DNA of 64,000 bases from the NCBI GenBank assembly GCA_016188005.1, contig JACPIQ010000008.1, positions 192,484 through 256,483 of the forward strand, written 5' to 3'. The notes below the pieces were generated by a model. It was not told the origin of the DNA, ran no database searches, and was given only the letters and a program-made list of their open reading frames with translations. The stretch comes from Candidatus Rokuibacteriota bacterium (GTDB lineage Bacteria > Methylomirabilota > Methylomirabilia > Rokubacteriales > CSP1-6). Position 1 is the stretch's first letter. Each line of letters opens with the position of its first letter. This document shows, one piece after another, positions 1 to 64,000 of the stretch. The position numbers and the translations under genes are program-made.

Positions 1-169
1 CCCTGAACCCGTGGGCGGCGCCCATCGCCACTGGGAGGAGGCGGCCGCCCAGCTGCGCCTGGCGCTGTCCGCAGCGCTCCGGCAGCTCAGGGCCAGATCC
101 GGGGACGAGCTGGTGAGGGAGCGATACGACCGCTTCCGGCGCATCGGCGTCTTTACGGAACCTGCCTGA
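1..169 (+). CDS. accA: Acetyl-CoA carboxylase carboxyltransferase subunit alpha, C-terminal end (partial)
   Basis: Only the last 55 codons are in the window, reading from base 2 to the TGA at 167-169. The visible peptide starts PEPVGGAHR and ends in RYDRFRRIGVF followed by a short tail. This combination is characteristic of the AccA C-terminus, where a Pro-Glu-Pro-x-Gly-Gly-Ala-His motif is followed by an amphipathic helix and an R-Y-x-x-F-R-x-I-G-V-F end. AccA with AccD transfers the carboxyl group from biotin to acetyl-CoA to make malonyl-CoA in the cytoplasm. The rest of the gene lies upstream of the window. The identification rests on the terminal motif only. Confidence 0.85.
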   Translation, partial: PEPVGGAHRHWEEAAAQLRLALSAALRQLRARSGDELVRERYDRFRRIGVFTEPA

Positions 170-180
170 CCCCCCGCGGT

Positions 181-209
181 TTGACAGCTCCGAGGGCGGG
201 TGTTAACGT
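181..209 (+). promoter_or_regulatory. Sigma70-type promoter upstream of miaB
   Basis: A perfect -35 hexamer TTGACA (181-186) is separated by 17 bp from TAACGT (204-209). It lies between the accA stop (169) and the miaB start (225). Transcription would start near 216, leaving a leader of only about 9 nt with AGGA at 217-220, so the message would be nearly leaderless. Read-through from accA is also possible. Confidence 0.5.
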
Positions 210-224
210 AAGCCCCAGGAATGT

Positions 225-1577
225 ATGCCCAAACTGCACGTCATCACCTACGGTTGCCAGATGAACGAGTACGACTCCGAGCGGGTGGCTGGGCTGCTCG
301 CGGAGGCGAGCTACGAGCGTGCTGAGTCCCCCGAGGCGGCCGACGTGATCCTCCTGAACACCTGCTCCATCCGGGAGCGCGCCGAGGAGAAGGTCTTCTC
401 GCAGCTCGGGGCGTTGCGCAGGCTCAAGCGCGCCAATCCGGATCTGGTCATCGGGGTGATGGGTTGCATGGCGCAGCTCCAGCAGGGGCGGATCCAGGAG
501 CGCGCCCCGTTCGTGGATCTGGTGTTCGGCTCGCCGGCCATCGCCCGGGTCGGGGAACTCGTGGCGCGTGCCCGGGCCGAGCGGCGCCCGCTGGTCGACA
601 CGGGGGAGGGGCCGCTCGTGGCGATCACCCCGCGGCCGGAGCGGCGCGGCCAGCTCAAGGCCTTCGTGACAGTCATGGAGGGCTGCGAGAAACACTGCAC
701 CTTCTGCGTCGTGCCGACCACGCGGGGGAGGGAGCGCAGCCACGCGCCCGGCTCCGTGCTCGCGGAGATCGCCCACCTGGCAGCGCAGGGCTGCCGCGAG
801 GTGACGCTTCTCGGGCAGACGGTGAACGCCTACGGCCGCGACCTCACGCCCCCCACGGACCTCGCGGCGCTCCTCGAGCGGGCGAACGAGATCGATGGCC
901 TCGAGCGGCTCCGGTTCACCACCTCGAACCCCTACAACCTCACCAGCCGGCTGATCCGCGCCATCCGCGACGTCCCGAAGGTGGTGGAGTACCTGCACCT
1001 GCCGTTGCAGTCCGGGTCGGACCGCATCCTCGCCCGCATGAACCGCGGCTACACGTGGGCGCGCTACCTCGAGCTGATCGCCGAGATCAGGGAGACGGTG
1101 CCGGGGATCGCGCTCTCCACCGACCTGATCGTCGGCTTCCCCGGAGAGACCGAGGAGGACTTCGAGGCCACCGTGGCCGCCGTCGGCCAGGTGCGGTACG
1201 ACAACGTCTTCGCGTTCCGCTATTCGCGCCGCCCCGGCACCCCCGCGGCCGCGATGCCGGACCAGGTGCCGGACGAGATCAAGGCCAGCCGCAACACGCG
1301 CCTCCTCGAGGTGGCGGGTCGCGTGGCAGCCGGGAAGAGCGGGGCCCTGGTGGGCCGCGTGCTGCCCGTCCTGGCGGAGGGCCCGTCCCGGAAACATCCG
1401 GCGGAGGCCACCGGCCGGACCCGCTGCAACCGCGTCGTGAACTTCGATCCCGAGGGCCAGGACCTCTCCGGCAAGGTGGTTCCCGTCCTCATCACCCAGG
1501 CCCTGCCTCACAGCCTGCGCGGATCGCTGGCCGGCCGCGAGGCCGCGCTCCAGGGCGCCGCGGCCCCGCGGGCGTAG
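225..1577 (+). CDS. miaB: tRNA-2-methylthio-N6-dimethylallyladenosine synthase MiaB
   Basis: This 450-residue radical SAM methylthiotransferase converts i6A37 to ms2i6A37 in tRNAs reading UNN codons. All six cluster cysteines are visible: C11, C47 and C81 of the N-terminal UPF0004 domain bind one 4Fe-4S cluster, and C154/C158/C161 (CEKHCTFC) bind the radical SAM cluster. A TRAM-like domain follows after about residue 370, and the length is normal for MiaB. The ATG at 225 is preceded by AGGA. The i6A substrate would be made by MiaA, encoded 56 kb away at 57.3-58.3 kb. The neighbouring start of the nuclease gene is 14 nt downstream, so the two are probably co-transcribed. Confidence 0.95.
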   Translation: MPKLHVITYGCQMNEYDSERVAGLLAEASYERAESPEAADVILLNTCSIRERAEEKVFSQLGALRRLKRANPDLVIGVMGCMAQLQQGRIQERAPFVDLVFGSPAIARVGELVARARAERRPLVDTGEGPLVAITPRPERRGQLKAFVTVMEGCEKHCTFCVVPTTRGRERSHAPGSVLAEIAHLAAQGCREVTLLGQTVNAYGRDLTPPTDLAALLERANEIDGLERLRFTTSNPYNLTSRLIRAIRDVPKVVEYLHLPLQSGSDRILARMNRGYTWARYLELIAEIRETVPGIALSTDLIVGFPGETEEDFEATVAAVGQVRYDNVFAFRYSRRPGTPAAAMPDQVPDEIKASRNTRLLEVAGRVAAGKSGALVGRVLPVLAEGPSRKHPAEATGRTRCNRVVNFDPEGQDLSGKVVPVLITQALPHSLRGSLAGREAALQGAAAPRA

Positions 1578-1591
1578 GAGGGAAGCGCGCC

Positions 1592-2119
1592 ATGTGGCTC
1601 GAGATGAAGGTGAAGGGACTGGCCTTGGATCCACTCTCGAACCTGCCCATCCTGATTCTCCGCGACCAGGAGGAGAAGCGCTCGTTGCCCATCTGGGTGG
1701 GGCTCGCGGAGGCCAACGCCATCGCGCTGGAGCTGGAGAAGATCCCGACCCCGCGGCCGATGACCCACGACCTCATCAAGAGCATCCTGGAGGCGCTGCA
1801 CGCGCGGGTCGTGAAGGTGGTGGTCAACGACCTGCGGGAGAACACCTTCTTCGCCGCCATTCACCTTCAGCTCGGCGGCACCGAGATCACCGTCGACTCG
1901 CGCCCGTCGGACGCCATCGCGCTGGCGCTCCGGGTGGCCGCGCCCATCTTCGTCGAGGAAGAGGTTGTTCTCAGGGCGCAGACCGTCGAGGTCGTCCGTG
2001 AGGGGGAGGCGGCTCCCGCCAAGGGCGACGACCAGGAGCGAGTGAAGGAGTGGCTCGACTCGATCAAGCCGGGGGACTTCTTGGACCGCGGCAAGGAGCC
2101 GGGCGGCCCCGCCGAGTAG
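1592..2119 (+). CDS. Bifunctional nuclease (BFN/DUF151) family protein
   Basis: The 175-residue protein starts at the ATG at 1592, which has a good ribosome-binding site (AGGAGGGA) eight bases upstream; longer in-frame extensions run antisense-like through miaB and are not credible. Residues 1-130 match the BFN/DUF151 fold: a conserved LPIWVG stretch near residue 33, a helix rich in A and E, then SRPSDAIALALR near residue 103 and an I-F-V-E-E-E strand. The C-terminal tail has a short WLDSIKPGDF segment like the UVR-linked tail of related bacterial proteins. The family has been linked to nuclease activity, but the role in most bacteria is not established. It sits 3 nt before the glycosyltransferase. 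Confidence 0.85.
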   Translation: MWLEMKVKGLALDPLSNLPILILRDQEEKRSLPIWVGLAEANAIALELEKIPTPRPMTHDLIKSILEALHARVVKVVVNDLRENTFFAAIHLQLGGTEITVDSRPSDAIALALRVAAPIFVEEEVVLRAQTVEVVREGEAAPAKGDDQERVKEWLDSIKPGDFLDRGKEPGGPAE

Positions 2120-2122
2120 TGG

Positions 2123-3256
2123 ATGCGGGTCGCCCTGTTCACCAACAACTACCTGCCCTTCCGGGGCGGCGTCACCACCGCCGTGGAGACGCTCCGCGAG
2201 GGGCTCGAGCGCCTCGGGCACCGCACCTGGGTGTTCGCGCCGGCGCCGGCCGCGCCGGCGGAGGACCCGCCGCGCGTCTTCCGCTACCCGTCGATCCCTG
2301 CGCCCACCTATCCCGGCTTCGCCCTCCCGTTGCCGTTCTCGCCGCGGCTGGGGCGGGCGGCGCGCGGGCTCGGCCTGGACGTCATCCACGCCCAGCACCC
2401 TTTTCTCCTGGGTGTCACGGCGAGGCGATTCGCCCGGCGGCAGCGCCTCCCGCTGGTCTTCACGTACCACACGCGCTACGAGAAGTACGCCCACTACGTG
2501 CCGCTCCCGCAGCGGTTCGTCCGGGCCCTCGCGGTCCGGCTCTCCTGCCGCTTCGCTGACTCGGCGGACGTGGTGGTGGCGCGCGGCGTCGGCACGCGCG
2601 TGGCCGTCGTGCCCACCGGCGTCCCCGTGGAGCAGTTCGTGCCGGGCGACCCGGCCGCGGCCCGGCGGCACCTCGGGCTGCCCTCCGGGGCGCCCCTCTG
2701 CCTCTACGTGGGGCGGCTCGACCGGGAGAAGAGCGTGGAGCGCGTCATCGCGGCGTTCGGGTCCATCGCCGGGGCGATGTCGGACGCGCGGCTCTGGCTG
2801 GTGGGGCAGGGCAGCCATGCCGAGGCGCTTCGCCGGGCGGCCGAGGCGAGCTCGGCGCGCGACCGGATCCACTTCCGGGGGGGCGTCGCGCGGGCAGCGC
2901 TGCCGCCCTACTACCAGGCCGCGGACCTCTTCCTCTTCGCCTCCGAGACGGAGACCCAGGGGCTCGTCCTCGCCGAGGCCCACGCCTGCGGGCTGCCGGC
3001 CGTGGCGGTGCGCGCCTCTGGCGTCGAGGAGGTCGTCGTCGACGGTGAGACGGGCATCCTCACGAAGTCCGATGCCGGCGATCTCGCGGACGCCGCCATC
3101 GCGCTCTTGCTCGACCCCGAGCGACGCCGCGCGATGGGAGCGGCCGGGCGGGCCGTGGCCGAGCGCTCCTTCTCCGCCTCGGCACAGGTGGCGGCCATGG
3201 CGGCCGAGTACTCGCGCCTCTTGGCCCCCTCCCCGCTCGCGTCGCCGCCCCGATGA
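2123..3256 (+). CDS. GT4-family glycosyltransferase (mannosyltransferase-like)
   Basis: The 377-residue protein has the two Rossmann lobes of GT-B enzymes. The N-terminal lobe starts RVALFTNNYLPFRGGV, with a glycine-rich acceptor loop. The C-terminal lobe has the YVGRLDREKSV donor-binding strand near residue 195 and the E-x7-E retaining motif near residue 275, followed by EAHACGLPAVAV. It is similar to PimB/PimC-like and diglucosyldiacylglycerol-type enzymes that glycosylate membrane lipids from a nucleotide sugar. No membrane segment is visible. The last codons (PPR and TGA) lie inside the 5' edge of the hairpin element that fills the following gap, so the element supplies the natural stop. 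The donor and acceptor cannot be assigned. Confidence 0.88.
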   Translation: MRVALFTNNYLPFRGGVTTAVETLREGLERLGHRTWVFAPAPAAPAEDPPRVFRYPSIPAPTYPGFALPLPFSPRLGRAARGLGLDVIHAQHPFLLGVTARRFARRQRLPLVFTYHTRYEKYAHYVPLPQRFVRALAVRLSCRFADSADVVVARGVGTRVAVVPTGVPVEQFVPGDPAAARRHLGLPSGAPLCLYVGRLDREKSVERVIAAFGSIAGAMSDARLWLVGQGSHAEALRRAAEASSARDRIHFRGGVARAALPPYYQAADLFLFASETETQGLVLAEAHACGLPAVAVRASGVEEVVVDGETGILTKSDAGDLADAAIALLLDPERRRAMGAAGRAVAERSFSASAQVAAMAAEYSRLLAPSPLASPPR

Positions 3257-3383
3257 GCCCGAAGGGCGAAGAGGCCGAACCGCAACGCAGAGTCTGTCAC
3301 GTTCAGGCGACATGGTGAGAGCCCGAAGGGCGAAGAGGCCGAACCGCAACGCAGAGTCTGTCACGTTCAGGCGACATGGTGAG
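3249..3383 (+). repeat. Hairpin element, locus 1, with 64-bp tandem duplication
   Basis: Bases 3255-3318 and 3319-3382 are two consecutive copies of a 64-bp unit that I see as identical. Each contains GCCC-GAA-GGGC (a four-pair hairpin), GAAGAGGCC, AACCGCAACGCAGA and CGTTCAGGCGACATGG. The 5' flank GCCCCGATGA overlaps the stop of the glycosyltransferase and the 3' end supplies the ATG of the next small gene. Related single copies lie at 10,849-10,922 and 24,900-24,993 with different but still pairing stem bases. Confidence 0.85.
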
Positions 3384-3636
3384 TAGCCGCGAGCTGCAAC
3401 TGGAGCTCCGGCCGGAGTGGCAGGCAGCCGGCACCGGCTCGGGGCGCAGCGGGCTCCTGGCGGGGGACGGACGGGTGCGCACCCTTGTGCGGGTCCTGGT
3501 GACCTATCCCGAGGTGCAGTACGTCCTGCCCGACCGGATCCGCCTCGAGCCGTCGTCGGATCCGCGTCTTCTGGAGAGCCTCGCACGCTTTCTCGAGCGC
3601 CAGTCATGGCTCGTCGAGCGGGTCACCCTGCGCTGA
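3376..3636 (+). CDS. Hypothetical 86-residue protein
   Basis: I do not recognise this small protein. It begins MVSSRELQLELRPEW and is predicted to be mixed alpha/beta with no signal peptide or membrane segment. The C-terminal half is a charged helix (ESLARFLERQSW) with a beta-like end. The start ATG at 3376 is contributed by the second copy of the 64-bp repeat, with only a weak AGGCGAC upstream. The same start context exists in the first copy but leads into the repeat, not the gene. It ends 22 nt before the diiron protein and could be a small partner subunit, as PaaB is to PaaA, but no sequence similarity to PaaB is apparent. Confidence 0.55.
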   Translation: MVSSRELQLELRPEWQAAGTGSGRSGLLAGDGRVRTLVRVLVTYPEVQYVLPDRIRLEPSSDPRLLESLARFLERQSWLVERVTLR

Positions 3637-3658
3637 GGTCGCCAGGAGAAAAGGGGAG

Positions 3659-4489
3659 ATGCGCATGAGCGAGGCGGAGCGGGAGGAGCGGCTGTTGGCG
3701 AGGATCCGGGCGGGGGAGCGCATCGAGTCCCCCGAGGAGATGACGGAGGAGTACCGGCGCCAGTTGATCCATCTCATGACCATGCAGGCGGACTCGGAGC
3801 TGGCCGGCGCCTTCGGGTACGTGCCGTGGATCATGAAGGCGCCGACGATCGAGGAGAAGCACGTGGTCGCGCAGATCGTCAAGGACGAGGTCCGGCACGC
3901 CCATGTGATGTACGGGCTCCTCGAGGACCTGGGTGTGGATGTGGCGGGCCACGTCGCCAGGCACGACTTCGCGCTCCGGCTCGACGACGCGGCGGCGGAC
4001 ATCGGCACCCGACGAGTGGCCGACGACGCGCGGGTGAACATCTTCTACTACCCCATCGACCGCTGGTCCGACTTCGTGTTCTTCAACTTCTGCATGGACC
4101 GCGGGGCGGGCCATCAACTCGAGGACGTGCGGCAGTGCTCCTACGGGCCGTGGGCGCGTGCCGTCGAGGGCATCTTCAAGGAAGAGAAGATGCACATCCG
4201 CCACGGGGAGCTGTGGGTGGCGCGCCTCGGCACCGATCCCGCCACCCGCGGGGAGGCGCAGGCCGCGCTCGAGAAGTGGTACGTCCGGACGATGAACATC
4301 TTCGGGCGCCCCGGCTCGGCCCGGAATGCGCTCTACCGGAAACATGGCCTGAAGCGCCGCGACAACGACGAGGTGCGGAAGGCCTTCGCCCGGGAGGTGG
4401 CGGCGCTGGCGGAGGCCGCTGGACTCAGGGTGCCCGACTGGACACCCGCGTGGGACCGGCTGCCCGAGGATGCGCAGATTCCCGGCTAG
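3659..4489 (+). CDS. PaaA/PaaC-family ferritin-like diiron protein
   Basis: The 276-residue protein is related to the subunits of the phenylacetyl-CoA 1,2-epoxidase. Two diiron motifs are visible, E77-x-x-H80 (DEVRH) and E176-x-x-H179 (EEKMH), with a further acidic ligand candidate at E47. This is the four-helix-bundle arrangement of bacterial multicomponent monooxygenases. PaaA normally works with PaaB, PaaC, PaaD and the reductase PaaE. None of these is adjacent, so the electron donor and substrate are unknown. The start could be the ATG at 3659 or the ATG at 3665, which has AAGGGGAG at better spacing. A ring epoxidase or another CoA-thioester oxygenase role is inferred from family only. 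Confidence 0.75.
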   Translation: MRMSEAEREERLLARIRAGERIESPEEMTEEYRRQLIHLMTMQADSELAGAFGYVPWIMKAPTIEEKHVVAQIVKDEVRHAHVMYGLLEDLGVDVAGHVARHDFALRLDDAAADIGTRRVADDARVNIFYYPIDRWSDFVFFNFCMDRGAGHQLEDVRQCSYGPWARAVEGIFKEEKMHIRHGELWVARLGTDPATRGEAQAALEKWYVRTMNIFGRPGSARNALYRKHGLKRRDNDEVRKAFAREVAALAEAAGLRVPDWTPAWDRLPEDAQIPG

Positions 4490-4492
4490 CGA

Positions 4493-4524
4493 TCCGGACA
4501 GCGCGCGGGTGGCGCGGGTCCGGA
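4493..4524 (+). terminator. Candidate stem-loop after the diiron gene
   Basis: TCCGGAC (4493-4499) pairs perfectly with GTCCGGA (4518-4524), with a GC-rich loop that can itself pair. It begins 3 nt after the stop codon. There is no T-tract, so this could be a weak intrinsic terminator or a processing structure. Confidence 0.3.
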
Positions 4525-4631
4525 GGCGCTCGCCGAGCGGATCGCGGCCGGTTTGCGGGAGAGACTGAGAGAAGGGAGTGCCGCTTCGCGGCAGCCGCAC
4601 CGGGAGGCCGGACCGGATCAGGTCCGGCGGC

Positions 4632-4660
4632 TTGCACGTTCCGGCCAGGCGCGCTATGGT
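4632..4660 (+). promoter_or_regulatory. Promoter of the first Liv-type transporter operon
   Basis: TTGCAC (4632-4637) and TATGGT (4655-4660) are 17 bp apart. This lies in the 279-bp gap before the binding-protein gene and would give a leader of about 100 nt. A small GGACC/GGTCC hairpin sits just upstream, near 4610-4625. Apart from these and the stem-loop at 4493 I see nothing else in the gap. Confidence 0.5.
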
Positions 4661-4768
4661 CGGCGAGGCTCGGCAGGGAGGGCACTAGGTCAATCGCATG
4701 GCCCCGTGGGCCCGAATCTGTTCCAGGGAGAGGCGCGCCCGATCCGGCGCAGCCAGGGGAGAAAGCGC

Positions 4769-6070
4769 ATGCCATTGCTTCGAACGATGACCGGCACGGC
4801 AGTCCGCATGGTCGTGACCCTGCTCGCGGCCGTCCTCGCCTCCACCCCGGCCCCCGGCCAGGCCCAGCCCGTGCGGCTCGGACTCCTGACGTCGATGACG
4901 GGGCCGGCCGCGGCCACCGGCGAGGACCAGCGGCGGGCGGCGTCACTCGCCGTCGATGAGATCAACGCTGCCGGCGGCGTTGCCGTCAAGGCCAGCAACG
5001 CGCGCCTCAAGCTCGAGCTCAGGATCGGCGACGACCAGACATCCCGGGAGGGCGCGGTATCCGGCGTGACCAGGCTGATCGTCGAGGATAAGGTGAGCCT
5101 GGTGTTCGGCGGACTCGGAAGTGCCTTCGGCATGGCCGCCCTCCCGTTGATCCGGGAGCACGGCGTGCCCTACGTCCCCACGCCCTCGACACCGCTGTTC
5201 ACGCGCACGATGGACATGGGGCCGGACCCGACCAAGTCCATGGTCTTCCACTACCAGGCTACCGGGCTCATGTACGGTGCCGGCACCGTGGACTTCCTGA
5301 TCCAGGAGGTCAAGCCGGTCCTGGCCCCCGGCCGGGCACTGCGGGTCGCCTGGCTCTACCAGGACTCGCCCTTCGGCGCCGAGTATTTCCGTGGCTACAC
5401 CGACCGGGTGAAGGAGAAGGCCTACCCGGTCGAGACCGTCGCGACGGAGCGGTTCAAGGTCGGCGAGACGGACTACCGCTCGCAGCTCACCAAGATCAAG
5501 GCCCTGGCGCCCGACGCGCTGGTTCCGATGGGCTTCCGGGGCGAGACGATTGCCATCCTGCAGCAGGCGGTCCTCGACGTCGGGATGGACCCGAAGCGGG
5601 TGCACCTCGGACCCGTCTGCGCCTGCGCCGACGACCCTCTCTACTACAAGGACCTGGGACGCATCGGGCAGCTCAGCACCATCCTCAGCCTCTACAGCAC
5701 CTACGCGACTCCCAAGGCCGCGGCCTTCGCCAGGTGGCCCGCTTTCCGCCAGCTCTACCAGAAGCGGTACGGCGTGCTGCCGGGGCTGCTCGGAGTCTCC
5801 GCCTACGACGTGGTCCACATCGCGGCCAAGGCGGTCGAGCAAGCGGGAAGTCTCGAACGGACGAAGCTCATCGAAACCCTGGGCAAGCTGGAGATGGGCC
5901 AGGTCGTCCTGCCCGTGAGGGGCAAGATCCGGTTCGACCCCAAGTACCGCGAGGTCGACTTCTACCTCATCGGCCAGCAGCTCGTCTGGGACGACAAGGT
6001 CAAGGAGCTGCGGCCGGTCGTCGTCTGGCCCGGCGAGAGCGCCGAGGCGAAGTACAAGAACCCATCCTGA
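4769..6070 (+). CDS. livK: Branched-chain amino acid-type ABC transporter substrate-binding protein (system 1)
   Basis: This periplasmic type I binding protein has 433 residues from the ATG at 4769, which has AGGGGAGA at ideal spacing; a longer upstream reading is rejected because it would bury the signal peptide. Residues 1-31 form a Sec signal (hydrophobic stretch VVTLLAAVLAS, likely cut near GQA-QP). The mature part starts with VRLGLLTSMTGPAAATGED, the Peripla_BP_6 ligand-binding edge that contacts the alpha-carboxylate/amide of the ligand. Genes for both permeases and both ATPases follow in order, giving a full importer. In this family substrates range from leucine to amides, urea and aromatic acids. 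The catabolic neighbours make a carboxylated or amide substrate likely. Confidence 0.9.
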   Translation: MPLLRTMTGTAVRMVVTLLAAVLASTPAPGQAQPVRLGLLTSMTGPAAATGEDQRRAASLAVDEINAAGGVAVKASNARLKLELRIGDDQTSREGAVSGVTRLIVEDKVSLVFGGLGSAFGMAALPLIREHGVPYVPTPSTPLFTRTMDMGPDPTKSMVFHYQATGLMYGAGTVDFLIQEVKPVLAPGRALRVAWLYQDSPFGAEYFRGYTDRVKEKAYPVETVATERFKVGETDYRSQLTKIKALAPDALVPMGFRGETIAILQQAVLDVGMDPKRVHLGPVCACADDPLYYKDLGRIGQLSTILSLYSTYATPKAAAFARWPAFRQLYQKRYGVLPGLLGVSAYDVVHIAAKAVEQAGSLERTKLIETLGKLEMGQVVLPVRGKIRFDPKYREVDFYLIGQQLVWDDKVKELRPVVVWPGESAEAKYKNPS

Positions 6071-6209
6071 GCGTGGCGCCCCGCCGCCGCCGCGCGGCCG
6101 GAGCCTTCACCCCGGGCATGGGGGGCACTGTCGCGCGCGGGGCTCCGGACGTGCGAGCCCGGCCGCGCGTCCCCGCGCGGCGGACGGCGATCACGGGGAA
6201 GGGCCCGGC

Positions 6210-7091
6210 GTGACGCTCGATCCCGGCAGCCTGCTCCAGGTCCTGACCTGGGGGGTGCTCGTCGGCAGCATCTACATGCTCCTCGCCACAGGGCTCACGC
6301 TGATCTTCGGCGTGATGAAGGTCGTCAACTTCGCCCACGGCGAGCTGATGATGTGGGGCGCCTTCCTCACGCTCCTCGCGACACGGCTGGGCGTGAACCC
6401 ATATCTCGGGATGCTGGGCTCGACACTTCTGGTGGGCCTGCTTGGGGTCGTGATCGAGCGGTGGGGATTCCGTCCCATCCGGGGCACGGCCAAGATCAAC
6501 GAGATCTTCCTGAGCATCGCCCTGATCCTGATCCTCCAGAACGCCCTGGCGCGGGTGTTCATCCCGCACTTCCGCGAGTACGCCCAGATCCGGACGCCGT
6601 ACGCGATGGAGTTCTTCGACCTGGGGCTCCTCAATCTCCGCTACGACTTCGTGATCCTCCTGGCGGTGGCCTGGGCCATCATGCTCGGCCTCTGGGCCTT
6701 CCTCTTCCACACGGCGCCGGGCCGAGAGATGCGGGGCGCCAGCCAGAATCGCGTGGCCTCGATGCTGATGGGGGTCGACGTCCGGCGGATCGACATGCTG
6801 AGCTTCGGGATCGGGGCCGGGCTCGCCGCCCTGGCCGGCTCGCTCTACGGTGTGATCAACCCCTTCAGCCCCTACGCAGGCACGCTTCCCGCCATCAAGG
6901 CCTTCGCGGTCATCATCCTCGGCGGACTGGGAAGCGTGAAGGGCGCCGTGGTCGGCGGGTTGCTCTACGGGGTCGTCGAGGGCTTCGCGACGTTCTTCCT
7001 GGGTGGCTCGTGGCGCGACGCCACCGCCTTCGTCCTGCTCATCGTGGTCCTGATGCTGAGACCCGAGGGCATCTTCAAGGAGGGTGGGTAG
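6210..7091 (+). CDS. livH: Liv-type ABC transporter permease LivH (system 1)
   Basis: The 293-residue inner-membrane permease has about eight hydrophobic segments. The family motif NFAHGELMMWGAF lies near residue 40, the coupling-helix region SQNRVASMLMGVDVRRI near residue 180, and the signature ILGGLGSVKGAVVGG near residue 235. It starts at a GTG (6210) preceded by GGGGAAGG. The 139-bp gap from the binding-protein gene is very GC-rich and shows no clear promoter. It overlaps the LivM gene by 8 nt, so translation is coupled. It should form a heterodimeric channel with LivM. Confidence 0.93.
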   Translation: MTLDPGSLLQVLTWGVLVGSIYMLLATGLTLIFGVMKVVNFAHGELMMWGAFLTLLATRLGVNPYLGMLGSTLLVGLLGVVIERWGFRPIRGTAKINEIFLSIALILILQNALARVFIPHFREYAQIRTPYAMEFFDLGLLNLRYDFVILLAVAWAIMLGLWAFLFHTAPGREMRGASQNRVASMLMGVDVRRIDMLSFGIGAGLAALAGSLYGVINPFSPYAGTLPAIKAFAVIILGGLGSVKGAVVGGLLYGVVEGFATFFLGGSWRDATAFVLLIVVLMLRPEGIFKEGG

Positions 7092-8091
7092 GGTGCGCGC
7101 GGGCGCCGGCAGGCGCCGGTGGCGCACCGTGGGCATCGCCCTGGGGATGCTCCTCACGGCGGGTCTTCCGCTGGCGGTGGTGCGGGAGCTGTTCGTGCTC
7201 CAGATCCTCACCTTCGTGTTCATCTTCGCGATCTACGCGCAGTCCTGGAATCTCGCGGCACAGTCCGGGCAGTTCTCGCTGGGGCACGCCACCTTCCTCG
7301 GCCTCGGCGCGTATGCCTCGGCCCTGGCGGCCGCGCAGCTCGGCCTGCCTCCCGCCGTGGCCATGTTCGTCGGGCCGATCGTGCCCGCCGCCGCCGGGCT
7401 CGGCATCGCACGCCTCTGCCTCAGGCTGCGGGAGTGGTACTTCGGCATGGTCACCTTCGGCTTCACGGCCATCGTCCAGGTGCTGGTCGTCGAGCAATTC
7501 GGATGGCTCACCAACCGCTGGGACGGCATCGACGCCGAGCGGCTGTGGCCCGCGGGGCTTTCCGTGGAGCATGTCGCCGTGCTGAACTACCTGGCGGGCC
7601 TGTTCCTAATGGTCGCCACCTACCTGCTGGCCGCCGCCATGACGTACTCGCGGAGCGGACTGGCCTTCTCGGCGATCCACGACAACGAGGTTGTGGCGAC
7701 CGCCTCCGGCGTGAGCGTGCGCTGGTACCGCCTGATGGCGATGGTGCTGTCCGGCTACCTCGCCGGCCTGGCCGGCGCGCTCAACAGCCACACCCTCACC
7801 CGGCACATCTCGCCCGGCATCTTCGGCGTGGAGGACTCCATCTGGCCGCTGCTCTACACGGTGGCCGGCGGGCTCCGGACCCCGGAGGGCCCGATCCTGG
7901 GAACCCTGGTCGTCCGCGTGTTCTGGGAATGGGCGCTGCGGCGCCTGGGAGGATTCGACAGCCTGATCCTCATCGGCCTCGCGCTGGGGCTCATCGTGAC
8001 GTTCTTTCCGCGGGGGCTCTACGCCCTCGTCACCCGCTTCGCCGCGTGGCTGCCCATCGGGCCCACGCGGCCGGCGCCGGGCGCGCGGTGA
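7084..8091 (+). CDS. livM: Liv-type ABC transporter permease LivM (system 1)
   Basis: The 335-residue permease has an Arg-rich cytoplasmic N-terminus followed by about nine to ten membrane segments. The FSLGHATFLGLGAYA motif lies near residue 63 and the cytoplasmic loop SAIHDNEVVATASGVSVRWY near residue 195, where LivM contacts the ATPase. The GTG at 7084 overlaps the end of LivH; a second GTG at 7093 is an alternative start. The gene ends in a 4-nt GTGA overlap with the first ATPase. The C-terminal region VAGGLRTPEGPILG replaces the more usual GGxGSxxGP, a modest departure from the family norm. Confidence 0.92.
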   Translation: MGRVRAGAGRRRWRTVGIALGMLLTAGLPLAVVRELFVLQILTFVFIFAIYAQSWNLAAQSGQFSLGHATFLGLGAYASALAAAQLGLPPAVAMFVGPIVPAAAGLGIARLCLRLREWYFGMVTFGFTAIVQVLVVEQFGWLTNRWDGIDAERLWPAGLSVEHVAVLNYLAGLFLMVATYLLAAAMTYSRSGLAFSAIHDNEVVATASGVSVRWYRLMAMVLSGYLAGLAGALNSHTLTRHISPGIFGVEDSIWPLLYTVAGGLRTPEGPILGTLVVRVFWEWALRRLGGFDSLILIGLALGLIVTFFPRGLYALVTRFAAWLPIGPTRPAPGAR

Positions 8092-8834
8092 GCCTGCTCG
8101 AGGGCCACGGAATCACCAAGAGCTTCGGGGGCCTGGCAGCCTTGGCCGGCGTGGACTTCGCGGTCGGGGAGGGCGAGGTCGTGGGCCTCATCGGACCCAA
8201 CGGCGCGGGGAAGACGACGCTGATCAACGCCATCACGGGGATCCACCGGGCCGACCAGGGCCGCTTCACGTTCGACGGTCAGGACCTCACCCCGCTTCCT
8301 CCCGAGCGCATCGCGCGGCTCGGGATCGCGCGGACGTTCCAGATCCCACAGCCCTTTCACACCCTCAGCGTGCTGGAGCACGTCATGGTCGGCGTCGCCT
8401 TCGGCCGGCGCGGGACACCCATGAAGGCGGCGGAGGCCGAGGCACGCGCGGTCCTGGAGTTCGTGGGCCTCGGCGACAAGGCGGGGGTCGAGCCGCAGAG
8501 CCTGACGATTGTCGAGCTGCGGCGGCTCGAGCTGGCCCGTGCGCTCGGCTCCGGCGCCCGCCTGCTCCTGCTCGATGAGATCCACGCCGGGCTCACGCCC
8601 CGCGAGCTGGAGGACGCCATCACCATGATCGGCAAACTGCGGGAGCGCGGCATCACGATCCTGATGGTCGAACACCTCATGCGGATCATCATGCGCGTGT
8701 GCGAGCGGATCATCGTGCTCGACTTCGGCCGGAACATCGCGGCGGGCACCCCCGAAGAGATCGCGCGGGACCCGGAGGTGATCCGGGCGTACCTGGGCGG
8801 CGAGCCGGCACGTCAGGGAGCCACCGGTGCTTGA
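8088..8834 (+). CDS. livG: Liv-type ABC transporter ATPase LivG (system 1)
   Basis: The 248-residue ATPase starts at the GTG at 8088, inside the LivM stop (GTGA). Walker A is GPNGAGKTT (near residues 37-45), Walker B LLLLDE, and the switch histidine is in LMVEHLM near residue 190. The LSGGQ signature position is unusual: it reads LTIVELRRLELARAL, so the Ser-Gly-Gly core is absent. LivG proteins often have a relaxed signature, but system 2 in this window keeps LPLGSQKRLEIARAL. The Walker B continues DEIHAGL rather than DEPAAGL. All catalytic residues are otherwise present. It should pair with LivF. Confidence 0.9.
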   Translation: MSLLEGHGITKSFGGLAALAGVDFAVGEGEVVGLIGPNGAGKTTLINAITGIHRADQGRFTFDGQDLTPLPPERIARLGIARTFQIPQPFHTLSVLEHVMVGVAFGRRGTPMKAAEAEARAVLEFVGLGDKAGVEPQSLTIVELRRLELARALGSGARLLLLDEIHAGLTPRELEDAITMIGKLRERGITILMVEHLMRIIMRVCERIIVLDFGRNIAAGTPEEIARDPEVIRAYLGGEPARQGATGA

Positions 8835-9567
8835 GGTGAGCGGTCTCCGTGTCGCCTACGGGAAGATCCAGGTGGTCTGGGGGGTGTCTCTCGACATCGT
8901 CGAGGGCGAGACGGTCGCCGTCATCGGGGCCAACGGCGCCGGCAAGACCACACTGATGCGGACGTTCGCCGGGCTCCTGCGGCCGAGCGCCGGCCGCATC
9001 CTGTTCCGCGGGCGGGAGATCGGGGGGATGCCGCCACACGAGATCGCCCGACAGGGACTCGCGCTGGTCCCCGAGGGACGCGAGCTCTTCCCGCACATGT
9101 CGGTCGCCGAGAACCTCCTCCTCGGCGCCCGCCTCTGCCGGAGCCGCCAGCGCGCGACGGAGAACCTCGAGTGGGTGTACGAGTTGTTTCCCGTCCTGAG
9201 GGAGCGCCGCCGGCAGAGCGCCTCGACCCTCAGTGGGGGCGAGCAGCAGATGCTGGCCATCGCGCGCGCACTCATGGCCAGCCCCTCGCTCCTGCTGCTG
9301 GACGAGCCGTCCACGGGGCTGTCCCCGCTCATCGTCGGCAGCATCTTCGAGGTCATCGCGCGGCTCCGGGAGCGCGGCGGGACCACGCTCCTCGTCGAGC
9401 AGAACGTCCATCTGGCCCTGGCCGTCGCCCACCGCGCCTACGTCCTCGAGCGGGGGCGCGTCACGCTGGAAGGGCCGGGCCGGGAGCTCATGACGAACGC
9501 GCTGGTCCGCGAATCCTACCTCGGCGTCGCCGGCGGCACCCCCGCCCCGGCGGCGCCCGGCGGCTGA
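8827..9567 (+). CDS. livF: Liv-type ABC transporter ATPase LivF (system 1)
   Basis: The 246-residue ATPase has Walker A GANGAGKTT (near residues 35-43), a canonical LSGGEQQMLAIARAL signature near residue 137, Walker B LLLLDEPSTGLSP and switch His in VEQNVH near residue 197. The GTG start at 8827 overlaps the LivG gene by 8 nt. Because LivG here has a degenerate signature, LivF carries the only canonical signature in the pair; one of the two composite ATP sites may therefore be weak. The gene ends 4 nt before the thioesterase, which places that enzyme in the transporter operon. Confidence 0.93.
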   Translation: MLEVSGLRVAYGKIQVVWGVSLDIVEGETVAVIGANGAGKTTLMRTFAGLLRPSAGRILFRGREIGGMPPHEIARQGLALVPEGRELFPHMSVAENLLLGARLCRSRQRATENLEWVYELFPVLRERRRQSASTLSGGEQQMLAIARALMASPSLLLLDEPSTGLSPLIVGSIFEVIARLRERGGTTLLVEQNVHLALAVAHRAYVLERGRVTLEGPGRELMTNALVRESYLGVAGGTPAPAAPGG

Positions 9568-9571
9568 GCCG

Positions 9572-9994
9572 GTGAGACGGCGCGACCCGTCGGCCGTCCC
9601 CGCCGCCCTCAGGGCGCAGCTCGAGAGCGAGCCCTGGGCGCGCGCGCTCGGGGTCGAGTACGAGGAGATCGCCCCGGGGTACTGTCGCGTCGCCCTCACG
9701 GTGAAGCCGCACATGCTCAACCACCGGGGCTTCCCACACGGCGGCGTGATCTTCTCGCTGGCCGATGTGGCCTTCGGAGCGGCCTGCAACGCCCACGGCG
9801 AGACAGCGCTGGCCCTCACCATGACGATCAGCTTTCTGGCCGCCGCGGCACCGGGGTCGCGGCTCATCGCCGAGGGCCGGGAGCGCAAGCAGGGCCGGCG
9901 CGCGGGATTCTACGACATCCGCGTGCGCACCGCGGAGGGGGCTCTCGTGGCCTCCGTGAGCTGCCTCTCCCACCGGGTGAGCGGGCCGAAGTAG
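9572..9994 (+). CDS. PaaI-family hotdog-fold acyl-CoA thioesterase
   Basis: The 140-residue protein has the hotdog thioesterase motif MLNHRGFPHGGVIFSLAD near residues 50-67. The HGG and the Asp of the long helix form the catalytic site in PaaI enzymes. Start is a GTG at 9572, four bases after livF. PaaI-type enzymes release CoA from phenylacetyl-CoA intermediates and other aryl or medium-chain acyl-CoAs, often as a rescue valve when CoA thioesters pile up. Its place between a transporter and catabolic genes with a PaaK-like ligase at the far end fits such a role. The actual substrate is unknown. Confidence 0.85.
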   Translation: MRRRDPSAVPAALRAQLESEPWARALGVEYEEIAPGYCRVALTVKPHMLNHRGFPHGGVIFSLADVAFGAACNAHGETALALTMTISFLAAAAPGSRLIAEGRERKQGRRAGFYDIRVRTAEGALVASVSCLSHRVSGPK

Positions 9995-10024
9995 GGGAGA
10001 CCCCGGGCCCGCCCCACGCGGGTG

Positions 10025-10060
10025 TTGACAGGCTGCGGGGAGCGCTGATATGTCTAGACA
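10025..10060 (+). promoter_or_regulatory. Candidate promoter with palindromic operator at the GntR gene
   Basis: TTGACA at 10025-10030 is followed 18 bp later by an extended -10 (TG-A-TATGTC, 10046-10054). The perfect 10-bp palindrome TGTCTAGACA (10051-10060) overlaps the -10. HutC/GntR regulators bind such inverted repeats, so this is a plausible autoregulatory operator. It also overlaps the ATG at 10050, so either the promoter or that start is wrong; translation could instead begin at ATG 10095. Confidence 0.4.
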
Positions 10061-10832
10061 ACCGCGGCGCGCCCGGGGGACGCCCGCGGTACCCATGGCC
10101 GAGCCCCGCGCCGTCCCGCGCTACCTGAGGATCGCCGACGCGCTGCGCGCCCGGATCCGCGCCGGCCGCTGGCGCCAGGCCGAACGCCTGCCTTCGGAGC
10201 ATGCCCTCTGCCGCCAGTTCCGCGTGAGCCGGATGACTGTCCGGCAGGCCCTGGACATCCTCCGCCACGAAGGTCTCCTGTCCCGGCACGTGGGCCGCGG
10301 CACCTTCACCTCGCCCGTGCCCGCAGAGCGGCGGCTCCGCGTCATCGGGTCCGTGGAGGACATGCTGGCGCTGGGCGAGGAGACGTGGTTCAAGCCGCTG
10401 GAGCGCATGCTCACGGCGGCGGCCCCCGACGCGTCGGCGGCCCTCCGGCTGGCGCCTGGAGCCCTGGTGGCGCGCTTCACCGGGATCCGCTACGGGGACG
10501 ACGGGCCCTTCCAGCACGTGACCGCGTACGTGCCCGCGGCCATCGGCCGCCGGATCCTGGAGGCGGACCTGTCGGCGACCTCGGTGATCGGGACGGTGGA
10601 GCGGGAGCTGGGGCTGGCGGTGAAGTATCTCGAGCAGGCCATCGAGGTGATGCGCTGCCCGCGGGGCACCGCGCGGCTCCTGGCCGTCGCGGCCGGGTCG
10701 CCCATCCTCCGCTTCCGCCGCACCTACTTCACGGCGTCTGGAGAGCCCGTGGAGCACGCCGTGACTTTCCACTGGGCCGGGCGCTACCCCTACGCCATGA
10801 TGCTCTTCCGCTCGGAAACCACCCTGCGATGA
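10050..10832 (+). CDS. GntR family (HutC subfamily) transcriptional regulator
   Basis: The protein has 260 residues from ATG 10050, or 245 from ATG 10095. An N-terminal winged helix (LPSEHALCRQFRVSRMTVRQAL, then GRGTF at the wing) is followed by a UTRA ligand-binding domain (about residues 100-255, with F-R-R-T-Y-F near the end), which defines the HutC subfamily. ATG 10050 has GGGGAG at proper spacing, but this would place the start codon inside the TGTCTAGACA palindrome. It is the only recognisable DNA-binding regulator in the catabolic region and precedes hyuA by 92 bp, so it probably controls hyuAB and downstream genes, and itself. The effector is unknown; UTRA domains bind small acids and sugars. 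Confidence 0.9.
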   Translation: MSRQPRRARGTPAVPMAEPRAVPRYLRIADALRARIRAGRWRQAERLPSEHALCRQFRVSRMTVRQALDILRHEGLLSRHVGRGTFTSPVPAERRLRVIGSVEDMLALGEETWFKPLERMLTAAAPDASAALRLAPGALVARFTGIRYGDDGPFQHVTAYVPAAIGRRILEADLSATSVIGTVERELGLAVKYLEQAIEVMRCPRGTARLLAVAAGSPILRFRRTYFTASGEPVEHAVTFHWAGRYPYAMMLFRSETTLR

Positions 10833-10848
10833 CGCCCCCCTCATTCGG

Positions 10849-10922
10849 GCGCCCCGATGAGGGCCGAAGGCCCGAAGAGGCCCAACCGCGAGCCGTGATG
10901 CCCCCCGTTCGAGCGAGATAAT
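10849..10922 (+). repeat. Hairpin element, locus 2
   Basis: This single copy fills the gap between the GntR gene and hyuA. It shows GCCCCGATGAG, then GGGCC-GAA-GGCCC (five pairs), GAAGAGGCCCAACCGC and a CGTTCGAGCGAGA block ending just before the hyuA ATG. The stem bases differ from locus 1 but remain complementary. The middle part is more diverged than at the other two loci. Confidence 0.7.
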
Positions 10923-10924
10923 AC

Positions 10925-12997
10925 ATGTCCCAGTACCGCATCGGGTTCGACGTCGGGGGCACCTTCACGGACTTCGTCCTCCAGTCGCCCGCCGGGGACA
11001 TCGTGACCGCCAAGCGGCTGACGACCTACCCCGATCCCTCTGACGCCTGCCTGGCGGGGCTCGATGACCTGCTGGCGCGCGCCGGGTGCCCGTGGACGGC
11101 GCTCGGCCAGGCGGTCCACGGCACCACTATCGGATCCAACCTGGTCATCGAGCGAAAGGGGCGCGACGTGGCGCTGATCACGACGCGGGGCTTCCGTGAC
11201 GTGCTCATCATCGGGCGCTCGAAACGCTACCAGGTCTACGATCTGCAGATCGAGAAGCCCAGGCCCCTCATCCCGCGCCGGCTCATCGCCGAGGTCCCCG
11301 AGCGCGTGCGGGCGGACGGTTCGGTGCTCGAGCGGCTCGACGAGGACGAGGCCCGCCGGGTGATCCGGTGCCTGGCCGCTCGAGGGGTCAGAGCGGTGGC
11401 GGTGTGTCTGCTTCACGCCTACGTGAACCCCGCCCACGAGCGGCGCCTCGCCGAGATCGTCGCCGCGGAGGCTCCCGGGATCGCCGTGAGCCTCTCTCAC
11501 GAGGTCTCGCCGACCTTCAGGGAGTACGAGCGCACCAGCACCACCGTCGTCAACGCCTACATCATGGGCGCCATCCGGGAGTACCTGGAGAGCCTGCGGG
11601 GGGAGATGGGACGGCGCGGGTACGGGGGGCGGCTGTTCATCATGCAGTCCTCGGGCGGCATCGCGACCGCCGAGGCCATGGAGCGCTATCCGGTGCGGAT
11701 GATCGAGTCGGGCCCGGCGGCCGGCACGCTCATGGCCTCCGCCTACGGCGAGCTCTCTGGGCACCGGGATCTCATTGCTTTCGACATGGGCGGGACGACG
11801 GCCAAGCTCGCCCTCATCCATGGCGGCCGCCCCCTGGTCACCTCGCTCTTCGAGCTGCACCGGGTGGGCGGGGCGGCTGGCAGCGGGCTCCCCATGAACA
11901 TCCAGGCGCTGGACCTCGTGGAGATCGGGGCGGGCGGAGGTTCCATCGCCTCGGCGCGGCTCGGGGTGATCGCCGTGGGGCCGGAGAGCGCCTCGTCCAC
12001 CCCCGGGCCCGCCTGCTACGCGCGCGGGGGGACGGCGCCCACCGTCACCGACGCCGATCTCGTCCTCGGCTATCTCAACCCCCAGCGCTTCGCGGGCGGG
12101 AGCATGACGCTCGACGTGGCGCGGGCGCGGGAGGCCATCGAGGAACGCGTCGCGCGCCCGCTGGGGCTCACGCTCACGGAGGCTGCCTGGGGTATCCACC
12201 TGGTGGTGAACAGCAACATGGAGCTGGCCACGCGCGTGGTGTCCATCGAGCGGGGCCATGATCCCCGCGGCCTCACGCTGGTGGCCTTCGGCGGCTCCGG
12301 GCCCGTGCACGGCTGCCGGCTTGCCCAGGCGCTCAGGATCCCGCGCGTGATCCTGCCCGCGGCAGCGGGCGTGACGGCGGCGCTGGGCCTGCTGTCAGCC
12401 GAGGTGAAGTTCGACGTGGCCCGGAGCTACGTGCGGCGGCTCGATGCCGTGGATCCCGGCCATCTCGGCACCATCTACCGCGAGATGGAGGCCCAGGCCC
12501 TCGCGGTGGTCCGCGAGTCGGCGGTGGAAGGGGAGGTCGCAATCCAGCGGACGGCCGACCTCCGCTACGTGGGGCAGGGGTACGAGGTCAACGTCCCGGT
12601 GCCCCCGGGCCCGCTCGGGCAGCGCGAGCTCGCTCGGGTGCGCCGGGCCTTCGATGGGGCCTACGAAGCGCGCTACGGCGTCGCCGCGCCCGGTGAGCCG
12701 GTCGAGGCGGTCACCTGGAAGCTCACCGCGCTCGGGGCAGGGCCGCGCCTGGCCTTGCCGCGCGCTCCCCGCGGCGGGGGGGTGGAGGCGGCACTCTACG
12801 GGCGGCGGCCGGCCTATTTCCCGGAGAAGGGCGGCTACGCGGACACGCCGGTGTACGACCGCTACCGGCTTCCGGCCGGCGCCGAGATCACAGGTCCGGC
12901 CATCGTGGAAGAGCGGGAGTCCACCACGGTGCTTCCGCCCGGCTGCGGCGCGCGGGTCGACGACTGGGGCAGCCTCCAGGTGGAGGTGGGCTCGTGA
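10925..12997 (+). CDS. hyuA: Hydantoinase/oxoprolinase subunit A (HyuA-like), copy 1
   Basis: The 690-residue protein carries the ATPase fold of the N-methylhydantoinase/5-oxoprolinase/acetone carboxylase family. The phosphate-binding loop GFDVGGTFTDF is at residues 7-17, HGTTIGSN near 60 and a second nucleotide-binding segment AFDMGGTTAK near 285. Residues up to about 180 form the Hydant_A_N domain and 200-500 the Hydantoinase_A domain, then a C-terminal domain. With HyuB it hydrolyses cyclic amides (hydantoins, 5-oxoproline, lactams) using ATP, or carboxylates ketones in the Apc/Acx branches. Its 3' end overlaps hyuB by 4 nt. It is only distantly similar to the second HyuA at 25.9 kb, so the two probably act on different substrates. 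Confidence 0.92.
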   Translation: MSQYRIGFDVGGTFTDFVLQSPAGDIVTAKRLTTYPDPSDACLAGLDDLLARAGCPWTALGQAVHGTTIGSNLVIERKGRDVALITTRGFRDVLIIGRSKRYQVYDLQIEKPRPLIPRRLIAEVPERVRADGSVLERLDEDEARRVIRCLAARGVRAVAVCLLHAYVNPAHERRLAEIVAAEAPGIAVSLSHEVSPTFREYERTSTTVVNAYIMGAIREYLESLRGEMGRRGYGGRLFIMQSSGGIATAEAMERYPVRMIESGPAAGTLMASAYGELSGHRDLIAFDMGGTTAKLALIHGGRPLVTSLFELHRVGGAAGSGLPMNIQALDLVEIGAGGGSIASARLGVIAVGPESASSTPGPACYARGGTAPTVTDADLVLGYLNPQRFAGGSMTLDVARAREAIEERVARPLGLTLTEAAWGIHLVVNSNMELATRVVSIERGHDPRGLTLVAFGGSGPVHGCRLAQALRIPRVILPAAAGVTAALGLLSAEVKFDVARSYVRRLDAVDPGHLGTIYREMEAQALAVVRESAVEGEVAIQRTADLRYVGQGYEVNVPVPPGPLGQRELARVRRAFDGAYEARYGVAAPGEPVEAVTWKLTALGAGPRLALPRAPRGGGVEAALYGRRPAYFPEKGGYADTPVYDRYRLPAGAEITGPAIVEERESTTVLPPGCGARVDDWGSLQVEVGS

Positions 12998-14712
12998 CGG
13001 CACCGGTGAACGCGCTGACGCTGTCGGTGATCTGGGGGGCGCTGCAGTCCATCGCCGTCGAGATCGGCACCACCGTGCACAGGACGGCGTACTCCGAGCA
13101 GGCGCGCGAGGGGCAGGACTTCTCGGTCGCCGTCTTCGATCCCCGGGGCCGGATGGTCGCGCAGGGTCCGTACAGCCCCGGGCACATGGGCGCCATGTCC
13201 TTCGCCGTGAGGAACGCCCTGGCCGCTCACCCGGTGGAGACGCTCCGGCCCGGCGATGCCATCCTCCTCAACGATCCCCTTCTCGGCTCCGGCCATTTCC
13301 CCGACTTCTTCATCACGCAGCCGGCCTTCCTGGACGGGCGGCTCGTCGGCTTCGTCGTCAACATCCTCCACCACACCGACGTGGGCGGCCAGCGGCCCGG
13401 CAGCCAGGGCGTCGTGGGGATCTTCGACTACTACCAGGAGGGTTTACGGATCCCGCCCACGAGGCTCTGGAGCGAGTACCGGGAGAGCGAAGCCGTGGTG
13501 GGGATCATCGCCGCGAACACGCGCACCCCCGAGAAGGTGCTGGGCGACCTCCGCGCCCAGCGGAGCGCGCTCCGGGTCGGCGAGCAGCGCCTCGTGGAGC
13601 TGGCCGAGCGCTACGGGTCGGAGACGCTCACCTCCGCCATGGAGGAGATTCTGAGCCGAACAGAGGCAAGTATGCGATCTGCGATCCGAACAATCCCAGA
13701 TGGCGTCTACGAGTTTGAGGACTTCATGGACGACTGCGGACCGGGCACCCCGCCGCTCCGGGTGGCCGTGACGGTCACGGTCAGTGGCGAGGAGGTGCAG
13801 GTGGACTACACGGGCTCGGCCCCCCAGACGGGCTCCGGGCTCAACTCCTACATCAACTACACCCGCTCCTACTCCTACGCGGCCATCAAGTGCCTCACCG
13901 ATCCGCTGGGCCCCATGAACGAGGGCGCGCTCCGGCCCATCACCGTCGAGGCGCCACTCGGCTCGTTCCTGAATCCCCGCCCACCTGCAGGCGGCGGGCC
14001 GCGGGCCGTCATCTGCTACCGGATCTTCGAGGCGGTGATCGGGGCCCTGGCCCCGGCGGTGCCCGACCGGGTCGCCGCGGCCTCCTCGCACATGGCCAAC
14101 CCGACCTTTGGCGGCTACGACCCGGCGCGAGAGCGGCGCTTCGTCGCCTACGAGCTGGTCCTGGGGGGCACCGGCGCCCGGGCGACGAAGGACGGGGTGG
14201 AAGCGATGTGCGCGGCCTTCAACGCCTCCAACATCCCGGTGGAGGCGCAGGAGCAGAACCATCCCATCGTCGTGGAGCGCTTCGAGCTCATTGCCGACTC
14301 GGCGGGTCCGGGCAGATTCCGCGGCGGCTGCGGCATCAGGCGCGACATGAAGTTCCTGGCCGAGGACGGCAAGCTGACGAACCTCTCCGAGCGGCAGCGC
14401 TTCGCGCCGTGGGGGTTGTTCGGTGGGGAGAGCGGGAGCCTCGCCCGGACCGTGATCAACCCGGGCGCAAACGCCCGCGTGGTGCACGGGAAGACCTCGG
14501 AGGACTTCGGCTACGGCGACGTGATCTCGTTCCAGCTCTCGGGGTCAGGGGGCTACGGCAACCCCTTCGAGCGCGATCCGGCGCGCGTGCTCGAGGACGT
14601 GCTGGATGGTTTCGTGAGTCTCGATCAGGCGCGGACCGCATACGGCGTCGTGATCGATCCGGCGACCATGACGGTGAACACGAAGGCGACGGAGGTCCTG
14701 CGACATGAGTGA
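12994..14712 (+). CDS. hyuB: Hydantoinase/oxoprolinase subunit B (HyuB-like), copy 1
   Basis: The 572-residue protein matches the Hydantoinase_B family over its length. It begins ALTLSVIWGALQSIAVEIG, has the conserved GDAILLNDPLLGSGHFPDFF near residue 88, NILHHTDVGGQRPGS near 122 and a glycine-rich C-terminus GSGGYGNPFERDP. This subunit contributes the metal and substrate site of the HyuAB complex. Its GTG start (12994) lies inside the hyuA stop. At the 3' end it overlaps the binding-protein gene by 8 nt. The LNDP and HHTDVGG acidic/histidine positions are intact, so I expect an active enzyme. Confidence 0.92.
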   Translation: MTAPVNALTLSVIWGALQSIAVEIGTTVHRTAYSEQAREGQDFSVAVFDPRGRMVAQGPYSPGHMGAMSFAVRNALAAHPVETLRPGDAILLNDPLLGSGHFPDFFITQPAFLDGRLVGFVVNILHHTDVGGQRPGSQGVVGIFDYYQEGLRIPPTRLWSEYRESEAVVGIIAANTRTPEKVLGDLRAQRSALRVGEQRLVELAERYGSETLTSAMEEILSRTEASMRSAIRTIPDGVYEFEDFMDDCGPGTPPLRVAVTVTVSGEEVQVDYTGSAPQTGSGLNSYINYTRSYSYAAIKCLTDPLGPMNEGALRPITVEAPLGSFLNPRPPAGGGPRAVICYRIFEAVIGALAPAVPDRVAAASSHMANPTFGGYDPARERRFVAYELVLGGTGARATKDGVEAMCAAFNASNIPVEAQEQNHPIVVERFELIADSAGPGRFRGGCGIRRDMKFLAEDGKLTNLSERQRFAPWGLFGGESGSLARTVINPGANARVVHGKTSEDFGYGDVISFQLSGSGGYGNPFERDPARVLEDVLDGFVSLDQARTAYGVVIDPATMTVNTKATEVLRHE

Positions 14713-16336
14713 GCGTCGGCCTCGGTGGTTCGCGGCGGGGGCGGCGGTGCTTCTCCTCGGGGCGGCAGCCGCGGCGCTGGCGGCGGACGACGGCCCGCGC
14801 CGCGGTGGCGAGCTGCTCTTCATCATGCCGGCGGCCGACCCGCCGTCCTACGACGCCCACCGTGAGGACACCTTCGCCGTCATCCAGCCCGCGGCCCCCC
14901 ACTACAACACCCTGCTGCGCCCGGATCCGTCCGATCGCACGGGGACGCGGCTCGTGGGCGACCTGGCCGAGTCGTGGACGGTGTCGAGCGACGGGCGCAC
15001 CTACACGGTGAGGCTCCGGCGCGGCGTGCGGTTCCACGACGGCGCCGGGATGACCTCGGCCGACGTGAAGGCCTCCTATGACAAGATCATCTCTCCGCCC
15101 GAGGGTGTCACCTCCGCCCGCAAGGGCGAGTTCGTGGCGGTCGAAGGCGTCGAGGCTCCGGACCCGCACACGGTGGTCTTCCGGCTCAAGTGGGCGTCGA
15201 ACTCCTTCCTCGGGTCGCTGGCCTCGCCGTGGAACTGGATCTACAAGGCCGAGATCCTGGCGCGGGACCCGCGCTGGTACCAGCGGAACATCATGGGCAC
15301 GGGCCCGTTCAAGTTCGTCGAGCACGTCAAGGGCTCCCACTGGGTGGGGAGGCGGAACCCGGACTACTGGGACACGGGCAAGCCGTACCTCGACGGCTAT
15401 CGGGCGCTCTTCATCACCCAGGCCGCCGCCCAGGTGGCAGCCATCCGTGCCGAGCGGGCCCACATCCAGTTCCGCGGCTTCACGCCGGCGAACCGCGAGA
15501 CCCTGGTGCAGGCGCTGGGGTCCAACCTCACGGTGCAGGAGAGCGCGTGGAACTGCCATGCGATGCTGGTCTTCAACCACGAGAAACCCCCCTTCGATGA
15601 TCGGCGTTTCCGGCGGGCGCTGTCGCTCGCGATCGACCGCTACGAGGGGTCGAAGGCCCTGTCCAAGATCGCCATCGTGAAGGAGGTGGCGGGCCTGCAC
15701 GTGCCCGGCTCCCCGTGGGCGACGCCGCCGGACGAGCTGGCGAAGCTGGCGGGTTACTGGCGGGACATCGGGGCCTCCCGGGCCGAGGCAAGGCGCCTGC
15801 TGCGCGAGGTGGGGCTGCCAGAGGGCTTCGGGTTCACCCTCCTGGCGACCGGCGTCCCGCAGCCATTCGACGCCATCGCCGTGTGGCTCATCGACCAGTG
15901 GCGTCAGGTGGGCCTCAGCGTGAAGCAGGAAGTCCCAGAGCGCGGCCGCTACTACGACAAGCTGCGCGGCGGCGATTACCAGGTCTCCTTCGATCCGAAG
16001 TGCGGCTACATCGTCGAGCCCGACCTCGACCTCTACAAGTTCCAGAGCGGGCCCACGTCGGCGGTGCCCTCCGGCATCAGCCACGCCAACTATGCGCGCT
16101 ACAAGGACCCGGTGCTGGACGAGCTCTTCGTCCGGCAGAGCCGGGCGCGGAGCCAGGAGGACCGGCGGCGCTTCCTGCGCGAGTTCGAGCGCCGGCTGCT
16201 CGACGAGGAGGCCCACTACGCGACGACCCTGCAGTGGCACCGGATCGTGCCGCACCTGGCCAGGGTGCGGGGGTGGACCCTCACGCCCAGTCATTACCTC
16301 AATCATCAACTTGACACGGTCTGGCTGGCCGAATAG
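14705..16336 (+). CDS. Oligopeptide-type ABC substrate-binding protein (SBP_bac_5), orphan
   Basis: The 543-residue exported protein has a signal peptide at residues 1-27 (hydrophobic AAGAAVLLLGAAAAALA, likely cut after LAA) and a family 5 solute-binding fold. GDLAESWTVSSDGRTYTVRLRRGVRFHDG near residues 80-110 is the family hallmark. Its ATG overlaps the hyuB end by 8 nt, so it is translationally coupled to the hydantoinase genes. No Dpp/Opp-type permease or ATPase is in the window, so it either uses a transporter encoded elsewhere or works as a periplasmic binding protein for the HyuAB substrate. Family 5 ligands include peptides, nickel and many small organic compounds. Confidence 0.88.
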   Translation: MSERRPRWFAAGAAVLLLGAAAAALAADDGPRRGGELLFIMPAADPPSYDAHREDTFAVIQPAAPHYNTLLRPDPSDRTGTRLVGDLAESWTVSSDGRTYTVRLRRGVRFHDGAGMTSADVKASYDKIISPPEGVTSARKGEFVAVEGVEAPDPHTVVFRLKWASNSFLGSLASPWNWIYKAEILARDPRWYQRNIMGTGPFKFVEHVKGSHWVGRRNPDYWDTGKPYLDGYRALFITQAAAQVAAIRAERAHIQFRGFTPANRETLVQALGSNLTVQESAWNCHAMLVFNHEKPPFDDRRFRRALSLAIDRYEGSKALSKIAIVKEVAGLHVPGSPWATPPDELAKLAGYWRDIGASRAEARRLLREVGLPEGFGFTLLATGVPQPFDAIAVWLIDQWRQVGLSVKQEVPERGRYYDKLRGGDYQVSFDPKCGYIVEPDLDLYKFQSGPTSAVPSGISHANYARYKDPVLDELFVRQSRARSQEDRRRFLREFERRLLDEEAHYATTLQWHRIVPHLARVRGWTLTPSHYLNHQLDTVWLAE

Positions 16337-16348
16337 GAGGCGCCCTCC

Positions 16349-16810
16349 ATGGCATACCAGCCGCGAGGCCGGCACTTCGAGGACTTCGAGGTCGGCGAGG
16401 TGATCGAGACCTGCGCCCGCACCATCGACGCCGCCGACGTCACGCTCTTCGCCGGGCTCTCCGGCGACCACAACCCGCTTCACACCGACGAGGAGACGGC
16501 GAAGACGACGCCCTTCGGCTCCCGCATCGCGCACGGGATGCTCACCGTGTGCATCTCCACCGGCCAGCAGAACCAGACGGGCCTCTTCGAGGGGACCACG
16601 CTGGCGCTCCTGGGCATGGACAGGCTCCGCTTCAGCGGCGCGGTGAAGTTCGGCGACACGATCCGCACTGAGATGACGGTGCGAGAGGTGAAGGAGTCGT
16701 CGAAGCCGGACCGGGGCACGGTGCGTCTGGACGTGGCGGTGAAGAACCAGCGCGGCGAAACCGTCGCCACCTGGGACCAGGCCGTGCTGATGCGCAGGAG
16801 GTCTGCATGA
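16349..16810 (+). CDS. MaoC-like (R)-specific enoyl-CoA hydratase
   Basis: The 153-residue hotdog protein has the hydratase-2 motif D40-H-N-P-L-H45 followed by GSRIAHGML. Asp40 and His45 form the catalytic dyad that adds water to trans-2-enoyl-CoA. It has a good ribosome-binding site (GGAGG, 16336-16341) after the binding-protein stop. The length is typical of single-hotdog (PhaJ-like) enzymes, active as dimers. It overlaps the SDR by 4 nt, and the pair hydratase plus (R)-3-hydroxyacyl-CoA dehydrogenase would feed the thiolase-like enzyme next door. A MaoC next to an SCP2 thiolase and DUF35 also recalls the ChsH1/ChsH2-Ltp2 aldolase system. Confidence 0.88.
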   Translation: MAYQPRGRHFEDFEVGEVIETCARTIDAADVTLFAGLSGDHNPLHTDEETAKTTPFGSRIAHGMLTVCISTGQQNQTGLFEGTTLALLGMDRLRFSGAVKFGDTIRTEMTVREVKESSKPDRGTVRLDVAVKNQRGETVATWDQAVLMRRRSA

Positions 16811-17541
16811 GATTCGACGGCCGGGTGGTGCTGGTCACGGGGGCGGGGGGCGGCATCGGCGAGGCCACGGCGCGGCGCTTCGCGCGGGAGGGTGCCCGGG
16901 TGGCCGTCAATGACACCGACGCGGCCGGGGCAGAGCGGGTGGCGGGCGAGATCGGCGCCGGCGCTCTGGCGCTGGCGGCGGACGTGACGCGAAAGAGCGA
17001 CGTGGACGCCATGGTGGGGCAGATCACGGAGGCCTGGGGGCCCGTGGACGTGCTCATCGCCAATGCGGGCATCAACCGGGACGCCATGGCCGCCAAGATG
17101 GCGGAGGAGCAGTGGGACGAGGTGCTGAGGGTGAACCTGAAGGGAACCTTCCTCCCGGCGCAGGCGGTCCTGCCGGGGATGCGGGAGCGCGGGTGGGGCC
17201 GCGTCATCACCACCTCCTCCATCGGGTCGCTGGGCAATATCGGGCAGGCCAACTACGCCGCCTCGAAGGCCGGGGTGATCGGGCTCACGAAGACGCTGGC
17301 GCTGGAGTACGCGAAGTACGGGGTGACGGTGAACTGCATCGCGCCCGGCGCCACGCTGACGCGGATGCTGGCGGGCGTGCCCGACAAGGTCAGGGAGCAG
17401 ATCGTCGCCAGGATTCCCGTCGGGCGCATCGCCGATCCTGCCGAGATCGCGGCCGTGCACTGCTTTCTCGCCTCCGACGAGGCGGCCTTCATCACGGGGC
17501 AGGTGCTCTTCGTGGACGGCGGCATGACCGTCGGGATCTAG
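16807..17541 (+). CDS. FabG-like short-chain dehydrogenase/reductase
   Basis: The 244-residue SDR has the nucleotide-binding TGAGGGIG at residues 11-18, NAG at 86-88 and the catalytic Ser-Tyr-Lys: Ser137/138, Tyr150 and Lys154 (YAASK). The acidic residue after the second strand (VNDTD) favours NAD+ over NADP+. The C-terminal FVDGGMTV is the usual FabG-like end. In this operon it would oxidise a 3-hydroxyacyl-CoA made by the MaoC hydratase, although FabG-type proteins can also act in biosynthesis. It starts within the maoC stop and is followed by a 232-bp gap with three hairpins. Confidence 0.9.
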   Translation: MRFDGRVVLVTGAGGGIGEATARRFAREGARVAVNDTDAAGAERVAGEIGAGALALAADVTRKSDVDAMVGQITEAWGPVDVLIANAGINRDAMAAKMAEEQWDEVLRVNLKGTFLPAQAVLPGMRERGWGRVITTSSIGSLGNIGQANYAASKAGVIGLTKTLALEYAKYGVTVNCIAPGATLTRMLAGVPDKVREQIVARIPVGRIADPAEIAAVHCFLASDEAAFITGQVLFVDGGMTVGI

Positions 17542-17595
17542 GATGACGGCGGCTGCGATCGGGCGAATGGCCTCTGCTGGCGCGGGAATCCGTCG

Positions 17596-17759
17596 GGGAT
17601 GGGCGAGGCGAAGCCCGGGTGCCCATCCCTGGTCGAGAACGCGGGCGGGCGACAGCCCGGGTGCGCGTCGGGTCGACGGGGGCTGAGATCGGGCGCGGTG
17701 AGTCGTGGGGCGTGTCGCTCCGGCGGGGGCGGGCGGGCGACAGCCCGGGTGCCCGCCCC
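17596..17759 (+). repeat. Three related hairpin repeats upstream of the thiolase gene
   Basis: Copy A (17596-17629) has outer arms GGGATGGGC/GCCCATCCC. Copy C (17726-17759) has GGGGCGGGC/GCCCGCCCC. Both enclose a 16-nt core ending GCCCGGGT with an inner hairpin (GGC-GAA-GCC or GGGC-GACA-GCCC). Copy B (17639-17668) has the same core but a shorter ACGCG/CGCGT stem. The arms differ yet pair fully in A and C. They fill most of the 232-bp gap between the SDR and the thiolase; no convincing -35/-10 pair is visible there. Confidence 0.7.
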
Positions 17760-17773
17760 AGGTAAGGAGACCT

Positions 17774-18943
17774 ATGCGCAAGGTGGCGCTGGTGGGGGCG
17801 GGGGTGACCAGGTTCGGCGTCCGCAAGGCGTCCTATCGCGATCTCGTCTGGGAGGCCGGCAAGGCCTGTTTCGACTCGGCGCCAGCGGTGAGGCCACGCG
17901 ACCTCGAGGGCCTCGTGGTCGGCTCGGTGATGCCGGAGCGCACGGCCTTCCAGAGCCACATCTCGTCCATGGCGGCGGAAGCCCTCGGGATCACCCCGAG
18001 CGCGCTCTCGGCCCGCACCGAGCACATGTGCGCCTCGGGCACCGTCGGCATCCGCTACGCCTACGCCTTCATCGCCGCCGGGCTCGCCGACCTGGTGATG
18101 GTCCTCGGCGTCGAGAAGCTCAACCAGCCGGCGGCCGACGAGGCCATCCTCAACATGGGCACGGGGGTGGACCGCGACTGGGAGGCCTGCTACGGGCTGA
18201 CGGCGCCCCCCTGTTTCGCCCTGGCCGCCCAGAAACACATGGCCCGGTACGGGACCACCGAGGAGCAGCTGGCCCTCGTCGGCGTGAAGAACCACGCGCA
18301 TGCCACCCGGAACCCCAATGCGCACTTCCAGAAGGGGGCGACCCTCGAGCAGGTGATGGGCTCGCGGATGATCGCCTCCCCGCTCAGACTCTTCATGTGC
18401 TCTCCCATCACGGACGGCGCCGCGGCGGTGATCCTCGCCTCGGAGGACCGGGCACGAGACCTCACCGACCGCCCGGTGTGGATCCGGGGCACGGGCCAGG
18501 CCCTCGACGGCTTCACGCTCACCTCGCTCCACGAGGACTACGCCCATTGGCCCGCCATGAAACGGGCGGCGGAGTCGGCGTACCGGATGGCGGGCATCGG
18601 CCCTGCGGACGTGGACCTGGCGGAGGTGCATGACTGCTTCGCCATCGCCGAGATCATCGCCTACGAGGAACTGGGCTTCTGCGAGAAGGGCGAGGGTGGG
18701 GGCTTCGTGGCGAAGGGACGCTCGGACTATGGCGGGGAGGTGGTGGTGAACCCCCGCGGGGGGCTCATGGGCTGCGGCCACCCGCTGGGGGCCACGGGCG
18801 TGGCCCAGGCCGCCGAGGTCTATGCCCAGCTCCGCGCGGAGGCCGGTCCGCGCCAGGTGCCTGATGCCCGCATCGGGCTTGCCCACAACAACAGCGGGAT
18901 GGGCGAGCACGTGGTGATGATTTACGGGCGGGAGGCGGCGTGA
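17774..18943 (+). CDS. SCP2-type thiolase (lipid-transfer protein family)
   Basis: The protein has 389 residues from ATG 17774, which has AAGGAGA just upstream; a longer upstream reading would run through the hairpin repeats. Residues show the thiolase double fold: the nucleophile region EHMCASG with C86, HDCFAIAE near residue 283 and GGLMGCGHPLGATG near 332. The C-terminal CxG of classical thiolases is replaced by NNSGMGEH, as in SCP2 thiolases. The adjacent DUF35 gene is the usual partner. It could cleave a 3-ketoacyl-CoA, or act as a retro-aldolase like Ltp2. Retention of C86 favours thiolysis, while the MaoC/DUF35 setting keeps the aldolase option open. Confidence 0.88.
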   Translation: MRKVALVGAGVTRFGVRKASYRDLVWEAGKACFDSAPAVRPRDLEGLVVGSVMPERTAFQSHISSMAAEALGITPSALSARTEHMCASGTVGIRYAYAFIAAGLADLVMVLGVEKLNQPAADEAILNMGTGVDRDWEACYGLTAPPCFALAAQKHMARYGTTEEQLALVGVKNHAHATRNPNAHFQKGATLEQVMGSRMIASPLRLFMCSPITDGAAAVILASEDRARDLTDRPVWIRGTGQALDGFTLTSLHEDYAHWPAMKRAAESAYRMAGIGPADVDLAEVHDCFAIAEIIAYEELGFCEKGEGGGFVAKGRSDYGGEVVVNPRGGLMGCGHPLGATGVAQAAEVYAQLRAEAGPRQVPDARIGLAHNNSGMGEHVVMIYGREAA

Positions 18944-19383
18944 TGGCCTACTTCCGCGCCGTCGACCCGTTTCCGCTGGAGTCAGCGGACCAGAACAAGC
19001 TGCACGAGTTCTACGAGTACCTGGCAGCCGACAGGCTGGTGACCACCTGCTGCGGGTCCTGCCGGCGCCTGGCCTGGCCGCCCCGGGGGTTCTGTCCCGA
19101 GTGCCTCTCGGACCACTTCGAGTGGGTGGACCTGCCGCACGAGGGCACGGTGCACGGTTTCAGCATCCAGGAGACAGGGCTGCCCGCGGGCTTCCGGGCT
19201 CCAGTCGTCTTCGCCATCGTCACGGTGGGCGGACTCAGGATCTTCGGCCCTGTCGTGGGCGCTGATCCGGTCGCGCTCCGCGTCGGCGACACGGTGCGCT
19301 TCGCTCCGATCCGCGTGGCAGACGACTCCAAGGGCCTCGCCCGCCACCTGGTGGCCTTCGCGCCCGGGGCGAGACCGGCGTGA
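18943..19383 (+). CDS. DUF35 zinc-ribbon/OB-fold protein, thiolase partner
   Basis: The 146-residue protein starts at the ATG in TGATG (18943), sharing one base with the thiolase stop; a GTG three bases earlier is an alternative. Four cysteines in CCGSC...CPEC (residues about 34-54) form the rubredoxin-like zinc ribbon, followed by an OB fold with TVHGFSIQET and VGDTVRF. DUF35 proteins bind thiolase-fold enzymes and help them accept acyl-CoA substrates, for example in HMG-CoA formation and in steroid side-chain aldolases. It overlaps the B12-binding subunit by 4 nt, so one message covers the thiolase and mutase steps. Confidence 0.88.
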   Translation: MAYFRAVDPFPLESADQNKLHEFYEYLAADRLVTTCCGSCRRLAWPPRGFCPECLSDHFEWVDLPHEGTVHGFSIQETGLPAGFRAPVVFAIVTVGGLRIFGPVVGADPVALRVGDTVRFAPIRVADDSKGLARHLVAFAPGARPA

Positions 19384-19793
19384 GACCGCTCAGGGTCCTC
19401 GTGGCCAAGCCAGGGCTCGACGGTCACGACCGCGGGGCCAAGGTGGTGGCGCAGGCGCTCCGCGACGCGGGGATGGAGGTGATCTACACGGGGCTCAAGC
19501 GCACCCCCGAGGCCATCGTGGCCGAGGCCGTCCAGGAGGACGTGGACGTGGTCGGGCTGTCGATCCTGTCAGGGGCGCATGCGCTGCTCTGCGAGCGGGT
19601 GGTCCGGGGGCTCAAGGCAGCCGGGGGCGACCGCGTCAAGGTCGCGGTGGGGGGCACCATCCCCCAGGCCGACATCCCGTCGCTGCTCGAGGCGGGGGCC
19701 TGGGCCGTCTTCCCCATGGGCACACCGCTGCCGGCGATCATCCAGGTCTTCGAGAGGCTCGGCCGCAGCGCGGATCGCGCGGACGCTTGCTGA
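19380..19793 (+). CDS. Cobalamin-binding small subunit of a methylmalonyl-CoA mutase-family enzyme
   Basis: The 137-residue protein is a stand-alone B12-binding domain. The base-off/His-on motif D14-G-H16-D-R-G19 places H16 as lower cobalt ligand, with GLSILSGAH near residue 61 and the GGTIP-type loop near residue 91 holding the nucleotide tail. This is the size of the separate small subunits of archaeal and actinobacterial-type mutases (McmA2, IcmB). It precedes, rather than follows, its catalytic subunit by 13 nt. A GTG start within the DUF35 stop gives a 4-nt overlap. Confidence 0.92.
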   Translation: MRPLRVLVAKPGLDGHDRGAKVVAQALRDAGMEVIYTGLKRTPEAIVAEAVQEDVDVVGLSILSGAHALLCERVVRGLKAAGGDRVKVAVGGTIPQADIPSLLEAGAWAVFPMGTPLPAIIQVFERLGRSADRADAC

Positions 19794-19806
19794 GGAGGGC
19801 GGGGCT

Positions 19807-21420
19807 ATGACCAGGGACAGGAAGACCAGGGACGTCGTGCTGCACTCGGGGATCCCCGTGAGGCCGGTATACGGGCCCGAGGATCTCGCGAGCTTCGATC
19901 CGGCGCGCGATCTCGGCGTGCCGGGGGAGTACCCCTTCACCCGCGGGATCCACCCCGAGATGTACCGGGCGCGAGTGTGGACCATGAGGCAGTACGTCGG
20001 CTTCGGGACGCCGGCGGAGAGCAACGGCCGCTTCAAGTACCTCATGTCCCACGGGCAGGACGCCCTCAATGTGGCCTTCGACCTGCCGACCCAGCTGGGG
20101 CTCGATTCCGATGACCCTCGGGCCGCCGGGGAGGTGGGGCGCGTGGGCATGGCCGTGGACAGTCTCGCCGACATGGAAGAAGCCTTCGACGGCATCGCCG
20201 CCGACCAGGTGAGCGTCTCCTTCACCATCAATTCCATGGCCGCCATCGTGCAGGCCATGTACCTGGTGGTGGCCGAGAAGCAGGGGATACGCTGGGACCG
20301 GATCGTGACGACGCCGCAGAACGACATCCTCAAGGAGTTCGTCGCGCGCGGCACGTGGGTGTACCCGGTGGAGCCCTCGCTCAGGCTCGTGGCCGACCTG
20401 GCGGAGTTCTGCGCCCGGCGGGCTCCCCGGGTCAACCCCATCTCCATCTGCGGCTACCACATCAGGGAGGCCGGCTGCACGACGGCACAGGAGATGGCCT
20501 ATGGGCTCGCCATGGCCGCCGCCTACACGGAGCTCCTCCTCCGGCGTGGGCTTCCGGTGGACGACTTCGCGCCGCGGTTGTCGTTCAACTTTACCTGCTG
20601 GGGGAAGATCTTCGAGGAGGTGGCCAAGTTCCGGGCCGGTCGCCGCCTCTACGCGCGGATGATGAAGGAACGCTTCGGCGCGAAGAACCCCAAGAGCATG
20701 ATGTTCCGCTCGCTCATCGGGGGCGGAGGCTCGGCCTTCACCGTGCAGGAGCCGGAGAACAACATCGTCCGCGGCGCCTATCTCGCGTTGACGGCGGCAC
20801 TCTCGGGCGCCCAGACCATGGCGCTCCCCACCTATGACGAGGCGTACACCATCCCGTCTTCCAAGGCCCAGCTCATCGCGCTCCGGACCATGCAGATCTG
20901 CGCGGAGGAGAGCGGCGTGGCGGACACGGTGGACCCCCTGGGCGGCTCGTACTACGTGGAGGCCCTCACCCAGGCAATGGAGGGGAAGATCCTCGAGGAG
21001 CTGGCGCATGTCGAGACGCTCGGCGGCTTCGTCGAGGCCGTCAAGTCGGGCGCTCTCCAGGCCGAGGTGGCGCGGGAGGCGTACCGCTTCGAGCAGAAGG
21101 TCCTCTCGGGGGAGATCCCCAAGGTGGGCGTGAACCGCCACGTGGCGCAGGATGGCGCCGGCCAGAGCCAGGACCTCGAGCTCTACCGGGCGGACCCGAA
21201 GGTGGCCGAGGCGCAGGTGGCGAAGCTCGAGCGGCTCCGCCGGGAACGCGACGGCCGGGCCGTGGCCAGCGCGCTGGACCGGCTCAGGGACGCGGCCCGG
21301 GGCCCGGGCAATCTCATGGAGCCCATCCTCGAGGCAGTGCGCGCCTACGCGACGCTCGGCGAGATGGCGGGCGCGCTCAAGGACGTCTTCGGCGAGCACA
21401 AGGAGCCGGTGAGGTTCTGA
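19807..21420 (+). CDS. Methylmalonyl-CoA mutase-family catalytic subunit
   Basis: The subunit has 537 residues from ATG 19807 (GAGGAGGGCGGGG upstream). It is a TIM-barrel acyl-CoA mutase with GYHIREAG near residue 222 and GGSYYVEALT near 382. Two positions that separate known specificities can be read: Tyr63 in MRQY and Arg181 in KEFVAR, 118 residues apart like Tyr89/Arg207 of methylmalonyl-CoA mutase. Isobutyryl-CoA mutase has Phe and Gln there, and 2-hydroxyisobutyryl-CoA mutase Ile and Gln. A substrate with a free carboxylate such as methylmalonyl-CoA is therefore favoured. No MeaB chaperone or epimerase gene is adjacent. It needs the small subunit upstream for adenosylcobalamin. Confidence 0.92.
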   Translation: MTRDRKTRDVVLHSGIPVRPVYGPEDLASFDPARDLGVPGEYPFTRGIHPEMYRARVWTMRQYVGFGTPAESNGRFKYLMSHGQDALNVAFDLPTQLGLDSDDPRAAGEVGRVGMAVDSLADMEEAFDGIAADQVSVSFTINSMAAIVQAMYLVVAEKQGIRWDRIVTTPQNDILKEFVARGTWVYPVEPSLRLVADLAEFCARRAPRVNPISICGYHIREAGCTTAQEMAYGLAMAAAYTELLLRRGLPVDDFAPRLSFNFTCWGKIFEEVAKFRAGRRLYARMMKERFGAKNPKSMMFRSLIGGGGSAFTVQEPENNIVRGAYLALTAALSGAQTMALPTYDEAYTIPSSKAQLIALRTMQICAEESGVADTVDPLGGSYYVEALTQAMEGKILEELAHVETLGGFVEAVKSGALQAEVAREAYRFEQKVLSGEIPKVGVNRHVAQDGAGQSQDLELYRADPKVAEAQVAKLERLRRERDGRAVASALDRLRDAARGPGNLMEPILEAVRAYATLGEMAGALKDVFGEHKEPVRF

Positions 21421-21422
21421 GG

Positions 21423-22616
21423 ATGACGCTCTTCTCCGGGGTGCGGGTGCTGGATCTCTCGCGCATGCTCGCCGGACCGTATGGCTCGATGCTGATGGCC
21501 GATCTTGGGGCGGAGGTGATCAAGATCGAGGAGCCGGACGGCGGTGACCCCATGCGGGGCATGGGGCCGCCCTTCCTCCCGAACGGCGAGAGCGCCTACT
21601 TCCTCAGCATCAACCGGAACAAGAAGAGCGTGGCGCTGGATCTCACCCAAGAAGCCGGCCGCGCCGTCCTCCGCGACCTCGCGCGCGTCGCCGACGTGGT
21701 GTGGGACAATTTCAGGCCGGGCGTGCTGGCGAGGCTGGGCGCAGACCCCGGGAGGCTCAGGGCCGTCAACCCACGCCTGGTCTGCTGCTCGATTTCCGCC
21801 TTCGGGCAGGAGGGACCGTATCGCGGCTGGCCGGCCTTCGATCTCGCGCTCCAGGCCATGGGCGGGGCCATGAGCATCACGGGGGAGGAGGGGCGCGCTC
21901 CCTTGCGCATGGGCCTGCCCATGGGCGACCTGGCGGGCGGGATGTTCGGCGCGCTCGCCGTGGCCGGGGCGCTGTTCAGGCGGGAGCGGACGGGGCAGGG
22001 AGGGATCGTGGACCTCTCGCTCCTGGACTGCCAGGTGTCACTGCTGACCTATCTCGCGCAGTACTTCTGGACCGACGGGAAGGTGCCCGGGCCGATGGGC
22101 TCGGGCCACACCTCGGTCGTGCCCTACCAGGCGCTGCCCGCGCGCGACGGCTACCTGGTCGTCGCCATCTTCGCCGAGAAGTTCTGGTCCGGCTTCTGCC
22201 GCGCCATGGAGCGGCCGGACATCGCGCGGGACCCGCGCTTCGAGACGAACCTCCAGCGCGCCGCAGCCAGGAGCGCGCTGATCGCGCTGCTGGAGGAGAT
22301 CTTCGCGACGCGGTCGGTGCACGACTGGCTCGAGGCGCTGCGCCGGGAGGGGGTGCCGGCGGCCCCGATCCAGTCGGTGGGCCAGGTGCTGTCCGACCCT
22401 CAGGTCAGGCATCGGCAGATGGTGGTGGAGCTGAGCCACCCTGCCCTGGGTCGCGTGCCAGCGCTCGGCACCCCGATCAAGGTGGACGGGGCGCTGGGGC
22501 TCGAGGTGCGGCCGGCGCCGCGGCTGGGGGAGCACACCGAGGAGGTGCTGAGGGGCCTCCTCGCCTACCAGGACGAGCGGGTGGAGTGCCTGAGGCGCGA
22601 GGGGGTGGCCCCGTGA
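21423..22616 (+). CDS. Class III (CaiB/BaiF) CoA-transferase
   Basis: The 397-residue protein has the interlocked-dimer CoA-transferase fold. The N-terminal GVRVLDLSRMLAGPY and ADLGAEVIKIE are conserved, and D169 in MGDLAGG aligns with the aspartate that carries the glutamyl/aspartyl-CoA anhydride in formyl-CoA transferase. These enzymes move CoA from succinyl-CoA, acetyl-CoA or a product thioester to an incoming acid. It follows the mutase by 2 nt and overlaps the molybdenum enzyme by 4 nt. It is the most likely step activating the pathway acid, alongside the PaaK-like ligase at the end of the region. Confidence 0.9.
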   Translation: MTLFSGVRVLDLSRMLAGPYGSMLMADLGAEVIKIEEPDGGDPMRGMGPPFLPNGESAYFLSINRNKKSVALDLTQEAGRAVLRDLARVADVVWDNFRPGVLARLGADPGRLRAVNPRLVCCSISAFGQEGPYRGWPAFDLALQAMGGAMSITGEEGRAPLRMGLPMGDLAGGMFGALAVAGALFRRERTGQGGIVDLSLLDCQVSLLTYLAQYFWTDGKVPGPMGSGHTSVVPYQALPARDGYLVVAIFAEKFWSGFCRAMERPDIARDPRFETNLQRAAARSALIALLEEIFATRSVHDWLEALRREGVPAAPIQSVGQVLSDPQVRHRQMVVELSHPALGRVPALGTPIKVDGALGLEVRPAPRLGEHTEEVLRGLLAYQDERVECLRREGVAP

Positions 22617-24910
22617 GCTTCGACATCATCGGCAAGGCGACGCCCAAGCGGGATGGCCTCGACAAGGTGACGGGCCGGACGCAGTATCTCCACGACCTCG
22701 CGCTGCCGCGCCTGGCCCACGGGGCCATCCTGAGGACCGCGTTCCCGCACGCGCGGATTGTGCGCATCGACACCGCTGCCGCCGAGCGCCTGCCCGGCGT
22801 CATCGGCGTGATCACGGCCGACGGGGTGGAGCAGCGCCCCTTCGGCTACGCGAAGGACCACCTGGCGCTCAAGGGCGGGCCGGGCAACCGGAAGGTCCGC
22901 TGCATCAGGGACGAGATCGCCGCCGTGGCGGCCCAGACGGCGGAGATCGCCCAGGAGGCCCTCGGGCTCATCGAGGTCGAGTACGAGGAGCTACCGGCGG
23001 TGTTCGATCTTGACTCCGCCCTCCGCCCGGGCGCGCCGCTCGTGCACGAGGAACTCGGCACGAACCTGGTGACCCTCCGCTACCAGTTCTCCCACGGCGA
23101 CGTCGAGGCCGGCTTCGCGCGCGCCGCGGCCGTCGCCGAGGGGACGTATCGGCTCACCTACGTGACCACGGCGTGTCTCGGGACCATGGTGTCGATCGCC
23201 TCCTGGGGAGCAGATGGCTCGCTCACCATGTGGACGACCACGCAGGTGCCCTTCCTCTACCAGCGCGATCTCGGAGAGGCGCTCGGGATCGGCGGGCACC
23301 GGGTGAGGGTGATCCAGCCGCCGGTCGGAGGCAACTTCGGGCGCGGCCTCGACCTCTACCCCATCGACATCATCGCCGCCCTCCTGGCCCGCCATGTCCG
23401 GCGGCCCGTCAAGATCGCCTTCGAACGCCTGGAGGAGTTCATCGCGAGCCCGACCCGCGAGCCCTGCGTCATCCACCTCCGGACGGCCGCGGACGCCGCC
23501 GGCCGGCTGCTGGCGCGCGAGGCCCGCGTCGTCATCGACAACGGCGCGTACGTCTCCTGGGGCTCGACGACGCCGTACGTCATGCTCTCCACGACGGCAG
23601 GACTCTACCGCTGCCCGGCCGTGCGCTTCGACACGACCATCGTCTACACCAACAACCCCTACTCGGGGTCGATGCGAGGCTACGGCAACCTCGAGGCAAC
23701 CTTCGCCATCGAGGCGCAGATGGACGACCTCGCCGAGCGGCTCGGGATGGACCGGATGGAGATCCGGCGCCGCAACGCGACGAAGACGGGGGACGTGAAC
23801 CCGCAGGGCAACGTGATCACCTCCTGCGCCATGACCGAGTGCCTGGACACGGTGGAGCGGGCGATCTCGCTGGCGGCACCCGGGGCGACGCGACCCGGCT
23901 GGAAGCGCGGTGTCGGGTATGCGGCCATGTTCCACGTGGCCGGCGGCGCGCGCGTGTACCGCTCGGACGGCTGCGGGGCCATCCTCAGACTCGACGACTT
24001 CGGCAAGGTGTTGCTGCTCACGGGCGCCAGCGAGATCGGCCAGGGGTCCGAGACCGTGCTCGCCATGATCGTGGCCGAAGAGCTGGGTATCCCGCTGGAG
24101 CGCGTGGAGGTGATCAACAGCGACACCTCCGTCAAGCCGTGGGACGTGGGCGTGCACGCCAGCCGGACGACCTTCATCGCGGGCAATGCAGCGCTCCAGG
24201 CCGCGCGCTCGCTGAAGCGCAGGCTCCTGGCGCTGGCGGCGGAGGTGATGGACGAGAAGGCCGAGGAGCTCGAGCTCGTCGGGGGACAGGTGCGCGTCCG
24301 GGGCCGGCCGGAGCGGAGCGTCCCGTACGAGCGCGTGGTGCGCGCCGGCCACTTCCGTCCCGGCGGCCAGGCGCTCGTCGCCGAGGCGTTCTACGATCCG
24401 CCGAACGAGATGCTGTCGAAGGATCTCCGGGGCAATGTCTCGGCGGCCTACGGGTTCGCCGCCCAGGCGGCGCTGGTGGAGGTGAGCGAGGAGACCGGGG
24501 AGGTGCGCGTCCTCCGGATCGTCTCCGCTCACGACGTGGGCCGGGCGCTGAACCCCATGGCCGCTGAGGGGCAGATTCACGGCGGGATCCACATGGGGCT
24601 GGGCTATGCGCTCAGCGAAGCGCTGCTGATCCAGGAGGGACGGGTACTCAACCCGCAGTTCATGGAGTATGCGCTCTTCCAGGCGACCGACATGCCGGAG
24701 ATCGACGTGCGCCTGATCGAGACAGTGGACCAGAGCGGCCCCTTCGGCGCCAAGGGCCTGGGTGAGTCCGGGGTGATCCCGGTGTCGGCAGCCATCGCCA
24801 ACGCGGTCAAGGACGCCATCGGCGTGCGCTTCACCGAGCTTCCCATCACCCCCCAGCGCGTTCACGCCGCCCTGGTCGCGGCGCGTAGCACAGGACGGGC
24901 GCCCCGATGA
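22613..24910 (+). CDS. Xanthine dehydrogenase-family molybdopterin-binding large subunit
   Basis: The 765-residue protein starts at the GTG inside the CoA-transferase stop. It carries the aldehyde oxidase/xanthine dehydrogenase a/b hammerhead domain at residues 1-125 and the molybdopterin-binding domain after about 140. Motifs include QPPVGGNFGRG near residue 230 and GAKGLGE with the catalytic Glu at 718. Members hydroxylate or dehydroxylate N-heterocycles, aldehydes, CO or 4-hydroxybenzoyl-CoA. No 2Fe-2S or FAD subunit gene is adjacent, which is unusual because these normally form one operon. The last residues (GRAPR and stop) come from the third hairpin element. Confidence 0.9.
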   Translation: MSFDIIGKATPKRDGLDKVTGRTQYLHDLALPRLAHGAILRTAFPHARIVRIDTAAAERLPGVIGVITADGVEQRPFGYAKDHLALKGGPGNRKVRCIRDEIAAVAAQTAEIAQEALGLIEVEYEELPAVFDLDSALRPGAPLVHEELGTNLVTLRYQFSHGDVEAGFARAAAVAEGTYRLTYVTTACLGTMVSIASWGADGSLTMWTTTQVPFLYQRDLGEALGIGGHRVRVIQPPVGGNFGRGLDLYPIDIIAALLARHVRRPVKIAFERLEEFIASPTREPCVIHLRTAADAAGRLLAREARVVIDNGAYVSWGSTTPYVMLSTTAGLYRCPAVRFDTTIVYTNNPYSGSMRGYGNLEATFAIEAQMDDLAERLGMDRMEIRRRNATKTGDVNPQGNVITSCAMTECLDTVERAISLAAPGATRPGWKRGVGYAAMFHVAGGARVYRSDGCGAILRLDDFGKVLLLTGASEIGQGSETVLAMIVAEELGIPLERVEVINSDTSVKPWDVGVHASRTTFIAGNAALQAARSLKRRLLALAAEVMDEKAEELELVGGQVRVRGRPERSVPYERVVRAGHFRPGGQALVAEAFYDPPNEMLSKDLRGNVSAAYGFAAQAALVEVSEETGEVRVLRIVSAHDVGRALNPMAAEGQIHGGIHMGLGYALSEALLIQEGRVLNPQFMEYALFQATDMPEIDVRLIETVDQSGPFGAKGLGESGVIPVSAAIANAVKDAIGVRFTELPITPQRVHAALVAARSTGRAPR

Positions 24911-24993
24911 GCGCCAAAGGCGCGAAGAGGCCAAACCGCAGGCGCGAAGAGGCCAAACCGCAACGCAGACTCTTCGACGTTCAAGCAAGAGGA
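24900..24993 (+). repeat. Hairpin element, locus 3, with internal 22-bp duplication
   Basis: The element starts GGCGCCCCGATGAG, with its TGA being the stop of the molybdenum enzyme. GCGCC-AAA-GGCGC forms five pairs, a base combination different from loci 1 and 2. GGCGCGAAGAGGCCAAACC and its following bases are present twice in tandem (22-bp period), then AACGCAGA and CGTTCAAGCAAGAGG, which here includes a usable ribosome-binding site for the V4R gene. Confidence 0.8.
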
Positions 24994-25005
24994 AAACAGC
25001 AGCCC

Positions 25006-25500
25006 ATGACCGAGCAGCCGACCCCGAGCCTGCTGGGGGAGCTCCGAGACGACGGCCACGGCCGGCTCCTGTATCGGGGATCGCGCTTCCTGCTGATCCG
25101 TCCCGAGACGCTGGTGGCCGTCCAGCGCGCCGTGGAGACGGCCGCCGGCTCCGGGGCGGCGGAGTGCTTCGCCGCCGGGGGCCGGGTGGGCGGCGCCCGC
25201 GCCGCCGCGGCTGTGGCCGGGGACGCCCGCGGGCGACTGGACCTGCTCGTGAAGATGGGACGGGAGCTGGGCTGGGGGGAGTTCGGCGTGGAGGCCTGGA
25301 GCCCGGTGGGGTTCGTCATCACGGTGAAGCACTCCCCCTTCGCCGAGGCCCATGGCCGGAGTCAGCGGCCCGTGTGCCACCTCATCCGCGGCGTCGTCGA
25401 GTCCTTCGCCGAGCAGCTCCTGGGTCGCCCGATGCAGGTCAGCGAGGCCAGCTGCGAGGCGGCCGGCGGCCCGGTCTGCCGCTTCGAGGCGCGGGCGTGA
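25006..25500 (+). CDS. V4R-domain protein (4-vinyl reductase-like small-molecule-binding domain)
   Basis: The protein has 164 residues from ATG 25006, with AGAGGA upstream; a longer in-frame start would read through the hairpin element. The C-terminal half fits the V4R fold: a W-G-x-F-x-V-E segment near residue 86, CHLIRGVVESFAEQLLG near 125 and the paired cysteines in ASCEAAGGPVCRFEA at the end, which bind zinc in this family. V4R domains sense hydrocarbons and phenols in activators such as DmpR and XylR and occur in bacteriochlorophyll biosynthesis. Here no DNA-binding or ATPase domain is attached. It may be a ligand-binding accessory protein; function is unknown. Confidence 0.75.
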   Translation: MTEQPTPSLLGELRDDGHGRLLYRGSRFLLIRPETLVAVQRAVETAAGSGAAECFAAGGRVGGARAAAAVAGDARGRLDLLVKMGRELGWGEFGVEAWSPVGFVITVKHSPFAEAHGRSQRPVCHLIRGVVESFAEQLLGRPMQVSEASCEAAGGPVCRFEARA

Positions 25501-25856
25501 CACGGGGGTCGCTCCGCGTCGGCATCACCACCATGGCGACGGAGCCGCCCGACCGCTTCCGCGCGCTGGTCCAGTTCACCGAGGAGAGCGGGTTCGACGA
25601 GCTGTGGGTCTGCGACTCGTCGCTGCACGCCCGCGACGTGTATGCTTCTCTCGCGCTCGTGGCGACGGGCTCACGACGTCTTCGCTTCGGTCCCAACTGC
25701 ACGGTGGCCGGCCCCGCAGGGCTCTGGATCGAGCGTCTCACCGACGTGGTCGCCCGCGGCATCCGCCACCTGAACATCCTCCTCCTGAGTGCCGACAAGC
25801 TCTCCATGGTGAAAGACCTCGGAGAGAAGGTCCTGCCAGACCTCCGGGCCCTCTGA
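25497..25856 (+). pseudogene. Remnant of a luciferase-like (F420/flavin-dependent) monooxygenase with internal deletion
   Basis: The reading frame encodes 119 residues from the GTG in the V4R stop. Residues 1-68 match the N-terminus of luciferase-like oxidoreductases (ALVQFTEESGFDELWVCDS, then ATGSRRLRFGPNCT). The next residues jump directly to a sequence like the C-terminal part of the family (ERLTDVVARGIRHLNILLL, then LGEKVLPDLR). Full proteins are about 330-350 residues, so some 200 central residues, including most of the barrel and the flavin phosphate site, are missing without a frame change. It is most likely an in-frame deletion derivative and inactive. It remains coupled to V4R (4-nt overlap) and hyuA copy 2 (1-nt gap). 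Confidence 0.7.
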
Positions 25857-25857
25857 G

Positions 25858-27915
25858 ATGGCCTACCGGATCGGAGTGGATGTGGGGGGGACCTTCACTG
25901 ACTTCCTCCTGCACCATCACGGAGAGGTCCCGGTGGTCGCCAAGACGCCGAGCACGCCCGAGGATCTATCGGAGGGCTTCCTCGTGGGTCTCGGCGAGCT
26001 CGCCGCGGCCAAGGGCATGGGGCTGAGGGAGTTCCTCGGCCGCGTGGACGTGATCGTCCACGGAACCACGGTGACGACGAACGCGGTGCTCACGGGCTCC
26101 GTCGCACGGGTAGGGCTGCTCACGACGCGAGGCTTCCGCGACGCCCTGGCCATGCGCCGGGGCATCCGCGAGGCCCAGTACGACAACCGGTGCGCCCCCC
26201 CCACGCCGCTGGTGCCGCGCTGGCTCCGCCTGCCCGTGACGGAGCGGGTGGAGGTGTCGGGCGAGGTCACGACGCCCCTCGAGCCGGAGAGTCTCGAGGC
26301 GGCGCTCGCGGGGCTCCGCGAGGCCGGCATCGAGGCGGTGGCAATCTGCTTCCTGCACGCCTGGGCCAACCCCGCCCACGAGATCCTCGCCGAGACGCGG
26401 GCGCTGGCGGCGCTGCCGGGCGCCTACGTGTCCCGCTCCTCGGCCCTCGTGCCCCAGATCCGCTTCACCGAACGCGTGAGCACCACGGTGCTCAACGCCG
26501 CCGTGGGCCCGGTGCTGTGCCGCTACCTCGACCGGCTCGGCGCGCGGCTGGGCGAGGTGGGGTTCCGCGGTGTGCTCCTGATCATGCAATCCAACGGGGG
26601 CGTGGCGGAGCCGGCGGCGGTACGGGCGGCGGCGGCCAGCACGCTCTTCTCCGGGCCCGCGGCGGCACCCACGGCCGCCCTCGCGTACGCGACGCCCCAC
26701 GGCGTTCGCGACTTCCTCACCGTGGACATGGGGGGTACGTCCTTCGACGTGTGCCTGGTTCGGGACGGCGCGGCAGCCATGACCACCGAGGGGCGCATCG
26801 CGCGCTATCCCTTCGGCCTCGCCGCGCTGGCCATCCACACCATCGGCGCCGGGGGGGGCTCCATCGGCTGGCTGGACGACGGAGGGCTCCTGCGCATGGG
26901 GCCCCGGAGCGCCGGAGCCGTCCCGGGACCCGCCTGCTACGGCCGCGGGGGAATCCCGCCGACGTGCACCGACGCCGACCTGCTGCTCGGCAGCCTCCGC
27001 GCGGAGCGCTTCCTGGGCGGCCGGCTGCGCCTGGACGCGGCGGCGGCGTGGCGCGCGGTGGAGACACTGGCGGGCCCGCTCCGGCTGTCCGTGGAGGAGA
27101 CGGCCGCAGGCATGGTGCAGGTGATCGACGCCAACATGGCTGCCGGGATCCGCCACGTGACAGTGGAGCGGGGACACGACCCGCGGGAATTCCTCCTGGT
27201 GGTCGGCGGCGGCGCGGGCCCGGTCCACGCCGCGGGGATCGCCGCCGAGCTGGGGCTCACGCGCATCCTGGTGCCGCGCGGCTCGCCCATCTTCTGTGCT
27301 GGGGGGCTCCTGCTCTCCGACCTCCGCCACGATCTCGTCCAGACCTACGTGACGCCCTTCGAGCGAGCCGAAGGTAACAGGCTGCGCGCCATCGTGGCTT
27401 CCCTCGGACGCCAAGGGCGCGACGCGGCCGGCGCCGAGCGGATCGGCGAGGGGCAGGTGACGCTCTCCTTCGCCTGCGACGTCCGGTATCTCGGCCAGTA
27501 CCACGAGCTGGCGGTGCCCTGGCTCCCGGACGAGGCGCAGGAGGGTGACCTCGGCGGAGTCGCGAAGCGCTTCCACGAGACGCATGACCGGCTCTATGGC
27601 TACGCGCTCCCGGATACGCCGCTCGAGCTGGTGAATGTCCGCGGGGTGGCCCTCGGGGTCACGGAGAAGCCCGCGCTGCCCGAGGTCCCGCCAGGGACGG
27701 GGGACGGGGCGCGGCGCGGCCGCCGTCCTGTGTGGATGGGCGAGGCCCGAGCCTTTGCGGAGACGGTTGTCTACGAGGGCGAGGCCCTCGGGGCGGGCGC
27801 GCGTCTGTCGGGACCCGCGGTGGTGGAGCTCGACACCACCACGGTGGTCGTCCCTCCCGCATGGCGCCTCGAAACCGACCGCCACGGTTCCTTCCTCCTG
27901 GACCGGCTCGCGTGA
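25858..27915 (+). CDS. hyuA: Hydantoinase/oxoprolinase subunit A (HyuA-like), copy 2
   Basis: The 685-residue protein is a second ATP-dependent HyuA-type subunit. GVDVGGTFTDF lies at residues 6-16, HGTTVTTNAVL near 71 and TVDMGGTSFDV near 288. The N-terminal, central and C-terminal domains are of normal length. It differs clearly from copy 1 in the spacer after residue 95 (MRRGIREAQYDNR versus the copy 1 RSKRYQVYDLQ), where substrate-specific differences occur between hydantoinases, oxoprolinases and carboxylases. It overlaps hyuB copy 2 by 4 nt and begins directly after the luciferase-like remnant. Confidence 0.92.
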   Translation: MAYRIGVDVGGTFTDFLLHHHGEVPVVAKTPSTPEDLSEGFLVGLGELAAAKGMGLREFLGRVDVIVHGTTVTTNAVLTGSVARVGLLTTRGFRDALAMRRGIREAQYDNRCAPPTPLVPRWLRLPVTERVEVSGEVTTPLEPESLEAALAGLREAGIEAVAICFLHAWANPAHEILAETRALAALPGAYVSRSSALVPQIRFTERVSTTVLNAAVGPVLCRYLDRLGARLGEVGFRGVLLIMQSNGGVAEPAAVRAAAASTLFSGPAAAPTAALAYATPHGVRDFLTVDMGGTSFDVCLVRDGAAAMTTEGRIARYPFGLAALAIHTIGAGGGSIGWLDDGGLLRMGPRSAGAVPGPACYGRGGIPPTCTDADLLLGSLRAERFLGGRLRLDAAAAWRAVETLAGPLRLSVEETAAGMVQVIDANMAAGIRHVTVERGHDPREFLLVVGGGAGPVHAAGIAAELGLTRILVPRGSPIFCAGGLLLSDLRHDLVQTYVTPFERAEGNRLRAIVASLGRQGRDAAGAERIGEGQVTLSFACDVRYLGQYHELAVPWLPDEAQEGDLGGVAKRFHETHDRLYGYALPDTPLELVNVRGVALGVTEKPALPEVPPGTGDGARRGRRPVWMGEARAFAETVVYEGEALGAGARLSGPAVVELDTTTVVVPPAWRLETDRHGSFLLDRLA

Positions 27916-29657
27916 GCGCCGATCCAGTCTTCGCCTCCGTCCTCGAGCGGAGGCTCAAGGCCATCACGGAGGAGATGGGGCTGACGCTGCTCCGCACCAC
28001 GCGCTCGCCCATCCTCAGCGAGGCGCGGGACTTCGTCACCGGCCTCTACGGCCCGCGCGGGGAGATCCTCGCCCAGTCGGAGTACATCCCGATCCTGGCC
28101 TTTGCGCTGCAGCCCGCCTGCCGCGCCGTGATCGCCGCCTTCCGCGACGACGTCCACCCGGGCGATGTCTTCCTCCACAACGACGTCTTCTCGGGGGGAA
28201 ACCAGAACAACGACGTGGCGGTGTTCCGGCCGGTCTTCGTCGACGGGCGGGTGGCGGCCTGGGCCGCGACCACGGGGCACCAGGCCGACATCGGCGGCGC
28301 TCAGGCGGGGGGCTACAACCCCAGGGCCACGGAGGTGTGGCAGGAGGCGCTCAGGATCCCGCCGCTCAGGATCGTCGAGAGGGGGGCGGTGCGGGACGAT
28401 GTCTGGCGGCTGGTGTTCTCGAACGTGCGACTGCCCATCGTGGAGCAGGACATCCGTGCCCAGATGGGCGGCACCGTGGTGGGCGAGCGGGGGTTGATGG
28501 AGCTGTACCGGCGCCACGGGGCGGCCAGGGTGGAGGAGCACATCCGCTACCTCTTCGACGCGGCCGAGCGGCGCATGCGCACGGAGCTGTCGCACATCCC
28601 CGACGGGACCTGGGTGGGCGAGAGCACGGTCTTCTACGACGGGCATCACGACGGCAGCCGGCACCCGATCCGCGTGACCATCCAGACGCGGGGCGGCGAG
28701 ATCAGCCTGGACTACGCGGGCACCGCGCCCCAGACACCGGGCTTCGTCAACGCGCCCTATGCCTCCTCCTTCTCGGCAATCCTGCTGACGCTTCTGATGC
28801 TCGTGGATCCCGACATCCCACACAACGAGGGCATCCTCCGGCCGATCCGCGTCCACATCCCGGCCGGGTGCATCCTGAACGCGGACTTCCCGGCGGCGAC
28901 GACCTTCGGCAACACGCTGGCCGGGCCGCATTCCGATGCGATCTTCCGGGCCCTGGCGCCGGCCATGCCCGAGCGCGTGTCAGCCGGGTGGAACCGGATG
29001 CTCGGGATGACCGTGGCGGGAATGGACCCGCGCGCCGGCCGCCGCTACGTGGACATTCTGTTCCTGGCGCTCAAGGGCGGGTCGGGGGCCGTGGCTGGCT
29101 GCGACGGCTACGACCATATTGGGCTCATCAACACGGCGGGCGGTCTCCTGGCGCAGGACTACGAGATGCTGGAGGTCCAGACCCCCCATCGGCTGCTGCG
29201 CCACGAGTACCAGACCGACTCGGCGGGAGCGGGACGCTGGCGCGGCGGCTGCGGTGTGGAGACGGAACTCGAGATCCACGGCGACGAGGTGACAGGGATC
29301 GTCTTCGGCGACGGCGTGGACGAGGAGGCGCGGGCCTTCGGGCTCTTCGGCGGTCACTCGGGCGGCCTCAATCGGATCGAGCTCCGGACGCCGGCGGGAC
29401 AGCTCCTGGCACCCCGCTCGAAGGATGTGATCGCCATCCCGCGCGGCAGCCTCTTCCGGCAGGCCGCGGGCGGCGGCGGCGGCCACGGCGATCCCCGGGA
29501 GCGTCCGGCCAGTCTCGTGGCGGACGAGGTGCGGGACGGCCTGATCTCGGTGGAGGCAGCCCGGCGGGACTACGGCGTCTGGGTGGACCCGGACACGCTG
29601 GCGTCGGACGAGGCGCGCACGGCCGCGCTCAGGGCCCGGCCGGGGGGGGCCGCATGA
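27912..29657 (+). CDS. hyuB: Hydantoinase/oxoprolinase subunit B (HyuB-like), copy 2
   Basis: The 581-residue protein starts at the GTG in the hyuA stop. It has the family pattern KAITEEMGLTLLRTTRSPILSEARDFVTG at the N-terminus, GDVFLHNDVFSGGNQNND near residue 85, TTGHQADIGGAQAGG near 120 and a Gly/His-rich end GGGGGHGDPRER. HNDV and GHQADIGG carry the presumed metal ligands and are intact. Copy 1 has LNDP and HHTDVGG at these sites, so the two pairs are from different subfamilies. It overlaps the permease gene of the second importer by 4 nt (ATGA), tying hydrolase and transporter production together. Confidence 0.92.
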   Translation: MSADPVFASVLERRLKAITEEMGLTLLRTTRSPILSEARDFVTGLYGPRGEILAQSEYIPILAFALQPACRAVIAAFRDDVHPGDVFLHNDVFSGGNQNNDVAVFRPVFVDGRVAAWAATTGHQADIGGAQAGGYNPRATEVWQEALRIPPLRIVERGAVRDDVWRLVFSNVRLPIVEQDIRAQMGGTVVGERGLMELYRRHGAARVEEHIRYLFDAAERRMRTELSHIPDGTWVGESTVFYDGHHDGSRHPIRVTIQTRGGEISLDYAGTAPQTPGFVNAPYASSFSAILLTLLMLVDPDIPHNEGILRPIRVHIPAGCILNADFPAATTFGNTLAGPHSDAIFRALAPAMPERVSAGWNRMLGMTVAGMDPRAGRRYVDILFLALKGGSGAVAGCDGYDHIGLINTAGGLLAQDYEMLEVQTPHRLLRHEYQTDSAGAGRWRGGCGVETELEIHGDEVTGIVFGDGVDEEARAFGLFGGHSGGLNRIELRTPAGQLLAPRSKDVIAIPRGSLFRQAAGGGGGHGDPRERPASLVADEVRDGLISVEAARRDYGVWVDPDTLASDEARTAALRARPGGAA

Positions 29658-30532
29658 GCGCGGCTGCCGTGGTTCACGTCGTCGTCAGCGGGCTGGCCAC
29701 GGGGAGCATCTACGCCCTGATGGCGCTGGCACTGGTGATCATCTACAACGCCACGCGGACGCTCAACTTCGCCCAGGGGGAGATGCTGATGGTCTCGACC
29801 TTCGTGGCCTGGGCGGCCCAGCGCGCCTGGCAGCTCCCCCTGCCGGTCACGCTGCTGGTGGCGGCCGCGGCCGGCGCCGGCGTGGCGCTCGTCTTCGAGC
29901 GCGCGATCATCCGCCGCTCCATCGCCGCCACCCACTGGGACGTGCTCATCATCACGGTGGGGCTGTCGCTGATGCTGCGCGCTGCGGCGGGGCTGATCTG
30001 GACGCACGAGGACTTCGCCTTCCCCTCCTTCTTCGGCAACCGCCCCATGGTGGTGGGTCCGATCAGGCTGGCGCCCGTATCGCTGGGAATCATCGGCGGC
30101 TCGCTCCTTCTCATGCTGGGGCTCTACGTTCTCTTCACCCACACGCGCATCGGGCGGGCCATGCGCGCGGTGGCGCAGAACCAGCGGGCGGCGCGGCTCA
30201 TGGGGATCAGCGTCGAGCGCATGTACTCGCTGTCATGGGTGCTCGCGGGGGTGGTGGGTGCCATCGCAGGCGTCCTCGTCGCGCCGGTGACCTTCCTCTC
30301 CACGAAGATGGGGCTCGTCGTGATCAACGGCTTCACGGCGGCGGTGATCGGGGGCTTCGGCTCCATGCCGGGGGCCGTGGCGGGGGGGATGCTGCTGGGC
30401 GTGATCGAGAACCTGGCGCCGCTGTACCTGCCCTCGGGAATCCGCTACTCCGTCCCCTTCCTGGTCTTGATCGCCATCCTCCTGATCCGCCCGGCGGGGC
30501 TCTTCGGTCGGGTCGAGCAGAGGAAGGTCTGA
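29654..30532 (+). CDS. livH: Liv-type ABC transporter permease LivH (system 2)
   Basis: The 292-residue permease has about eight membrane segments. Family motifs are LNFAQGEMLMVSTF near residue 38, QNQRAARLMGISVERMYS near 178 and IGGFGSMPGAVAGG near 233. Unlike system 1, the operon order is hyuAB, livH, livM, binding protein, livG, livF. It shares 4 nt with hyuB and 1 nt with livM, so it is part of a continuous message starting at least at the V4R gene. Confidence 0.93.
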   Translation: MSAAAVVHVVVSGLATGSIYALMALALVIIYNATRTLNFAQGEMLMVSTFVAWAAQRAWQLPLPVTLLVAAAAGAGVALVFERAIIRRSIAATHWDVLIITVGLSLMLRAAAGLIWTHEDFAFPSFFGNRPMVVGPIRLAPVSLGIIGGSLLLMLGLYVLFTHTRIGRAMRAVAQNQRAARLMGISVERMYSLSWVLAGVVGAIAGVLVAPVTFLSTKMGLVVINGFTAAVIGGFGSMPGAVAGGMLLGVIENLAPLYLPSGIRYSVPFLVLIAILLIRPAGLFGRVEQRKV

Positions 30533-31449
30533 TGCGGCGGTGGGCGCTGGGCGCGGCGGCGGCAGGGCTGCTCGCCTGGCCCTGGGTGGCGCCCCGGTAC
30601 CTGATCTTCCTCGCCAGTCTCGTGCTGGTCAACGCGGTGGTGGCCATCGGCCTCAATCTCCTGAGCGGCTATACGAATCAGCTCTCCTTCGGCCACGCGG
30701 GCTTCCTCGCCATCGGGGCCTATGCCGCCGCGCTGCTCACCATCCACGCCCCCACGGTGCCGGTGATCGTCACGCTCGCGGCGGCGGGAGCAGTCACGGC
30801 GGCGGTCGGGCTCGGCTTCGGCGTGCCGTGCTTGAGGCTCGGCGGGCTCTATCTCAGCATGGCGACGCTGGCGTTCGGCTTCGTGGTGTCCGAGGTCATC
30901 CTGAGCCTGGACGGGCTGACCCTGGGGGCCGACGGCCTGCGCGTCCCGGCGGGCCGTCTCGCGGGCTTCACGCTGGCGACGGACACCGCGCGCTACTACC
31001 TGACGGCGGCTGTGGCCGCAGCGCTCGTGGCCGCGGCCGTCAACCTGACGCGGAGTCGGGTGGGCCGCGCCTTCCTCGCCATCCGGGAGAGCGAGGTGGC
31101 GGCCCAGGCCAGCGGCGTCTCGCTGGCTGCCTACAAGACCGCCGCCTTCGGCGTCTCGGCCTTCTACACGGGCGTGGCCGGCGGGCTCTTCGCCTTCGTG
31201 GTCGGCTTCCTCTCGCCCGATGCCTTCGATGTCTTCCTCTCCGTGGACTTCGTCGTCATGATCATCCTCGGCGGGCTCGGCTCGGTACCGGGCTCGATCG
31301 CGGGCGCGGCCGTCGTGACGGTACTGCACGACTGGCTGGCCGCCTTCCAGAACTTCCGGCCCCTCATCTTCGGCGCGATCCTCATCGCCTGCATGCTCTT
31401 CATGCCCGGCGGGATGGCACACGCGCTGAGGCCGCCGGGGCGCCGGTGA
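30532..31449 (+). CDS. livM: Liv-type ABC transporter permease LivM (system 2)
   Basis: The 305-residue inner-membrane protein has about nine hydrophobic segments. LSFGHAGFLAIGAYAAALL near residue 50, FLAIRESEVAAQASGVSLAAYK near 180 and IILGGLGSVPGSIAGAA near 245 are the conserved LivM regions. It starts with the ATG in TGATG at the livH stop. The C-terminal FGAILIACMLFMPGGMA is the usual final segment. It should pair with LivH and the two ATPases 1-2 kb downstream. Confidence 0.93.
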   Translation: MRRWALGAAAAGLLAWPWVAPRYLIFLASLVLVNAVVAIGLNLLSGYTNQLSFGHAGFLAIGAYAAALLTIHAPTVPVIVTLAAAGAVTAAVGLGFGVPCLRLGGLYLSMATLAFGFVVSEVILSLDGLTLGADGLRVPAGRLAGFTLATDTARYYLTAAVAAALVAAAVNLTRSRVGRAFLAIRESEVAAQASGVSLAAYKTAAFGVSAFYTGVAGGLFAFVVGFLSPDAFDVFLSVDFVVMIILGGLGSVPGSIAGAAVVTVLHDWLAAFQNFRPLIFGAILIACMLFMPGGMAHALRPPGRR

Positions 31450-31475
31450 CCCACACCCGACAGAGGAGGACGTCC

Positions 31476-32636
31476 ATGCGACTCATCCTTTCGCTCCTCA
31501 CCGCGGCGCTGGCCCTCGGGGCAAGCGCGCCCGCCCTCGCCCAGCAGGGAGTCACCGACACGGAGATCGTGGTCGGCTGCTCCAACTCGTTCTCGGGTCC
31601 GCTGGCATTCACGGGCGAGCAGCTGACGAAGTTCGGCATCGACCTCTACTTCAAGGGCGTCAATGATGCCGGCGGCATCCACGGCCGGAAGGTGCGCACG
31701 GTCTACTACGACGACGGCTACCGGCCGCAGGACGCCGTCGCCAACACGAGGAAGCTGGTGGAGCAGGACAGGGTGTTCGCGATCCTGGCCTCGCAGGGGA
31801 CGGCCCCCGTCGCGGCCACCGTGGGCTACCTCGAGGAGAACCGCGTCCCCCTCCTCTTCCCGTACCAGGGCTCCACCGTGACGCGCGGGAAGAAGTACGT
31901 CCTCAATGGCATGACGCTCTACGACCGCCAGGCGCGGATGATGGTGGACTACCTGGTGGGGCAGCGCAGGCTCAAGACCTTCGCAGCGATCTACCAGGAC
32001 GACGAGTACGGCCGGGCCTTCCTGGGCCCGTTCGAGAAGGACCTGGCGCGCCACGGGCTCAAGCTCGCGGCGGCGGAGCCCGTCAAGCGGGGGGCCACGG
32101 ATGTGAGCGCCCAGATCGCCAAGCTCCAGGCCGCCAGGCCCCAGGTGACCTTCCTCGTGCTCACCCCAGGGCCGGGGGCCCAGGCACTCAAGGAACGGCA
32201 GAAGATCGGCTGGACCGACACGCTGATGGTCTCCTCCGGGCCGCTCACCGACGAGCGCTTCCTGGGGCTCGCCGGCGAGGCCGCGGAGGGGACCGAGGGG
32301 CTGTCCCTCTGGCCTGACCCGCTGACCTCCGAGCTCCCCGGTGTCCGCGCCTACCGGGAGGCGCTCCGGAAGTTCGCGGCCAAGGCCGAGCCCAACCGCT
32401 ACGCGCTCCACGGCTACGTCGCGGCCATGGTGTTCACCGAGGCGGCCAAGCGGGCCGGCAAGGGCCTGACGCGCGAGTCGCTCATGACCGCGCTCACGTC
32501 GATCAAGGCCTTCGAGACCGGCATCCTGCCGCCGATCAGCATCGGGGCCGACCTCGAGCCGCTCAAGCAGGGCTTCTGGGTGCGCATGGAGAAGGGGCGC
32601 TTCAAGCCCCTCACGGACTGGCTCAAGTCGGAGTGA
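31476..32636 (+). CDS. livK: Branched-chain amino acid-type ABC transporter substrate-binding protein (system 2)
   Basis: The binding protein has 386 residues from ATG 31476, with AGAGGAGG at good spacing. Residues 1-22 are a Sec signal peptide (LSLLTAALALGASAPALA, cut before QQG). The mature N-terminus GVTDTEIVVGCSNSFSGPLAF is the type I ligand pocket edge. The segment GYRPQDAVANTRKLVEQDRVFAI is typical of the Peripla_BP_6 family members linked to aromatic or amide compounds. The ligand is probably the HyuAB copy 2 substrate, because the genes are coupled. It shares 4 nt with livG. Confidence 0.92.
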   Translation: MRLILSLLTAALALGASAPALAQQGVTDTEIVVGCSNSFSGPLAFTGEQLTKFGIDLYFKGVNDAGGIHGRKVRTVYYDDGYRPQDAVANTRKLVEQDRVFAILASQGTAPVAATVGYLEENRVPLLFPYQGSTVTRGKKYVLNGMTLYDRQARMMVDYLVGQRRLKTFAAIYQDDEYGRAFLGPFEKDLARHGLKLAAAEPVKRGATDVSAQIAKLQAARPQVTFLVLTPGPGAQALKERQKIGWTDTLMVSSGPLTDERFLGLAGEAAEGTEGLSLWPDPLTSELPGVRAYREALRKFAAKAEPNRYALHGYVAAMVFTEAAKRAGKGLTRESLMTALTSIKAFETGILPPISIGADLEPLKQGFWVRMEKGRFKPLTDWLKSE

Positions 32637-33412
32637 CCGTGGCCCTCCTCAGCGTCGAGGATCTCTCCATCGCCTTCGGCGGCCTCGCCGCCCTGTCCGG
32701 CGTGACCCTCGAGGTCAACGAGGGGGAGATCTTCGCGCTGATCGGGCCCAACGGCGCTGGCAAGACCACGGTGTTCAACGTGCTGACCGGTCTCTACCGC
32801 CCGACGGCCGGCCGCGTCGCCTATGCCGGGACCGACCTGCTGCGTCTGGCTCCCCACGAGATCGCCCGCCGCGGGGTGGGGCGCACCTTCCAGAACACCG
32901 AGGTCTTTCGCCAGCTGACGGCGCTGGAGAACGTGCTCATCGGCGAGCACGGGCAGCTCCGGAGCTCGCTGTGGAGCGCAGCGCTGGGGCTACCCAGGGT
33001 GCGCCGGGAGGAGGCGGCGGCCCGGCGGCGGGCGCTCGAGCTGCTCGAGCGCTTCGGGCTCCGGGACGCCGCGGAGGTGGAGGCGGGGAGTCTCCCGCTC
33101 GGGAGCCAGAAGCGCCTGGAGATCGCCCGGGCGCTTGCCTCCGGACCCCGCCTCCTCCTGCTGGACGAGCCCGCGGGCGGCCTCAACCCCACGGAGACGC
33201 GGACGCTCATGGAGCTGATCTGCGCGCTGCGGGAGGGGCTCAAGCTCACCGTTATGGTGGTCGAGCACGACATGGACCTGGTCATGGCCATCTCGGACCG
33301 GATCGCGGTCCTGGACTACGGGCGGAAGATCGCGGAGGGCAAGCCGCGCGAGATCGCGGCGGACCCCGCGGTGATCGAGGCCTATCTGGGCAGAGATGAA
33401 GCCGACGCTTGA
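32633..33412 (+). CDS. livG: Liv-type ABC transporter ATPase LivG (system 2)
   Basis: The 259-residue ATPase has Walker A GPNGAGKTT (near residues 39-47), the LivG-type signature LPLGSQKRLEIARAL, Walker B LLLLDEPAGGLNP and switch His in VVEHDMD. The insertion near residues 110-130 is typical for LivG. The GTG start overlaps the binding-protein stop by 4 nt, and the end overlaps livF by 17 nt. Compared with the system 1 LivG, the signature here is conventional, so the two importers are not a recent duplication. Confidence 0.93.
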   Translation: MTVALLSVEDLSIAFGGLAALSGVTLEVNEGEIFALIGPNGAGKTTVFNVLTGLYRPTAGRVAYAGTDLLRLAPHEIARRGVGRTFQNTEVFRQLTALENVLIGEHGQLRSSLWSAALGLPRVRREEAAARRRALELLERFGLRDAAEVEAGSLPLGSQKRLEIARALASGPRLLLLDEPAGGLNPTETRTLMELICALREGLKLTVMVVEHDMDLVMAISDRIAVLDYGRKIAEGKPREIAADPAVIEAYLGRDEADA

Positions 33413-34139
33413 GCTCGAGGAGGTCAGTGTGTACTACGGCAAGCGCCGGGCGCTCGAGGGGGTCTCGCTCCAGCTCGGCGAGGGAGAGATCGTCACGCTC
33501 CTCGGGGCCAACGGGGCGGGGAAGTCCACGACGCTCCGGGCGGTGTCGGGCCTCGTCCGGCCCTTGCGCGGGCGCATCCTCTACGACGGCCGCGACGTCA
33601 CGGGCTGGCCGGCGGATGCCATCGTGGCGGCGGGCATCGGGCATGTGCCCGAGGGGCGGGACCTCTTTCCCGAGTTCACGGTGCTTGATAACCTCCTCGT
33701 CGGCGGCCACACGGTGGGGCGGCGGGAGCTGGCCGCCCGGCTCGAGCTGGGCTTCGAGCTGTTCCCCCTCCTCCGCGAGCGGAAGCGGCAGCGGGCCGGG
33801 ACCCTGTCGGGGGGCGAGCAGCAGATGCTGGCCATGGCGCGGGCCCTGGTGTCCCGGCCGCGCGTCCTCCTGCTGGACGAGCCGTCACTGGGGCTGGCCC
33901 CCATACTCACGCGGGAGATCTTCCGCGTGATCCGGCAGATCAACCAGCGGGGGGTGTCCGTGCTGCTCGTGGAGCAGAACGCGCGCCGCGCGCTGGGCGT
34001 GGCTGACCGCGGCTACGTGCTCGAGACCGGGCGGCTCGTGGTCGCGGGCCCCTCGCGGGAGCTGCTGGAGGACCAGCGGGTGCGCACCGCCTATCTCGGC
34101 CTCAGCCCGCCGGGCGCCGGCGCGGACAAGGGAGAGTGA
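33396..34139 (+). CDS. livF: Liv-type ABC transporter ATPase LivF (system 2)
   Basis: The 247-residue ATPase has Walker A GANGAGKST (near residues 36-44), LSGGEQQMLAMARAL, Walker B LLLDEPSLGLAP and VEQNARRA with the usual LivF Asn-Ala in place of the switch His. It completes the second importer. The acyl-CoA dehydrogenase gene follows after 4 nt with a GAGAGTGAGCGC leader, so transport and CoA-ester oxidation share the message. Confidence 0.93.
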   Translation: MKPTLELEEVSVYYGKRRALEGVSLQLGEGEIVTLLGANGAGKSTTLRAVSGLVRPLRGRILYDGRDVTGWPADAIVAAGIGHVPEGRDLFPEFTVLDNLLVGGHTVGRRELAARLELGFELFPLLRERKRQRAGTLSGGEQQMLAMARALVSRPRVLLLDEPSLGLAPILTREIFRVIRQINQRGVSVLLVEQNARRALGVADRGYVLETGRLVVAGPSRELLEDQRVRTAYLGLSPPGAGADKGE

Positions 34140-34143
34140 GCGC

Positions 34144-35304
34144 ATGGTCCGCTTCACCCCGGAACAGGAGGAGTTCAGGAAGTCGGTGGCCCGCTTCGTG
34201 GCCGCCGAGGTCGCGCCTGCCGCGGCGGCCATGGACGACCGGGCGGAGTTCCCCAGGGCGCTCTTCCGTCGTCTCGGGGAGCTCGGGTACCTGGGGCTGC
34301 GCTATCCCGAGGCCTACGGCGGCGCCGGCTGCGACATGGTCACCTACTGCCTCTTCGCCGAGGAGCTGGCCCTGGGCTCGCTGTCGCTCGCGGCCGTGGG
34401 GGGCATGCAGTCGCTGATGGGCACGTACTTCATCTACAGGTACGGCAGCGACGAGATCCGGCAGCGCTACCTCGTCCCCGCGCTCCGGGGCGAGCTCGTG
34501 GCCACCTTCGCGCTCACCGAGCCCGATGCCGGCTCCGACGTCGCGAACATCAAGGCGCGGGCCGAGCGGCGCGGCGCCGGCTGGGTGCTGAGGGGACGCA
34601 AGATCTGGGTCACCAACGCCCCCGTCGCGGACGTCCTCACGGTGGCCGCCAAGACCTCGGCGGAGCGCGGGGTGAAGAACATCGCCCTCTTTCTGCTGGA
34701 CCGGGCGACCATGCGGGGGATCTCCCTCAGCAAGAAGATCGACAAGATGTCCGTGCGAGCCTCCGAGACGGGGGAGATCGTCCTCGAGGACGTGGAGGTG
34801 CCGGACGGGCACCTCCTGGGCGGCGAGACGGGCGGGGTGGAGAAGGTCGGGGGGGTGCTCGCCGAGGCGCGCATCATGACCGCCGCGCTGTCGGTGGGGC
34901 TGGCCCGCGCGGCGTACCAGGCTGCGCTCGACTACGCGCGCCAGCGGACGGCCTTCGGGAAGCCCATCGTCGAGCATCAGGCCATCGGCTTCAAGCTCGC
35001 GGACATGCTGACGGCGATCCACGCCGCGACGCTCATGACCTACCAGGCGGCGGGGCGCCTGGACGCCGAGCAGCCGGTGGGCCGGGAGGCCGCCATGACC
35101 AAGCTCTTCGCTTCCGAGATGGCCGTGCGGGTCACCGACGACGCCGCGCGCATCCTGGCCTCCTACGGGCTCGCCATGGAGTACCCGGTGCAGCGCTACT
35201 TCCGCGACGCTCGCTTCCTGCTGCCGGGCGGTGGCACCTCCGAGATCCTGCGCCTCATCATCGGGCGGGAGCTGGACTGGGACCGCGGGGGAGCCTTCGC
35301 ATGA
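34144..35304 (+). CDS. Acyl-CoA dehydrogenase family protein with altered catalytic-base position
   Basis: The 386-residue flavoprotein shows the acyl-CoA dehydrogenase fold: FALTEPDAGSD near residue 121, a WVTNA FAD contact near 157, RTAFGKPIVEHQAIGF near 262 and TSEILRLIIGREL at the C-terminus. The catalytic glutamate normally sits in YEGTSE. Here the same place reads GGGTSE, with Gly363 where the Glu should be. The alternative Glu position of isovaleryl-CoA and long-chain dehydrogenases appears to be Ala, with a Glu one residue earlier (LAEARIM). FAD-binding residues are intact. It may use another base, act in a different reaction, or be inactive. The last 4 nt overlap the ligase gene. Confidence 0.85.
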   Translation: MVRFTPEQEEFRKSVARFVAAEVAPAAAAMDDRAEFPRALFRRLGELGYLGLRYPEAYGGAGCDMVTYCLFAEELALGSLSLAAVGGMQSLMGTYFIYRYGSDEIRQRYLVPALRGELVATFALTEPDAGSDVANIKARAERRGAGWVLRGRKIWVTNAPVADVLTVAAKTSAERGVKNIALFLLDRATMRGISLSKKIDKMSVRASETGEIVLEDVEVPDGHLLGGETGGVEKVGGVLAEARIMTAALSVGLARAAYQAALDYARQRTAFGKPIVEHQAIGFKLADMLTAIHAATLMTYQAAGRLDAEQPVGREAAMTKLFASEMAVRVTDDAARILASYGLAMEYPVQRYFRDARFLLPGGGTSEILRLIIGRELDWDRGGAFA

Positions 35305-36599
35305 ACGGGTCGCCGGCGCCCATGTTCCAGCCCTCGGTAGAGACGCGCCCGCGGGAGCAGCTCGAAGCCCTCCAGCTCGAGCGGATGCGCCGCACGCTCG
35401 GTCTCATCAAGGAGAACGCGGCCTACCGCAAGCGCCTCGGCTCCGTGGACGCCGAGGCGCTCCGGTCCGCCGCCGACTGGGCGCGGCTCCCGTTCCTGAC
35501 CAAGGATGCGCTGCGCGACGCCTACCCTCTCCAGCTCTGCTGCGCGCCCCGAGGAACCATCAAGCGGGTGCACATGTCCTCCGGGACCACCGGCAATCCC
35601 ATCGTGAACCCGTACACCCGCGCCGACATCGCCCAGTGGGGCGAGGTCATGGCCCGCTGCTACGTGGCGGCGGGCGTCACCTCTGCCGACGTCGTCCAGA
35701 TCACGCCGTCCTTCGGGCTGTTCACCGGAGGCTTCGGCTTCCACTACGGCGCCGAGCGGCTGGGCGTCATGGTGGTGCCGGCGGGCGCCGGGCGCAGTGC
35801 CCTGCAGCTCAAGCTCATGAAGGACCTGGGCGCGACGGTGCTGGCGGGCATCGCTACCTACCCGCTGCGCCTGCTCGAGGTCGCGCGGGAGGAAGGCTTC
35901 GACCTGCGGGAGCTGAGGCTGCGGGTGGCCATCCTGGGATCGGAGATGTGGTCCGATGACCTGCGCGCCCTCATCGAGCGCGAGCTCGGCATCGAGACCT
36001 TCGACATCATCGGCATGACCGAGAGCGGCGGGCCGGGGCTCGGCATCGACTGCCGGGCCCACGGCGGGATCCACGTCTGGGAGGACCACTACTACTGCGA
36101 GATCGTCGATCCCCTGACCGGCAGCCTGCGCCCGGACGGGCAGGAGGGGGAGCTGGTGCTCTCGACGCTCACACGCGAGGGACTGCCCCTCGTCCGGTAC
36201 CGGACCCACGACCTCACCCGCGTGGTGAGCCGGGATCCCTGCGCCTGCGGGCGTACCCATCTCCGGCTCGACCGGCTGCGGGGGCGCACCGATGACATGG
36301 TGATCTTCAAGGGGGTGAACTTCTACCCGTGCCAGATCGAGTCGCTGGTCGTGGGGCGAGCAGGCCTCGGCCACGAGTACCAGGTGCTGCTCGAGCGCAG
36401 CCCCGAGGGCGCCGACCGGATGCGCCTGCTCGTCGAGGTGAAGCCGGATTTCGATCCGGAGAGCCTGAGGGGGCTCCAGCGGGAGTTCAAGGATCTGCTC
36501 AACCTCACGCCGGAAGTGACGACCCTCAAGGAGGGAGGGATCCCGCGACCCCAGGGGAAGGCCGTGAGGGTCGTGGACCGTCGCGCCACCCAACCATGA
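35301..36599 (+). CDS. paaK: Phenylacetate-CoA ligase family protein (PaaK-like)
   Basis: The 432-residue adenylate-forming enzyme has the ATP phosphate loop SSGTTGNP near residue 93, FDIIGMTESGGPG near 234 and YRTHDLTRVV near 300. The C-terminal lobe RTDDMVIFKGVNFYP with the catalytic Lys domain follows. Cysteines in DPCACGRTHLRL match the zinc-binding hairpin of PaaK. It activates phenylacetate or related aryl acids to CoA thioesters with ATP. It is the last gene of the left-hand unidirectional block, 57 bp before the dif-like site. Exact acid unknown; aryl or heteroaromatic acids are likely from family. Confidence 0.9.
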   Translation: MNGSPAPMFQPSVETRPREQLEALQLERMRRTLGLIKENAAYRKRLGSVDAEALRSAADWARLPFLTKDALRDAYPLQLCCAPRGTIKRVHMSSGTTGNPIVNPYTRADIAQWGEVMARCYVAAGVTSADVVQITPSFGLFTGGFGFHYGAERLGVMVVPAGAGRSALQLKLMKDLGATVLAGIATYPLRLLEVAREEGFDLRELRLRVAILGSEMWSDDLRALIERELGIETFDIIGMTESGGPGLGIDCRAHGGIHVWEDHYYCEIVDPLTGSLRPDGQEGELVLSTLTREGLPLVRYRTHDLTRVVSRDPCACGRTHLRLDRLRGRTDDMVIFKGVNFYPCQIESLVVGRAGLGHEYQVLLERSPEGADRMRLLVEVKPDFDPESLRGLQREFKDLLNLTPEVTTLKEGGIPRPQGKAVRVVDRRATQP

Positions 36600-36738
36600 G
36601 TGCCCGCGACGGCTGCGGCTTCCTCCGGCGAGCGGGCGACGTGTCGCTGAGCCCGGACTTAACATAATGCACCTTATCGGACATCAGATCGCCCTCGCGG
36701 GACTCCCGAGGCGCAGGGAGAGAGCAAACAGCAGCGCC
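36600..36738. other. Convergent intergenic region between paaK and the TPR gene
   Basis: Two genes end here from opposite sides. The GC-rich left part contains GCCCGC/GCGGGC arms (about 36603-36638), a possible terminator without T-tract. The centre is a distinctly AT-rich island carrying the dif-like sequence at 36657-36684. The right part has a CTCCC/GGGAG small stem on the minus strand. No coding sequence is credible in it. Confidence 0.6.
36657..36684 (-). other. dif: Candidate dif site (XerC/XerD chromosome dimer resolution site)
   Basis: Read on the minus strand, the 28 bp consist of an 11-bp left arm ATGTCCGATAA, a 6-bp centre GGTGCA and an 11-bp right arm TTATGTTAAGT. The right arm differs from the Escherichia coli XerD-binding arm (TTATGTTAAAT) by one base. 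The left arm carries the CCGATAA half known from actinobacterial dif sites. Arm lengths and the 6-bp spacer are exactly those of dif. It is an AT-rich island in 70% GC DNA, between convergent genes, at the point where gene orientation switches from all + to mostly -. No xer gene is nearby, as is normal for chromosomal dif. Confidence 0.75.
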
Positions 36739-37401
36739 TTACTGCTTTGGAGGGGTCTCGGGGCTGGCGAGCCGGCTACGGATGTCGGCGGCGCGCCGGC
36801 TATCCGGGCGCTCCTTGAGCAGGCGCGAGTAAGTCTCGCGCGCCGCCGCCGGATTGCCGCCGAACTCCTGGGCACGGGCCAATCCCAAGAGCCCCTCCTC
36901 GTAGAGGAAATCCTTCGGGGTCAGCCCGCCGAGGGCCGCCTGAAAGGCGACCTGGGCCCTGGCGTGGTCGCGCTGAGCCTCCCAGGTGTATCCGATGCCG
37001 ACAGCCGCCAGGCTCCTCAGGGTGGCCGTGGCGCCCTTGGCGATGGCGATCTCGTAGGCGCCGCGCGCGGCGGCGTGCTGGCCGGCCTCGAAGCGGAGAT
37101 TGCCGAGCCGGTAGGCCGCCTCGGCGGCTCCGGAGAATCGCGGGTACTCGGTGAGGACGGCCTCGAGAGCCCGGAGCGCTCGGTCACGGGCCTCGGCCGA
37201 CGCTCCGGCCGCCGTGGCCTGCTGGGCGAGCTCCGCTGCAGCGACGAGCGCCAGGCGGCCACGCGCGTCCTGCGCGTTGTACCAGCTGTAGCCGCCGAAG
37301 GCCGCGGCCCCCAGCAGGCTCAGCGCGGCGAGCGCCACGACGGTCCAGCGCACCACACGGGAGGTCCTGCGCCAGGCCGCCAGAAGATCCGGCACCGGCA
37401 T
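36739..37401 (-). CDS. Membrane-anchored tetratricopeptide-like protein (YfgM-type)
   Basis: The 220-residue protein has an N-terminal cytoplasmic tail, one membrane segment at about residues 18-38 (VVRWTVVALAALSLLGAAAFG) and an Ala-rich helical domain with TPR-like helix pairs (AAEAAYRLGNLRFEAGQHAAARGAYEIA; LGLARAQEFGGNPAAARETYSRLL). The layout resembles YfgM/TPR_21 proteins, which sit on the outer face of the inner membrane and assist secretion or envelope biogenesis. The bactofilin gene lies immediately upstream with a 1-nt overlap, suggesting a shared envelope or cytoskeletal role. No enzyme motif is present. Confidence 0.75.
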   Translation of the reverse strand: MPVPDLLAAWRRTSRVVRWTVVALAALSLLGAAAFGGYSWYNAQDARGRLALVAAAELAQQATAAGASAEARDRALRALEAVLTEYPRFSGAAEAAYRLGNLRFEAGQHAAARGAYEIAIAKGATATLRSLAAVGIGYTWEAQRDHARAQVAFQAALGGLTPKDFLYEEGLLGLARAQEFGGNPAAARETYSRLLKERPDSRRAADIRSRLASPETPPKQ

Positions 37402-37859
37402 CAGCCTCCGGCCCGGGGCGCGGTGGGGCGAGTCGTGGCCGGGCGCTCCACCCAGATCTCCCCCTTCACGGAGGCGCCGTCGGCGGCCGAGAAGCTTCCC
37501 GTGCGGAGGGTGCCGGTGAGAACGCCCGAGGGCAGGATCTCCACGCGCGTCGACGCCGAAAGGTTGCCGCGCACGGTCCCGCCGATCACGATGGCCGCGG
37601 CGTCGATGTTGGCATCCACCTGGGCGCCCTCGCCCACGAGCACGCGCCCGGTCACCTTGATCTCGCCCTCGAACTTGCCGAGGATCTGGAAGTCCCCTTC
37701 CCCGGCCAGCTCGCCCCGGAAGGAGAGGCGGCCGCCGATGCCCGCGCTCGCCGGGACGCTGACGCTGTCGCTGCGCCGGGGCGCCGGCTCCTCGGCCTCG
37801 GGATCGCTGTCCGCGCCGCTCAGGCCGAGGTAGCCGAGCGCGGCGCGCATCACGCCCAC
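37401..37859 (-). CDS. Bactofilin family cytoskeletal protein
   Basis: The 152-residue protein has the bactofilin core (DUF583) from about residue 40 to 135. It is a run of short beta strands with hydrophobic residues at regular spacing and turns such as GEFEG, VGEGAQVDANI, IGGTVRGN and LPSGVLTG, which build a right-handed beta helix that polymerises. The N-terminal 40 residues and the Pro/Thr-rich C-terminal tail are disordered, as usual. Bactofilins scaffold cell-wall enzymes and affect cell shape. The gene is divergent from the Nudix gene; the 89-bp region between them should contain both promoters, but I see only a TATGCT (37903-37908) on the + strand. Confidence 0.9.
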   Translation of the reverse strand: MGVMRAALGYLGLSGADSDPEAEEPAPRRSDSVSVPASAGIGGRLSFRGELAGEGDFQILGKFEGEIKVTGRVLVGEGAQVDANIDAAAIVIGGTVRGNLSASTRVEILPSGVLTGTLRTGSFSAADGASVKGEIWVERPATTRPTAPRAGG

Positions 37860-37948
37860 GGCTGGGCTCCGGCCGCCGGGTCGGATGAGTGGCTCACTCT
37901 CGTATGCTAGGCGGAGCGCACTGGAGAGTCAAGGAAAGGAGCGGGCCA

Positions 37949-38464
37949 TTGCCACAGCGCTTGAGATTCTGCATGGCCTGCGGGCGGCGGCTCGCCAGCG
38001 TCCGCGAGGAGGGGCACGCGCGACGCCGCTGTCCGCGTTGCGGCTGGACGTTCTACAACAACCCGGTGCCCGCGGTGCTCGGCATCGCCGAGCGCGGAGG
38101 GCGCGTGCTCCTGGCCCGGCGCGCGGCGCCGCCCTACGAGGGGACCTGGGACCTGCCGGGCGGCTTCCTCGAGGCGGGAGAGACGCCTGAGCGCGCCCTG
38201 CTCCGCGAGCTTCGCGAGGAACTCGGTGTCGGGACGCTCCGCCCGCGCTTCATCGGGTTCTTCGTCGAGACGTACGGCGCCGGGGGGATGCCCGTCCTCG
38301 TCGCCGTCTACCGGGTGCGGTTGACCGGCGAGCCCCGCGCCATGAGCGACGTCGCCGAGGTGCGCTGGTTCCCCCGGCGGCGGCTGCCGCTGCGCGAGAT
38401 CGCCTTCCCCGCCATGCGCCGGGCGGTCCGCGCTTATGGGCGCGGCGCGACACGCTTGCCCTGA
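37949..38464 (+). CDS. Nudix hydrolase with N-terminal zinc ribbon
   Basis: The preferred start is the TTG at 37949, seven bases after a strong AAGGAAAGGAG; an upstream GTG at 37889 lacks such a site. The 171-residue product begins with a zinc ribbon (CMAC...CPRC) and then a complete Nudix box, GFLEAGE-x7-REL-x-EELGV, with all metal-binding glutamates. This ribbon plus Nudix layout resembles NudC-related and ADP-ribose/NADH pyrophosphatase-like proteins. The substrate is a nucleoside diphosphate derivative, not further defined. It ends 23 nt before a radical SAM gene. Confidence 0.85.
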   Translation: MPQRLRFCMACGRRLASVREEGHARRRCPRCGWTFYNNPVPAVLGIAERGGRVLLARRAAPPYEGTWDLPGGFLEAGETPERALLRELREELGVGTLRPRFIGFFVETYGAGGMPVLVAVYRVRLTGEPRAMSDVAEVRWFPRRRLPLREIAFPAMRRAVRAYGRGATRLP

Positions 38465-38487
38465 TGCCTCGGCCCTGACCGGCGCCG

Positions 38488-39960
38488 ATGCGCGTCCTGC
38501 TCGTCTACTTCAACCCGGCGCGGGACCTCCTCCCGGCGCCGCCCATCGGGCTCGCCTACGTCGCCAGCGCCACCGAGCGCGCCGGCCACGAGGTGCGCGT
38601 GCTCGACCTGCTGGCCCGCGAGCGCCCCGGCGCCGACGTGGCGCAGGCCGTGCGGGCCTTCGCCCCTCACGTCGTTGGCATCTCGGTGCGCAACATCGAC
38701 AACATCGTCCGCCAGCGCCCGGCCTGGCACCTGGGCGAGCTGGCTGGACTGCTGGCGGCGGTACGCCGCGAGGGCCCCGTTCCCATCGTCCTCGGCGGTC
38801 CGGCGGTGTCCGTCCTGGGCGCCACGGCGCTCAACCGCCTCGACGCGGACTTCGCGGTGGTGGGCGAGGGCGAGGAAACCTTCCCGGCGCTCCTGTCGGC
38901 GCTGGAGGGCCACCGCCCCTGGGGCGGGATCCCCGGCCTCTGCTACCGGGACGGCGGCGCCGTGCGCGGGATGCCCCCGGCGCGGCTGCCGCGCTTCGGC
39001 GCCTCCGGCATGGAGCGCTGGGTCCACTGGCCCGCGTACGAGCGGCGAGGCGGGACATGGGCGATCCAGACCAAGCGCGGCTGCCCGCTCCACTGCTGCT
39101 ACTGCGCCTACCCGGGCATCGAGGGCCACGCCGGCCGGATGCGTCCCCCCGAGGAGGTGGTGGACGAGATCGAGCACGTCATGACCCACGTGGGCCCGCG
39201 CACCTTCGAGCTGGTGGACTCCACCTTCAATGTCCCGCCGGAGCCCGCGGCGGCGCTCTGCCGCGAGATCATCCGCCGCGGCCTCGACGTCCGTCTGACA
39301 GCCATGGGCGTCAACCCCCTGGGCGTCTCGGAGAGCCTGTTCACCCTCATGCGGCAGGCGGGCTTCAACTCGATGATGATCACCCCCGAGGCGGCCAGCG
39401 ACCCCATGCTCCGGACCCTGAGAAAGGGCTTCACCGTCGAGGACGTGCGCCGGACGGCCACGCTGGCGCGGAGCTGCGGCATCGCCAGCGCCTGGTTCTT
39501 CATGCTCGGCGGGCCGGGGGAGACGCGGGAGACGGTGGAGCAGACGGTGTCCTTCGTGGAGCGGCACCTGAGCTGGAGGGGCTGCGTGTCCATCTTCATG
39601 ACGGGCATCCGCATCCTGCCCGGCACCGAGCTGCAGCGTCGCGCCGTCGCCGAGGGGCATCTGGCGCCGGACCTGGACCTCGCGGAGCCGGCCTTCTATC
39701 TCTCGCCGGCCGTGGACGAGGACTGGATCCTCTCCCGCATCAGCCGCGCCATCAGACGCTGTCCGGCCGTGGTGCATGCCGCCGAGGAAGGGCGGTCGAC
39801 GTACGAACGGCTGGTGGACCGGGCGCTCGGCCTGCTCGGCGTGGCCCCGCCGTACTGGCGCTTCCTGCCACTGCTGCTGCGCGTGCCTCCGGTTCCCACG
39901 CTGCGGCAGCGCTACCGGCCCGCCGGCGCCGCACCCACCGCGCCGCCTACCGCGCGCTGA
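38488..39960 (+). CDS. B12-binding radical SAM protein
   Basis: The 490-residue protein has an N-terminal cobalamin-binding-like Rossmann domain (residues 1-140, with PPIGLAYVAS and a GGPAVS loop) and a radical SAM domain with C199-x3-C203-x2-C206 (CPLHCCYC). There is GEGEETF near residue 126 and SAWFFMLGGPGETRETVEQT near 335, typical of the BchE-like class B group. These enzymes catalyse methylations, cyclisations or rearrangements in pathways such as hopanoid modification. No lower-axial DxHxxG motif is seen, as expected for base-off/His-off members. Its last 14 nt overlap the end of the opposite-strand radical SAM gene. The reaction is unknown. Confidence 0.85.
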   Translation: MRVLLVYFNPARDLLPAPPIGLAYVASATERAGHEVRVLDLLARERPGADVAQAVRAFAPHVVGISVRNIDNIVRQRPAWHLGELAGLLAAVRREGPVPIVLGGPAVSVLGATALNRLDADFAVVGEGEETFPALLSALEGHRPWGGIPGLCYRDGGAVRGMPPARLPRFGASGMERWVHWPAYERRGGTWAIQTKRGCPLHCCYCAYPGIEGHAGRMRPPEEVVDEIEHVMTHVGPRTFELVDSTFNVPPEPAAALCREIIRRGLDVRLTAMGVNPLGVSESLFTLMRQAGFNSMMITPEAASDPMLRTLRKGFTVEDVRRTATLARSCGIASAWFFMLGGPGETRETVEQTVSFVERHLSWRGCVSIFMTGIRILPGTELQRRAVAEGHLAPDLDLAEPAFYLSPAVDEDWILSRISRAIRRCPAVVHAAEEGRSTYERLVDRALGLLGVAPPYWRFLPLLLRVPPVPTLRQRYRPAGAAPTAPPTAR

Positions 39961-40945
39961 CCACGGTGGTGCAGGCGCTTCCGAGCTTGGGCAGCTCCTC
40001 GCGGGGCTCCCGCTCCCAGCGGAGCGCGATGCGCTCACCGCGCGCGAAGGGGCAGAACGGATCGGCCGCCTCCAGGCCCCCCACCAGCGCCCGGCGACCC
40101 GCGCAGCCTCCGCGGCACGGGCACCCCGCGCAGGCCGGCGGGACCTGCCGGGCGGCCCTGAACTCCGCGGTGTCGGTGATGGACTCGCCCAGCGCCTCCA
40201 GGTCCGCGAGGCGCAGGGTGCTGTCGGGCCAGTAGGTGCATGGCAGGACGCGCCCGTCCGGAGCCACGCGCACGGTGGAGCGGCCGCAGCCCCGAGGCGC
40301 CCCCTCGTCGATGCCGAGGACGCCGGCCAGCACGGGCTCCGTCGTGGCGACGAGCCGCGTGGCGTCCGCGAGGCGCCGCATGGCGTCCCAGAACTCCCCG
40401 TAGCCGACGCTGAACTGGTCGCCCCTCGACGGCTGGTAGATGTTGACGCGCAGGGGGGCGCCGAAGGGGGCGGCGACCCGGGCGATCTCGGGCAGCCGCC
40501 GGTGGTTGATGCGCATCAACACCGCGGTCACCGTCACCGGGACGCCCAGCGCGCTCGCGCGCGCGAGCGTGTCCATCACCAGCCGCCAGTTGCCGCGACC
40601 GCGGAAGCCGTCGTGCTCACGCTCGGTCGGGAAGTCCAGCGAGCACTCCACGGCGTGGAAGCGCTTCACGGTCGCGTCGGGCAGGGACTGGATGCTGAGG
40701 CCATTCGAGGTGATGCTCACGGGCAGCCGGCGGGCGTGGAGATCGTCGAGGATCGCCCGGTAGTCCGGGTGCAACCCGTTCTCGCCGACGCCAAGGTTCA
40801 CCGAGCGTGCGGGGATGCTGTCAAACACCCGGGCGACGTCCTGACGGGAAAGGCGGCCCGCCGCGAGCGCCGGCCGATAGCAGTGAGGGCAGCGGAGGTC
40901 GCACTCGTTGGTGAGGCCGATTCCCACCGCGAACCCTGCGGCCAC
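39947..40945 (-). CDS. Radical SAM/SPASM-type protein
   Basis: The preferred start is the GTG at 40945, directly behind GAGGAGGGGAG. The 332-residue protein has C15-x3-C19-x2-C22 (CDLRCPHC) near its N-terminus, so little precedes the radical SAM core. A C-terminal cysteine-rich region (GCGRSTV, VLPCTYW, CAGCPCRGGC and CPF) should hold auxiliary 4Fe-4S clusters as in SPASM/twitch proteins. Such enzymes mature peptides, make quinone cofactors or modify heme. No precursor peptide gene is obvious. The upstream hypothetical gene (40972-41553) is 26 nt away on the same strand and is the best candidate partner. Confidence 0.82.
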   Translation of the reverse strand: MAAGFAVGIGLTNECDLRCPHCYRPALAAGRLSRQDVARVFDSIPARSVNLGVGENGLHPDYRAILDDLHARRLPVSITSNGLSIQSLPDATVKRFHAVECSLDFPTEREHDGFRGRGNWRLVMDTLARASALGVPVTVTAVLMRINHRRLPEIARVAAPFGAPLRVNIYQPSRGDQFSVGYGEFWDAMRRLADATRLVATTEPVLAGVLGIDEGAPRGCGRSTVRVAPDGRVLPCTYWPDSTLRLADLEALGESITDTAEFRAARQVPPACAGCPCRGGCAGRRALVGGLEAADPFCPFARGERIALRWEREPREELPKLGSACTTVVSAR

Positions 40946-40971
40946 GCTCCCCTCCTCGCTGACGGCCCGGA

Positions 40972-41553
40972 CTAGTCGTCCCCGGAGCGGACCCCGTAGG
41001 AGGAGACGACCAGGGGGTAGGTGCCCGCCAGCTCCAGACGCTGCGGCAGCTTCCACTCGTCAAGGATGGCCGCGATCCGATCGGCCATGGTGGCGCCGTA
41101 GTAGTCGAGGAACTCCTTGGCGAAGATCACCCTGTGCGCGGCCTTCCCCCTGCCGGTCAGGATCACGAAGGCCTGCCCCTCACGGACCCGGTCCCACGAC
41201 GACACCGCCGTGTAGTAGCGGAAATGATCGCGCAGATACGCCTCCACCTGCCGCACCGCCGTGGCGTTCACGAGCGGCCGATCGGGCGGCCCGACGGAGA
41301 AGCCCTCGTCCTCCAGGCGGACGATGGAGTAGCCGATGGCCCGGAGCTCCTGGGCACTGGCGCGCGCGCGGCGCCGGTCGGCGCCTCGCCGCTCCTCACC
41401 CGCGGCCACCGGGCGCCTCCGGCGCTCCCGCTGCCGGCGATCGTCCTGACGGCGGTCGACGACCACGCTCACGTCGCCCTCCGGGAACTCGTGGCGGAGA
41501 TGGCTCAGCAGCTCGGCTTGTCCCCGCGCCACGACGAACAGGACTCGAGCCAT
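40972..41553 (-). CDS. Hypothetical protein with Arg-rich linker
   Basis: The protein has 193 residues from ATG 41553 (GGAGAGGGG upstream). The N-terminus (ARVLFVVARGQAELLSHLRHEF) looks like a short alpha/beta element. Residues about 33-68 are a repetitive DRRxxxRRxRERRRR-type linker ending GADRRR. A conserved-looking C-terminal domain follows (YLRDHFRYYTAVSSWDRVREGQAFVILTG, then FLDYYGATMADRIAAILDEW). I do not recognise the C-terminal domain. Co-transcription with the SPASM protein 26 nt downstream suggests a linked function. There is no signal peptide or membrane segment. Confidence 0.6.
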   Translation of the reverse strand: MARVLFVVARGQAELLSHLRHEFPEGDVSVVVDRRQDDRRQRERRRRPVAAGEERRGADRRRARASAQELRAIGYSIVRLEDEGFSVGPPDRPLVNATAVRQVEAYLRDHFRYYTAVSSWDRVREGQAFVILTGRGKAAHRVIFAKEFLDYYGATMADRIAAILDEWKLPQRLELAGTYPLVVSSYGVRSGDD

Positions 41554-41759
41554 GGCCCCTCTCCCCGGCACCCGGCGCCGTGTGGATCTCGGTCACCCAT
41601 CACGGCACTCTGGTGCGCATCTCTTGCACGTTCGGTGCCGGGCAGCCCCGATGCGTGAAATCAGGCAAGTACGGCCCCGCCCGTGCCCGCTCGGGTGGCG
41701 GTCGTAAGGTTTCCCGACGTGCCCGGGTGGCCGGCGCGTCGGTCTTGCCACGGAGCGCG

Positions 41760-41789
41760 AGTCTAGCAGACACGGCATCCTGGGCTCAA
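41760..41789 (-). promoter_or_regulatory. Extended -10 promoter for the Arg-rich protein/SPASM operon
   Basis: On the minus strand TTGAGC (41784-41789) is followed after 18 bp by TAGACT (41760-41765), preceded by TGC to form an extended -10. Transcription would start near 41753, giving a leader of about 200 nt before the ATG at 41553. Confidence 0.45.
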
Positions 41790-41838
41790 GGATTGTCGCT
41801 CCGCCCGCCGGCAGCCCCGCCGCCTCGTCGCGGCGTCC

Positions 41839-41868
41839 TTGCATGGCGCGCCAGCCTGCGGGTAGAAT
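41839..41868 (+). promoter_or_regulatory. Promoter for the histidine phosphatase gene
   Basis: TTGCAT (41839-41844) and TAGAAT (41863-41868) are 18 bp apart. Transcription would start about 55 nt before the GTG at 41930. GGAGGAG at 41890-41897 lies in the leader but is too far from the chosen start to serve it. Confidence 0.5.
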
Positions 41869-41929
41869 CGCGGCGCCCCATGCCCTCGCTGGAGGAGTCC
41901 GGCTTACAGTCCCACCGCGGTCTGGCCCT

Positions 41930-42490
41930 GTGAACAGCGGCCCGGTCCGGCTCTACCTCGTGCGTCACGGCAAGGCCGCGGCGTCCTTTGCGGAGTCCGA
42001 GGACCCACCGCTCGACCCCGTCGGCCTCGCCCAGGCCCGAGCGCTCGCGGACCGGCTCGGCCCCCTCGGGCCGCTGCGCATCGTCTCGAGCCCCATGCGC
42101 CGGGCACGCGAGACCGCCGCGCCCCTCGAGCGCCTCTGGGGACGCCCGGTCCGGATCGAGCCGGCCTTCTCCGAGATCCCCTCGCCGGGCCTCGCGTTGG
42201 CGGAGCGCGCCCAGTGGCTGCGGACGATCCTGCCAAGCCGGTGGCCCCTCGTCGACCGAGACCTCGCCGACTGGCGCACCGTGCTGGTGAAGACGCTCGC
42301 CGCGCTCCCGGAGCCCACCGTGGTCGTGAGCCATTACGTGGCGATCAATGCGGCCGTGGGCGCGGCCGTGGGCGACGACCACGTGACGCTCTTCGCCCCG
42401 GACACCTGCTCGGTGACAGTGCTCGACATCGAGGCCGGCCGCCTTCGCCTCGTCGAGCGCGGCATCCAGGCGGACACCCCCGTGCTGTGA
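41930..42490 (+). CDS. Histidine phosphatase superfamily protein (SixA/phosphoglycerate mutase-like)
   Basis: The protein has 186 residues from GTG 41930. The N-terminal [10 protein letters not shown] carries the phospho-acceptor His in the RHG motif; [14 protein letters not shown] supplies the second Arg, and [14 protein letters not shown] near residue 130 the second catalytic His. The size and the short insertion match SixA-like and phosphoglycerate mutase-like small phosphatases. Substrates in this group range from phosphohistidine to sugar phosphates and cannot be deduced. The start is uncertain because no good ribosome-binding site lies immediately upstream of any in-frame codon. Confidence 0.85.
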
Positions 42491-42605
42491 CTCCGCCCGG
42501 GACCCCGCGGGCGAAAGGGCGGCCGCCGTCGAGCCGAAGACCCCGGCCCGCCGGCCAGCACGAGGGACGGGGCGCTCCGAGACGGAGGCTTGGCTTGCCC
42601 CTGGC

Positions 42606-45437
42606 ATGTGGACCGGCGAAGATAGTGACCGACTTGATGGCGCCAGGCCCGACATGACACCCTCCCGGCTGCGGTCTCCGAAGGACAAGCCTTCGCCCGG
42701 TGCGACACGCGGCAGCGCCACCGATCCCGCGCGTCACCTCCTCCCCGATCAGCGACAGGCGCTGCGCGCCCTCTTCGCCCCGGCGCGCGTCGCCGTGGTG
42801 GGCGCCACGGAGAAGGAGGGCAGCGTCGGACGGACACTGCTCTGGAACCTGATCACACACCCCTTCGGCGGCACCGTCTTCCCCGTCAACCCGAAGCACG
42901 CGAGTCTCCTCGGCGTCAAGGCGTACCCCGATCTGGCCTCGCTCCCCGAGCCCGCAGACCTCGCGGTGGTCGTCACCCCCGCCCCGACCGTGCCCGCGGT
43001 GATCGCCGACTGCGTGCGCGCGGGCGTGAAGGGGGCCATCGTGATCTCGGCCGGCTTCAAGGAGACCGGCGCCGCCGGCGCCGAGCTGGAGCGACAGGTC
43101 CTGGCCGAGGCGCGGCGCGGCCGGCTGCGCATCATCGGGCCCAATTGTCTCGGCGTGATGAATCCCCTCACCGGCCTCAACGCGACCTTCGCCAGCGCCA
43201 TGGCCCGCCCCGGGAACGTGGCCTTCCTGAGCCAGAGCGGGGCGCTCTGCACCGCGGTGCTGGACTGGAGCCTGCGCGAGAACGTGGGCTTCAGCCTCTT
43301 CGTCTCGGTGGGCTCCATGCTCGACGTGAGCTGGGGCGACCTGATTCTGCACGTCGGTGACGACCCGCGCACCCAGGCGGTGCTGATCTACATGGAGTCC
43401 ATCGGCGATGCCCGCGCCTTCCTCTCGGCCGCGCGCGAGGTGGCGCTCAGCAAGCCGATCATCGTCATCAAGCCCGGGCGCACCGAGGGGGCCGCGCGCG
43501 CCGCGGCCTCGCACACGGGTGCGCTCGCCGGTCGCGACGACGTGCTGGAGGCGGCCTTCCGGCGCTGCGGCGTGCTGCGCGTCGAGAGCATCGCCGAGCT
43601 GTTCTACGCCGCCGAGTCGCTCGCCAAGCAGCCGCGGCCGCGAGGGCCACGGCTGGCCATCGTGACCAATGCCGGCGGCCCCGCCGTCCTCGCCACCGAC
43701 GTGCTCCTGCTCCGGGGTGGCCAGCTCGCGGCGCTCTCCCCGGAGACGCTGGAGGCTCTCGACCGGCTCCTGCCGCCTGCCTGGAGCCACGCCAACCCGG
43801 TGGATGTGCTGGGAGACGCCGACCCGGCCCGCTACGCCCGCGCCGTCGAGATCGTCGCCGCCGACCCTGGCAGCGACGGCCTGCTGGTGATTCTCACGCC
43901 CCAGGCGATGACCGACCCGACGCGCACGGCGGAGGAGCTGAAGCCGCATGCGCGCCTGACGGGCAAGCCGCTGCTGGCGAGCTGGATGGGGGGCGCCGAG
44001 GTGGCGGCCGGCGAGAGCATTCTCAACCGCGCCAGCATCCCCACCTTCCCCTACCCGGACACCGCCGCGCGCATGTTCACCACCATGTGGCGCTACGCCG
44101 AGAACCTGCGCCTGCTGTACGAGACCCCGGCGCCCGCCACCGGCGCCGCGGTCGACCGGCCCGAGGCCGCCGGCGCGCTGCTGGAGTCGGCGCGGCACGC
44201 CGGCCGCACGCTCCTCACCGAGGCCGAGTCCAAGCAGCTCCTCGCCGCGTACGGCATTCCCACCGTGCCGACGCGCGTCGCCACCGATCCCGCCGCGGCC
44301 CAGCGTGCCGCCGCGGAGCTCGGCTTCCCCGCGGTCCTGAAGCTCCACTCGGAGACGATCACCCACAAGAGCGACGTGGACGGCGTCCGGCTCAACCTCC
44401 CCGACGCCGCGGCGGTGGGCTCGGCGTGGCGGGACATCGAGGCGGCGGTGGCCAGGCACGCAGGCCCCGGACACTTCCAGGGCGTGACGGTCCAGCCGAT
44501 GGTCAGCCTCGAGGGCTACGAGCTGATCGTGGGCAGCAGCCTCGATCCGCAGTTCGGGCCGGTCCTCCTCTTCGGCACCGGCGGCCGCCTCGTCGAGGTC
44601 TTCCGCGACCGCGCCCTCGGGCTCCCGCCGCTGACCAGCACGCTGGCCCGGCGGCTCATGGAGCAGACGCGCATCTACCGTGCGCTCCAGGGCGTGCGTG
44701 GCCAGCCGCCGGTGGATCTCGCCCGGCTCGAGCAGCTGCTCGTGCGCGTGAGCCAGCTCGTCGTCGAGCAGCCGCGCATCAAGGAGCTCGACATCAACCC
44801 TCTGCTCGCCTCGGGCGAGCGGCTGCTGGCCCTGGATGCCCGCGTCGTGCTCCACGCCCCCGAGATCCCGGACTCGGAGCTGCCGCAGCCAGCCATCCGC
44901 CCGTACCCGCGCCAGTATCAGTGGGAGTGGCGGCCGCGGGATGGCAGTCAGCTCACCATCCGCCCGATCCGCCCGGAGGACGAGCCACTCATCGCCGCCT
45001 TCCACGGCACCCTCTCCGACCGGAGCGTCTACATGCGCTACCTGCACCCGATCGCGCTCCACCACCGCATCGCCCACGAGCGGCTCGCGCGGATCTGCAT
45101 CGTCGACTATGACCGCGAGATCGTCCTGGTGGCCGAAGAGGCGGGAGCGGCGGGGGACGGGCGCCGCATCGTGGGGGTGGGGCGGCTGACCAAGCTCCAC
45201 TGGTCCGAGGAGGCGGAGTTCGCCCTGCTCGTGAGCGATCGGTTCCAGCGCCGCGGGCTCGGCACCGAGCTCCTGCGCCGCATCGTGGAGGTCGGGCGCG
45301 GCGAGAGGCTCCGCCGGATCGTCGGCTACATCTCCACGGAGAACACCCAGATGCTCCAGCTGGCCAGGCGGCTCGGCTTCCGCGCCGCGTCCCTCGCGGA
45401 GGACCGCTCCGTCTTCGAGGCGACCCTCGACCTGTGA
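42606..45437 (+). CDS. ADP-forming acyl-CoA synthetase fused to GNAT acetyltransferase (Pat/PatZ-like)
   Basis: The 943-residue fusion begins, after a 50-residue leader, with the CoA-binding domain ([17 protein letters not shown] near residue 63) and a succinyl-CoA ligase-like domain with [11 protein letters not shown] phospho-histidine loop SHTGALAGR follows with H303. An ATP-grasp domain spans about 530-770 ([31 protein letters not shown]) and a GNAT domain about 785-943 with [12 protein letters not shown]. This is the layout of the protein-lysine acetyltransferase PatZ. The His needed for phosphoryl transfer is retained here, so acyl-CoA synthesis remains possible. An internal ATG (42654) is an alternative start. 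Confidence 0.88.
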
Positions 45438-45492
45438 GGGGCACGGTCGCCGCGGCACACGTGGTCCCGTCCTGCCCGGCTGCGCGGGCCGG

Positions 45493-46080
45493 GTGCGCTC
45501 GGAGTGGTTCGACGTCCTGGTGGTCGATCCCGACACTGACGAGCCCCTGCCGCCCGATGCGGTGGGCGAGATCGCCGTCCGGCCCCGCCTCGCCTCGTGC
45601 TTCTCGGCCGGCTACTACCGCATGCCCGAGAAGACCGTGGAGGCGTGGCGCAACCTGTGGTTCCACACGGGCGACGCGGGCCGGCTGGACGCTGGCGGGC
45701 GACTGTGGTTCGTCGACCGCATCAAGGATTGCATCCGCCGGCGGGGGGAGAACATCTCCTCGTATGAGGTCGAGCAGGTGCTCAACGCCCACCCGGCCGT
45801 GGCGGAGAGCGCGGTGATCGGCATCCGGACCGCCGGCGCCGGCGGCGAGGAGGAGGTCAAGGCGTGCATCGTCCCGGCCGGCGCGTCGCCGGACCCGGTC
45901 GACGTCCTCGACTGGTGCGTCCGCCGCATGCCCCGCTCCGCCGTGCCGCGCTTCCTGGAGTTCGTGCCCGCCCTGGAGAAGACGGCGACCGGCAAGATCC
46001 GCAAGCAAGCGCTGCGGCAGGCCGGCGTCACCCCGACCACCTGGGTCCGGGCGTCGGTCGGCTACGTCGTGCCCCGTTGA
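45493..46080 (+). pseudogene. N-terminally truncated acyl-CoA ligase (CaiC/AMP-binding type)
   Basis: The reading frame encodes 195 residues from a GTG. It matches only the last third of ATP-dependent acyl-CoA ligases: FDVLVVDPDTDEPLPPDAVGEI, then GYYRMPEKTVEAWRNLWFHTGD, DRIKDCIRRRGENISSYEVE and the C-terminal TGKIRKQAL with the catalytic Lys. The frame stays open upstream to the stop of the preceding gene and similarity seems to start near 45470. About 330 residues, including the ATP phosphate loop, are missing. The fragment abuts the synthetase/acetyltransferase gene, so a deletion probably fused their boundary. It is most likely inactive; service as a separate C-terminal domain is not excluded. 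Confidence 0.7.
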
Positions 46081-46105
46081 CTTCACGCTGGAGGGAGGAG
46101 CTCAC

Positions 46106-46888
46106 ATGAAGCTGCCGTCGAAGATGGTGGATCTCTCGATGCCGCTGGACAACGAGACGCTGTGTGACCCGGACCTCATGCGCCCGCGAATCCAGTACGT
46201 CTCCCAGGGGGACAATGCCGGGGCGATGGCGGGGTTCTTCGATGGCATGCGGCCGGCCGACCTGCCCAGCGGGGAGGGCTGGGCCTGGGAGGTCATCACC
46301 CTCACCACGCATAACGGCACGCACATGGACGCGCCGTGGCACTACCATTCGCGCGACCGCAACGGCGCGCCCATGCAGACCATCGAGCAGCTGCCGCTCG
46401 ACTGGTTCTTCCGGCCCGGCGTGAAGCTCGACTTCCGCGAGCGGCCCGACGGCTACATCGTCCAGCCGGCGGACGTCGAGGCGGAGCTCGCGCGGATCGG
46501 ACACAGGCTGCAGCCGCTGGACATCGTGCTCGTCAACACGAGCGCCAGTGCCTACTACGGCACGGCCGAGTACCTGGACCACGGCATCGGGATGGGCAGG
46601 GACGCCACGCTCTACCTGACACGCGAGCACGGCGTGCGGGTCACCGGCATCGACGCCTGGGGCTGGGACGCGCCGTTCTCGTTCGGGCGTGCGCAGTACG
46701 CCAAGGACAGGGACGCCAGCAAGGTGTGGCAGGGCCACTGGGCCGGCATCGAGCAGCCGTACTGCCACATGGAGAAGCTGCTGAACCTGGAGCAGCTACC
46801 GGCCACCGGCTTCGTCGTGAGCTGCTTCCCGTGGAAGATCAAGGGGGCATCGGCCGGGTTCGTCCGGGCCGTCGCCCTGTTCGACTGA
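46106..46888 (+). CDS. Cyclase family metal-dependent hydrolase (kynurenine formamidase-like)
   Basis: The 260-residue protein carries the cyclase-family metal site H69-x-G-T-H73-x-D75-x3-H79. It starts at ATG 46106 with GGAGGGAGGAG just upstream. The family includes kynurenine formamidase, isatin hydrolase and cyclases of polyketide pathways, all acting on amide or lactone bonds with Mn or Zn. The long N-terminal stretch before the metal motif (67 residues) and the WHYHSRDRNG loop resemble isatin hydrolase-like and uncharacterised members rather than bacterial KynB. It is followed on the other strand by tRNA-Arg. No linked pathway genes are seen. Confidence 0.85.
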   Translation: MKLPSKMVDLSMPLDNETLCDPDLMRPRIQYVSQGDNAGAMAGFFDGMRPADLPSGEGWAWEVITLTTHNGTHMDAPWHYHSRDRNGAPMQTIEQLPLDWFFRPGVKLDFRERPDGYIVQPADVEAELARIGHRLQPLDIVLVNTSASAYYGTAEYLDHGIGMGRDATLYLTREHGVRVTGIDAWGWDAPFSFGRAQYAKDRDASKVWQGHWAGIEQPYCHMEKLLNLEQLPATGFVVSCFPWKIKGASAGFVRAVALFD

Positions 46889-46897
46889 AGGCGGCGG

Positions 46898-46974
46898 TGG
46901 TGCCCCCGGGGTGACTCGAACACCCGGCACGCAGTTTAGGAAACTGCTGCTCTATCCACCTGAGCTACGGGGGC
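46898..46974 (-). tRNA. tRNA-Arg (anticodon CCT)
   Basis: The 77-nt gene reads on the minus strand from 46974. Acceptor arms GCCCCCG and CGGGGGC pair perfectly; the anticodon stem GCAGT/ACTGC holds the loop TTCCTAA, giving anticodon CCT. The T-arm has GGTTCGAGTC-type sequence (GTTCGAG). Discriminator A is followed by an encoded CCA. It lies 57 bp downstream of the truncated sigma gene. Confidence 0.95.
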
Positions 46975-47002
46975 ATGCTTCCGCGGCCGGCACGCGCTCT
47001 CG

Positions 47003-47011
47003 ATTCTAGCA
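47003..47011 (-). promoter_or_regulatory. Extended -10 element for tRNA-Arg
   Basis: On the minus strand TGC-TAGAAT (47011-47003) forms a good extended -10, about 29 nt before the tRNA 5' end. No recognisable -35 lies 16-18 bp upstream, in the 3' end of the sigma gene. Confidence 0.5.
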
Positions 47012-47031
47012 CTCCCCGCGCGCGCAGGCGC

Positions 47032-47697
47032 TCAGGCGAGGTCAGAGAGCCCCGCGCGCCGGGCGGCGGGGGAGGCCGGCCGCTGCCGGCGCAGGGTCTC
47101 GAGCTCCTCGACCTGCTCGACGGGACGCCCCAGTCGCGTGGCGACCTCCGCCATCGTGGGCACCCGCCCCAGCTCCTCCGCCAGCCCCGCGCGCGCCCTG
47201 GAGTACTGCGACAGCAGGAGATTCACCTGGACCGGCAGCCGGCGCACGCGGGCCTGATGGGCCAGGGCGCGAACGATCGCCTGGCGAATCCACCAGGTTG
47301 CGTAGGTAGCGAAGCGCGTTCCGCGGTCCGGGCGGTACTGCCCGGCGGCGTGGAGCAGACCCACGTTGCCTTCCTCGACGAGGTCGGGGAGGGACAGGCC
47401 ACGGTTCACGTAGCGGCGGGCCAGGCTCACGGCGAGACGGAGATTGGCCTCCACGAGCCGACGCTCCGCCTCGGCGTCCGCGGCCCGGGCGCGGCGCGCG
47501 AGCTCTCGGTCCTCGCTGGCGGTGAGGGGCCCGAAGCCGCGGATCTCTTCGAGGTAGAGTCCCAGGAGCGCGCGGTTCCGCTCCGCGGCCTCGGGCGGCT
47601 CCTTGCCGTCGCCGAAGACCGAGAGGTCTTCTGTCAGGACCGTCTCCAGCGGCTCGTCGGCGCCCTCGATGGGCTCCTCGAGGTCCTCCTCACTCAT
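47032..47697 (-). CDS. RNA polymerase sigma70-family factor in the rpoS position, lacking region 4
   Basis: The protein has 221 residues from ATG 47697. Region 1.2 is seen at about residues 46-70 (LYLEEIRGFGPLTASEDRELARR), and region 2 at 80-150 with NLRLAVSLARRYVNRGLSL and the -10-binding TRFATYATWWIRQAI. Region 3 is at 153-205 (RLPVQV, then GRVPTMAEVATRLGRP). It then stops after a short tail, RQRPASPAARRAGLSDLA. Normal RpoS/RpoD members continue for 90-100 residues with region 4, which contacts the -35 element. Only 57 bp remain before the tRNA, so region 4 is not hidden in another frame. The order surE-pcm-nlpD-sigma is that of rpoS. It overlaps the peptidase gene by 8 nt. Confidence 0.85.
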   Translation of the reverse strand: MSEEDLEEPIEGADEPLETVLTEDLSVFGDGKEPPEAAERNRALLGLYLEEIRGFGPLTASEDRELARRARAADAEAERRLVEANLRLAVSLARRYVNRGLSLPDLVEEGNVGLLHAAGQYRPDRGTRFATYATWWIRQAIVRALAHQARVRRLPVQVNLLLSQYSRARAGLAEELGRVPTMAEVATRLGRPVEQVEELETLRRQRPASPAARRAGLSDLA

Positions 47698-48583
47698 CCT
47701 CGTCGTCGTCTTCGGGCGCCTCGGGCACCTCGTCCGCGCCGGCCAGAACCACATCCCGGGCCGGCAGCAGGTAGAGGGGGTTGTAGACCAGACCCTCGTG
47801 CCGGATCTCGAAGTGGAGGTGGTAGGCGGTGGCCCGCCCGCTCCGCCCCACCGTTCCGATGACGGTGCCGGCGTCCACGCGGTCCCCCGCCTCGACGAAA
47901 TTCTGAAGGTTGTGGGCGTAGACACTCGTGAAATCGTTGTCGTGCTCGATCCGCACGATCCGGCCGTACGACCGCTGCCAGCCGCTGAAGTACACGATGC
48001 CCGGCGCCGCGGCGAGGACGGGAGTCCCCACCTCCGCCCTGATGTCGATGCCCGCGTGCCAGCCGCTCCGGCGCTGCCCGAAGCCGGAGAGCACCGGGCC
48101 GAGCACGGGCCAGGTGAAGTCGATGCTCCGGCCGTTGAACTCGGGCACCGCCAGGAAGAAGCGTGTCGGGACACGTCGGGGCCCCGCCGACACCAGCAGC
48201 GTCCCATCGGAGCGGGGAAGAGGCGCCCGGGGTTCCGACACCGTCGGGGTTGCTGCCGGCGCGCGCTGACAGCCGGGGATGTCGAGCCGCTGGCCGATCC
48301 GGAGCGATCCCGGGCGGGCCAGGCGGTTGCGGACGATGAGCGCCTGGCGGGTCACCCGGTAGCGCGCGGCGATGCGGTTCACGGAATCACCAGCCTGCAC
48401 CACGTGGGCGCAAGCGGCCAGCCGCGGCTCGGGGCCCTTCTGCGCCCTGGGAAGCGCGCGCTTCTGGGAGCTCTTGAGGGGGGCAGCCTCGGCGTGCCCC
48501 GAGCTGCCCTGGACGAGGAGCAGACCGGGCACCAGCAGCCCGATCCCGATCGCCCGCCGCGCGTGGGTCCGGCAGCGCGTCAC
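47690..48583 (-). CDS. nlpD: LysM and M23 peptidase domain protein (NlpD-like)
   Basis: The protein has 297 residues from the GTG at 48583, inside the acyP stop. It has an N-terminal signal or anchor (AIGIGLLVPGLLLV), a LysM domain at about 58-102 (HVVQAGDSVNRIAARYRV) and a C-terminal LytM/M23 domain. The metal site is complete (WHAGID and YHLHFE), so unlike E. coli NlpD it should be an active endopeptidase or amidase-type enzyme on peptidoglycan. No lipobox cysteine is seen. The tail is very acidic (EAPEDDDEDE). Its position next to surE, pcm and the sigma gene matches nlpD. Confidence 0.88.
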   Translation of the reverse strand: MTRCRTHARRAIGIGLLVPGLLLVQGSSGHAEAAPLKSSQKRALPRAQKGPEPRLAACAHVVQAGDSVNRIAARYRVTRQALIVRNRLARPGSLRIGQRLDIPGCQRAPAATPTVSEPRAPLPRSDGTLLVSAGPRRVPTRFFLAVPEFNGRSIDFTWPVLGPVLSGFGQRRSGWHAGIDIRAEVGTPVLAAAPGIVYFSGWQRSYGRIVRIEHDNDFTSVYAHNLQNFVEAGDRVDAGTVIGTVGRSGRATAYHLHFEIRHEGLVYNPLYLLPARDVVLAGADEVPEAPEDDDEDE

Positions 48584-48885
48584 GGATCGAACTCCGCGTA
48601 GCGGATCCCGAAGGAGGTGAAGCGTCCAGTGGCTGGCCGCCACGTGACCGCCACCTTCTCCACGCGGGCCAGCGGCGGCCCCTTCTCGAGCTCCCGCGCC
48701 AGCTCGTCGATCACGCGGCGCCAGCCCTCCACGCGCACGCGGACCCGGCCGTCCTTCAGGTTCATGACGTAGCCGGCGAGACCGAGCTGGCCCGCCTTGC
48801 GCTCCACGAAGTTGCGGTAGCCGACACCCTGGACGCGCCCGTCGACGACGATCTCGGCGGCGCTGCGGATGTCGGCGGCACTCAT
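48580..48885 (-). CDS. acyP: Acylphosphatase
   Basis: The 101-residue protein has the acylphosphatase signature GRVQGVGYRNFV with the phosphate-binding Arg, and the catalytic Asn in YVMNLKDGRV. It hydrolyses carboxyl-phosphate bonds such as acetyl phosphate. The C-terminal part SFGIRYAEFDP is typical. It sits between tRNA-Pro(CGG) and the NlpD-like gene, sharing 4 nt with the latter. The start ATG is at 48885; a GTG/ATG choice further in is less likely because the first strand would be lost. Confidence 0.9.
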   Translation of the reverse strand: MSAADIRSAAEIVVDGRVQGVGYRNFVERKAGQLGLAGYVMNLKDGRVRVRVEGWRRVIDELARELEKGPPLARVEKVAVTWRPATGRFTSFGIRYAEFDP

Positions 48886-48957
48886 GGACAGGGGGTCTGC
48901 CGCCGCAGCCCGCGGCCGGTCACGGCAACGCCCGCCGGCGGACGGGGGGAGGGAAAA

Positions 48958-49034
48958 TGGTCGGGGCGACTGGATTTGAACCAGCGACCTCCTGCTCCCG
49001 AAGCAGGCGCGCTACCAAGCTGCGCTACGCCCCG
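48958..49034 (-). tRNA. tRNA-Pro (anticodon CGG)
   Basis: On the minus strand the acceptor arms CGGGGCG/CGCCCCG pair perfectly and start at 49034. The anticodon stem CCTGC/GCAGG encloses TTCGGGA, anticodon CGG. The T-arm has GGTTCAAATCC. Discriminator A is followed by an encoded CCA. It lies 31 bp after pcm and may be transcribed with it; I see no separate promoter. Confidence 0.96.
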
Positions 49035-49065
49035 ACCTCGCATGGCACCGCTCGACCCCGGTTCC

Positions 49066-49740
49066 TCAGGTCTGCCATGCGTACTTCCCGATGAGTTTGA
49101 CGAACACGCATCCCGAGTCGTCGGTGACGCGCATCCCCCCCCGCGCCTTCTCGATCACCTGCAGCCGCTGGGCATCCGCCTCGCCCACTGGCATCACCAT
49201 CCGCCCTCCCTCGGCCAGCTGCTCGAAGAGTGGCGGCGGGACCGACGGCCCGCCCGCGGCCACGAGGATCCGGTCGAACGGCGCCTCGTCCGGCCATCCG
49301 AAGGTCCCGTTGGCCGTGCGGACCCACACATTGGTGTAGGCCAAGGCCTCGAGCGTCTGCCGGGCCCGCGCGGCCAGCCGCGGGAGCCGCTCGACGGTGC
49401 AGACGCGGCCGGCGCATTCCGCCAGCACGGCCGCCTGGTACCCGGACCCGGTGCCGATCTCGAGCACCTTCTCCACCCCGGTGAGCTTCAGGAGCTCGGT
49501 CATCCTTCCCACGATGAAAGGTTGCGAGATCGTCTGCCCCTCGCCGATGGGCAGCGGGTGATCGCCGTACGCCCGCTCCCGCAGCGCCTCCTCCACGAAC
49601 AGGTGCCGCGGGACCCGGCGCATGGCCGTGAGCACCCGCGGGTCAGCTATCCCGCGCGCCACGAGCTGCTGGTCGACCATCTTCTCACGCTCCCGCGCGA
49701 AGCGCTCGCGAGAAGCGACCCCGTCGTTTCGCCCGATCAC
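49066..49740 (-). CDS. pcm: Protein-L-isoaspartate O-methyltransferase
   Basis: The protein has 224 residues from the GTG at 49740, which overlaps the surE stop by 4 nt; longer upstream readings run into surE. Conserved features are MVDQQLVARGIADPRVL at the N-terminus, the GEGQTISQPFIV segment near residue 68 and the SAM-binding loop LEIGTGSGYQAAVLA near residue 95. It repairs isoaspartyl residues formed by protein ageing. The surE-pcm-nlpD-sigma order is the stress-survival cluster of proteobacteria, here interrupted by a tRNA and acyP. Confidence 0.94.
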   Translation of the reverse strand: MIGRNDGVASRERFAREREKMVDQQLVARGIADPRVLTAMRRVPRHLFVEEALRERAYGDHPLPIGEGQTISQPFIVGRMTELLKLTGVEKVLEIGTGSGYQAAVLAECAGRVCTVERLPRLAARARQTLEALAYTNVWVRTANGTFGWPDEAPFDRILVAAGGPSVPPPLFEQLAEGGRMVMPVGEADAQRLQVIEKARGGMRVTDDSGCVFVKLIGKYAWQT

Positions 49741-50510
49741 GGCTCCCGCTTCTTCAGTTCGGCATTCAGGCCGCCCTCCCAGCCGGACAGCCCGCGAAGC
49801 GCGCCGTGGTGGGTCAGGTCGAGATGCAGCGGCGTGACCGACGCCCACCCGGAGTGCACCGCTGCGATGTCGGATCCTTCCTCGTCCTCCTCCCACGTCG
49901 GCGACCCGGCGCCGATCCAGTAATAGGGCCGCCCGCGCGGGTCCATCTCCTGGACGGCCTTGGCGCTGTAGACCCTGTGCCCCAGCCGCGTGATCCGCAC
50001 GCCCCCGGGCGTGCCCGGGGGCACGTTCACGTTGAGCAGCGTCTGCGGTGGCAGCCCTTCCACGAGGAGCCGCGCGGCCACGGCCCGCGCCACCGCTGCC
50101 GCCCCAGCGAACCCTTCGCCGTCCGGGTCCACCTGCGAGACAGCCAGGGACGCGACGCCGAGCAGCGTCCCCTCCATCGCCGCCGAGACCGTGCCCGAGT
50201 ACGTCACGTCATCGCCGAGGTTGGCGCCGTGGTTGATGCCCGAGGCCACCAGGACCGGGGTCTCCGGCAGGAGGCCGAGGATCCCGAGGTTCACGCAGTC
50301 CGAGGGGGTCCCGTTCACGGCGAAGCGCCGCTCCCCGAGCTGTTCGACGCGAAGGGGCCGGTGGAGCGTGAGCGCGTGCCCCACCGCGCTCTGCTCGCGA
50401 TCCGGGGCCACCACGTACACCTCACCGAGATCCCCGAGCGCCAGCGCCAGGGCCAGGAGCCCCGGGGCGTGGATCCCGTCATCGTTGGTGACCAGGATCA
50501 CGCCCGGCAT
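49737..50510 (-). CDS. surE: 5'/3'-nucleotidase SurE
   Basis: The 257-residue protein begins [13 protein letters not shown] with the paired metal-binding aspartates. It has the GTPSDCV loop near residue 68 and [22 protein letters not shown] near residue 93, all conserved SurE motifs. It removes phosphate from nucleoside monophosphates and is linked to stationary-phase survival. The ATG at 50510 has GGAGGAG at correct spacing. The gene begins 17 nt after the terminator of tRNA-Pro(GGG), so it needs its own promoter or read-through; I do not see a clear one. Confidence 0.95.
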
Positions 50511-50527
50511 CCACTCCTCCGATCGTC

Positions 50528-50559
50528 AAAAACAAAAACGAGCAGATCCGGGAATCTGC
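50528..50559 (-). terminator. Rho-independent terminator after tRNA-Pro(GGG)
   Basis: On the minus strand GCAGAT (50559-50554) pairs with ATCTGC (50547-50542) around a TCCCGG loop, followed by TCGTTTTTGTTTTTG. The T-rich tail is striking in this GC-rich DNA. It sits about 20 nt after the tRNA CCA. Confidence 0.85.
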
Positions 50560-50578
50560 CGTCGCCAGACGAGAGAAT

Positions 50579-50655
<77 letters not shown>

Positions 50656-50665
50656 ACCCGGGTGC

Positions 50666-50694
50666 ATTGTACGGAGAGACGGCGTGAAACTCAA
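50666..50694 (-). promoter_or_regulatory. Promoter of tRNA-Pro(GGG)
   Basis: On the minus strand TTGAGT (50694-50689) and TACAAT (50671-50666) are 17 bp apart. The -10 ends 10 nt before the tRNA 5' end, so the transcript starts within a few bases of the mature tRNA. Confidence 0.75.
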
Positions 50695-50702
50695 GGTGCG
50701 GC

Positions 50703-51065
50703 TCACTTCGCTTCGTGCGCCAGCCGCTCCCGGAGGGCGCGCAGGCGCGCGCGCAGCCCCCGCAGCGTCTCGGCCAGCGCGTTCTCCTTGAGCCCGAGAT
50801 CCATCTGCACGGTGCCCCGCGACTCGGCCAGCAGGCGCTTCTTGGCGCCCTCCAGCGTCAGGCGCTCCTCGTAGAGGAGCCCCTTGATGCGCAGCACCAG
50901 CTCCACATCACGCTTGCGATAGAGGCGCTGCCCCGCCGGGTTCTTCTTCGGGCGGAGCAGCTTGAACTCGGACTCCCAGTAGCGCAGCACGTAGGCGGGG
51001 ATGTCCGTGATCGTCTCGACCTCGCCGATCCGGTAGTACAGCTTGTCCGGGATCACCTGGGTCAC
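50703..51065 (-). CDS. MerR family transcriptional regulator
   Basis: The 120-residue protein has a winged helix-turn-helix at the N-terminus ([24 protein letters not shown], then [17 protein letters not shown]) and a C-terminal coiled-coil helix ([15 protein letters not shown]). There is no metal-binding cysteine set and no effector domain, so it is not a metal sensor. It lies 12 nt downstream of ihfA, an arrangement common in several proteobacterial groups, where the target genes are not known. Confidence 0.9.
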
Positions 51066-51077
51066 GTGGGCCCCACG

Positions 51078-51359
51078 CTATTGGTTGAGCCGCAACTTCA
51101 GCCCCTTGCTGGGCTTGAACGTCAACACCTTCCGGGCCGTGATCTCGATGCTATCGCCGGTCTGGGGATTCCGCCCGCGGCGGGACGCCTTGCGACGGAT
51201 CCGGAAGTGGCCGAACCCGACGATCTTGACGTCCTCGCCGCGCTCGAAGCAGTTGAAGATGATGTCGAAGAGCGACTCGACGACCGAGGCCGACTGCCGC
51301 TTCGACAGCCCGTGGGCTGCCACCGCGTTGATCAGGTCATTCTTGGTCAGTGCCCTCAC
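51078..51359 (-). CDS. ihfA: Integration host factor alpha-type HU/IHF DNA-binding protein
   Basis: The protein has 93 residues from the GTG at 51359 (GAGGGGAG upstream), overlapping the cutA stop by 4 nt. It has TKNDLINAVAAH at the N-terminus, GEDVKIVGFGHFRIRRKASRRGRNPQTGDSI-type DNA-binding arms with the proline that intercalates into DNA, and the C-terminal FKPSKGLK helix. It should pair with the second HU/IHF protein at 63.2 kb. It bends DNA and assists recombination and transcription. Confidence 0.92.
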   Translation of the reverse strand: MRALTKNDLINAVAAHGLSKRQSASVVESLFDIIFNCFERGEDVKIVGFGHFRIRRKASRRGRNPQTGDSIEITARKVLTFKPSKGLKLRLNQ

Positions 51360-51703
51360 CTCCCCTCGACTGCCACCGCGTCCCTCACCCAGCGCGCGTA
51401 GGCGGCCGACCCCACGTCGACCGCCAGGCCCAGCACCTCGGGCACGGAGTACGTGTGCAGCGCCAGCACGCGATGCTCGAGCTCCGTGTACCGGCACGCC
51501 TCCGTCTTCACGACCAGCAGCGCCTCCGGCGTCTCCTGCCGCGCTCCCTCCCACACGTAGATCGACGTCACGCCGGGGACCACGTTGACACAGGCTGCGA
51601 GCCGCTCGTCCACGAGCGTCCGTCCCAGCGAGAGCGCGTCATCCACGGAGGGGGCGGTGACGAGGACCACCACCGTCCGGGCCGGCTCTCCCCCCTCGGT
51701 CAC
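51356..51703 (-). CDS. cutA: CutA1 divalent-ion tolerance protein
   Basis: The 115-residue protein shows the CutA1 trimer fold: TVVVLVTAPSVDDALSLGRTLVDERLAACVNVVPGVTSIYVWEG, followed by EALLVVKTEA and HTYSVPEVLGL. The conserved Cys in AACVNV and the WEG turn are present. The family is associated with copper tolerance in E. coli but the general role is unclear. It overlaps both neighbours by 4 nt (GTGA), so SPOR protein, CutA and IhfA are translated in a coupled series. Confidence 0.93.
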   Translation of the reverse strand: MTEGGEPARTVVVLVTAPSVDDALSLGRTLVDERLAACVNVVPGVTSIYVWEGARQETPEALLVVKTEACRYTELEHRVLALHTYSVPEVLGLAVDVGSAAYARWVRDAVAVEGR

Positions 51704-52614
51704 CGGGGCGCGCCCTGCGTGACGAAGCCGGCGAGACCGTGGCCCTCCACCTCCCTGCGTCCCGCCTCGGCCGCGGCCCGGCTCGCGTAGCCCCCGACCC
51801 GGACGATATGGTAGGTGGCGGGCGCCCCGTGGCCCGTGCGTCTGATCTTCACGCTGAACCCGCCGGCGGCCAGCCTCCGGGAGAGGGCCACTGCCTCGCG
51901 CAAGTCGAGGGGCGGCCCCGCGACGACCACGGCGCTGGACTGTCGAGCCATACCGTTTCCACCCAGGGCCCCGCTCACCGCCTCCACGCTCGCCCCGCTG
52001 ACGACGACCTCGTGGCGGGTGGGGGCGGACTCTGCCCGAGAGACCTGCGCCACCTCGACCCGAAGCTTCCGGGTCCTCAGGCTGCCGGCCAGACGCTCGG
52101 CGTTGCGCACATCCTGGAAGGCCCCGACCTGGACCCAGTAGCTTCCCGCGGCCGTGGCGGGTGGGCCTGACGTCTCGCCGGGGCCAACCGCCGCCCGGGA
52201 CCGGGAGCGGGGCGCCCCTTCGGGAGGTGCGGGCGTGGGTGCCCCCGCGCGGCGGGTCACTGTCCTGCCCTGCTGCTGGGCTGGCCGCTCGGACGGAGGA
52301 ACAGGCTGGATCAGTTCCGTCTTGCTCGCGGCCCCTGGCGCCGCCGCCGGGGGCGATGCGGGCGGCACAGCCGGCGCCGGCGGGGGAGGCCCGGACGGGA
52401 GCGGAGCCGAAGGCACCGTGATCCGCGCTTGAGGCCGAGGCTCGACGGATGCTCCGCCGAGCCACCGCAGCAGGTACGGCACCGCGATCACGACAATCAC
52501 CGCCAGCGCCGCGAGCACGAGCAGCGCACGGAACCACCCCGACGCAAGGATGCTCCGGGGGGAGAACCGCCCTCGATCGTCGTCGTCGAGATACTCGTCT
52601 CGGTCTGGGCTCAC
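51700..52614 (-). CDS. SPOR-domain membrane protein
   Basis: The 304-residue protein has an acidic N-terminus, one membrane segment at about 29-50 (LLVLAALAVIVVIAVPYLL), a long Pro/Ala-rich periplasmic linker and two C-terminal SPOR-like units. The first begins GSYWVQVGAFQDVRNAERLAG near residue 158 and the second TYHIVRVGGYASRAAAEAGRREV near residue 266. SPOR domains bind denuded septal peptidoglycan, which points to a role in cell division. The GTG start at 52614 lies only about 10 nt after a -10 element, so its message may be almost leaderless. Confidence 0.85.
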   Translation of the reverse strand: MSPDRDEYLDDDDRGRFSPRSILASGWFRALLVLAALAVIVVIAVPYLLRWLGGASVEPRPQARITVPSAPLPSGPPPPAPAVPPASPPAAAPGAASKTELIQPVPPSERPAQQQGRTVTRRAGAPTPAPPEGAPRSRSRAAVGPGETSGPPATAAGSYWVQVGAFQDVRNAERLAGSLRTRKLRVEVAQVSRAESAPTRHEVVVSGASVEAVSGALGGNGMARQSSAVVVAGPPLDLREAVALSRRLAAGGFSVKIRRTGHGAPATYHIVRVGGYASRAAAEAGRREVEGHGLAGFVTQGAPR

Positions 52615-52623
52615 GCTGGCGGA

Positions 52624-52651
52624 ATCTTAGCACACCGCCAGGCTTGGGCAA
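52624..52651 (-). promoter_or_regulatory. Promoter of the SPOR-cutA-ihfA-merR operon
   Basis: On the minus strand TTGCCC (52651-52646) is followed after 16 bp by TAAGAT (52629-52624), preceded by TGC as an extended -10. The predicted start of transcription is about 3 nt before the GTG at 52614. A small GCCT-AACT-AGGC hairpin lies just upstream (near 52675). Confidence 0.5.
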
Positions 52652-52751
52652 ACCCATTTTCCCCGGCGTTCTGCCTAGTTAGGCCCTGTCGGCTGAGAGA
52701 GAGGGGGCTGCGTGACGGCCCGGCGTCGGCTGCTCTCGGGGCCGGACCGGA

Positions 52752-54098
52752 CTAACGGCGGGCCGGCCCCGACGCACGCCCCTTGCGTTGGCCACCTCCC
52801 TTTCGGAAGAGGAGGCGCACAGGCGAGCCCGCAAAGCCCTGCGCGTGGCGCAGGGAGTTGATGAGATAGCGCTCGTAGGAGAAGTGGATCTTGTCCGGAA
52901 TGTTCACCCGGAGCGCGAAAGTGGGCGGGGAGACCCCGACCTGCTGGGCGGACTGGATGCGCAGCGCCACGCCTCTCGAGGACATGGGTCGGCGCTCGAC
53001 GGCGGTGCGGAAGATCGACAGGACCTCCCCCGGCTGGACGCGCCGCTGCGCCTCGGAGGCGACCCGGTCCACCTGGTCGAACAGCTCCCCGAGCCCCCGG
53101 CTCTCGAGCGCCGACACGAAGCAGACTGGCGCGTAATCGAGGAATGGAAGCCGATCGTAGATCTGCCCCACCACGTCGGCCTTCTGGGCCGAGCCCGGCG
53201 GCACCAGGTCCCACTTGTTGACGGCTACCACGAGGGCTCGGCCCGCCTCATGGGCATAGCCCGCGATGTGGGCATCCTGCGCCGTGACCCCTTCGGAGGC
53301 GTCGAGCAGGAGCACCGCCACCTGGCAGCGCTCGAGGCTCTTGAGGGCCATCATCACGGAGAGCTTCTCGAGGGGCTCGGAGACGCGCCCCTTCCGGCGG
53401 ATGCCGGCCGTATCGATCAGGACGTAGGGGCGACCCCGGAAGGTGAGCGGCGTGTCCACCGCATCGCGGGTCGTCCCCGGCGCCGCGTGCACGAGGACGC
53501 GGCGGTGGCCCAGGACGGCGTTGACGAGCGAGGACTTGCCCACGTTGGGCCGCCCCACGATGGCCACGCGCGCGCCCGCGCCCACGGGGGCCGTCACGAC
53601 GGCGGGCACGAGCTCGCGGACCGCCTCCAGGAGCTCGGCCACGCCGCGGCCGTGCTCGGCGGACACGGGCAGGACGCGCGTGAACCCGAGGCGGTAGCAC
53701 TCCCCGAGCTGCGCCTCCTGCCCGGCGCCGTCGATCTTGTTGGCCGTGACGACCACGGGCCGCTGGCTCCGCCGCAGCGTGGCGGCGATCTCCGTGTCGA
53801 GAGGCGTGAGCCCCTCACGCGCGTCGACCACGAACACGATCACGTCCGCCTCGTCGATGGCGACCATGATCTGCTCGCGCACGGCTGCCAGGAGGTCCGA
53901 GGTGGCGCCGGGCTCGAAGCCGCCCGTGTCGACGACGGTCGCCTGCCAGCGCTCGAAGGCGACGGTCCCGTAGAGCCGGTCACGCGTCACTCCCGGCACG
54001 TCCCTGACCAGGGCCTGGCGGCGCCCGACGAGGCGGTTGAAGAGCGTGGACTTGCCCACGTTGGGCCGCCCCACGATGGCCACGACCGGGCGGATCAT
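52752..54098 (-). CDS. der: Ribosome biogenesis GTPase Der (EngA)
   Basis: The 448-residue protein has tandem GTPase domains: GRPNVGKS at residues 9-16 and again near 186, DTGG and DTAG switch II motifs, and NKID and NKWD specificity motifs. A C-terminal KH-like domain follows with RVNIPDKIHFSYERYLINSLR. The double G domain is unique to Der, which matures the 50S subunit. It starts at ATG 54098, sharing 4 nt with the DUF512 gene. A Lys/Arg-rich tail (GGGQRKGRASGPARR) ends the protein. Confidence 0.96.
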   Translation of the reverse strand: MIRPVVAIVGRPNVGKSTLFNRLVGRRQALVRDVPGVTRDRLYGTVAFERWQATVVDTGGFEPGATSDLLAAVREQIMVAIDEADVIVFVVDAREGLTPLDTEIAATLRRSQRPVVVTANKIDGAGQEAQLGECYRLGFTRVLPVSAEHGRGVAELLEAVRELVPAVVTAPVGAGARVAIVGRPNVGKSSLVNAVLGHRRVLVHAAPGTTRDAVDTPLTFRGRPYVLIDTAGIRRKGRVSEPLEKLSVMMALKSLERCQVAVLLLDASEGVTAQDAHIAGYAHEAGRALVVAVNKWDLVPPGSAQKADVVGQIYDRLPFLDYAPVCFVSALESRGLGELFDQVDRVASEAQRRVQPGEVLSIFRTAVERRPMSSRGVALRIQSAQQVGVSPPTFALRVNIPDKIHFSYERYLINSLRHAQGFAGSPVRLLFRKGGGQRKGRASGPARR

Positions 54099-55432
54099 CC
54101 AGATGGGGAAGGGCCGAGCAGGGCCTGCAGGAGCGCCCCCGGAGAGGACTCGACCGCGGTGACGGGCACGCGGAGGGAGGTGGCCAGCTCGGCCGGCGTC
54201 AGGTCGTCGAGGAACACGCCGGCACCGTCCCTGAGCGCCACGGCGGGCACCAGCACCTCCTCGCCCACCGGGGAGGCCGCGACCCCGGCCTGGATGTCGC
54301 TGCCCGTGAGGAGGCCGGCCACCCCGATACTCCCGGCGAACCACTCGTTCCTGATCGCGACGATGCTCGCCCGCAGCCCCTGCACCGCGACGCGCGCGAG
54401 CAGCGCGCGCATGCGCGGCGCGAACATCTCTCCGGTGACCACCGTGACCCGGCGGGCGCGGGCGAGAGCCGGCGGCAGAGTGCCCAGGGCGCGGCCGAAG
54501 CCATCCTCGAAGCGGCGGACCAGCCCGATGCCGTCCTCGGCGATGGGGAAGCCCTCGTAGGCCGCCGCTGCGGGCAGCGGCACTCCCCCCTGGAGGTAGA
54601 GCTCATCGGCCGCGTGCACGAAGCGGCTGCCCAGCCGCGCGAGACACTCGCGCTGCCAGCCGTGGATGGAGGCGACGAGGGCGCGGGCCTCCGAAGCATC
54701 GAGCGTGCGGAGCCGGGGCAGTCGCTCGCGGTGTCTCGTGAGCCCGACGGGCACCACGGCCGCGGTGGTCACGCCGGGGTGGAGCGCCGAGAGCTCGCGC
54801 ACGGAGCGCGCCAGGGCCTCTCCGTCGTTCCAGCCCGGACAGAGGACGATCTGGGCGTGCATCCGGATCCCGCTGCGCGCCAGACGCGCCATGAGGGGCA
54901 TGAGATCGCGCCTGACCCGCGGCTCCCCGAGCATCCGGTGGCGCAGCTCCGGGTCGGTGGCGTGGACCGAGACGTACAGCGGGGAGAGCCGCTGCGCCTC
55001 GATCCGGGCCAGCTCGGCCTCCTCCAGGTCCGTGAGCGTGATGTAGTTACCGTGCAGGAAGGAGAGACGGAAGTCGTCGTCCTTGATGTACAGACTCTTC
55101 CGCATGCCCCGCGGGAGCTGGTGGATGAAGCAGAACACGCACCGGTTCCCGCACGTCGAGATGTCTCCAGGCCGAGGGGTCTCGAGCTCGAGGCCGAGAT
55201 CCGGCCCGTGCCGCTCCAGCAGCACGGTCGCCGCCTGCCCCCGGCGCTCGAGCGTGAGCGCGAGCCGCCGCTCGCCGCCGTGGAAGTGGAAGTCGATGGC
55301 GTCGCGCAGCGCATGGCCGTTGATGGCCAGGATGCGGTCGCCGGCGCGCAGTCCGGCCCGCGCCGCGGGCGTCCCCGCGCCCACCGACGCCACGACCACG
55401 CCGCCGACGGGCTCAGGCGCTGGCTGCCCCAC
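54095..55432 (-). CDS. DUF512 radical SAM protein with PDZ domain
   Basis: The 445-residue protein has an N-terminal PDZ-like domain (residues 10-60, AGLRAGDRILAINGHAL), then a radical SAM-like cysteine cluster CGNRCVFCF near residue 92 followed by FIHQLPRGMRKSLYIKDDDFRLSFLHGNYITLTDL, the signature of the DUF512 family. The C-terminal DUF512 domain has TGEMFAP near residue 330. The family is widespread and often located next to der, as here, but its reaction is not known. A link to ribosome or tRNA maturation is inferred only from that repeated neighbourhood. It lies 3 nt after pgsA. Confidence 0.9.
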   Translation of the reverse strand: MGQPAPEPVGGVVVASVGAGTPAARAGLRAGDRILAINGHALRDAIDFHFHGGERRLALTLERRGQAATVLLERHGPDLGLELETPRPGDISTCGNRCVFCFIHQLPRGMRKSLYIKDDDFRLSFLHGNYITLTDLEEAELARIEAQRLSPLYVSVHATDPELRHRMLGEPRVRRDLMPLMARLARSGIRMHAQIVLCPGWNDGEALARSVRELSALHPGVTTAAVVPVGLTRHRERLPRLRTLDASEARALVASIHGWQRECLARLGSRFVHAADELYLQGGVPLPAAAAYEGFPIAEDGIGLVRRFEDGFGRALGTLPPALARARRVTVVTGEMFAPRMRALLARVAVQGLRASIVAIRNEWFAGSIGVAGLLTGSDIQAGVAASPVGEEVLVPAVALRDGAGVFLDDLTPAELATSLRVPVTAVESSPGALLQALLGPSPSG

Positions 55433-55435
55433 GCC

Positions 55436-55984
55436 TCAGTTCCGGCCGGCCGCGCCCGCCGGCGGGTTCAGCTGCTTGAGCCCCTGGATGAGGTACTGCA
55501 GTCCCGAGGCCACGGTGAGGACGGCCGCCGCTCCGGCGAAGGCACGCGGGACCATGGGCACGCGGAAGTAGAAGGAGAGCATGGCCGCCAGCACCGTCGC
55601 CATCTGCAGGGCGGTGGAGGCTTTGCCGAGCCAGGTCGGCGCCGGGTGCACCGTGCCGCCGGAGATGTGGATCACCAGCACGCCCACGGTGAGGATGAGG
55701 TCCCGGCTCACGACCACGGCGGTGATCCAGAAGGGAATGACGCGGAGATAGGTCAGGGTCACGAAAGCCGAGGTGAGCAGGAGCTTGTCAGCGAGGGGAT
55801 CGAGGAAGGCGCCCAGCCGGGTCTTCTGCCCGTGGGTCCGCGCGATGTAGCCATCGAGCAGGTCCGTCAGGCTCGCGAGGCAAAACACCACGAAGGCCGC
55901 CGTGGCCCGCCGGTAGACCAGGAGGGTCACGAAGACGGGGATCAGCAGGATGCGCAGGATCGTGAGCCAGTTCGCCAGTCCCAT
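55436..55984 (-). CDS. pgsA: CDP-diacylglycerol-glycerol-3-phosphate 3-phosphatidyltransferase
   Basis: The protein has 182 residues from ATG 55984. The CDP-alcohol phosphotransferase motif is complete, DG-x2-AR-x8-G-x3-D-x3-D near residues 43-65, in a membrane protein with about five hydrophobic segments. It makes phosphatidylglycerol phosphate, the first committed step to phosphatidylglycerol and cardiolipin. Longer in-frame starts upstream are unlikely because an extended -10 promoter at 56012-56020 would place the transcript start near 56004. Confidence 0.9.
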   Translation of the reverse strand: MGLANWLTILRILLIPVFVTLLVYRRATAAFVVFCLASLTDLLDGYIARTHGQKTRLGAFLDPLADKLLLTSAFVTLTYLRVIPFWITAVVVSRDLILTVGVLVIHISGGTVHPAPTWLGKASTALQMATVLAAMLSFYFRVPMVPRAFAGAAAVLTVASGLQYLIQGLKQLNPPAGAAGRN

Positions 55985-56011
55985 GGGATCGCAGAGCGTG
56001 ACTGCCGGTCG

Positions 56012-56020
56012 ATTGTAGCA
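56012..56020 (-). promoter_or_regulatory. Extended -10 promoter of the pgsA-DUF512-der operon
   Basis: On the minus strand TGC-TACAAT (56020-56012) is a strong extended -10. No good -35 hexamer is present 16-18 bp upstream. The leader to the ATG at 55984 would be about 20 nt. Confidence 0.55.
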
Positions 56021-56069
56021 TCGGCCCTGGGCCGCGCGGCGAGAAACGGGCGCCGGGGCGCGCGCGCCC

Positions 56070-57323
56070 CTAGCCGGCCTCCCGGTACCGGCGGAGCGCA
56101 CCGAGGAGCTGCGGCGGCAGCTCGACCTCGAGGCGGATGCCGTCGGCCTCGTCCGAGCGGTCGAGCACGCGTCCCCGGTCATAGCAGAGTGCCAGCGCTG
56201 GCCCATCCCGGTAGGGGATGCGGAGTACCGCGCGCTCGACATGCCCGCGCAGCATTTCCTCGATGCGATCCAGCAGCCGGTCCAGCCCCTGGCCGCTGCG
56301 CGCAGAGATCGGCACCCCGTCGAAGCGCTCCACCAGCATGCGCGGGGCGGCCCCTCCCTCGTTGCGGTCGATCTTGTTCAGCGCCACGATCGTGGGGCGC
56401 TCGCCGAGGCCCAGCTCGAGGAGCAGGCCCTCCACCGCGGCCACCTGCTCCTCGAGGCCGGCGTGGCTGGCGTCCACGACGTGGAGCAGGAGGTCGGCCT
56501 GCTCCAGCTCCTCGAGCGTGGCCTTGAAGGCCTCCACGAGCTGATGCGGGAGCTTGCGGATGAAGCCCACCGTGTCGGTGAGGATGAAGGGCACGCGCTC
56601 CCCGCCGTCCACGAGGCGGGCGGTCGGGTCCAGGGTGACGAAGAGCCGGTCGGCCGCGGTGCGATCAGCTCCCGTCAGCCGGTTCAGCAGCGTCGTCTTG
56701 CCGGCATTGGTGTAGCCGACGAGGGCCACCACCGGGAAGCCCGTGGCCTTCCGCCGCTCCCGCACGAGGCGCCGGTGGGAGCGCACGCGCCGGAGCTCCT
56801 CCCGGAGCTTCTGGATACGGTGGCGGATGACCCGCCGGTCGGACTCCAGCTGGGTCTCCCCGGGGCCCCGGGTCCCGATGCCGCCGCCCAGCCGCTCCAG
56901 GTGCTTCCACTGCCCGACGAGCCGCGGCAGCAGGTACGAGAGCTGCGCCAGCTCCACCTGCAGCTTGCCCTCCATGCTGCGGGCGCGCTGCGCGAAGATG
57001 TCGAGGATGAGGGCGGTGCGGTCGATGACCTTGAGACCCAGCGAGCCGCCGAGGTTGCGCTCCTGGATGGGCGAGAGCGGGTCGTCGGAGATCATGAGGT
57101 CGGCGCCATGCTGCTGGGACCAGGCCCTGAGCTCCTCCACCTTCCCCTTCCCGAAGTAGAGCCCCGGCGTGGGCGCCTTCCGCTCCTGAGTGACCCGGCC
57201 GACGACCTCCGCTCCGGCGGACTCCGCCAGCCGTTCCAGCTCGTCCAGCGACTCCTCCACCTCGAAGCGCCGCTGGGTGGGAAGTCGCACCGCGCCCAGA
57301 ACAGCCTTCTCGCGAGCGGTCAC
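56070..57323 (-). CDS. hflX: GTPase HflX
   Basis: The 417-residue protein has the HflX N-terminal domain with GLYFGKGKVEEL near residue 53 and the glycine-rich GGGIGTRGPGETQLESDRR near 146. The G domain has GYTNAGKT near 203, DTVGF near 249 and NKID near 317. It is a 50S-binding GTPase that splits or rescues stalled ribosomes under heat stress. The GTG start overlaps the miaA stop by 4 nt. In enterobacteria hfq lies between miaA and hflX; here there is no room for it. Confidence 0.95.
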   Translation of the reverse strand: MTAREKAVLGAVRLPTQRRFEVEESLDELERLAESAGAEVVGRVTQERKAPTPGLYFGKGKVEELRAWSQQHGADLMISDDPLSPIQERNLGGSLGLKVIDRTALILDIFAQRARSMEGKLQVELAQLSYLLPRLVGQWKHLERLGGGIGTRGPGETQLESDRRVIRHRIQKLREELRRVRSHRRLVRERRKATGFPVVALVGYTNAGKTTLLNRLTGADRTAADRLFVTLDPTARLVDGGERVPFILTDTVGFIRKLPHQLVEAFKATLEELEQADLLLHVVDASHAGLEEQVAAVEGLLLELGLGERPTIVALNKIDRNEGGAAPRMLVERFDGVPISARSGQGLDRLLDRIEEMLRGHVERAVLRIPYRDGPALALCYDRGRVLDRSDEADGIRLEVELPPQLLGALRRYREAG

Positions 57324-58309
57324 TCGAGCAACCTCTCCGTCGCCAGGAGGTCACGGATGCGCTCCGCAGCGGCGGCGAGGCCACCCACCGCGTCCACGTC
57401 CAGCCAGCGGATCTCGACGTCCCGCGCGAACCAGGTCAGCTGCCGCTTCGCGTAGCGGCCGGTATCCCGGATCATGAGCCGCACCGCCTCCGCCTCGGGC
57501 ATGCGCCCGCCGATCACTGCGCAGAACTGACGGTAGCCGATGCCGTTCATGGCCGGGAGCCCGTCCGTACAGCCGGCGGCGAGCAGCCGCCTCACCTCGT
57601 CGATCATCCCACGGGCGACCATAGCGCGCACCCGCTCGACGATGCGCCCATGGAGCGCTGGACGTGGCCGATGCAGGCCCACCATGAGGAGGCGGAAAGC
57701 CGGCGTGCTTCGGCCCCAGCTCGGGCCGGAGGGCGCGGCGCCCCGCCCGCGCCCCTGGGAGGCGGCTGGCGCGTCCCCCGGTCCGGCAGCCAGCGCGACC
57801 TCCAGGGCCCGGATGAGCCTCACGCGGTCGTTGGGGTGCAGGCGCTCGGCGGCGGCGGGGTCCCGCTCGCGGAGCTTTGCATGGAGCGCGGCCGGGCCGC
57901 GCTCCCGCGCGAGGACCTCGAGCTCTCGCCGGAGGGCAGGATCCGCCGGCGGGCCAGGGTCGAGCCCCTTGAGCAGCGCCCGGACATAGAGCCCGGTGCC
58001 CCCCACGACCGCTGGCAGCCGGCCGCGCCCGCGGATGTCGGCGATCGCGCGCAGCGCGTCCTGCCGGAAGCGCGCGGCGTGATAGCGCTCATGGGGTTCG
58101 GCGATGTCGATGAGGTGATGGGGGACGGCCCGCCGCGCCGCCTCGGACGGCTTGCCGGTGCCGATGTCCATGCCGCGATAGACCTGACGCGAGTCGGCGC
58201 TCACCACCTCCATCGGTACCGAGCAGGCCAGCCGGACCGCGACGTCGGTCTTGCCGACCGCGGTGGGGCCCACGATGACGAGCAGCGGCTCAGCTCGCCC
58301 GACTTCCAT
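57320..58309 (-). CDS. miaA: tRNA dimethylallyltransferase MiaA
   Basis: The chosen start, ATG 58309, gives 329 residues with a proper GAGGGGAG site; upstream in-frame starts at 58357 and 58402 come from tandem copies of the same region. The P-loop IVGPTAVGKT lies near residue 12, SADSRQVYRGMDIGTGKP near 37 and VVGGTGLYVRALLKG near 103. A zinc-free C-terminus with TGRYAKRQLTWF follows. An Ala/Gly/Arg-rich insertion near residues 195-220 (ASQGRGRGAAPSG) is not usual. MiaA adds the dimethylallyl group to A37 that MiaB later thiomethylates. Confidence 0.94.
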   Translation of the reverse strand: MEVGRAEPLLVIVGPTAVGKTDVAVRLACSVPMEVVSADSRQVYRGMDIGTGKPSEAARRAVPHHLIDIAEPHERYHAARFRQDALRAIADIRGRGRLPAVVGGTGLYVRALLKGLDPGPPADPALRRELEVLARERGPAALHAKLRERDPAAAERLHPNDRVRLIRALEVALAAGPGDAPAASQGRGRGAAPSGPSWGRSTPAFRLLMVGLHRPRPALHGRIVERVRAMVARGMIDEVRRLLAAGCTDGLPAMNGIGYRQFCAVIGGRMPEAEAVRLMIRDTGRYAKRQLTWFARDVEIRWLDVDAVGGLAAAAERIRDLLATERLLE

Positions 58310-58396
58310 CTCCCCTCGCCTCGCCGTGAGACCCGGCTCAGCTCGCCCGACTTCCATCTCCCCTCGCCTCGCCGTGAGACCCGGCTCAGCTCGCCC
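58286..58396 (-). repeat. 48-bp tandem duplication of the miaA translation start region
   Basis: Bases 58286-58333 and 58334-58381 are identical 48-bp units, followed by 15 bp of a third copy (58382-58396) that reaches the mutL stop. Each full unit contains, on the minus strand, GGCGAGGGGAG followed by ATGGAAGTCGGGCGAGCTGAG. So each copy has its own ribosome-binding site and ATG, all in the same frame as miaA (16 codons per unit). Confidence 0.92.
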
Positions 58397-60135
58397 TACC
58401 ACGTCCGCCGGAGCTCGCGGCGGATCTCACGGAGGGAGAGGCGCGAGACGATTGGCCGGCCATGGGGACAGAAGTAGGGCTCGCGCGCCGCGCCGAGATC
58501 GGCGATCAGCCGCCGCATCTCCTCGCGCTCGAGCGGGGCCGGCGCCTTGATGGCCGCCCGGCAGGCCACGAAGGCCAGCGCCCGGTCGAGCAGCGGGGCT
58601 TCCCCTTCCCGCCCCGGTGCCGCCACCTCCTCGAGCATGCGCTGGATCAGCGGCCCGGGCTCGCGTCCCCCGAGAAGCACCGGCACCGAGCGGAGCAGCA
58701 CGCTGGCGCCGCCGAAGCCCTCGAGGGCGAAGCCCAGACGCCCGAGCGTGGGCGCCCACTCGGCGAGCTGCGCGGCCTCCGCCGGGGGCAGCTCGAGCAC
58801 CTGAGGGAAGAGGAGCTCCTGGGCGGGAAGCGTATCGCCCACGAGATCCGCCTGGAGCCGCTCGAAGAGCACCCGCTCATGCGCCACATGCTGGTCGATG
58901 AAGAAGACCTCCTCGTCGGTCGCCGAGACGAGGAAGGTCTCCTGCAGCTGGCCCACGACGGTGCCGAAGCGATCGCGAGCCGGGGTGGGCGCCTCCTCCA
59001 TGAAGAGCGCCGCTTGAGCCGTCGTCGTCGCCGGCCCGGTTGGCAACGACCCCGCACCGTCGCCGGCCGGGCCCTGCACTCCGGCGTCCGGCCTCCCCGC
59101 GGCGGGGCCCCCGAGCCCCGGCTGCGGCTGCACGACCTGGGCCGAGCGCAGCGCTTCCTGGACGGCGAGGAAGAGCATGTCCTGGATCACCCGGGGGGCG
59201 CGGAAGCGCACCCAGGCCTTCGTCGGGTGGACATTCACGTCGATCTCCTGCGGGGGAAGCGTCAGCGAGATCACGGCGGCCGGGAACTGCTCTCGCGCCA
59301 GCATCGGCCGGTAGGCCTCGAGCAGCGTCTGCGTCAGCAACGCGTCCCGGATCGGACGGCCATTGACGAGGAAGGTGATGGCCTCGCGGCTCCCGCCCGC
59401 CGCCTGGGGCGGCGCCACGAGCCCGGAGAGCCGGGCGCCGTGGCTGGCGCGTTCCACCTCGAGCATCCGTCCCGCCAGGTCGAAGCCGTGCAGCGCGCCC
59501 ACGCGCTCGCGCAGCGTGGCAGCCCGTGGCGCGCTCAGCACGGGCTTGCCGTCGTGGGTGGCGCGGAAGTGGATCTCGGGATGGGCGAGCGCCAGGGCCT
59601 GGAGGAGCCGCAGGACCGCCGCGAGCTCGGCGCGAGCGCCCTTGAGGAACTTGAGCCGGGCCGGGGTGTTGAAGAACAGATCCGCGATCTCCACGGTGGT
59701 GCCCGAGGGGGCGGGGACGCTCATGGGATCCCCCGCCACCCCGCCCTCGCCGCGGAGGAGCGTTCCCGTCCCGGCTCCGCCCGGGCACGACAGCAACGAG
59801 AACCGGCTCACCGCGCAGATGGCCGGCAGCGCCTCCCCCCGGAAGCCGAGCGTGCGGATAGCCTCCAGGTCCGCCTCGTCGGCGATCTTGGAGGTGGCGT
59901 GGCGCAGCAGGGCGCAGCCCAGCTCCTCCGCCGTCATTCCCGTCCCGTCGTCGCTCACGCGGACGAGCTGGCGCCCGGCGTCCCGCAGCTCGAGCGCGAT
60001 GCGGGCGCTGCCGGCGTCGATGGAGTTCTCGACGAGCTCCTTCACGACGGAGGCCGGCCGCTCGACGACCTCTCCGGCGGCGATCTTGTTCACCAGCTGG
60101 TCCGGCAGCCGCCTGATCCTGGACTGACGGCTCAT
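58396..60135 (-). CDS. mutL: DNA mismatch repair protein MutL
   Basis: The 579-residue protein has the GHKL ATPase motifs at the N-terminus (ENSIDAG, DDGTGM, TLGFRGEAL), then LVNGRPI and DVNVHPTKAWVRF. A Pro/Ala/Gly-rich linker follows at about 345-395. The C-terminal domain carries the nicking-endonuclease motif DQHVAHERVLFE, ACRAAIKA and CPHGRP, so this is the endonuclease-type MutL found in bacteria without MutH. It starts at ATG 60135, overlapping the mutS stop by 4 nt. It coordinates mismatch repair after MutS binding. Confidence 0.95.
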   Translation of the reverse strand: MSRQSRIRRLPDQLVNKIAAGEVVERPASVVKELVENSIDAGSARIALELRDAGRQLVRVSDDGTGMTAEELGCALLRHATSKIADEADLEAIRTLGFRGEALPAICAVSRFSLLSCPGGAGTGTLLRGEGGVAGDPMSVPAPSGTTVEIADLFFNTPARLKFLKGARAELAAVLRLLQALALAHPEIHFRATHDGKPVLSAPRAATLRERVGALHGFDLAGRMLEVERASHGARLSGLVAPPQAAGGSREAITFLVNGRPIRDALLTQTLLEAYRPMLAREQFPAAVISLTLPPQEIDVNVHPTKAWVRFRAPRVIQDMLFLAVQEALRSAQVVQPQPGLGGPAAGRPDAGVQGPAGDGAGSLPTGPATTTAQAALFMEEAPTPARDRFGTVVGQLQETFLVSATDEEVFFIDQHVAHERVLFERLQADLVGDTLPAQELLFPQVLELPPAEAAQLAEWAPTLGRLGFALEGFGGASVLLRSVPVLLGGREPGPLIQRMLEEVAAPGREGEAPLLDRALAFVACRAAIKAPAPLEREEMRRLIADLGAAREPYFCPHGRPIVSRLSLREIRRELRRTW

Positions 60136-62723
60136 TGCTGGCGCGGTTTCAGGCGGTGCTGCCAGTCGGCGAGAAGGTTGAGGGCCGCAAGGGGCGTGAG
60201 CGAGGCCACGTCCAGGGCGGCCAGGTCGCGGACGATCGGTTCCCCCGCGGGCGGGAACAGAGCCAGCTGCACGGGCGCCTCCTGTCCCGGGGAGGTGGCG
60301 GCCGTGAGGCCCTCGCGCTCGCTCTCCAGCTCGGCCAGGATGGCCTTGGCGCGCTCGATCACCGCCGGGGGAAGCCCCGCCAGACGCGCCACCTGGATCC
60401 CGTAGGAGCGGTCGGTGCCGCCGGGACGCACCGTATGGAGGAAGATGATCGCGTCGTTCCACTCCTTGACCGCCACGTGGAAGTTCCGCACGCGGGGCAG
60501 ACGCTCCGCCAGCGCCGTCAATTCGTGGAAGTGGGTGGCGAAGAGCACCTTGGCGCCGTGCCCGCGCTCGTGCAGCTCCTCCGTCACCGCCCAGGCGATG
60601 GCGAGCCCGTCGAAGGTGGAGGTGCCCCGCCCGACCTCGTCGAGCAGGATGAGGCTGCGGGGTGTGGCGTTGTGCAGGATGGTGGCGGTCTCGATCATCT
60701 CCACGAGGAAGGTGCTCTGGCCCCTGACGAGGTTGTCCTGGGCCCCCACCCGCGTCAGCACGCGGTCCACCAGCCCCATCCGCGCCGACCGCACCGGCAG
60801 AAAGGCGCCCACCTGGGCGAGGATGGTCAACAGCGCCGTCTGCCGCATGTACACGCTCTTGCCGCTCATGTTCGGGCCGGTCAGGATCACGATCTGGGAC
60901 GAGGCCGGATCGAGACAGGCGTCGTTCGGGGTGAAGGGCTGCGCGCCGGCGGCGTCCAGCACGGGATGGCGCCCCTCCGTGATCTCGAGGCAGAGGCTGT
61001 CGTCCACGACGGGGCGCACGTACCCCCGCTGATGCGCGACCTCTGCCAGCGCCCCGAGCGCATCCACGGCACCCACCGCGCGGGCCGTGCCCAGCAGGGC
61101 CGGGGCCTCGGCGGCCACCGCCGAGCGCACCTCCTCGAACAGCTCGAGCTCGAGGCGAGCCATGCGCTCCTCCGCGCCCAGCGCGAGGCTCTCGTGCTCC
61201 TTGAGCTCGGCGGTGACGAAGCGCTCCGCCCCCACCAGCGTCTGCCGCCGCACGTACTCTGGCGGCACCTTGGCCGCCTGCGCGTTGCTCACCTCGATCG
61301 CGTACCCGAAGACGCGGTTGAAGCGGACGCGCAGCGTGGGGATCCCGGTGCGCTCGCGCTCCAGCCGCTCCAGGGACGCGATCCACTCCTTCGCCTCCCG
61401 TTGCGTCCGGCGCAGCTCCCGGAGCTCGGCGCTCCAGGCCTCGCGGATCAGCCCGCCCTCGCGGAGGCCCGGCGGCGGGTCGTCTTCCAGCGCCTCCTCC
61501 AGGAGCTTGACGAGGCCGGGGAGCGGGGCGATCTCCTCGCCGAGGCGAAGGAGGAGCGCGGAGGACAGCGCGGACAGCGCCTCCCGGAGCGCCGGCAACT
61601 CGCGGACGAAGTTCCGCAGCGCGATGAGGTCGCGGGCATGCGCGACGCCCAGCGCAGCGCGGCTCGAGAGGCGTTCGATGTCACCGATGGCGGCCAGGCG
61701 TGTCCGCAGCGCGGCGCGGGCAGCGGGGCTCTCGGCCAGCGCGCCCACGGCGTCCTGGCGCTCCCGGATGCGCTCCAGATCCAGGAGCGGACGCAGGAGC
61801 CAGTGGCGCAGGCAGCGCGCCCCCATGGGCGTCCGGGTGGCGTCCAGCGTGGCGAAGAGCGAGCCCTTGACGGCCCGGTCCTGCGCCGTCTCGAACAGCT
61901 CGAGCGTCGCGACGGCCGTCCGGTCGAGGATCATGGCGTCGCCGGTCGCGAAGCGCTGGATCCGCGTGATGTGGGAGAGGCGGTCCCCCTGGGTGTCGCG
62001 CAGATAGGCAAGCGCCGCTCCCGCAGCCTGCAGCCCCGCACCCAGCGATCCCAGGCCCAAGGCATCGAGGCTCGTCGCCCTGAAGTGGGCGGTGAGGTGC
62101 TCCTCTGCCGCGCGCCGGGAGAACCAGGAGGGCTCCGCCCGGGTGAGGGCGATGCCCAGCCCGGTGAGCCGCCCGACCAGGGCAGGATCCGCGCTATGGG
62201 CCAGCAGCACCTCGGCGGGCCGTCTGAGGAGCGCCGCCTCGAGGAGGGGCTCTCCCGCCCCCTGCTCGTCCCCCACCCAGAAGTCGCCCGTGGAGACATC
62301 CGCCAGCGCCACACCGAGGCTCGCTGGCCCCCGGTGGACGGCGAGGAGAAAGTTGTTGGCCGCGCCGTCGAGGTATTGCGTGTCCGTGACCGTGCCCGGC
62401 GTGATGACGCGCACCACCTCCCGGCGCACGAGCTTCTTGCCTTTGACCGGCGCCTCCATCTGCTCGCACACGGCGACGCGCTGCCCTCCGCGGATCAGCC
62501 GGCCGATGTAGCCGTCCACCGCGTGGTGCGGGATGCCGGCCATGGGGGCGTCCTGCCGGGAGGTGAGGGTGATCTGCAGGAGCCGCGCTCCGAGCTGGGC
62601 GTCCTCGAAGAACATCTCGTAGAAGTCCCCGAGGCGGAACAGGAGGAGATGCTCCGGGTAGCGGCGCTTGAGCTCCCGGTACTGCCGCATCATCGGCGTC
62701 AGGGGGCCGGTCGCCTCCGTCAC
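60132..62723 (-). CDS. mutS: DNA mismatch repair protein MutS
   Basis: The 863-residue protein has the mismatch-reading F34-Y-E36 motif in GDFYEMFFEDA, the connector, lever and clamp domains, and the ABC-type ATPase with GPNMSGKSVYMRQTALL near residue 615 and LLDEVGRGTSTFDG near 695. The C-terminal tail is short. Domain order and length are those of MutS1, not of the recombination-suppressing MutS2. It shares 4 nt with both mutL and the HIT gene, so mismatch repair genes are expressed with ihfB and the HIT protein. Confidence 0.97.
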   Translation of the reverse strand: MTEATGPLTPMMRQYRELKRRYPEHLLLFRLGDFYEMFFEDAQLGARLLQITLTSRQDAPMAGIPHHAVDGYIGRLIRGGQRVAVCEQMEAPVKGKKLVRREVVRVITPGTVTDTQYLDGAANNFLLAVHRGPASLGVALADVSTGDFWVGDEQGAGEPLLEAALLRRPAEVLLAHSADPALVGRLTGLGIALTRAEPSWFSRRAAEEHLTAHFRATSLDALGLGSLGAGLQAAGAALAYLRDTQGDRLSHITRIQRFATGDAMILDRTAVATLELFETAQDRAVKGSLFATLDATRTPMGARCLRHWLLRPLLDLERIRERQDAVGALAESPAARAALRTRLAAIGDIERLSSRAALGVAHARDLIALRNFVRELPALREALSALSSALLLRLGEEIAPLPGLVKLLEEALEDDPPPGLREGGLIREAWSAELRELRRTQREAKEWIASLERLERERTGIPTLRVRFNRVFGYAIEVSNAQAAKVPPEYVRRQTLVGAERFVTAELKEHESLALGAEERMARLELELFEEVRSAVAAEAPALLGTARAVGAVDALGALAEVAHQRGYVRPVVDDSLCLEITEGRHPVLDAAGAQPFTPNDACLDPASSQIVILTGPNMSGKSVYMRQTALLTILAQVGAFLPVRSARMGLVDRVLTRVGAQDNLVRGQSTFLVEMIETATILHNATPRSLILLDEVGRGTSTFDGLAIAWAVTEELHERGHGAKVLFATHFHELTALAERLPRVRNFHVAVKEWNDAIIFLHTVRPGGTDRSYGIQVARLAGLPPAVIERAKAILAELESEREGLTAATSPGQEAPVQLALFPPAGEPIVRDLAALDVASLTPLAALNLLADWQHRLKPRQQ

Positions 62724-63205
62724 GGACGCAGCGCCGCCGACAGGCGATCGTAGGTGTCGTGCAGCGACTCCGGGAGGACCCTCGTGTCCCCGATCGCGGT
62801 CATGAAGCTCGTGTCACCGTGCCAGCGCGGCACCACGTGGACGTGCAGGTGTCCGGCGACGCCGGCCCCGGCCACGCTGCCCTGGTTCACGCCCACGTTG
62901 AAACCGTCGGGCCGGTAGACGGCCTGGAGCGCCCGCACGGCTGCCTGGACCAGCCGCATGCTTTCGGCCAGCTCGTCGGGCTCGGCCTCCTGGACTCCGG
63001 CCACGTGGCGGTTGAGCGTGGCCATGAGGTGCCCGGAGGCGTAGGGGTAGGCGTTGAGGATGAGAAAGGCCCGCTCGCCGCGGTGGAGGATCAGGGACTG
63101 CCGGTCATCGCGGGAGCACAGCGCAGCGCAGAAGACGCAGACCGCACCGGGCCCCCCACCCGCCGAAACGTAACTCATCCGCCACGGCGCCCACAGACGA
63201 TCCAC
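62720..63205 (-). CDS. HIT family protein (AP4A phosphorylase/hydrolase-like)
   Basis: The 161-residue protein begins LWAPWRMSYV, typical of HIT proteins annotated as Ap4A phosphorylase-like. A CVFC pair near residue 23 suggests a zinc site, and the nucleotide-hydrolase motif HLHVHVVPRW (near residue 120) contains the catalytic His triad. It acts on dinucleoside polyphosphates or AMP derivatives. The GTG start at 63205 is 6 nt after the ihfB stop. Confidence 0.9.
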   Translation of the reverse strand: MDRLWAPWRMSYVSAGGGPGAVCVFCAALCSRDDRQSLILHRGERAFLILNAYPYASGHLMATLNRHVAGVQEAEPDELAESMRLVQAAVRALQAVYRPDGFNVGVNQGSVAGAGVAGHLHVHVVPRWHGDTSFMTAIGDTRVLPESLHDTYDRLSAALRP

Positions 63206-63211
63206 TCGATC

Positions 63212-63487
63212 TCAGGTGTTTACGAGCTCGCGAAGCCGCTTGCCGACCTTGAAGAACGGGACGCGCTTCTCCGGGACGCTCACGCTGTCCCCCGTCTTCG
63301 GGTTGCGTCCCTTGCGGGAGTTCCGGTGGCGGATCCGGAAGCTGCCGAACCCGCGCAACTCCACCTTGTCGCCCTTGGCGAGGGCCTCGGTGATGTTGTC
63401 GAAGACGGTGTTGACGATCAACTCCGTCTCCTTCTTCGTGAGGGTCGACACTCGGGACACTTCCTCGATCAGATCCGCTTTCGTCAT
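63212..63487 (-). CDS. ihfB: Integration host factor beta-type HU/IHF DNA-binding protein
   Basis: The protein has 91 residues from ATG 63487, with GGGAGGGAG eight bases upstream; an ATG six codons earlier lacks such a site. Features are MTKADLIEEVSRV, the DNA-binding arm GFGSFRIRHRNSRKGRNPKTGD and the C-terminal FFKVGKRLRELV. It is located next to sppA as ihfB is in many proteobacteria. It is the expected partner of the IhfA-type protein at 51.1-51.4 kb. Confidence 0.92.
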   Translation of the reverse strand: MTKADLIEEVSRVSTLTKKETELIVNTVFDNITEALAKGDKVELRGFGSFRIRHRNSRKGRNPKTGDSVSVPEKRVPFFKVGKRLRELVNT

Positions 63488-63569
63488 GACCGCGCTCCCT
63501 CCCAAAGGCCCGTTCTCGCTGCGCCGGGCCCCACTTCAGGGCGGAGGGCCTGGCTTCCCCTTCCCGGTG

Positions 63570-63599
63570 ACGCTAGCATGGGGGACGAAAGATTGTCAA
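63570..63599 (-). promoter_or_regulatory. Promoter of the ihfB-HIT-mutS-mutL-miaA-hflX operon
   Basis: On the minus strand TTGACA (63599-63594) and TAGCGT (63575-63570) are 18 bp apart, with TGC in front of the -10. The leader to the ihfB ATG is about 75 nt. It lies in the 155-bp gap after the sppA stop. Confidence 0.65.
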
Positions 63600-63642
63600 G
63601 CAGGGTGCGGGGTTAGCGGACACATCTGGTCGCCCGGCGCCC

Positions 63643-64000
63643 CTAGCCCATCAGGTAGAGCGGGGTGCGGAGCGCCGGCAGGGCCGGCAGCAGCCCGCCT
63701 GGGGCTCCCAGCCCGAGCTGGTTGCGCAGGAGGTCCACCAGGGAGAAGCGCCGCCGAGGGAGCAGGAGCTTGGGGCGGGCGGGCAGCCCCGCCAGTCGCG
63801 CGGCCCCCGCGATCGCCTCGTGGAGCCCACCGAGCTCGTCCACCATCTTGAGCTCCCTGGCCTGCTGCCCGGAGTAGATCCTGCCGTCGGCGAAGCCCAG
63901 GACGGTCCGGCGGTCCAGGCCGCGCCCCTCGGCCACCGCCCCCACGAACTGCCCGTACACGTCATCCAGCAGCGCCTGGAGGATGCGTCGCTCCTCCGGC
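63643..64000 (-). CDS. sppA: Signal peptide peptidase SppA, C-terminal part (partial)
   Basis: The last 118 codons are in the window; the gene continues beyond base 64000. The readable part begins PEERRILQALLDDVYGQFV and continues VAEGRGLDRRTVLGFADGRIYSGQQARELKMVDELGG. This is the conserved region of the SppA/S49 serine peptidase family after the catalytic Ser/Lys (not visible here). A hydrophobic C-terminus (LLPALPALRTPLYLMG) ends the protein. SppA degrades signal peptides left in the inner membrane. Confidence 0.93.
   Translation of the reverse strand, partial: PEERRILQALLDDVYGQFVGAVAEGRGLDRRTVLGFADGRIYSGQQARELKMVDELGGLHEAIAGAARLAGLPARPKLLLPRRRFSLVDLLRNQLGLGAPGGLLPALPALRTPLYLMG

Follow-up and report, generated by a model that had tools for sequence, protein, structure and literature searches.

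The 28 bp at 36657–36684 on the minus strand of the window, by which we mean the whole stretch of 64,000 nucleotides analysed here, represent, with a probability of about 97%, the host's own chromosomal dif site at the replication terminus, where chromosome dimers would be resolved by XerCD and FtsK. Both the coordinates and the strand given in the original prediction were correct, and its reading of the sequence as dif and as terminus is strongly supported by a single copy in the genome, a skew extremum no more than 1.6 kb away, conservation in relatives, and a genome in which XerC, XerD and FtsK are all encoded. Of the findings named there as speaking against it, a distant skew extremum, several copies and arms not conserved in relatives, none emerged as far as a draft genome allows this to be judged. 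With the site, the terminus of replication is located in a genome that is uncultured and fragmented, and the family-wide model of dif built around it can help to identify the contigs that carry the terminus in other drafts of the class. The XerCD-dif mechanism itself is textbook knowledge. The lineage is probably Rokubacteriales (Methylomirabilota); our literature search found no paper naming both Rokubacteria and XerC.

The dif site and its position in the genome

Read on the minus strand, the site is composed of ATGTCCGATAA-GGTGCA-TTATGTTAAGT (on the plus strand, ACTTAACATAA-TGCACC-TTATCGGACAT), and it is located in the 139-bp gap of a convergent gene pair with stops at 36599 and 36739. The features by which dif is known are present; a length of 28 bp, two 11-bp inverse arms around 6 bp, and a XerD arm of the form TTATGT.AA. 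In the window, the only exact match to TTATGTTAA is the site itself, where shuffling gives an expectation of 0.05 chance matches with up to one mismatch. Moreover, one copy per genome had been expected in the original prediction, and with as many as 3 mismatches allowed, the 28-mer indeed occurs only once in the whole 5.37 Mb draft genome (140 contigs, about 71% GC). The 350 kb contig C8, of which the window covers positions 192484–256483, was analysed entire; a weight matrix derived from the sites of the family scores the dif site at 52 bits, and all the rest of the contig remains below 8 bits. The features of the window are collected in Table 1.

Table 1. Features of the window that are related to the dif site, with positions counted from the first letter of the window.
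Feature	Position	Strand	Remarks
dif site, 28 bp	36657..36684	-	Read on the minus strand: XerC arm, 6-bp centre, XerD arm
Predicted XerD-binding arm TTATGTTAAGT	36657..36667	-	TTATGT invariant in 19 family sites; assigned through the known conserved XerD arm
6-bp central region GGTGCA	36668..36673	-	Varies most among relatives at its inner four bases
Predicted XerC-binding arm ATGTCCGATAA	36674..36684	-	TC.GATAAG unchanged across the 19 family sites
Cumulative GC-skew maximum of the contig	38290 (C8:230,773)		From the cumulative G-C skew of C8
Left flank: AMP-binding (acyl-CoA ligase-like) gene	35301..36599	+	Convergent towards dif
Right flank: TPR gene	36739..37401	-	Conserved neighbour of dif across the family
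Bactofilin gene	37401..37859	-	Next conserved neighbour
PaaA/PaaC-like gene	3659..4489	+	In the family it normally flanks dif on the left; in the window it is 32 kb off
32 kb block	4490..36656		Separates the usual left neighbour from dif; absent there in other genera

Replication terminus, strand polarity and the recombination machinery

The genome being a draft of 140 contigs, skew was computed on single contigs (C8 and C112). The cumulative G-C skew of C8 rises almost steadily from the left end of the contig up to 230,773 and declines beyond it, and the dif site, which starts at C8:229,140, lies 1.6 kb from this maximum; at the level of the contig, the extremum looked for near the site is thus in place. 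The original prediction had placed the terminus at a skew minimum, and this has to be reversed, as the cumulative (G-C) skew has its maximum there. In fact, the sole DnaA C-terminal domain found in the genome is at 11,525 on another contig (C112), beside the cumulative skew minimum of that contig at 11,192. The minimum at dnaA and the maximum near dif together indicate the usual sign of the skew, with the origin at the minimum and the terminus at the maximum.

An independent test of the interpretation as dif and terminus is offered by a complete relative (G033), which consists of a single contig of 2,752,854 bases and in which a model built from the window's family only predicts dif at 1,169,464. 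In the 20-kb stretches sampled from this chromosome, skew is mostly positive before the predicted site and mostly negative after it, stepping from +0.074 to -0.075 at dif, and the local cumulative skew maximum, at 1,167,945, is 1.5 kb from the site. For 42 draft relatives, short stretches flanking the site were compared; the skew stepped in the expected direction in 29 of them (p = 0.02), which weakly supports the terminus reading.

Gene orientation, on which the original prediction of a terminus partly rested, follows the same switch in part. The plus orientation claimed for the left side was borne out by the Pfam-supported genes tested, and the mostly minus orientation claimed for the right side holds at 36.7–37.9 kb and for all Pfam-supported genes tested at 47–64 kb, but not at 37.9–46.9 kb, where six Pfam-supported genes are on the plus strand and one is on the minus strand.

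The argument drawn from KOPS octamers pointing to the site is not supported. The list of octamers was incomplete, their number is at chance and their polarity is as the skew predicts. The window carries 23 GGGNAGGG octamers with 24.1 expected; left of dif, 10 are directed towards it and 2 away, and right of it, 5 towards and 6 away. In the whole of C8, 58 are directed towards dif and 27 away from it, where the numbers expected from a Markov model of the oriented strand are 52–60 and 27–33, respectively. The counts being within this expectation, their polarity is the general polarity of GC skew, and neither enrichment nor polarity of GGGNAGGG beyond composition and skew was detected in C8. Searching the same contig for other guiding words by k-mer polarity returned only G-rich and codon-like words. 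One FtsK with a gamma domain is encoded (contig C95, L020), and it aligns with solved FtsK gamma domains. At the positions aligned with N1296, R1300 and E1303, three residues of E. coli FtsK gamma that are reported to contact KOPS, it has P, R and D, so that the arginine alone is kept. Perhaps, given this and the lack of GGGNAGGG enrichment, the FtsK of this lineage reads a different guiding sequence, although we would put the odds somewhat against it.

Tyrosine recombinases are matched 16 times in the genome, and two of these matches are full-length Xer proteins. One is a XerD equivalog (343 bits, cut-off 330) encoded on C8 at about 70 kb from dif and the other is a XerC equivalog (344 bits, cut-off 335) encoded on C63; both match solved XerD and both are far under the XerS cut-off. 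In XerCD-dif recombination, FtsK acts at the septum, where it moves along the DNA towards dif; XerD, activated by the gamma domain, makes the first strand exchange, and a second one carried out by XerC resolves the dimer. We infer XerC and XerD binding, FtsK activation and catalysis at the dif of the window along the same lines; an odd number of crossovers would join the sister chromosomes into a dimer, septal FtsK would bring the two copies of dif together, XerD on TTATGTTAAGT, once activated by the gamma domain, would exchange the first pair of strands, and XerC on ATGTCCGATAA would complete the second exchange, leaving the dimer resolved.

Conservation in the class and variable surroundings

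Among 94 genomes of the class, the arm pattern, searched with up to 3 mismatches, matched 22, and the reversed pattern used as control matched none (0/94). The same-genus genomes differ from the arms by 0 and 3 mismatches and the other genera of the family by 1–3. Both arms are kept in relatives, as had been anticipated, and 17 of 28 columns are invariant in an alignment of 19 sites from the family. A sequence model of these 19 sites finds a match in 72/94 class genomes and in 48 of the 53 that are of good quality (completeness of 90% or more, contamination of 5% or less), with one match per genome in all but five of the 72.

Two candidates were set aside during this search; a 3-mismatch match to the arm pattern in G026, which was not confirmed by the sequence model, and the AGATAACATAAA...TTCTCGGACAT sequences of G020, which occur three times in a genome whose model-predicted dif is elsewhere (C12:71369). 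In G020 (L236, L237), three similar dif-like sequences, AGAYAACATAAA-N5-TTCTCGGACA, are located away from the predicted dif and are perhaps the ends of a repeated element. In two other genomes (G022:C39, L222/L223; G021:C70, L230/L231), an extra, inverted sequence resembling the XerD arm, TTATGTTGACC, is separated by 3–4 bp from the XerD arm itself, with which it forms an 11-bp inverted repeat.

The order dif, TPR gene, bactofilin gene is kept throughout the family. In 49 of the 52 family stretches with dif, the TPR gene is found on the XerC-arm side and on the minus strand (the remaining three break off shortly past dif), in 39 of these 49 it is within 300 bp of dif, and bactofilin often follows next.

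An imperfect inverted repeat in such an intergenic gap could also be a palindrome arisen by chance, or a terminator of transcription between the two convergent genes, and the 28-mer is indeed imperfectly symmetrical and flanked by convergent genes. Yet its sequence is kept beyond what symmetry requires, as seen in the invariant columns of the family alignment and in the conservation of the motif in the class; nearly every matching genome has one copy, in the family the same gene lies alongside, and a terminator would not be confined to the switch of the skew. We therefore regard this explanation as extremely improbable.

On the other side of dif, the neighbourhood is less stable. The PaaA/PaaC-like gene is found within 3.5 kb of dif, opposite to the TPR gene, in 37 genomes, whereas in the genus of the window it is either 32 kb from dif or does not appear in the 20 kb analysed. 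This difference indicates that the block now lying in between, composed mostly of metabolic and transport genes on the plus strand, was gained or moved into the slot. A second or degenerate dif was scored neither by the weight matrix at the far end of this block in C8 nor beside the insertions of relatives. With no second dif-like sequence there, the far end shows no mark of integration by XerCD.

In two relatives belonging to one genus, toxin-antitoxin genes were observed between dif and the TPR gene (G008:C43, L235, about 45–1550 bases past dif, and G088:C96, L228/L229); PemK/MazF-like with RHH and PIN with RHH. G008 has two contigs with dif (C22, L234, and C43, L235), the left flanks of which are the same and the right flanks different, and both contigs end nearby, which suggests either that strains differ here or that DNA was inserted at dif. 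A conserved slot next to variable DNA offers a small, testable case of plasticity at the terminus.

Alternatively, the 28-mer could be an att or dif-like site that belongs to an integrated XerCD-dependent element and not the host's own dif. The 32 kb block, seen in this genus only, would fit such an origin, and so would the presence of the same motif on 22 viral contigs and the toxin-antitoxin genes flanking dif in G008 and G088. Nevertheless, the genome has a single site, the far end of the block has neither a second nor a degenerate dif, and the neighbour on the right is the one conserved family-wide; even a site acquired in this way would still serve as the dif of the chromosome. An element-derived site is accordingly very unlikely in our view, and the site is best read as the chromosomal dif of the host.

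Comparison with known dif and Xer systems

The original prediction described the arms as an unusual mix of an actinobacterial and a proteobacterial one. The combination turned out to be common, as a scan with TTAACATAAT-N5-TTATCGGA found it in at least 120 genome stretches from many phyla. Among the matches listed are Sphingomonadales, Acidobacteriota, Bacillota and Bacteroidota, and also Nitrospirota, Elusimicrobiota, Spirochaetota and Deltaproteobacteria in the old sense. The first position of the site, which is outside this pattern, is A in 110 of the 120 matches listed and is thus dif-like as well. The tabulated dif sites of Proteobacteria include XerC arms with CGATAA and a TTATGTTAAGT XerD arm (PMC2731167). 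The exact dif-like motif CTTRACATAAT-N5-TTATCGGA was also noted on 22 IMG/VR contigs (L180–L201), which could be phages using XerCD or host contigs called viral.

With the Acinetobacter pdif modules (PMC10132070, PMC13141974) and with dif-integrating elements, the likeness is in the toxin-antitoxin genes beside dif in G008 and G088; unlike in these modules, no module enclosed by two dif sites was found, and the site in the genome of the window stands alone. Site-specific dimer resolution is common to the single-recombinase systems XerS/difSL and XerH/difH, but the genome of the window has equivalogs of both XerC and XerD and its site is of the classical type. The closest likeness is with the dif/XerCD systems described in Proteobacteria (PMC2731167) and across 16 phyla (PMC3025954), with which the site shares the 28 bp in an 11-6-11 layout, the conserved XerD arm TTATGT.AA and the more variable XerC arm, as well as being single, intergenic and at a skew maximum in a genome encoding XerC and XerD. 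It differs from them only in details of the arms, ATGTCCGATAA being paired with TTATGTTAAGT in a combination whose core occurs in many phyla, and its centre GGTGCA is richer in GC than TGTATA. The dif of the window is therefore of the ordinary XerCD type, and it is new only as a member from a little-studied lineage.

Follow-up and report, generated by a model that had tools for sequence, protein, structure and literature searches.

The tandem duplication at the mutL-miaA junction is, on the evidence of sequence comparison, one instance of a lineage-specific family of hairpin repeats that occupies gene junctions. It lies in a stretch of 64,000 nucleotides (the window) from a genome of Candidatus Rokuibacteriota bacterium, here called G000. 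Probably, the array belongs to a REP-like family of repeats dispersed in this lineage, one unit of which was inserted at the junction and subsequently duplicated. What looked like a single odd duplication thus becomes a repeat found across the lineage, with some junctions filled and others empty when sister species are compared, and therefore the role of REP-like hairpins at stop codons can be read comparatively from genomes.

TRF reports at 58286-58396 a period of 48, with 2.3 copies and 100% match, so that the 48-bp tandem repeat described in an earlier, sequence-only reading of this DNA is present as claimed (Table 1). The identities of MiaA, MutL, MutS, and HflX were confirmed with NCBIfam, and the MutL C-terminus reads ...RRTW-TAG. 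Gene starts were taken from our own codon-usage gene caller, which was trained on the window and called 63 genes there (94% coding). The core motif with one mismatch occurs twice in the window, against a mean of 0.11 in shuffled windows searched with up to three mismatches, and a chance origin of these copies is excluded. An assembly error is also unlikely as the source of the duplication, because the array is only 111 bp long and the family has many independent members; arrays in draft genomes could nevertheless be collapsed, and the copy numbers given below are read accordingly. A separate observation concerns a further genome, G004, in which the same junction (L109 / L169) carries an unrelated tandem duplication that takes in the 3′ end of mutL with its stop codon.

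Table 1. Features of the mutL-miaA junction, in window coordinates
Feature	Position	Strand	Remark
mutL, upstream gene	58396..60135	-	gene caller + NCBIfam
mutL stop TAG	58398-58396	-	
GTAG directly before first hairpin; includes mutL stop TAG	58396..58399	-	
GTG overlapping mutL end (GTGGTAG); weak SD	58400..58402	-	
Tandem array, 2.3 perfect copies of 48-bp type-A unit	58286..58396	-	first base = last base of mutL stop
Array unit 1	58396-58349	-	
Hairpin core, unit 1	58362..58395	-	covariance model R1 match
ATG from unit 1; upstream context identical; would add 16 residues	58355..58357	-	
Array unit 2	58348-58301	-	
Hairpin core, unit 2	58314..58347	-	covariance model R1 match
ATG from unit 2; most likely miaA start; GAGGGGAG just upstream	58307..58309	-	Walker A distance, SD energy -8.6
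Partial third unit, 15 nt; read as MiaA N-terminus coding sequence	58286..58300	-	
miaA, downstream gene	57320..58309	-	gene caller + NCBIfam

The array is far from alone. When it was compared with its own genome, 30 matches of 68-100% identity were obtained, one of which is the array itself, and the core GGCGAGGCGAGCGGANATGG with at most two mismatches is found at 75 places in G000, while the reversed-pattern control is found at 1. The contexts of 96 pattern matches, at 52 G000 loci, reveal a modular repeat. Type A, the type of the window, is a hairpin of 34 nt and type C one of 29 nt; after either of them comes a spacer containing ATGG and then, often, a second, small hairpin (CCGAGCGGAGCGAGG or GGCGAGCGTGAGCGAGCC). 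A compound element of 117 bp makes up type D, and type E is a longer element (about 250 bp) in the opposite orientation. The covariance models R1 and R2 each match 27 of 60 genomes; together they cover 29 of the 36 family-f1 genomes and, outside this family, 1 of 24, with one match; the match counts per genome are at least the numbers found among the best candidates scored. A search of 19 and then 4 loci against Rfam 15 gave no match in the arrays; elsewhere in these loci it gave one sub-threshold match in L140, and tRNAs in L179. The 29-letter core had no match in viral contigs. The earlier reading had attached significance to the neighboring mismatch-repair genes, which would normally limit slippage; the repeat is present at dozens of other junctions as well, so that the mutL context appears coincidental, and a special link to mismatch repair is not upheld.

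Several other repeats were noticed in passing. The window contains a second repeat motif (GAGCCCGAAGGGCGAAGAGGCCGAACCGC...) at 3255-3388, with a 64-bp unit in 2.1 copies, and a 22-bp version of it at 24918-24962. Both have their start at a TGA stop codon or directly behind it, and ATGGTGA closes the repeat at 3255, at the following gene. At L180:4927-5061 there is a dispersed hairpin of ~130 bp that ends in a T run like a terminator; it has more than 20 copies each in the relatives G001 and G002 (~80-98% identity) and no Rfam match. Type E (L016, L017, L143, L144, L151, L152, L156, and L159) holds a hairpin, GGCGCGAGGCGTAC...GTACGTTGAGCGCC, with a fold z of -4.2, which resembles this 130-bp family; six of these arrays are separated by 56-57 nt from the end of the opposite-strand neighbor and two by 117 nt.

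The hairpin of the family is conserved. The type-A fold is.((..(((..((((((...))))))..)))..)) and that of type C is a shorter version with a bulge. The type-A sample comprises 20 distinct units taken from four genomes: 93.2% of cells are paired, changes on both sides are seen in 5 of 11 pairs, and the covariation is 0.305, compared with at most 0.115 in slid controls. In 27 type-C units, 97.7% of cells are paired, and one pair shows a C-G to G-C exchange in 7 units. For type A and type C alike the covariation score was reached by 0 of 500 shuffles, a count that is not a probability because the units are related. Both internal loops are conserved tandem G.A mismatches within CGAG, a context in which such mismatches form a stable sheared motif. 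In the window's own unit the stem is weakened (GCCGGGTCTCACGGC, RNA fold z -0.15) and the second small hairpin is missing; for these reasons, a structural role at the mutL-miaA site itself is doubtful by the fold predictions.

Placement relative to genes was analyzed in G000 with the same gene caller. The 52 loci gave 50 arrays, and 41 were analyzed after nine type-E arrays had been set aside; the array counts omit L142, which repeats L002, and L145, L153, L155, L158, and L162, in which the regular expression found no unit. Thirty-three of the 41 arrays are located between two same-strand genes, 26 of them cleanly and 7 with the upstream ORF reading into the array. Among the others, the gene on the array's strand is only the upstream one in 3 cases and only the downstream one in 1 case, 1 array is opposite to both neighbors, and 3 are without one neighbor. 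Wherever the upstream gene could be assigned, it is almost always on the strand of the array (37 of 39 arrays), and a manual row count over 35 further loci in relatives gave the same strand for the upstream or enclosing gene in 30 of 33 placeable arrays. The family has the properties by which a REP is recognized: a hairpin repeat of 20-40 nt, present in many copies and mainly between genes. Furthermore, the distance from the stop codon to the beginning of the first unit is 0-11 nt in 20 of the 26 clean arrays, inside the 15-nt range from a stop codon in which REPs act on translation of the upstream gene, and in 4 more the stop codon is 5-10 nt inside the first unit. If placement in the remaining gap were uniform, 15.0 of 22 would be expected against the 20 observed (3 in 10,000 simulations, P 0.0003, with arrays taken as independent although they are related). 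Even where the gap leaves 30 nt or more to spare, 4 of 5 arrays abut the stop codon, compared with 0.6 expected.

First units of type A are preceded by GTAG in 9 arrays and by GCAG in 4, so that GYAG stands ahead of 13 of the 15 type-A arrays; in six of the nine with GTAG (L001, which is the window's array, L002, L003, L007, L009, and L160) the letters are TGGTAG. GTAG precedes only 2 of 26 type-C first units, and inner units are rarely tagged. The tag raises the question of whether these are true GTAG-class REPs, mobilized by a RAYT that was lost or is missing from the assembly. Known GTAG REPs give TAG stop codons to flanking ORFs, as far as the available part of PMC3733652 goes, and the transposase domain (Y1/RAYT, PF01797) has one match each in the congeners G001 and G002. 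It has 0 matches in G000, an assembly 98% complete, and the RAYT-family gene of G001 (L170) is not flanked by repeat units; type C, moreover, is without the tag, and head-to-tail dimers, described as rare in the GTAG families in the same part of that paper, are the rule here. We regard such an origin as rather unlikely.

Comparison with relatives provides empty sites. The G002 and G001 genomes are syntenic with G000 in the compared regions, the longest pieces being 88-95% and 81-92% identical, respectively. In the empty sites of these relatives, stop and start codons overlap or abut. For example, at L176 (minus strand, 12150), G001 reads CACCTGATGGATCTC and G002 GACTAGATGGATCTC, while in G000 TGATGG and ATGG are separated by two units; an empty TGATGG or TAGATGG is thus opposed to a filled TGATGG-element-ATGG. 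A gene that we take from its motif to be hisG-like is empty in G001 (TGATGGACAGG, with TGATGG) and has a type-D element after TGATGG in both G000 and G002; by manual reading, the G000 element continues the frame of the old start without a stop. The ATGA junction at L178 (18923) is unfilled in G001 and holds one unit in G002 and four in G000. Masked stretches occur in G002 at two sites. Copy number alone differs at L178 (minus strand, 18573; 1 versus 2 units) and at L176 (16865; 3 versus 1). Two junctions, L176 (minus strand, 16504) and L179 (19723), are without usable anchors in the relatives. ATGG on both sides, the sign sought in a check for target-site duplication, is present at 1 of 3 class-1 junctions with an empty counterpart and was not seen at the other two.

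The mutL-miaA junction follows the same pattern. In several more distant relatives (e.g., L125, L110, and L114) the two genes overlap or abut without the repeat. The 2.3 units of G000 are replaced in G002 by at least six of 48 bp, where the contig ends in the array, and in G001 by type-D units, so that the copy-number variation suspected earlier does exist between species. Such fast turnover of unit types and copy numbers between sister species is also what selfish, neutral miniature elements would show, tolerated at junctions only because insertions elsewhere are purged and supplying stops and starts only incidentally. Junctions would be the least harmful places for insertion, and the stem at the window's site is decayed; the abutment to stop codons despite spare gap and the strong strand bias tell against it, as do the compensatory changes that keep the hairpin, though a transposition substrate would be kept likewise. 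We give this explanation a serious, if less than even, chance.

Whichever start serves, the miaA start signal would come from the array or its edge. The GTG and the two ATGs of Table 1 share one open frame, and the 16 residues added by each 48-bp unit are borne out by it. The ribosome-binding site is borne out for the two ATGs and weak at the GTG: the predicted pairing with an assumed 16S tail sequence is -8.6 kcal/mol, fairly strong, for both ATGs, whose upstream sequences are identical, and only -2.2 kcal/mol for GTG 58402; 27% of 62 called window genes match or exceed -8.6 kcal/mol. Most relatives have a possible MiaA start about 9-16 codons ahead of the Walker A motif, and since the three starts lie 13 (ATG 58309), 29 (ATG 58357), and 44 codons (GTG 58402) ahead of it, ATG 58309 is the likeliest start by sequence, while GTG 58402 is possibly the ancestral one. 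The start closest to the conserved MiaA region on its upstream side is a repeat-borne ATG at 20 codons in G001 and a hairpin-loop GTG at 14 codons in G002; in three species, then, the predicted miaA start codon is inside the array. MiaA relatives from a wider contig search (80 loci, ~38-52% identical) were too distant to inform on the junction. A gene that we take to be RimM-like starts, by manual reading, within the repeat in G000 and within the hairpin loop in G001. Caution is warranted, as genes such as miaA can have their start sites inside repeats.

These starts bear directly on the idea that the duplication arose by local slippage of the miaA start region and serves a functional, phase-like variation of the MiaA N-terminus. 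The two units are identical and in frame, their length of 48 bp is divisible by three, and the species differ in copy number, all in keeping with such tuning. However, TGA stops interrupt the miaA frame within the G002 array, for which reason length variation that preserves the frame is not a conserved property; only some of the spacings between the (related) units in G000 (17 of 30) are multiples of three; the canonical MiaA length fits the last ATG only; and the unit is found at many other junctions. We consider the idea highly improbable.

Under the insertion and duplication that we favor, a hairpin unit would have entered the tight mutL/miaA stop-start junction on the operon strand, beside GTAG, and then been duplicated head to tail via slippage or unequal recombination. 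Mobility may be provided by a transposase in trans. In the mRNA, the array between the cistrons would give MiaA its start codon, its ribosome-binding sequence, and its first residues, and it may influence translation termination, re-initiation, or mRNA stability, by analogy with REPs within 15 nt of stop codons. A bolder reading, which we hold to be unlikely, would make the family a portable operon-junction cassette with a stop codon (the TAG of GTAG or the stem TGA), a tandem-G.A hairpin, and a start signal (the spacer ATGG or the hairpin-loop GTG) in one element; it would break overlapping stop-start junctions, and its copy number would reset translational coupling and N-termini genome-wide. 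Do stop-adjacent REP-like hairpins make N-termini and uncouple operon genes? Comparison of genomes can address this.

In the literature found for the lineage or for such junction repeats, mostly judged from listings, no description of the family was encountered, and the available part of PMC5712423 makes no mention of repeats, palindromes, or intergenic or tandem elements. The kind is known, and it is the combination of stop and start supply, tandem-G.A hairpins, and copy-number turnover at operon junctions that is undescribed in that literature. In-frame fusion of small mobile repeats is known for RPE of Rickettsia, YPAL/RU-2, and ERIC (PMC2229807, as far as available): like them, the present units are small repeats in frame with conserved proteins, with empty and filled sites, but those elements are about 100-170 bp, whereas here hairpins of 29-34 nt form units of ~43-120 nt at operon junctions. 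REPs of Escherichia coli less than 16 nt from the stop codon down-regulate translation (cited in PMC12306157, of which a part was available). The hairpin described here likewise stands 0-15 nt after the stop codon in an operon; it differs from the E. coli REP/BIME in sequence and structure and in supplying start codons. The nearest known kind is the REP/BIME elements, especially the GTAG-tagged superfamily. According to the accessible text of PMC3733652, that superfamily differs in several respects: here head-to-tail arrays dominate, the stem has two conserved tandem G.A steps, the unit carries a start codon (ATG or GTG) and a second, small hairpin, the tag is absent from type C, and RAYT was not found in G000. 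The same text describes much that is shared, namely a short imperfect hairpin that is flanked 5′ by G(T/C)AG (in type A) and located intergenically, near the 3′ end of an upstream ORF whose stop codon is the TAG, and some copies that encode N-terminal residues. The repeat family would work like a REP.
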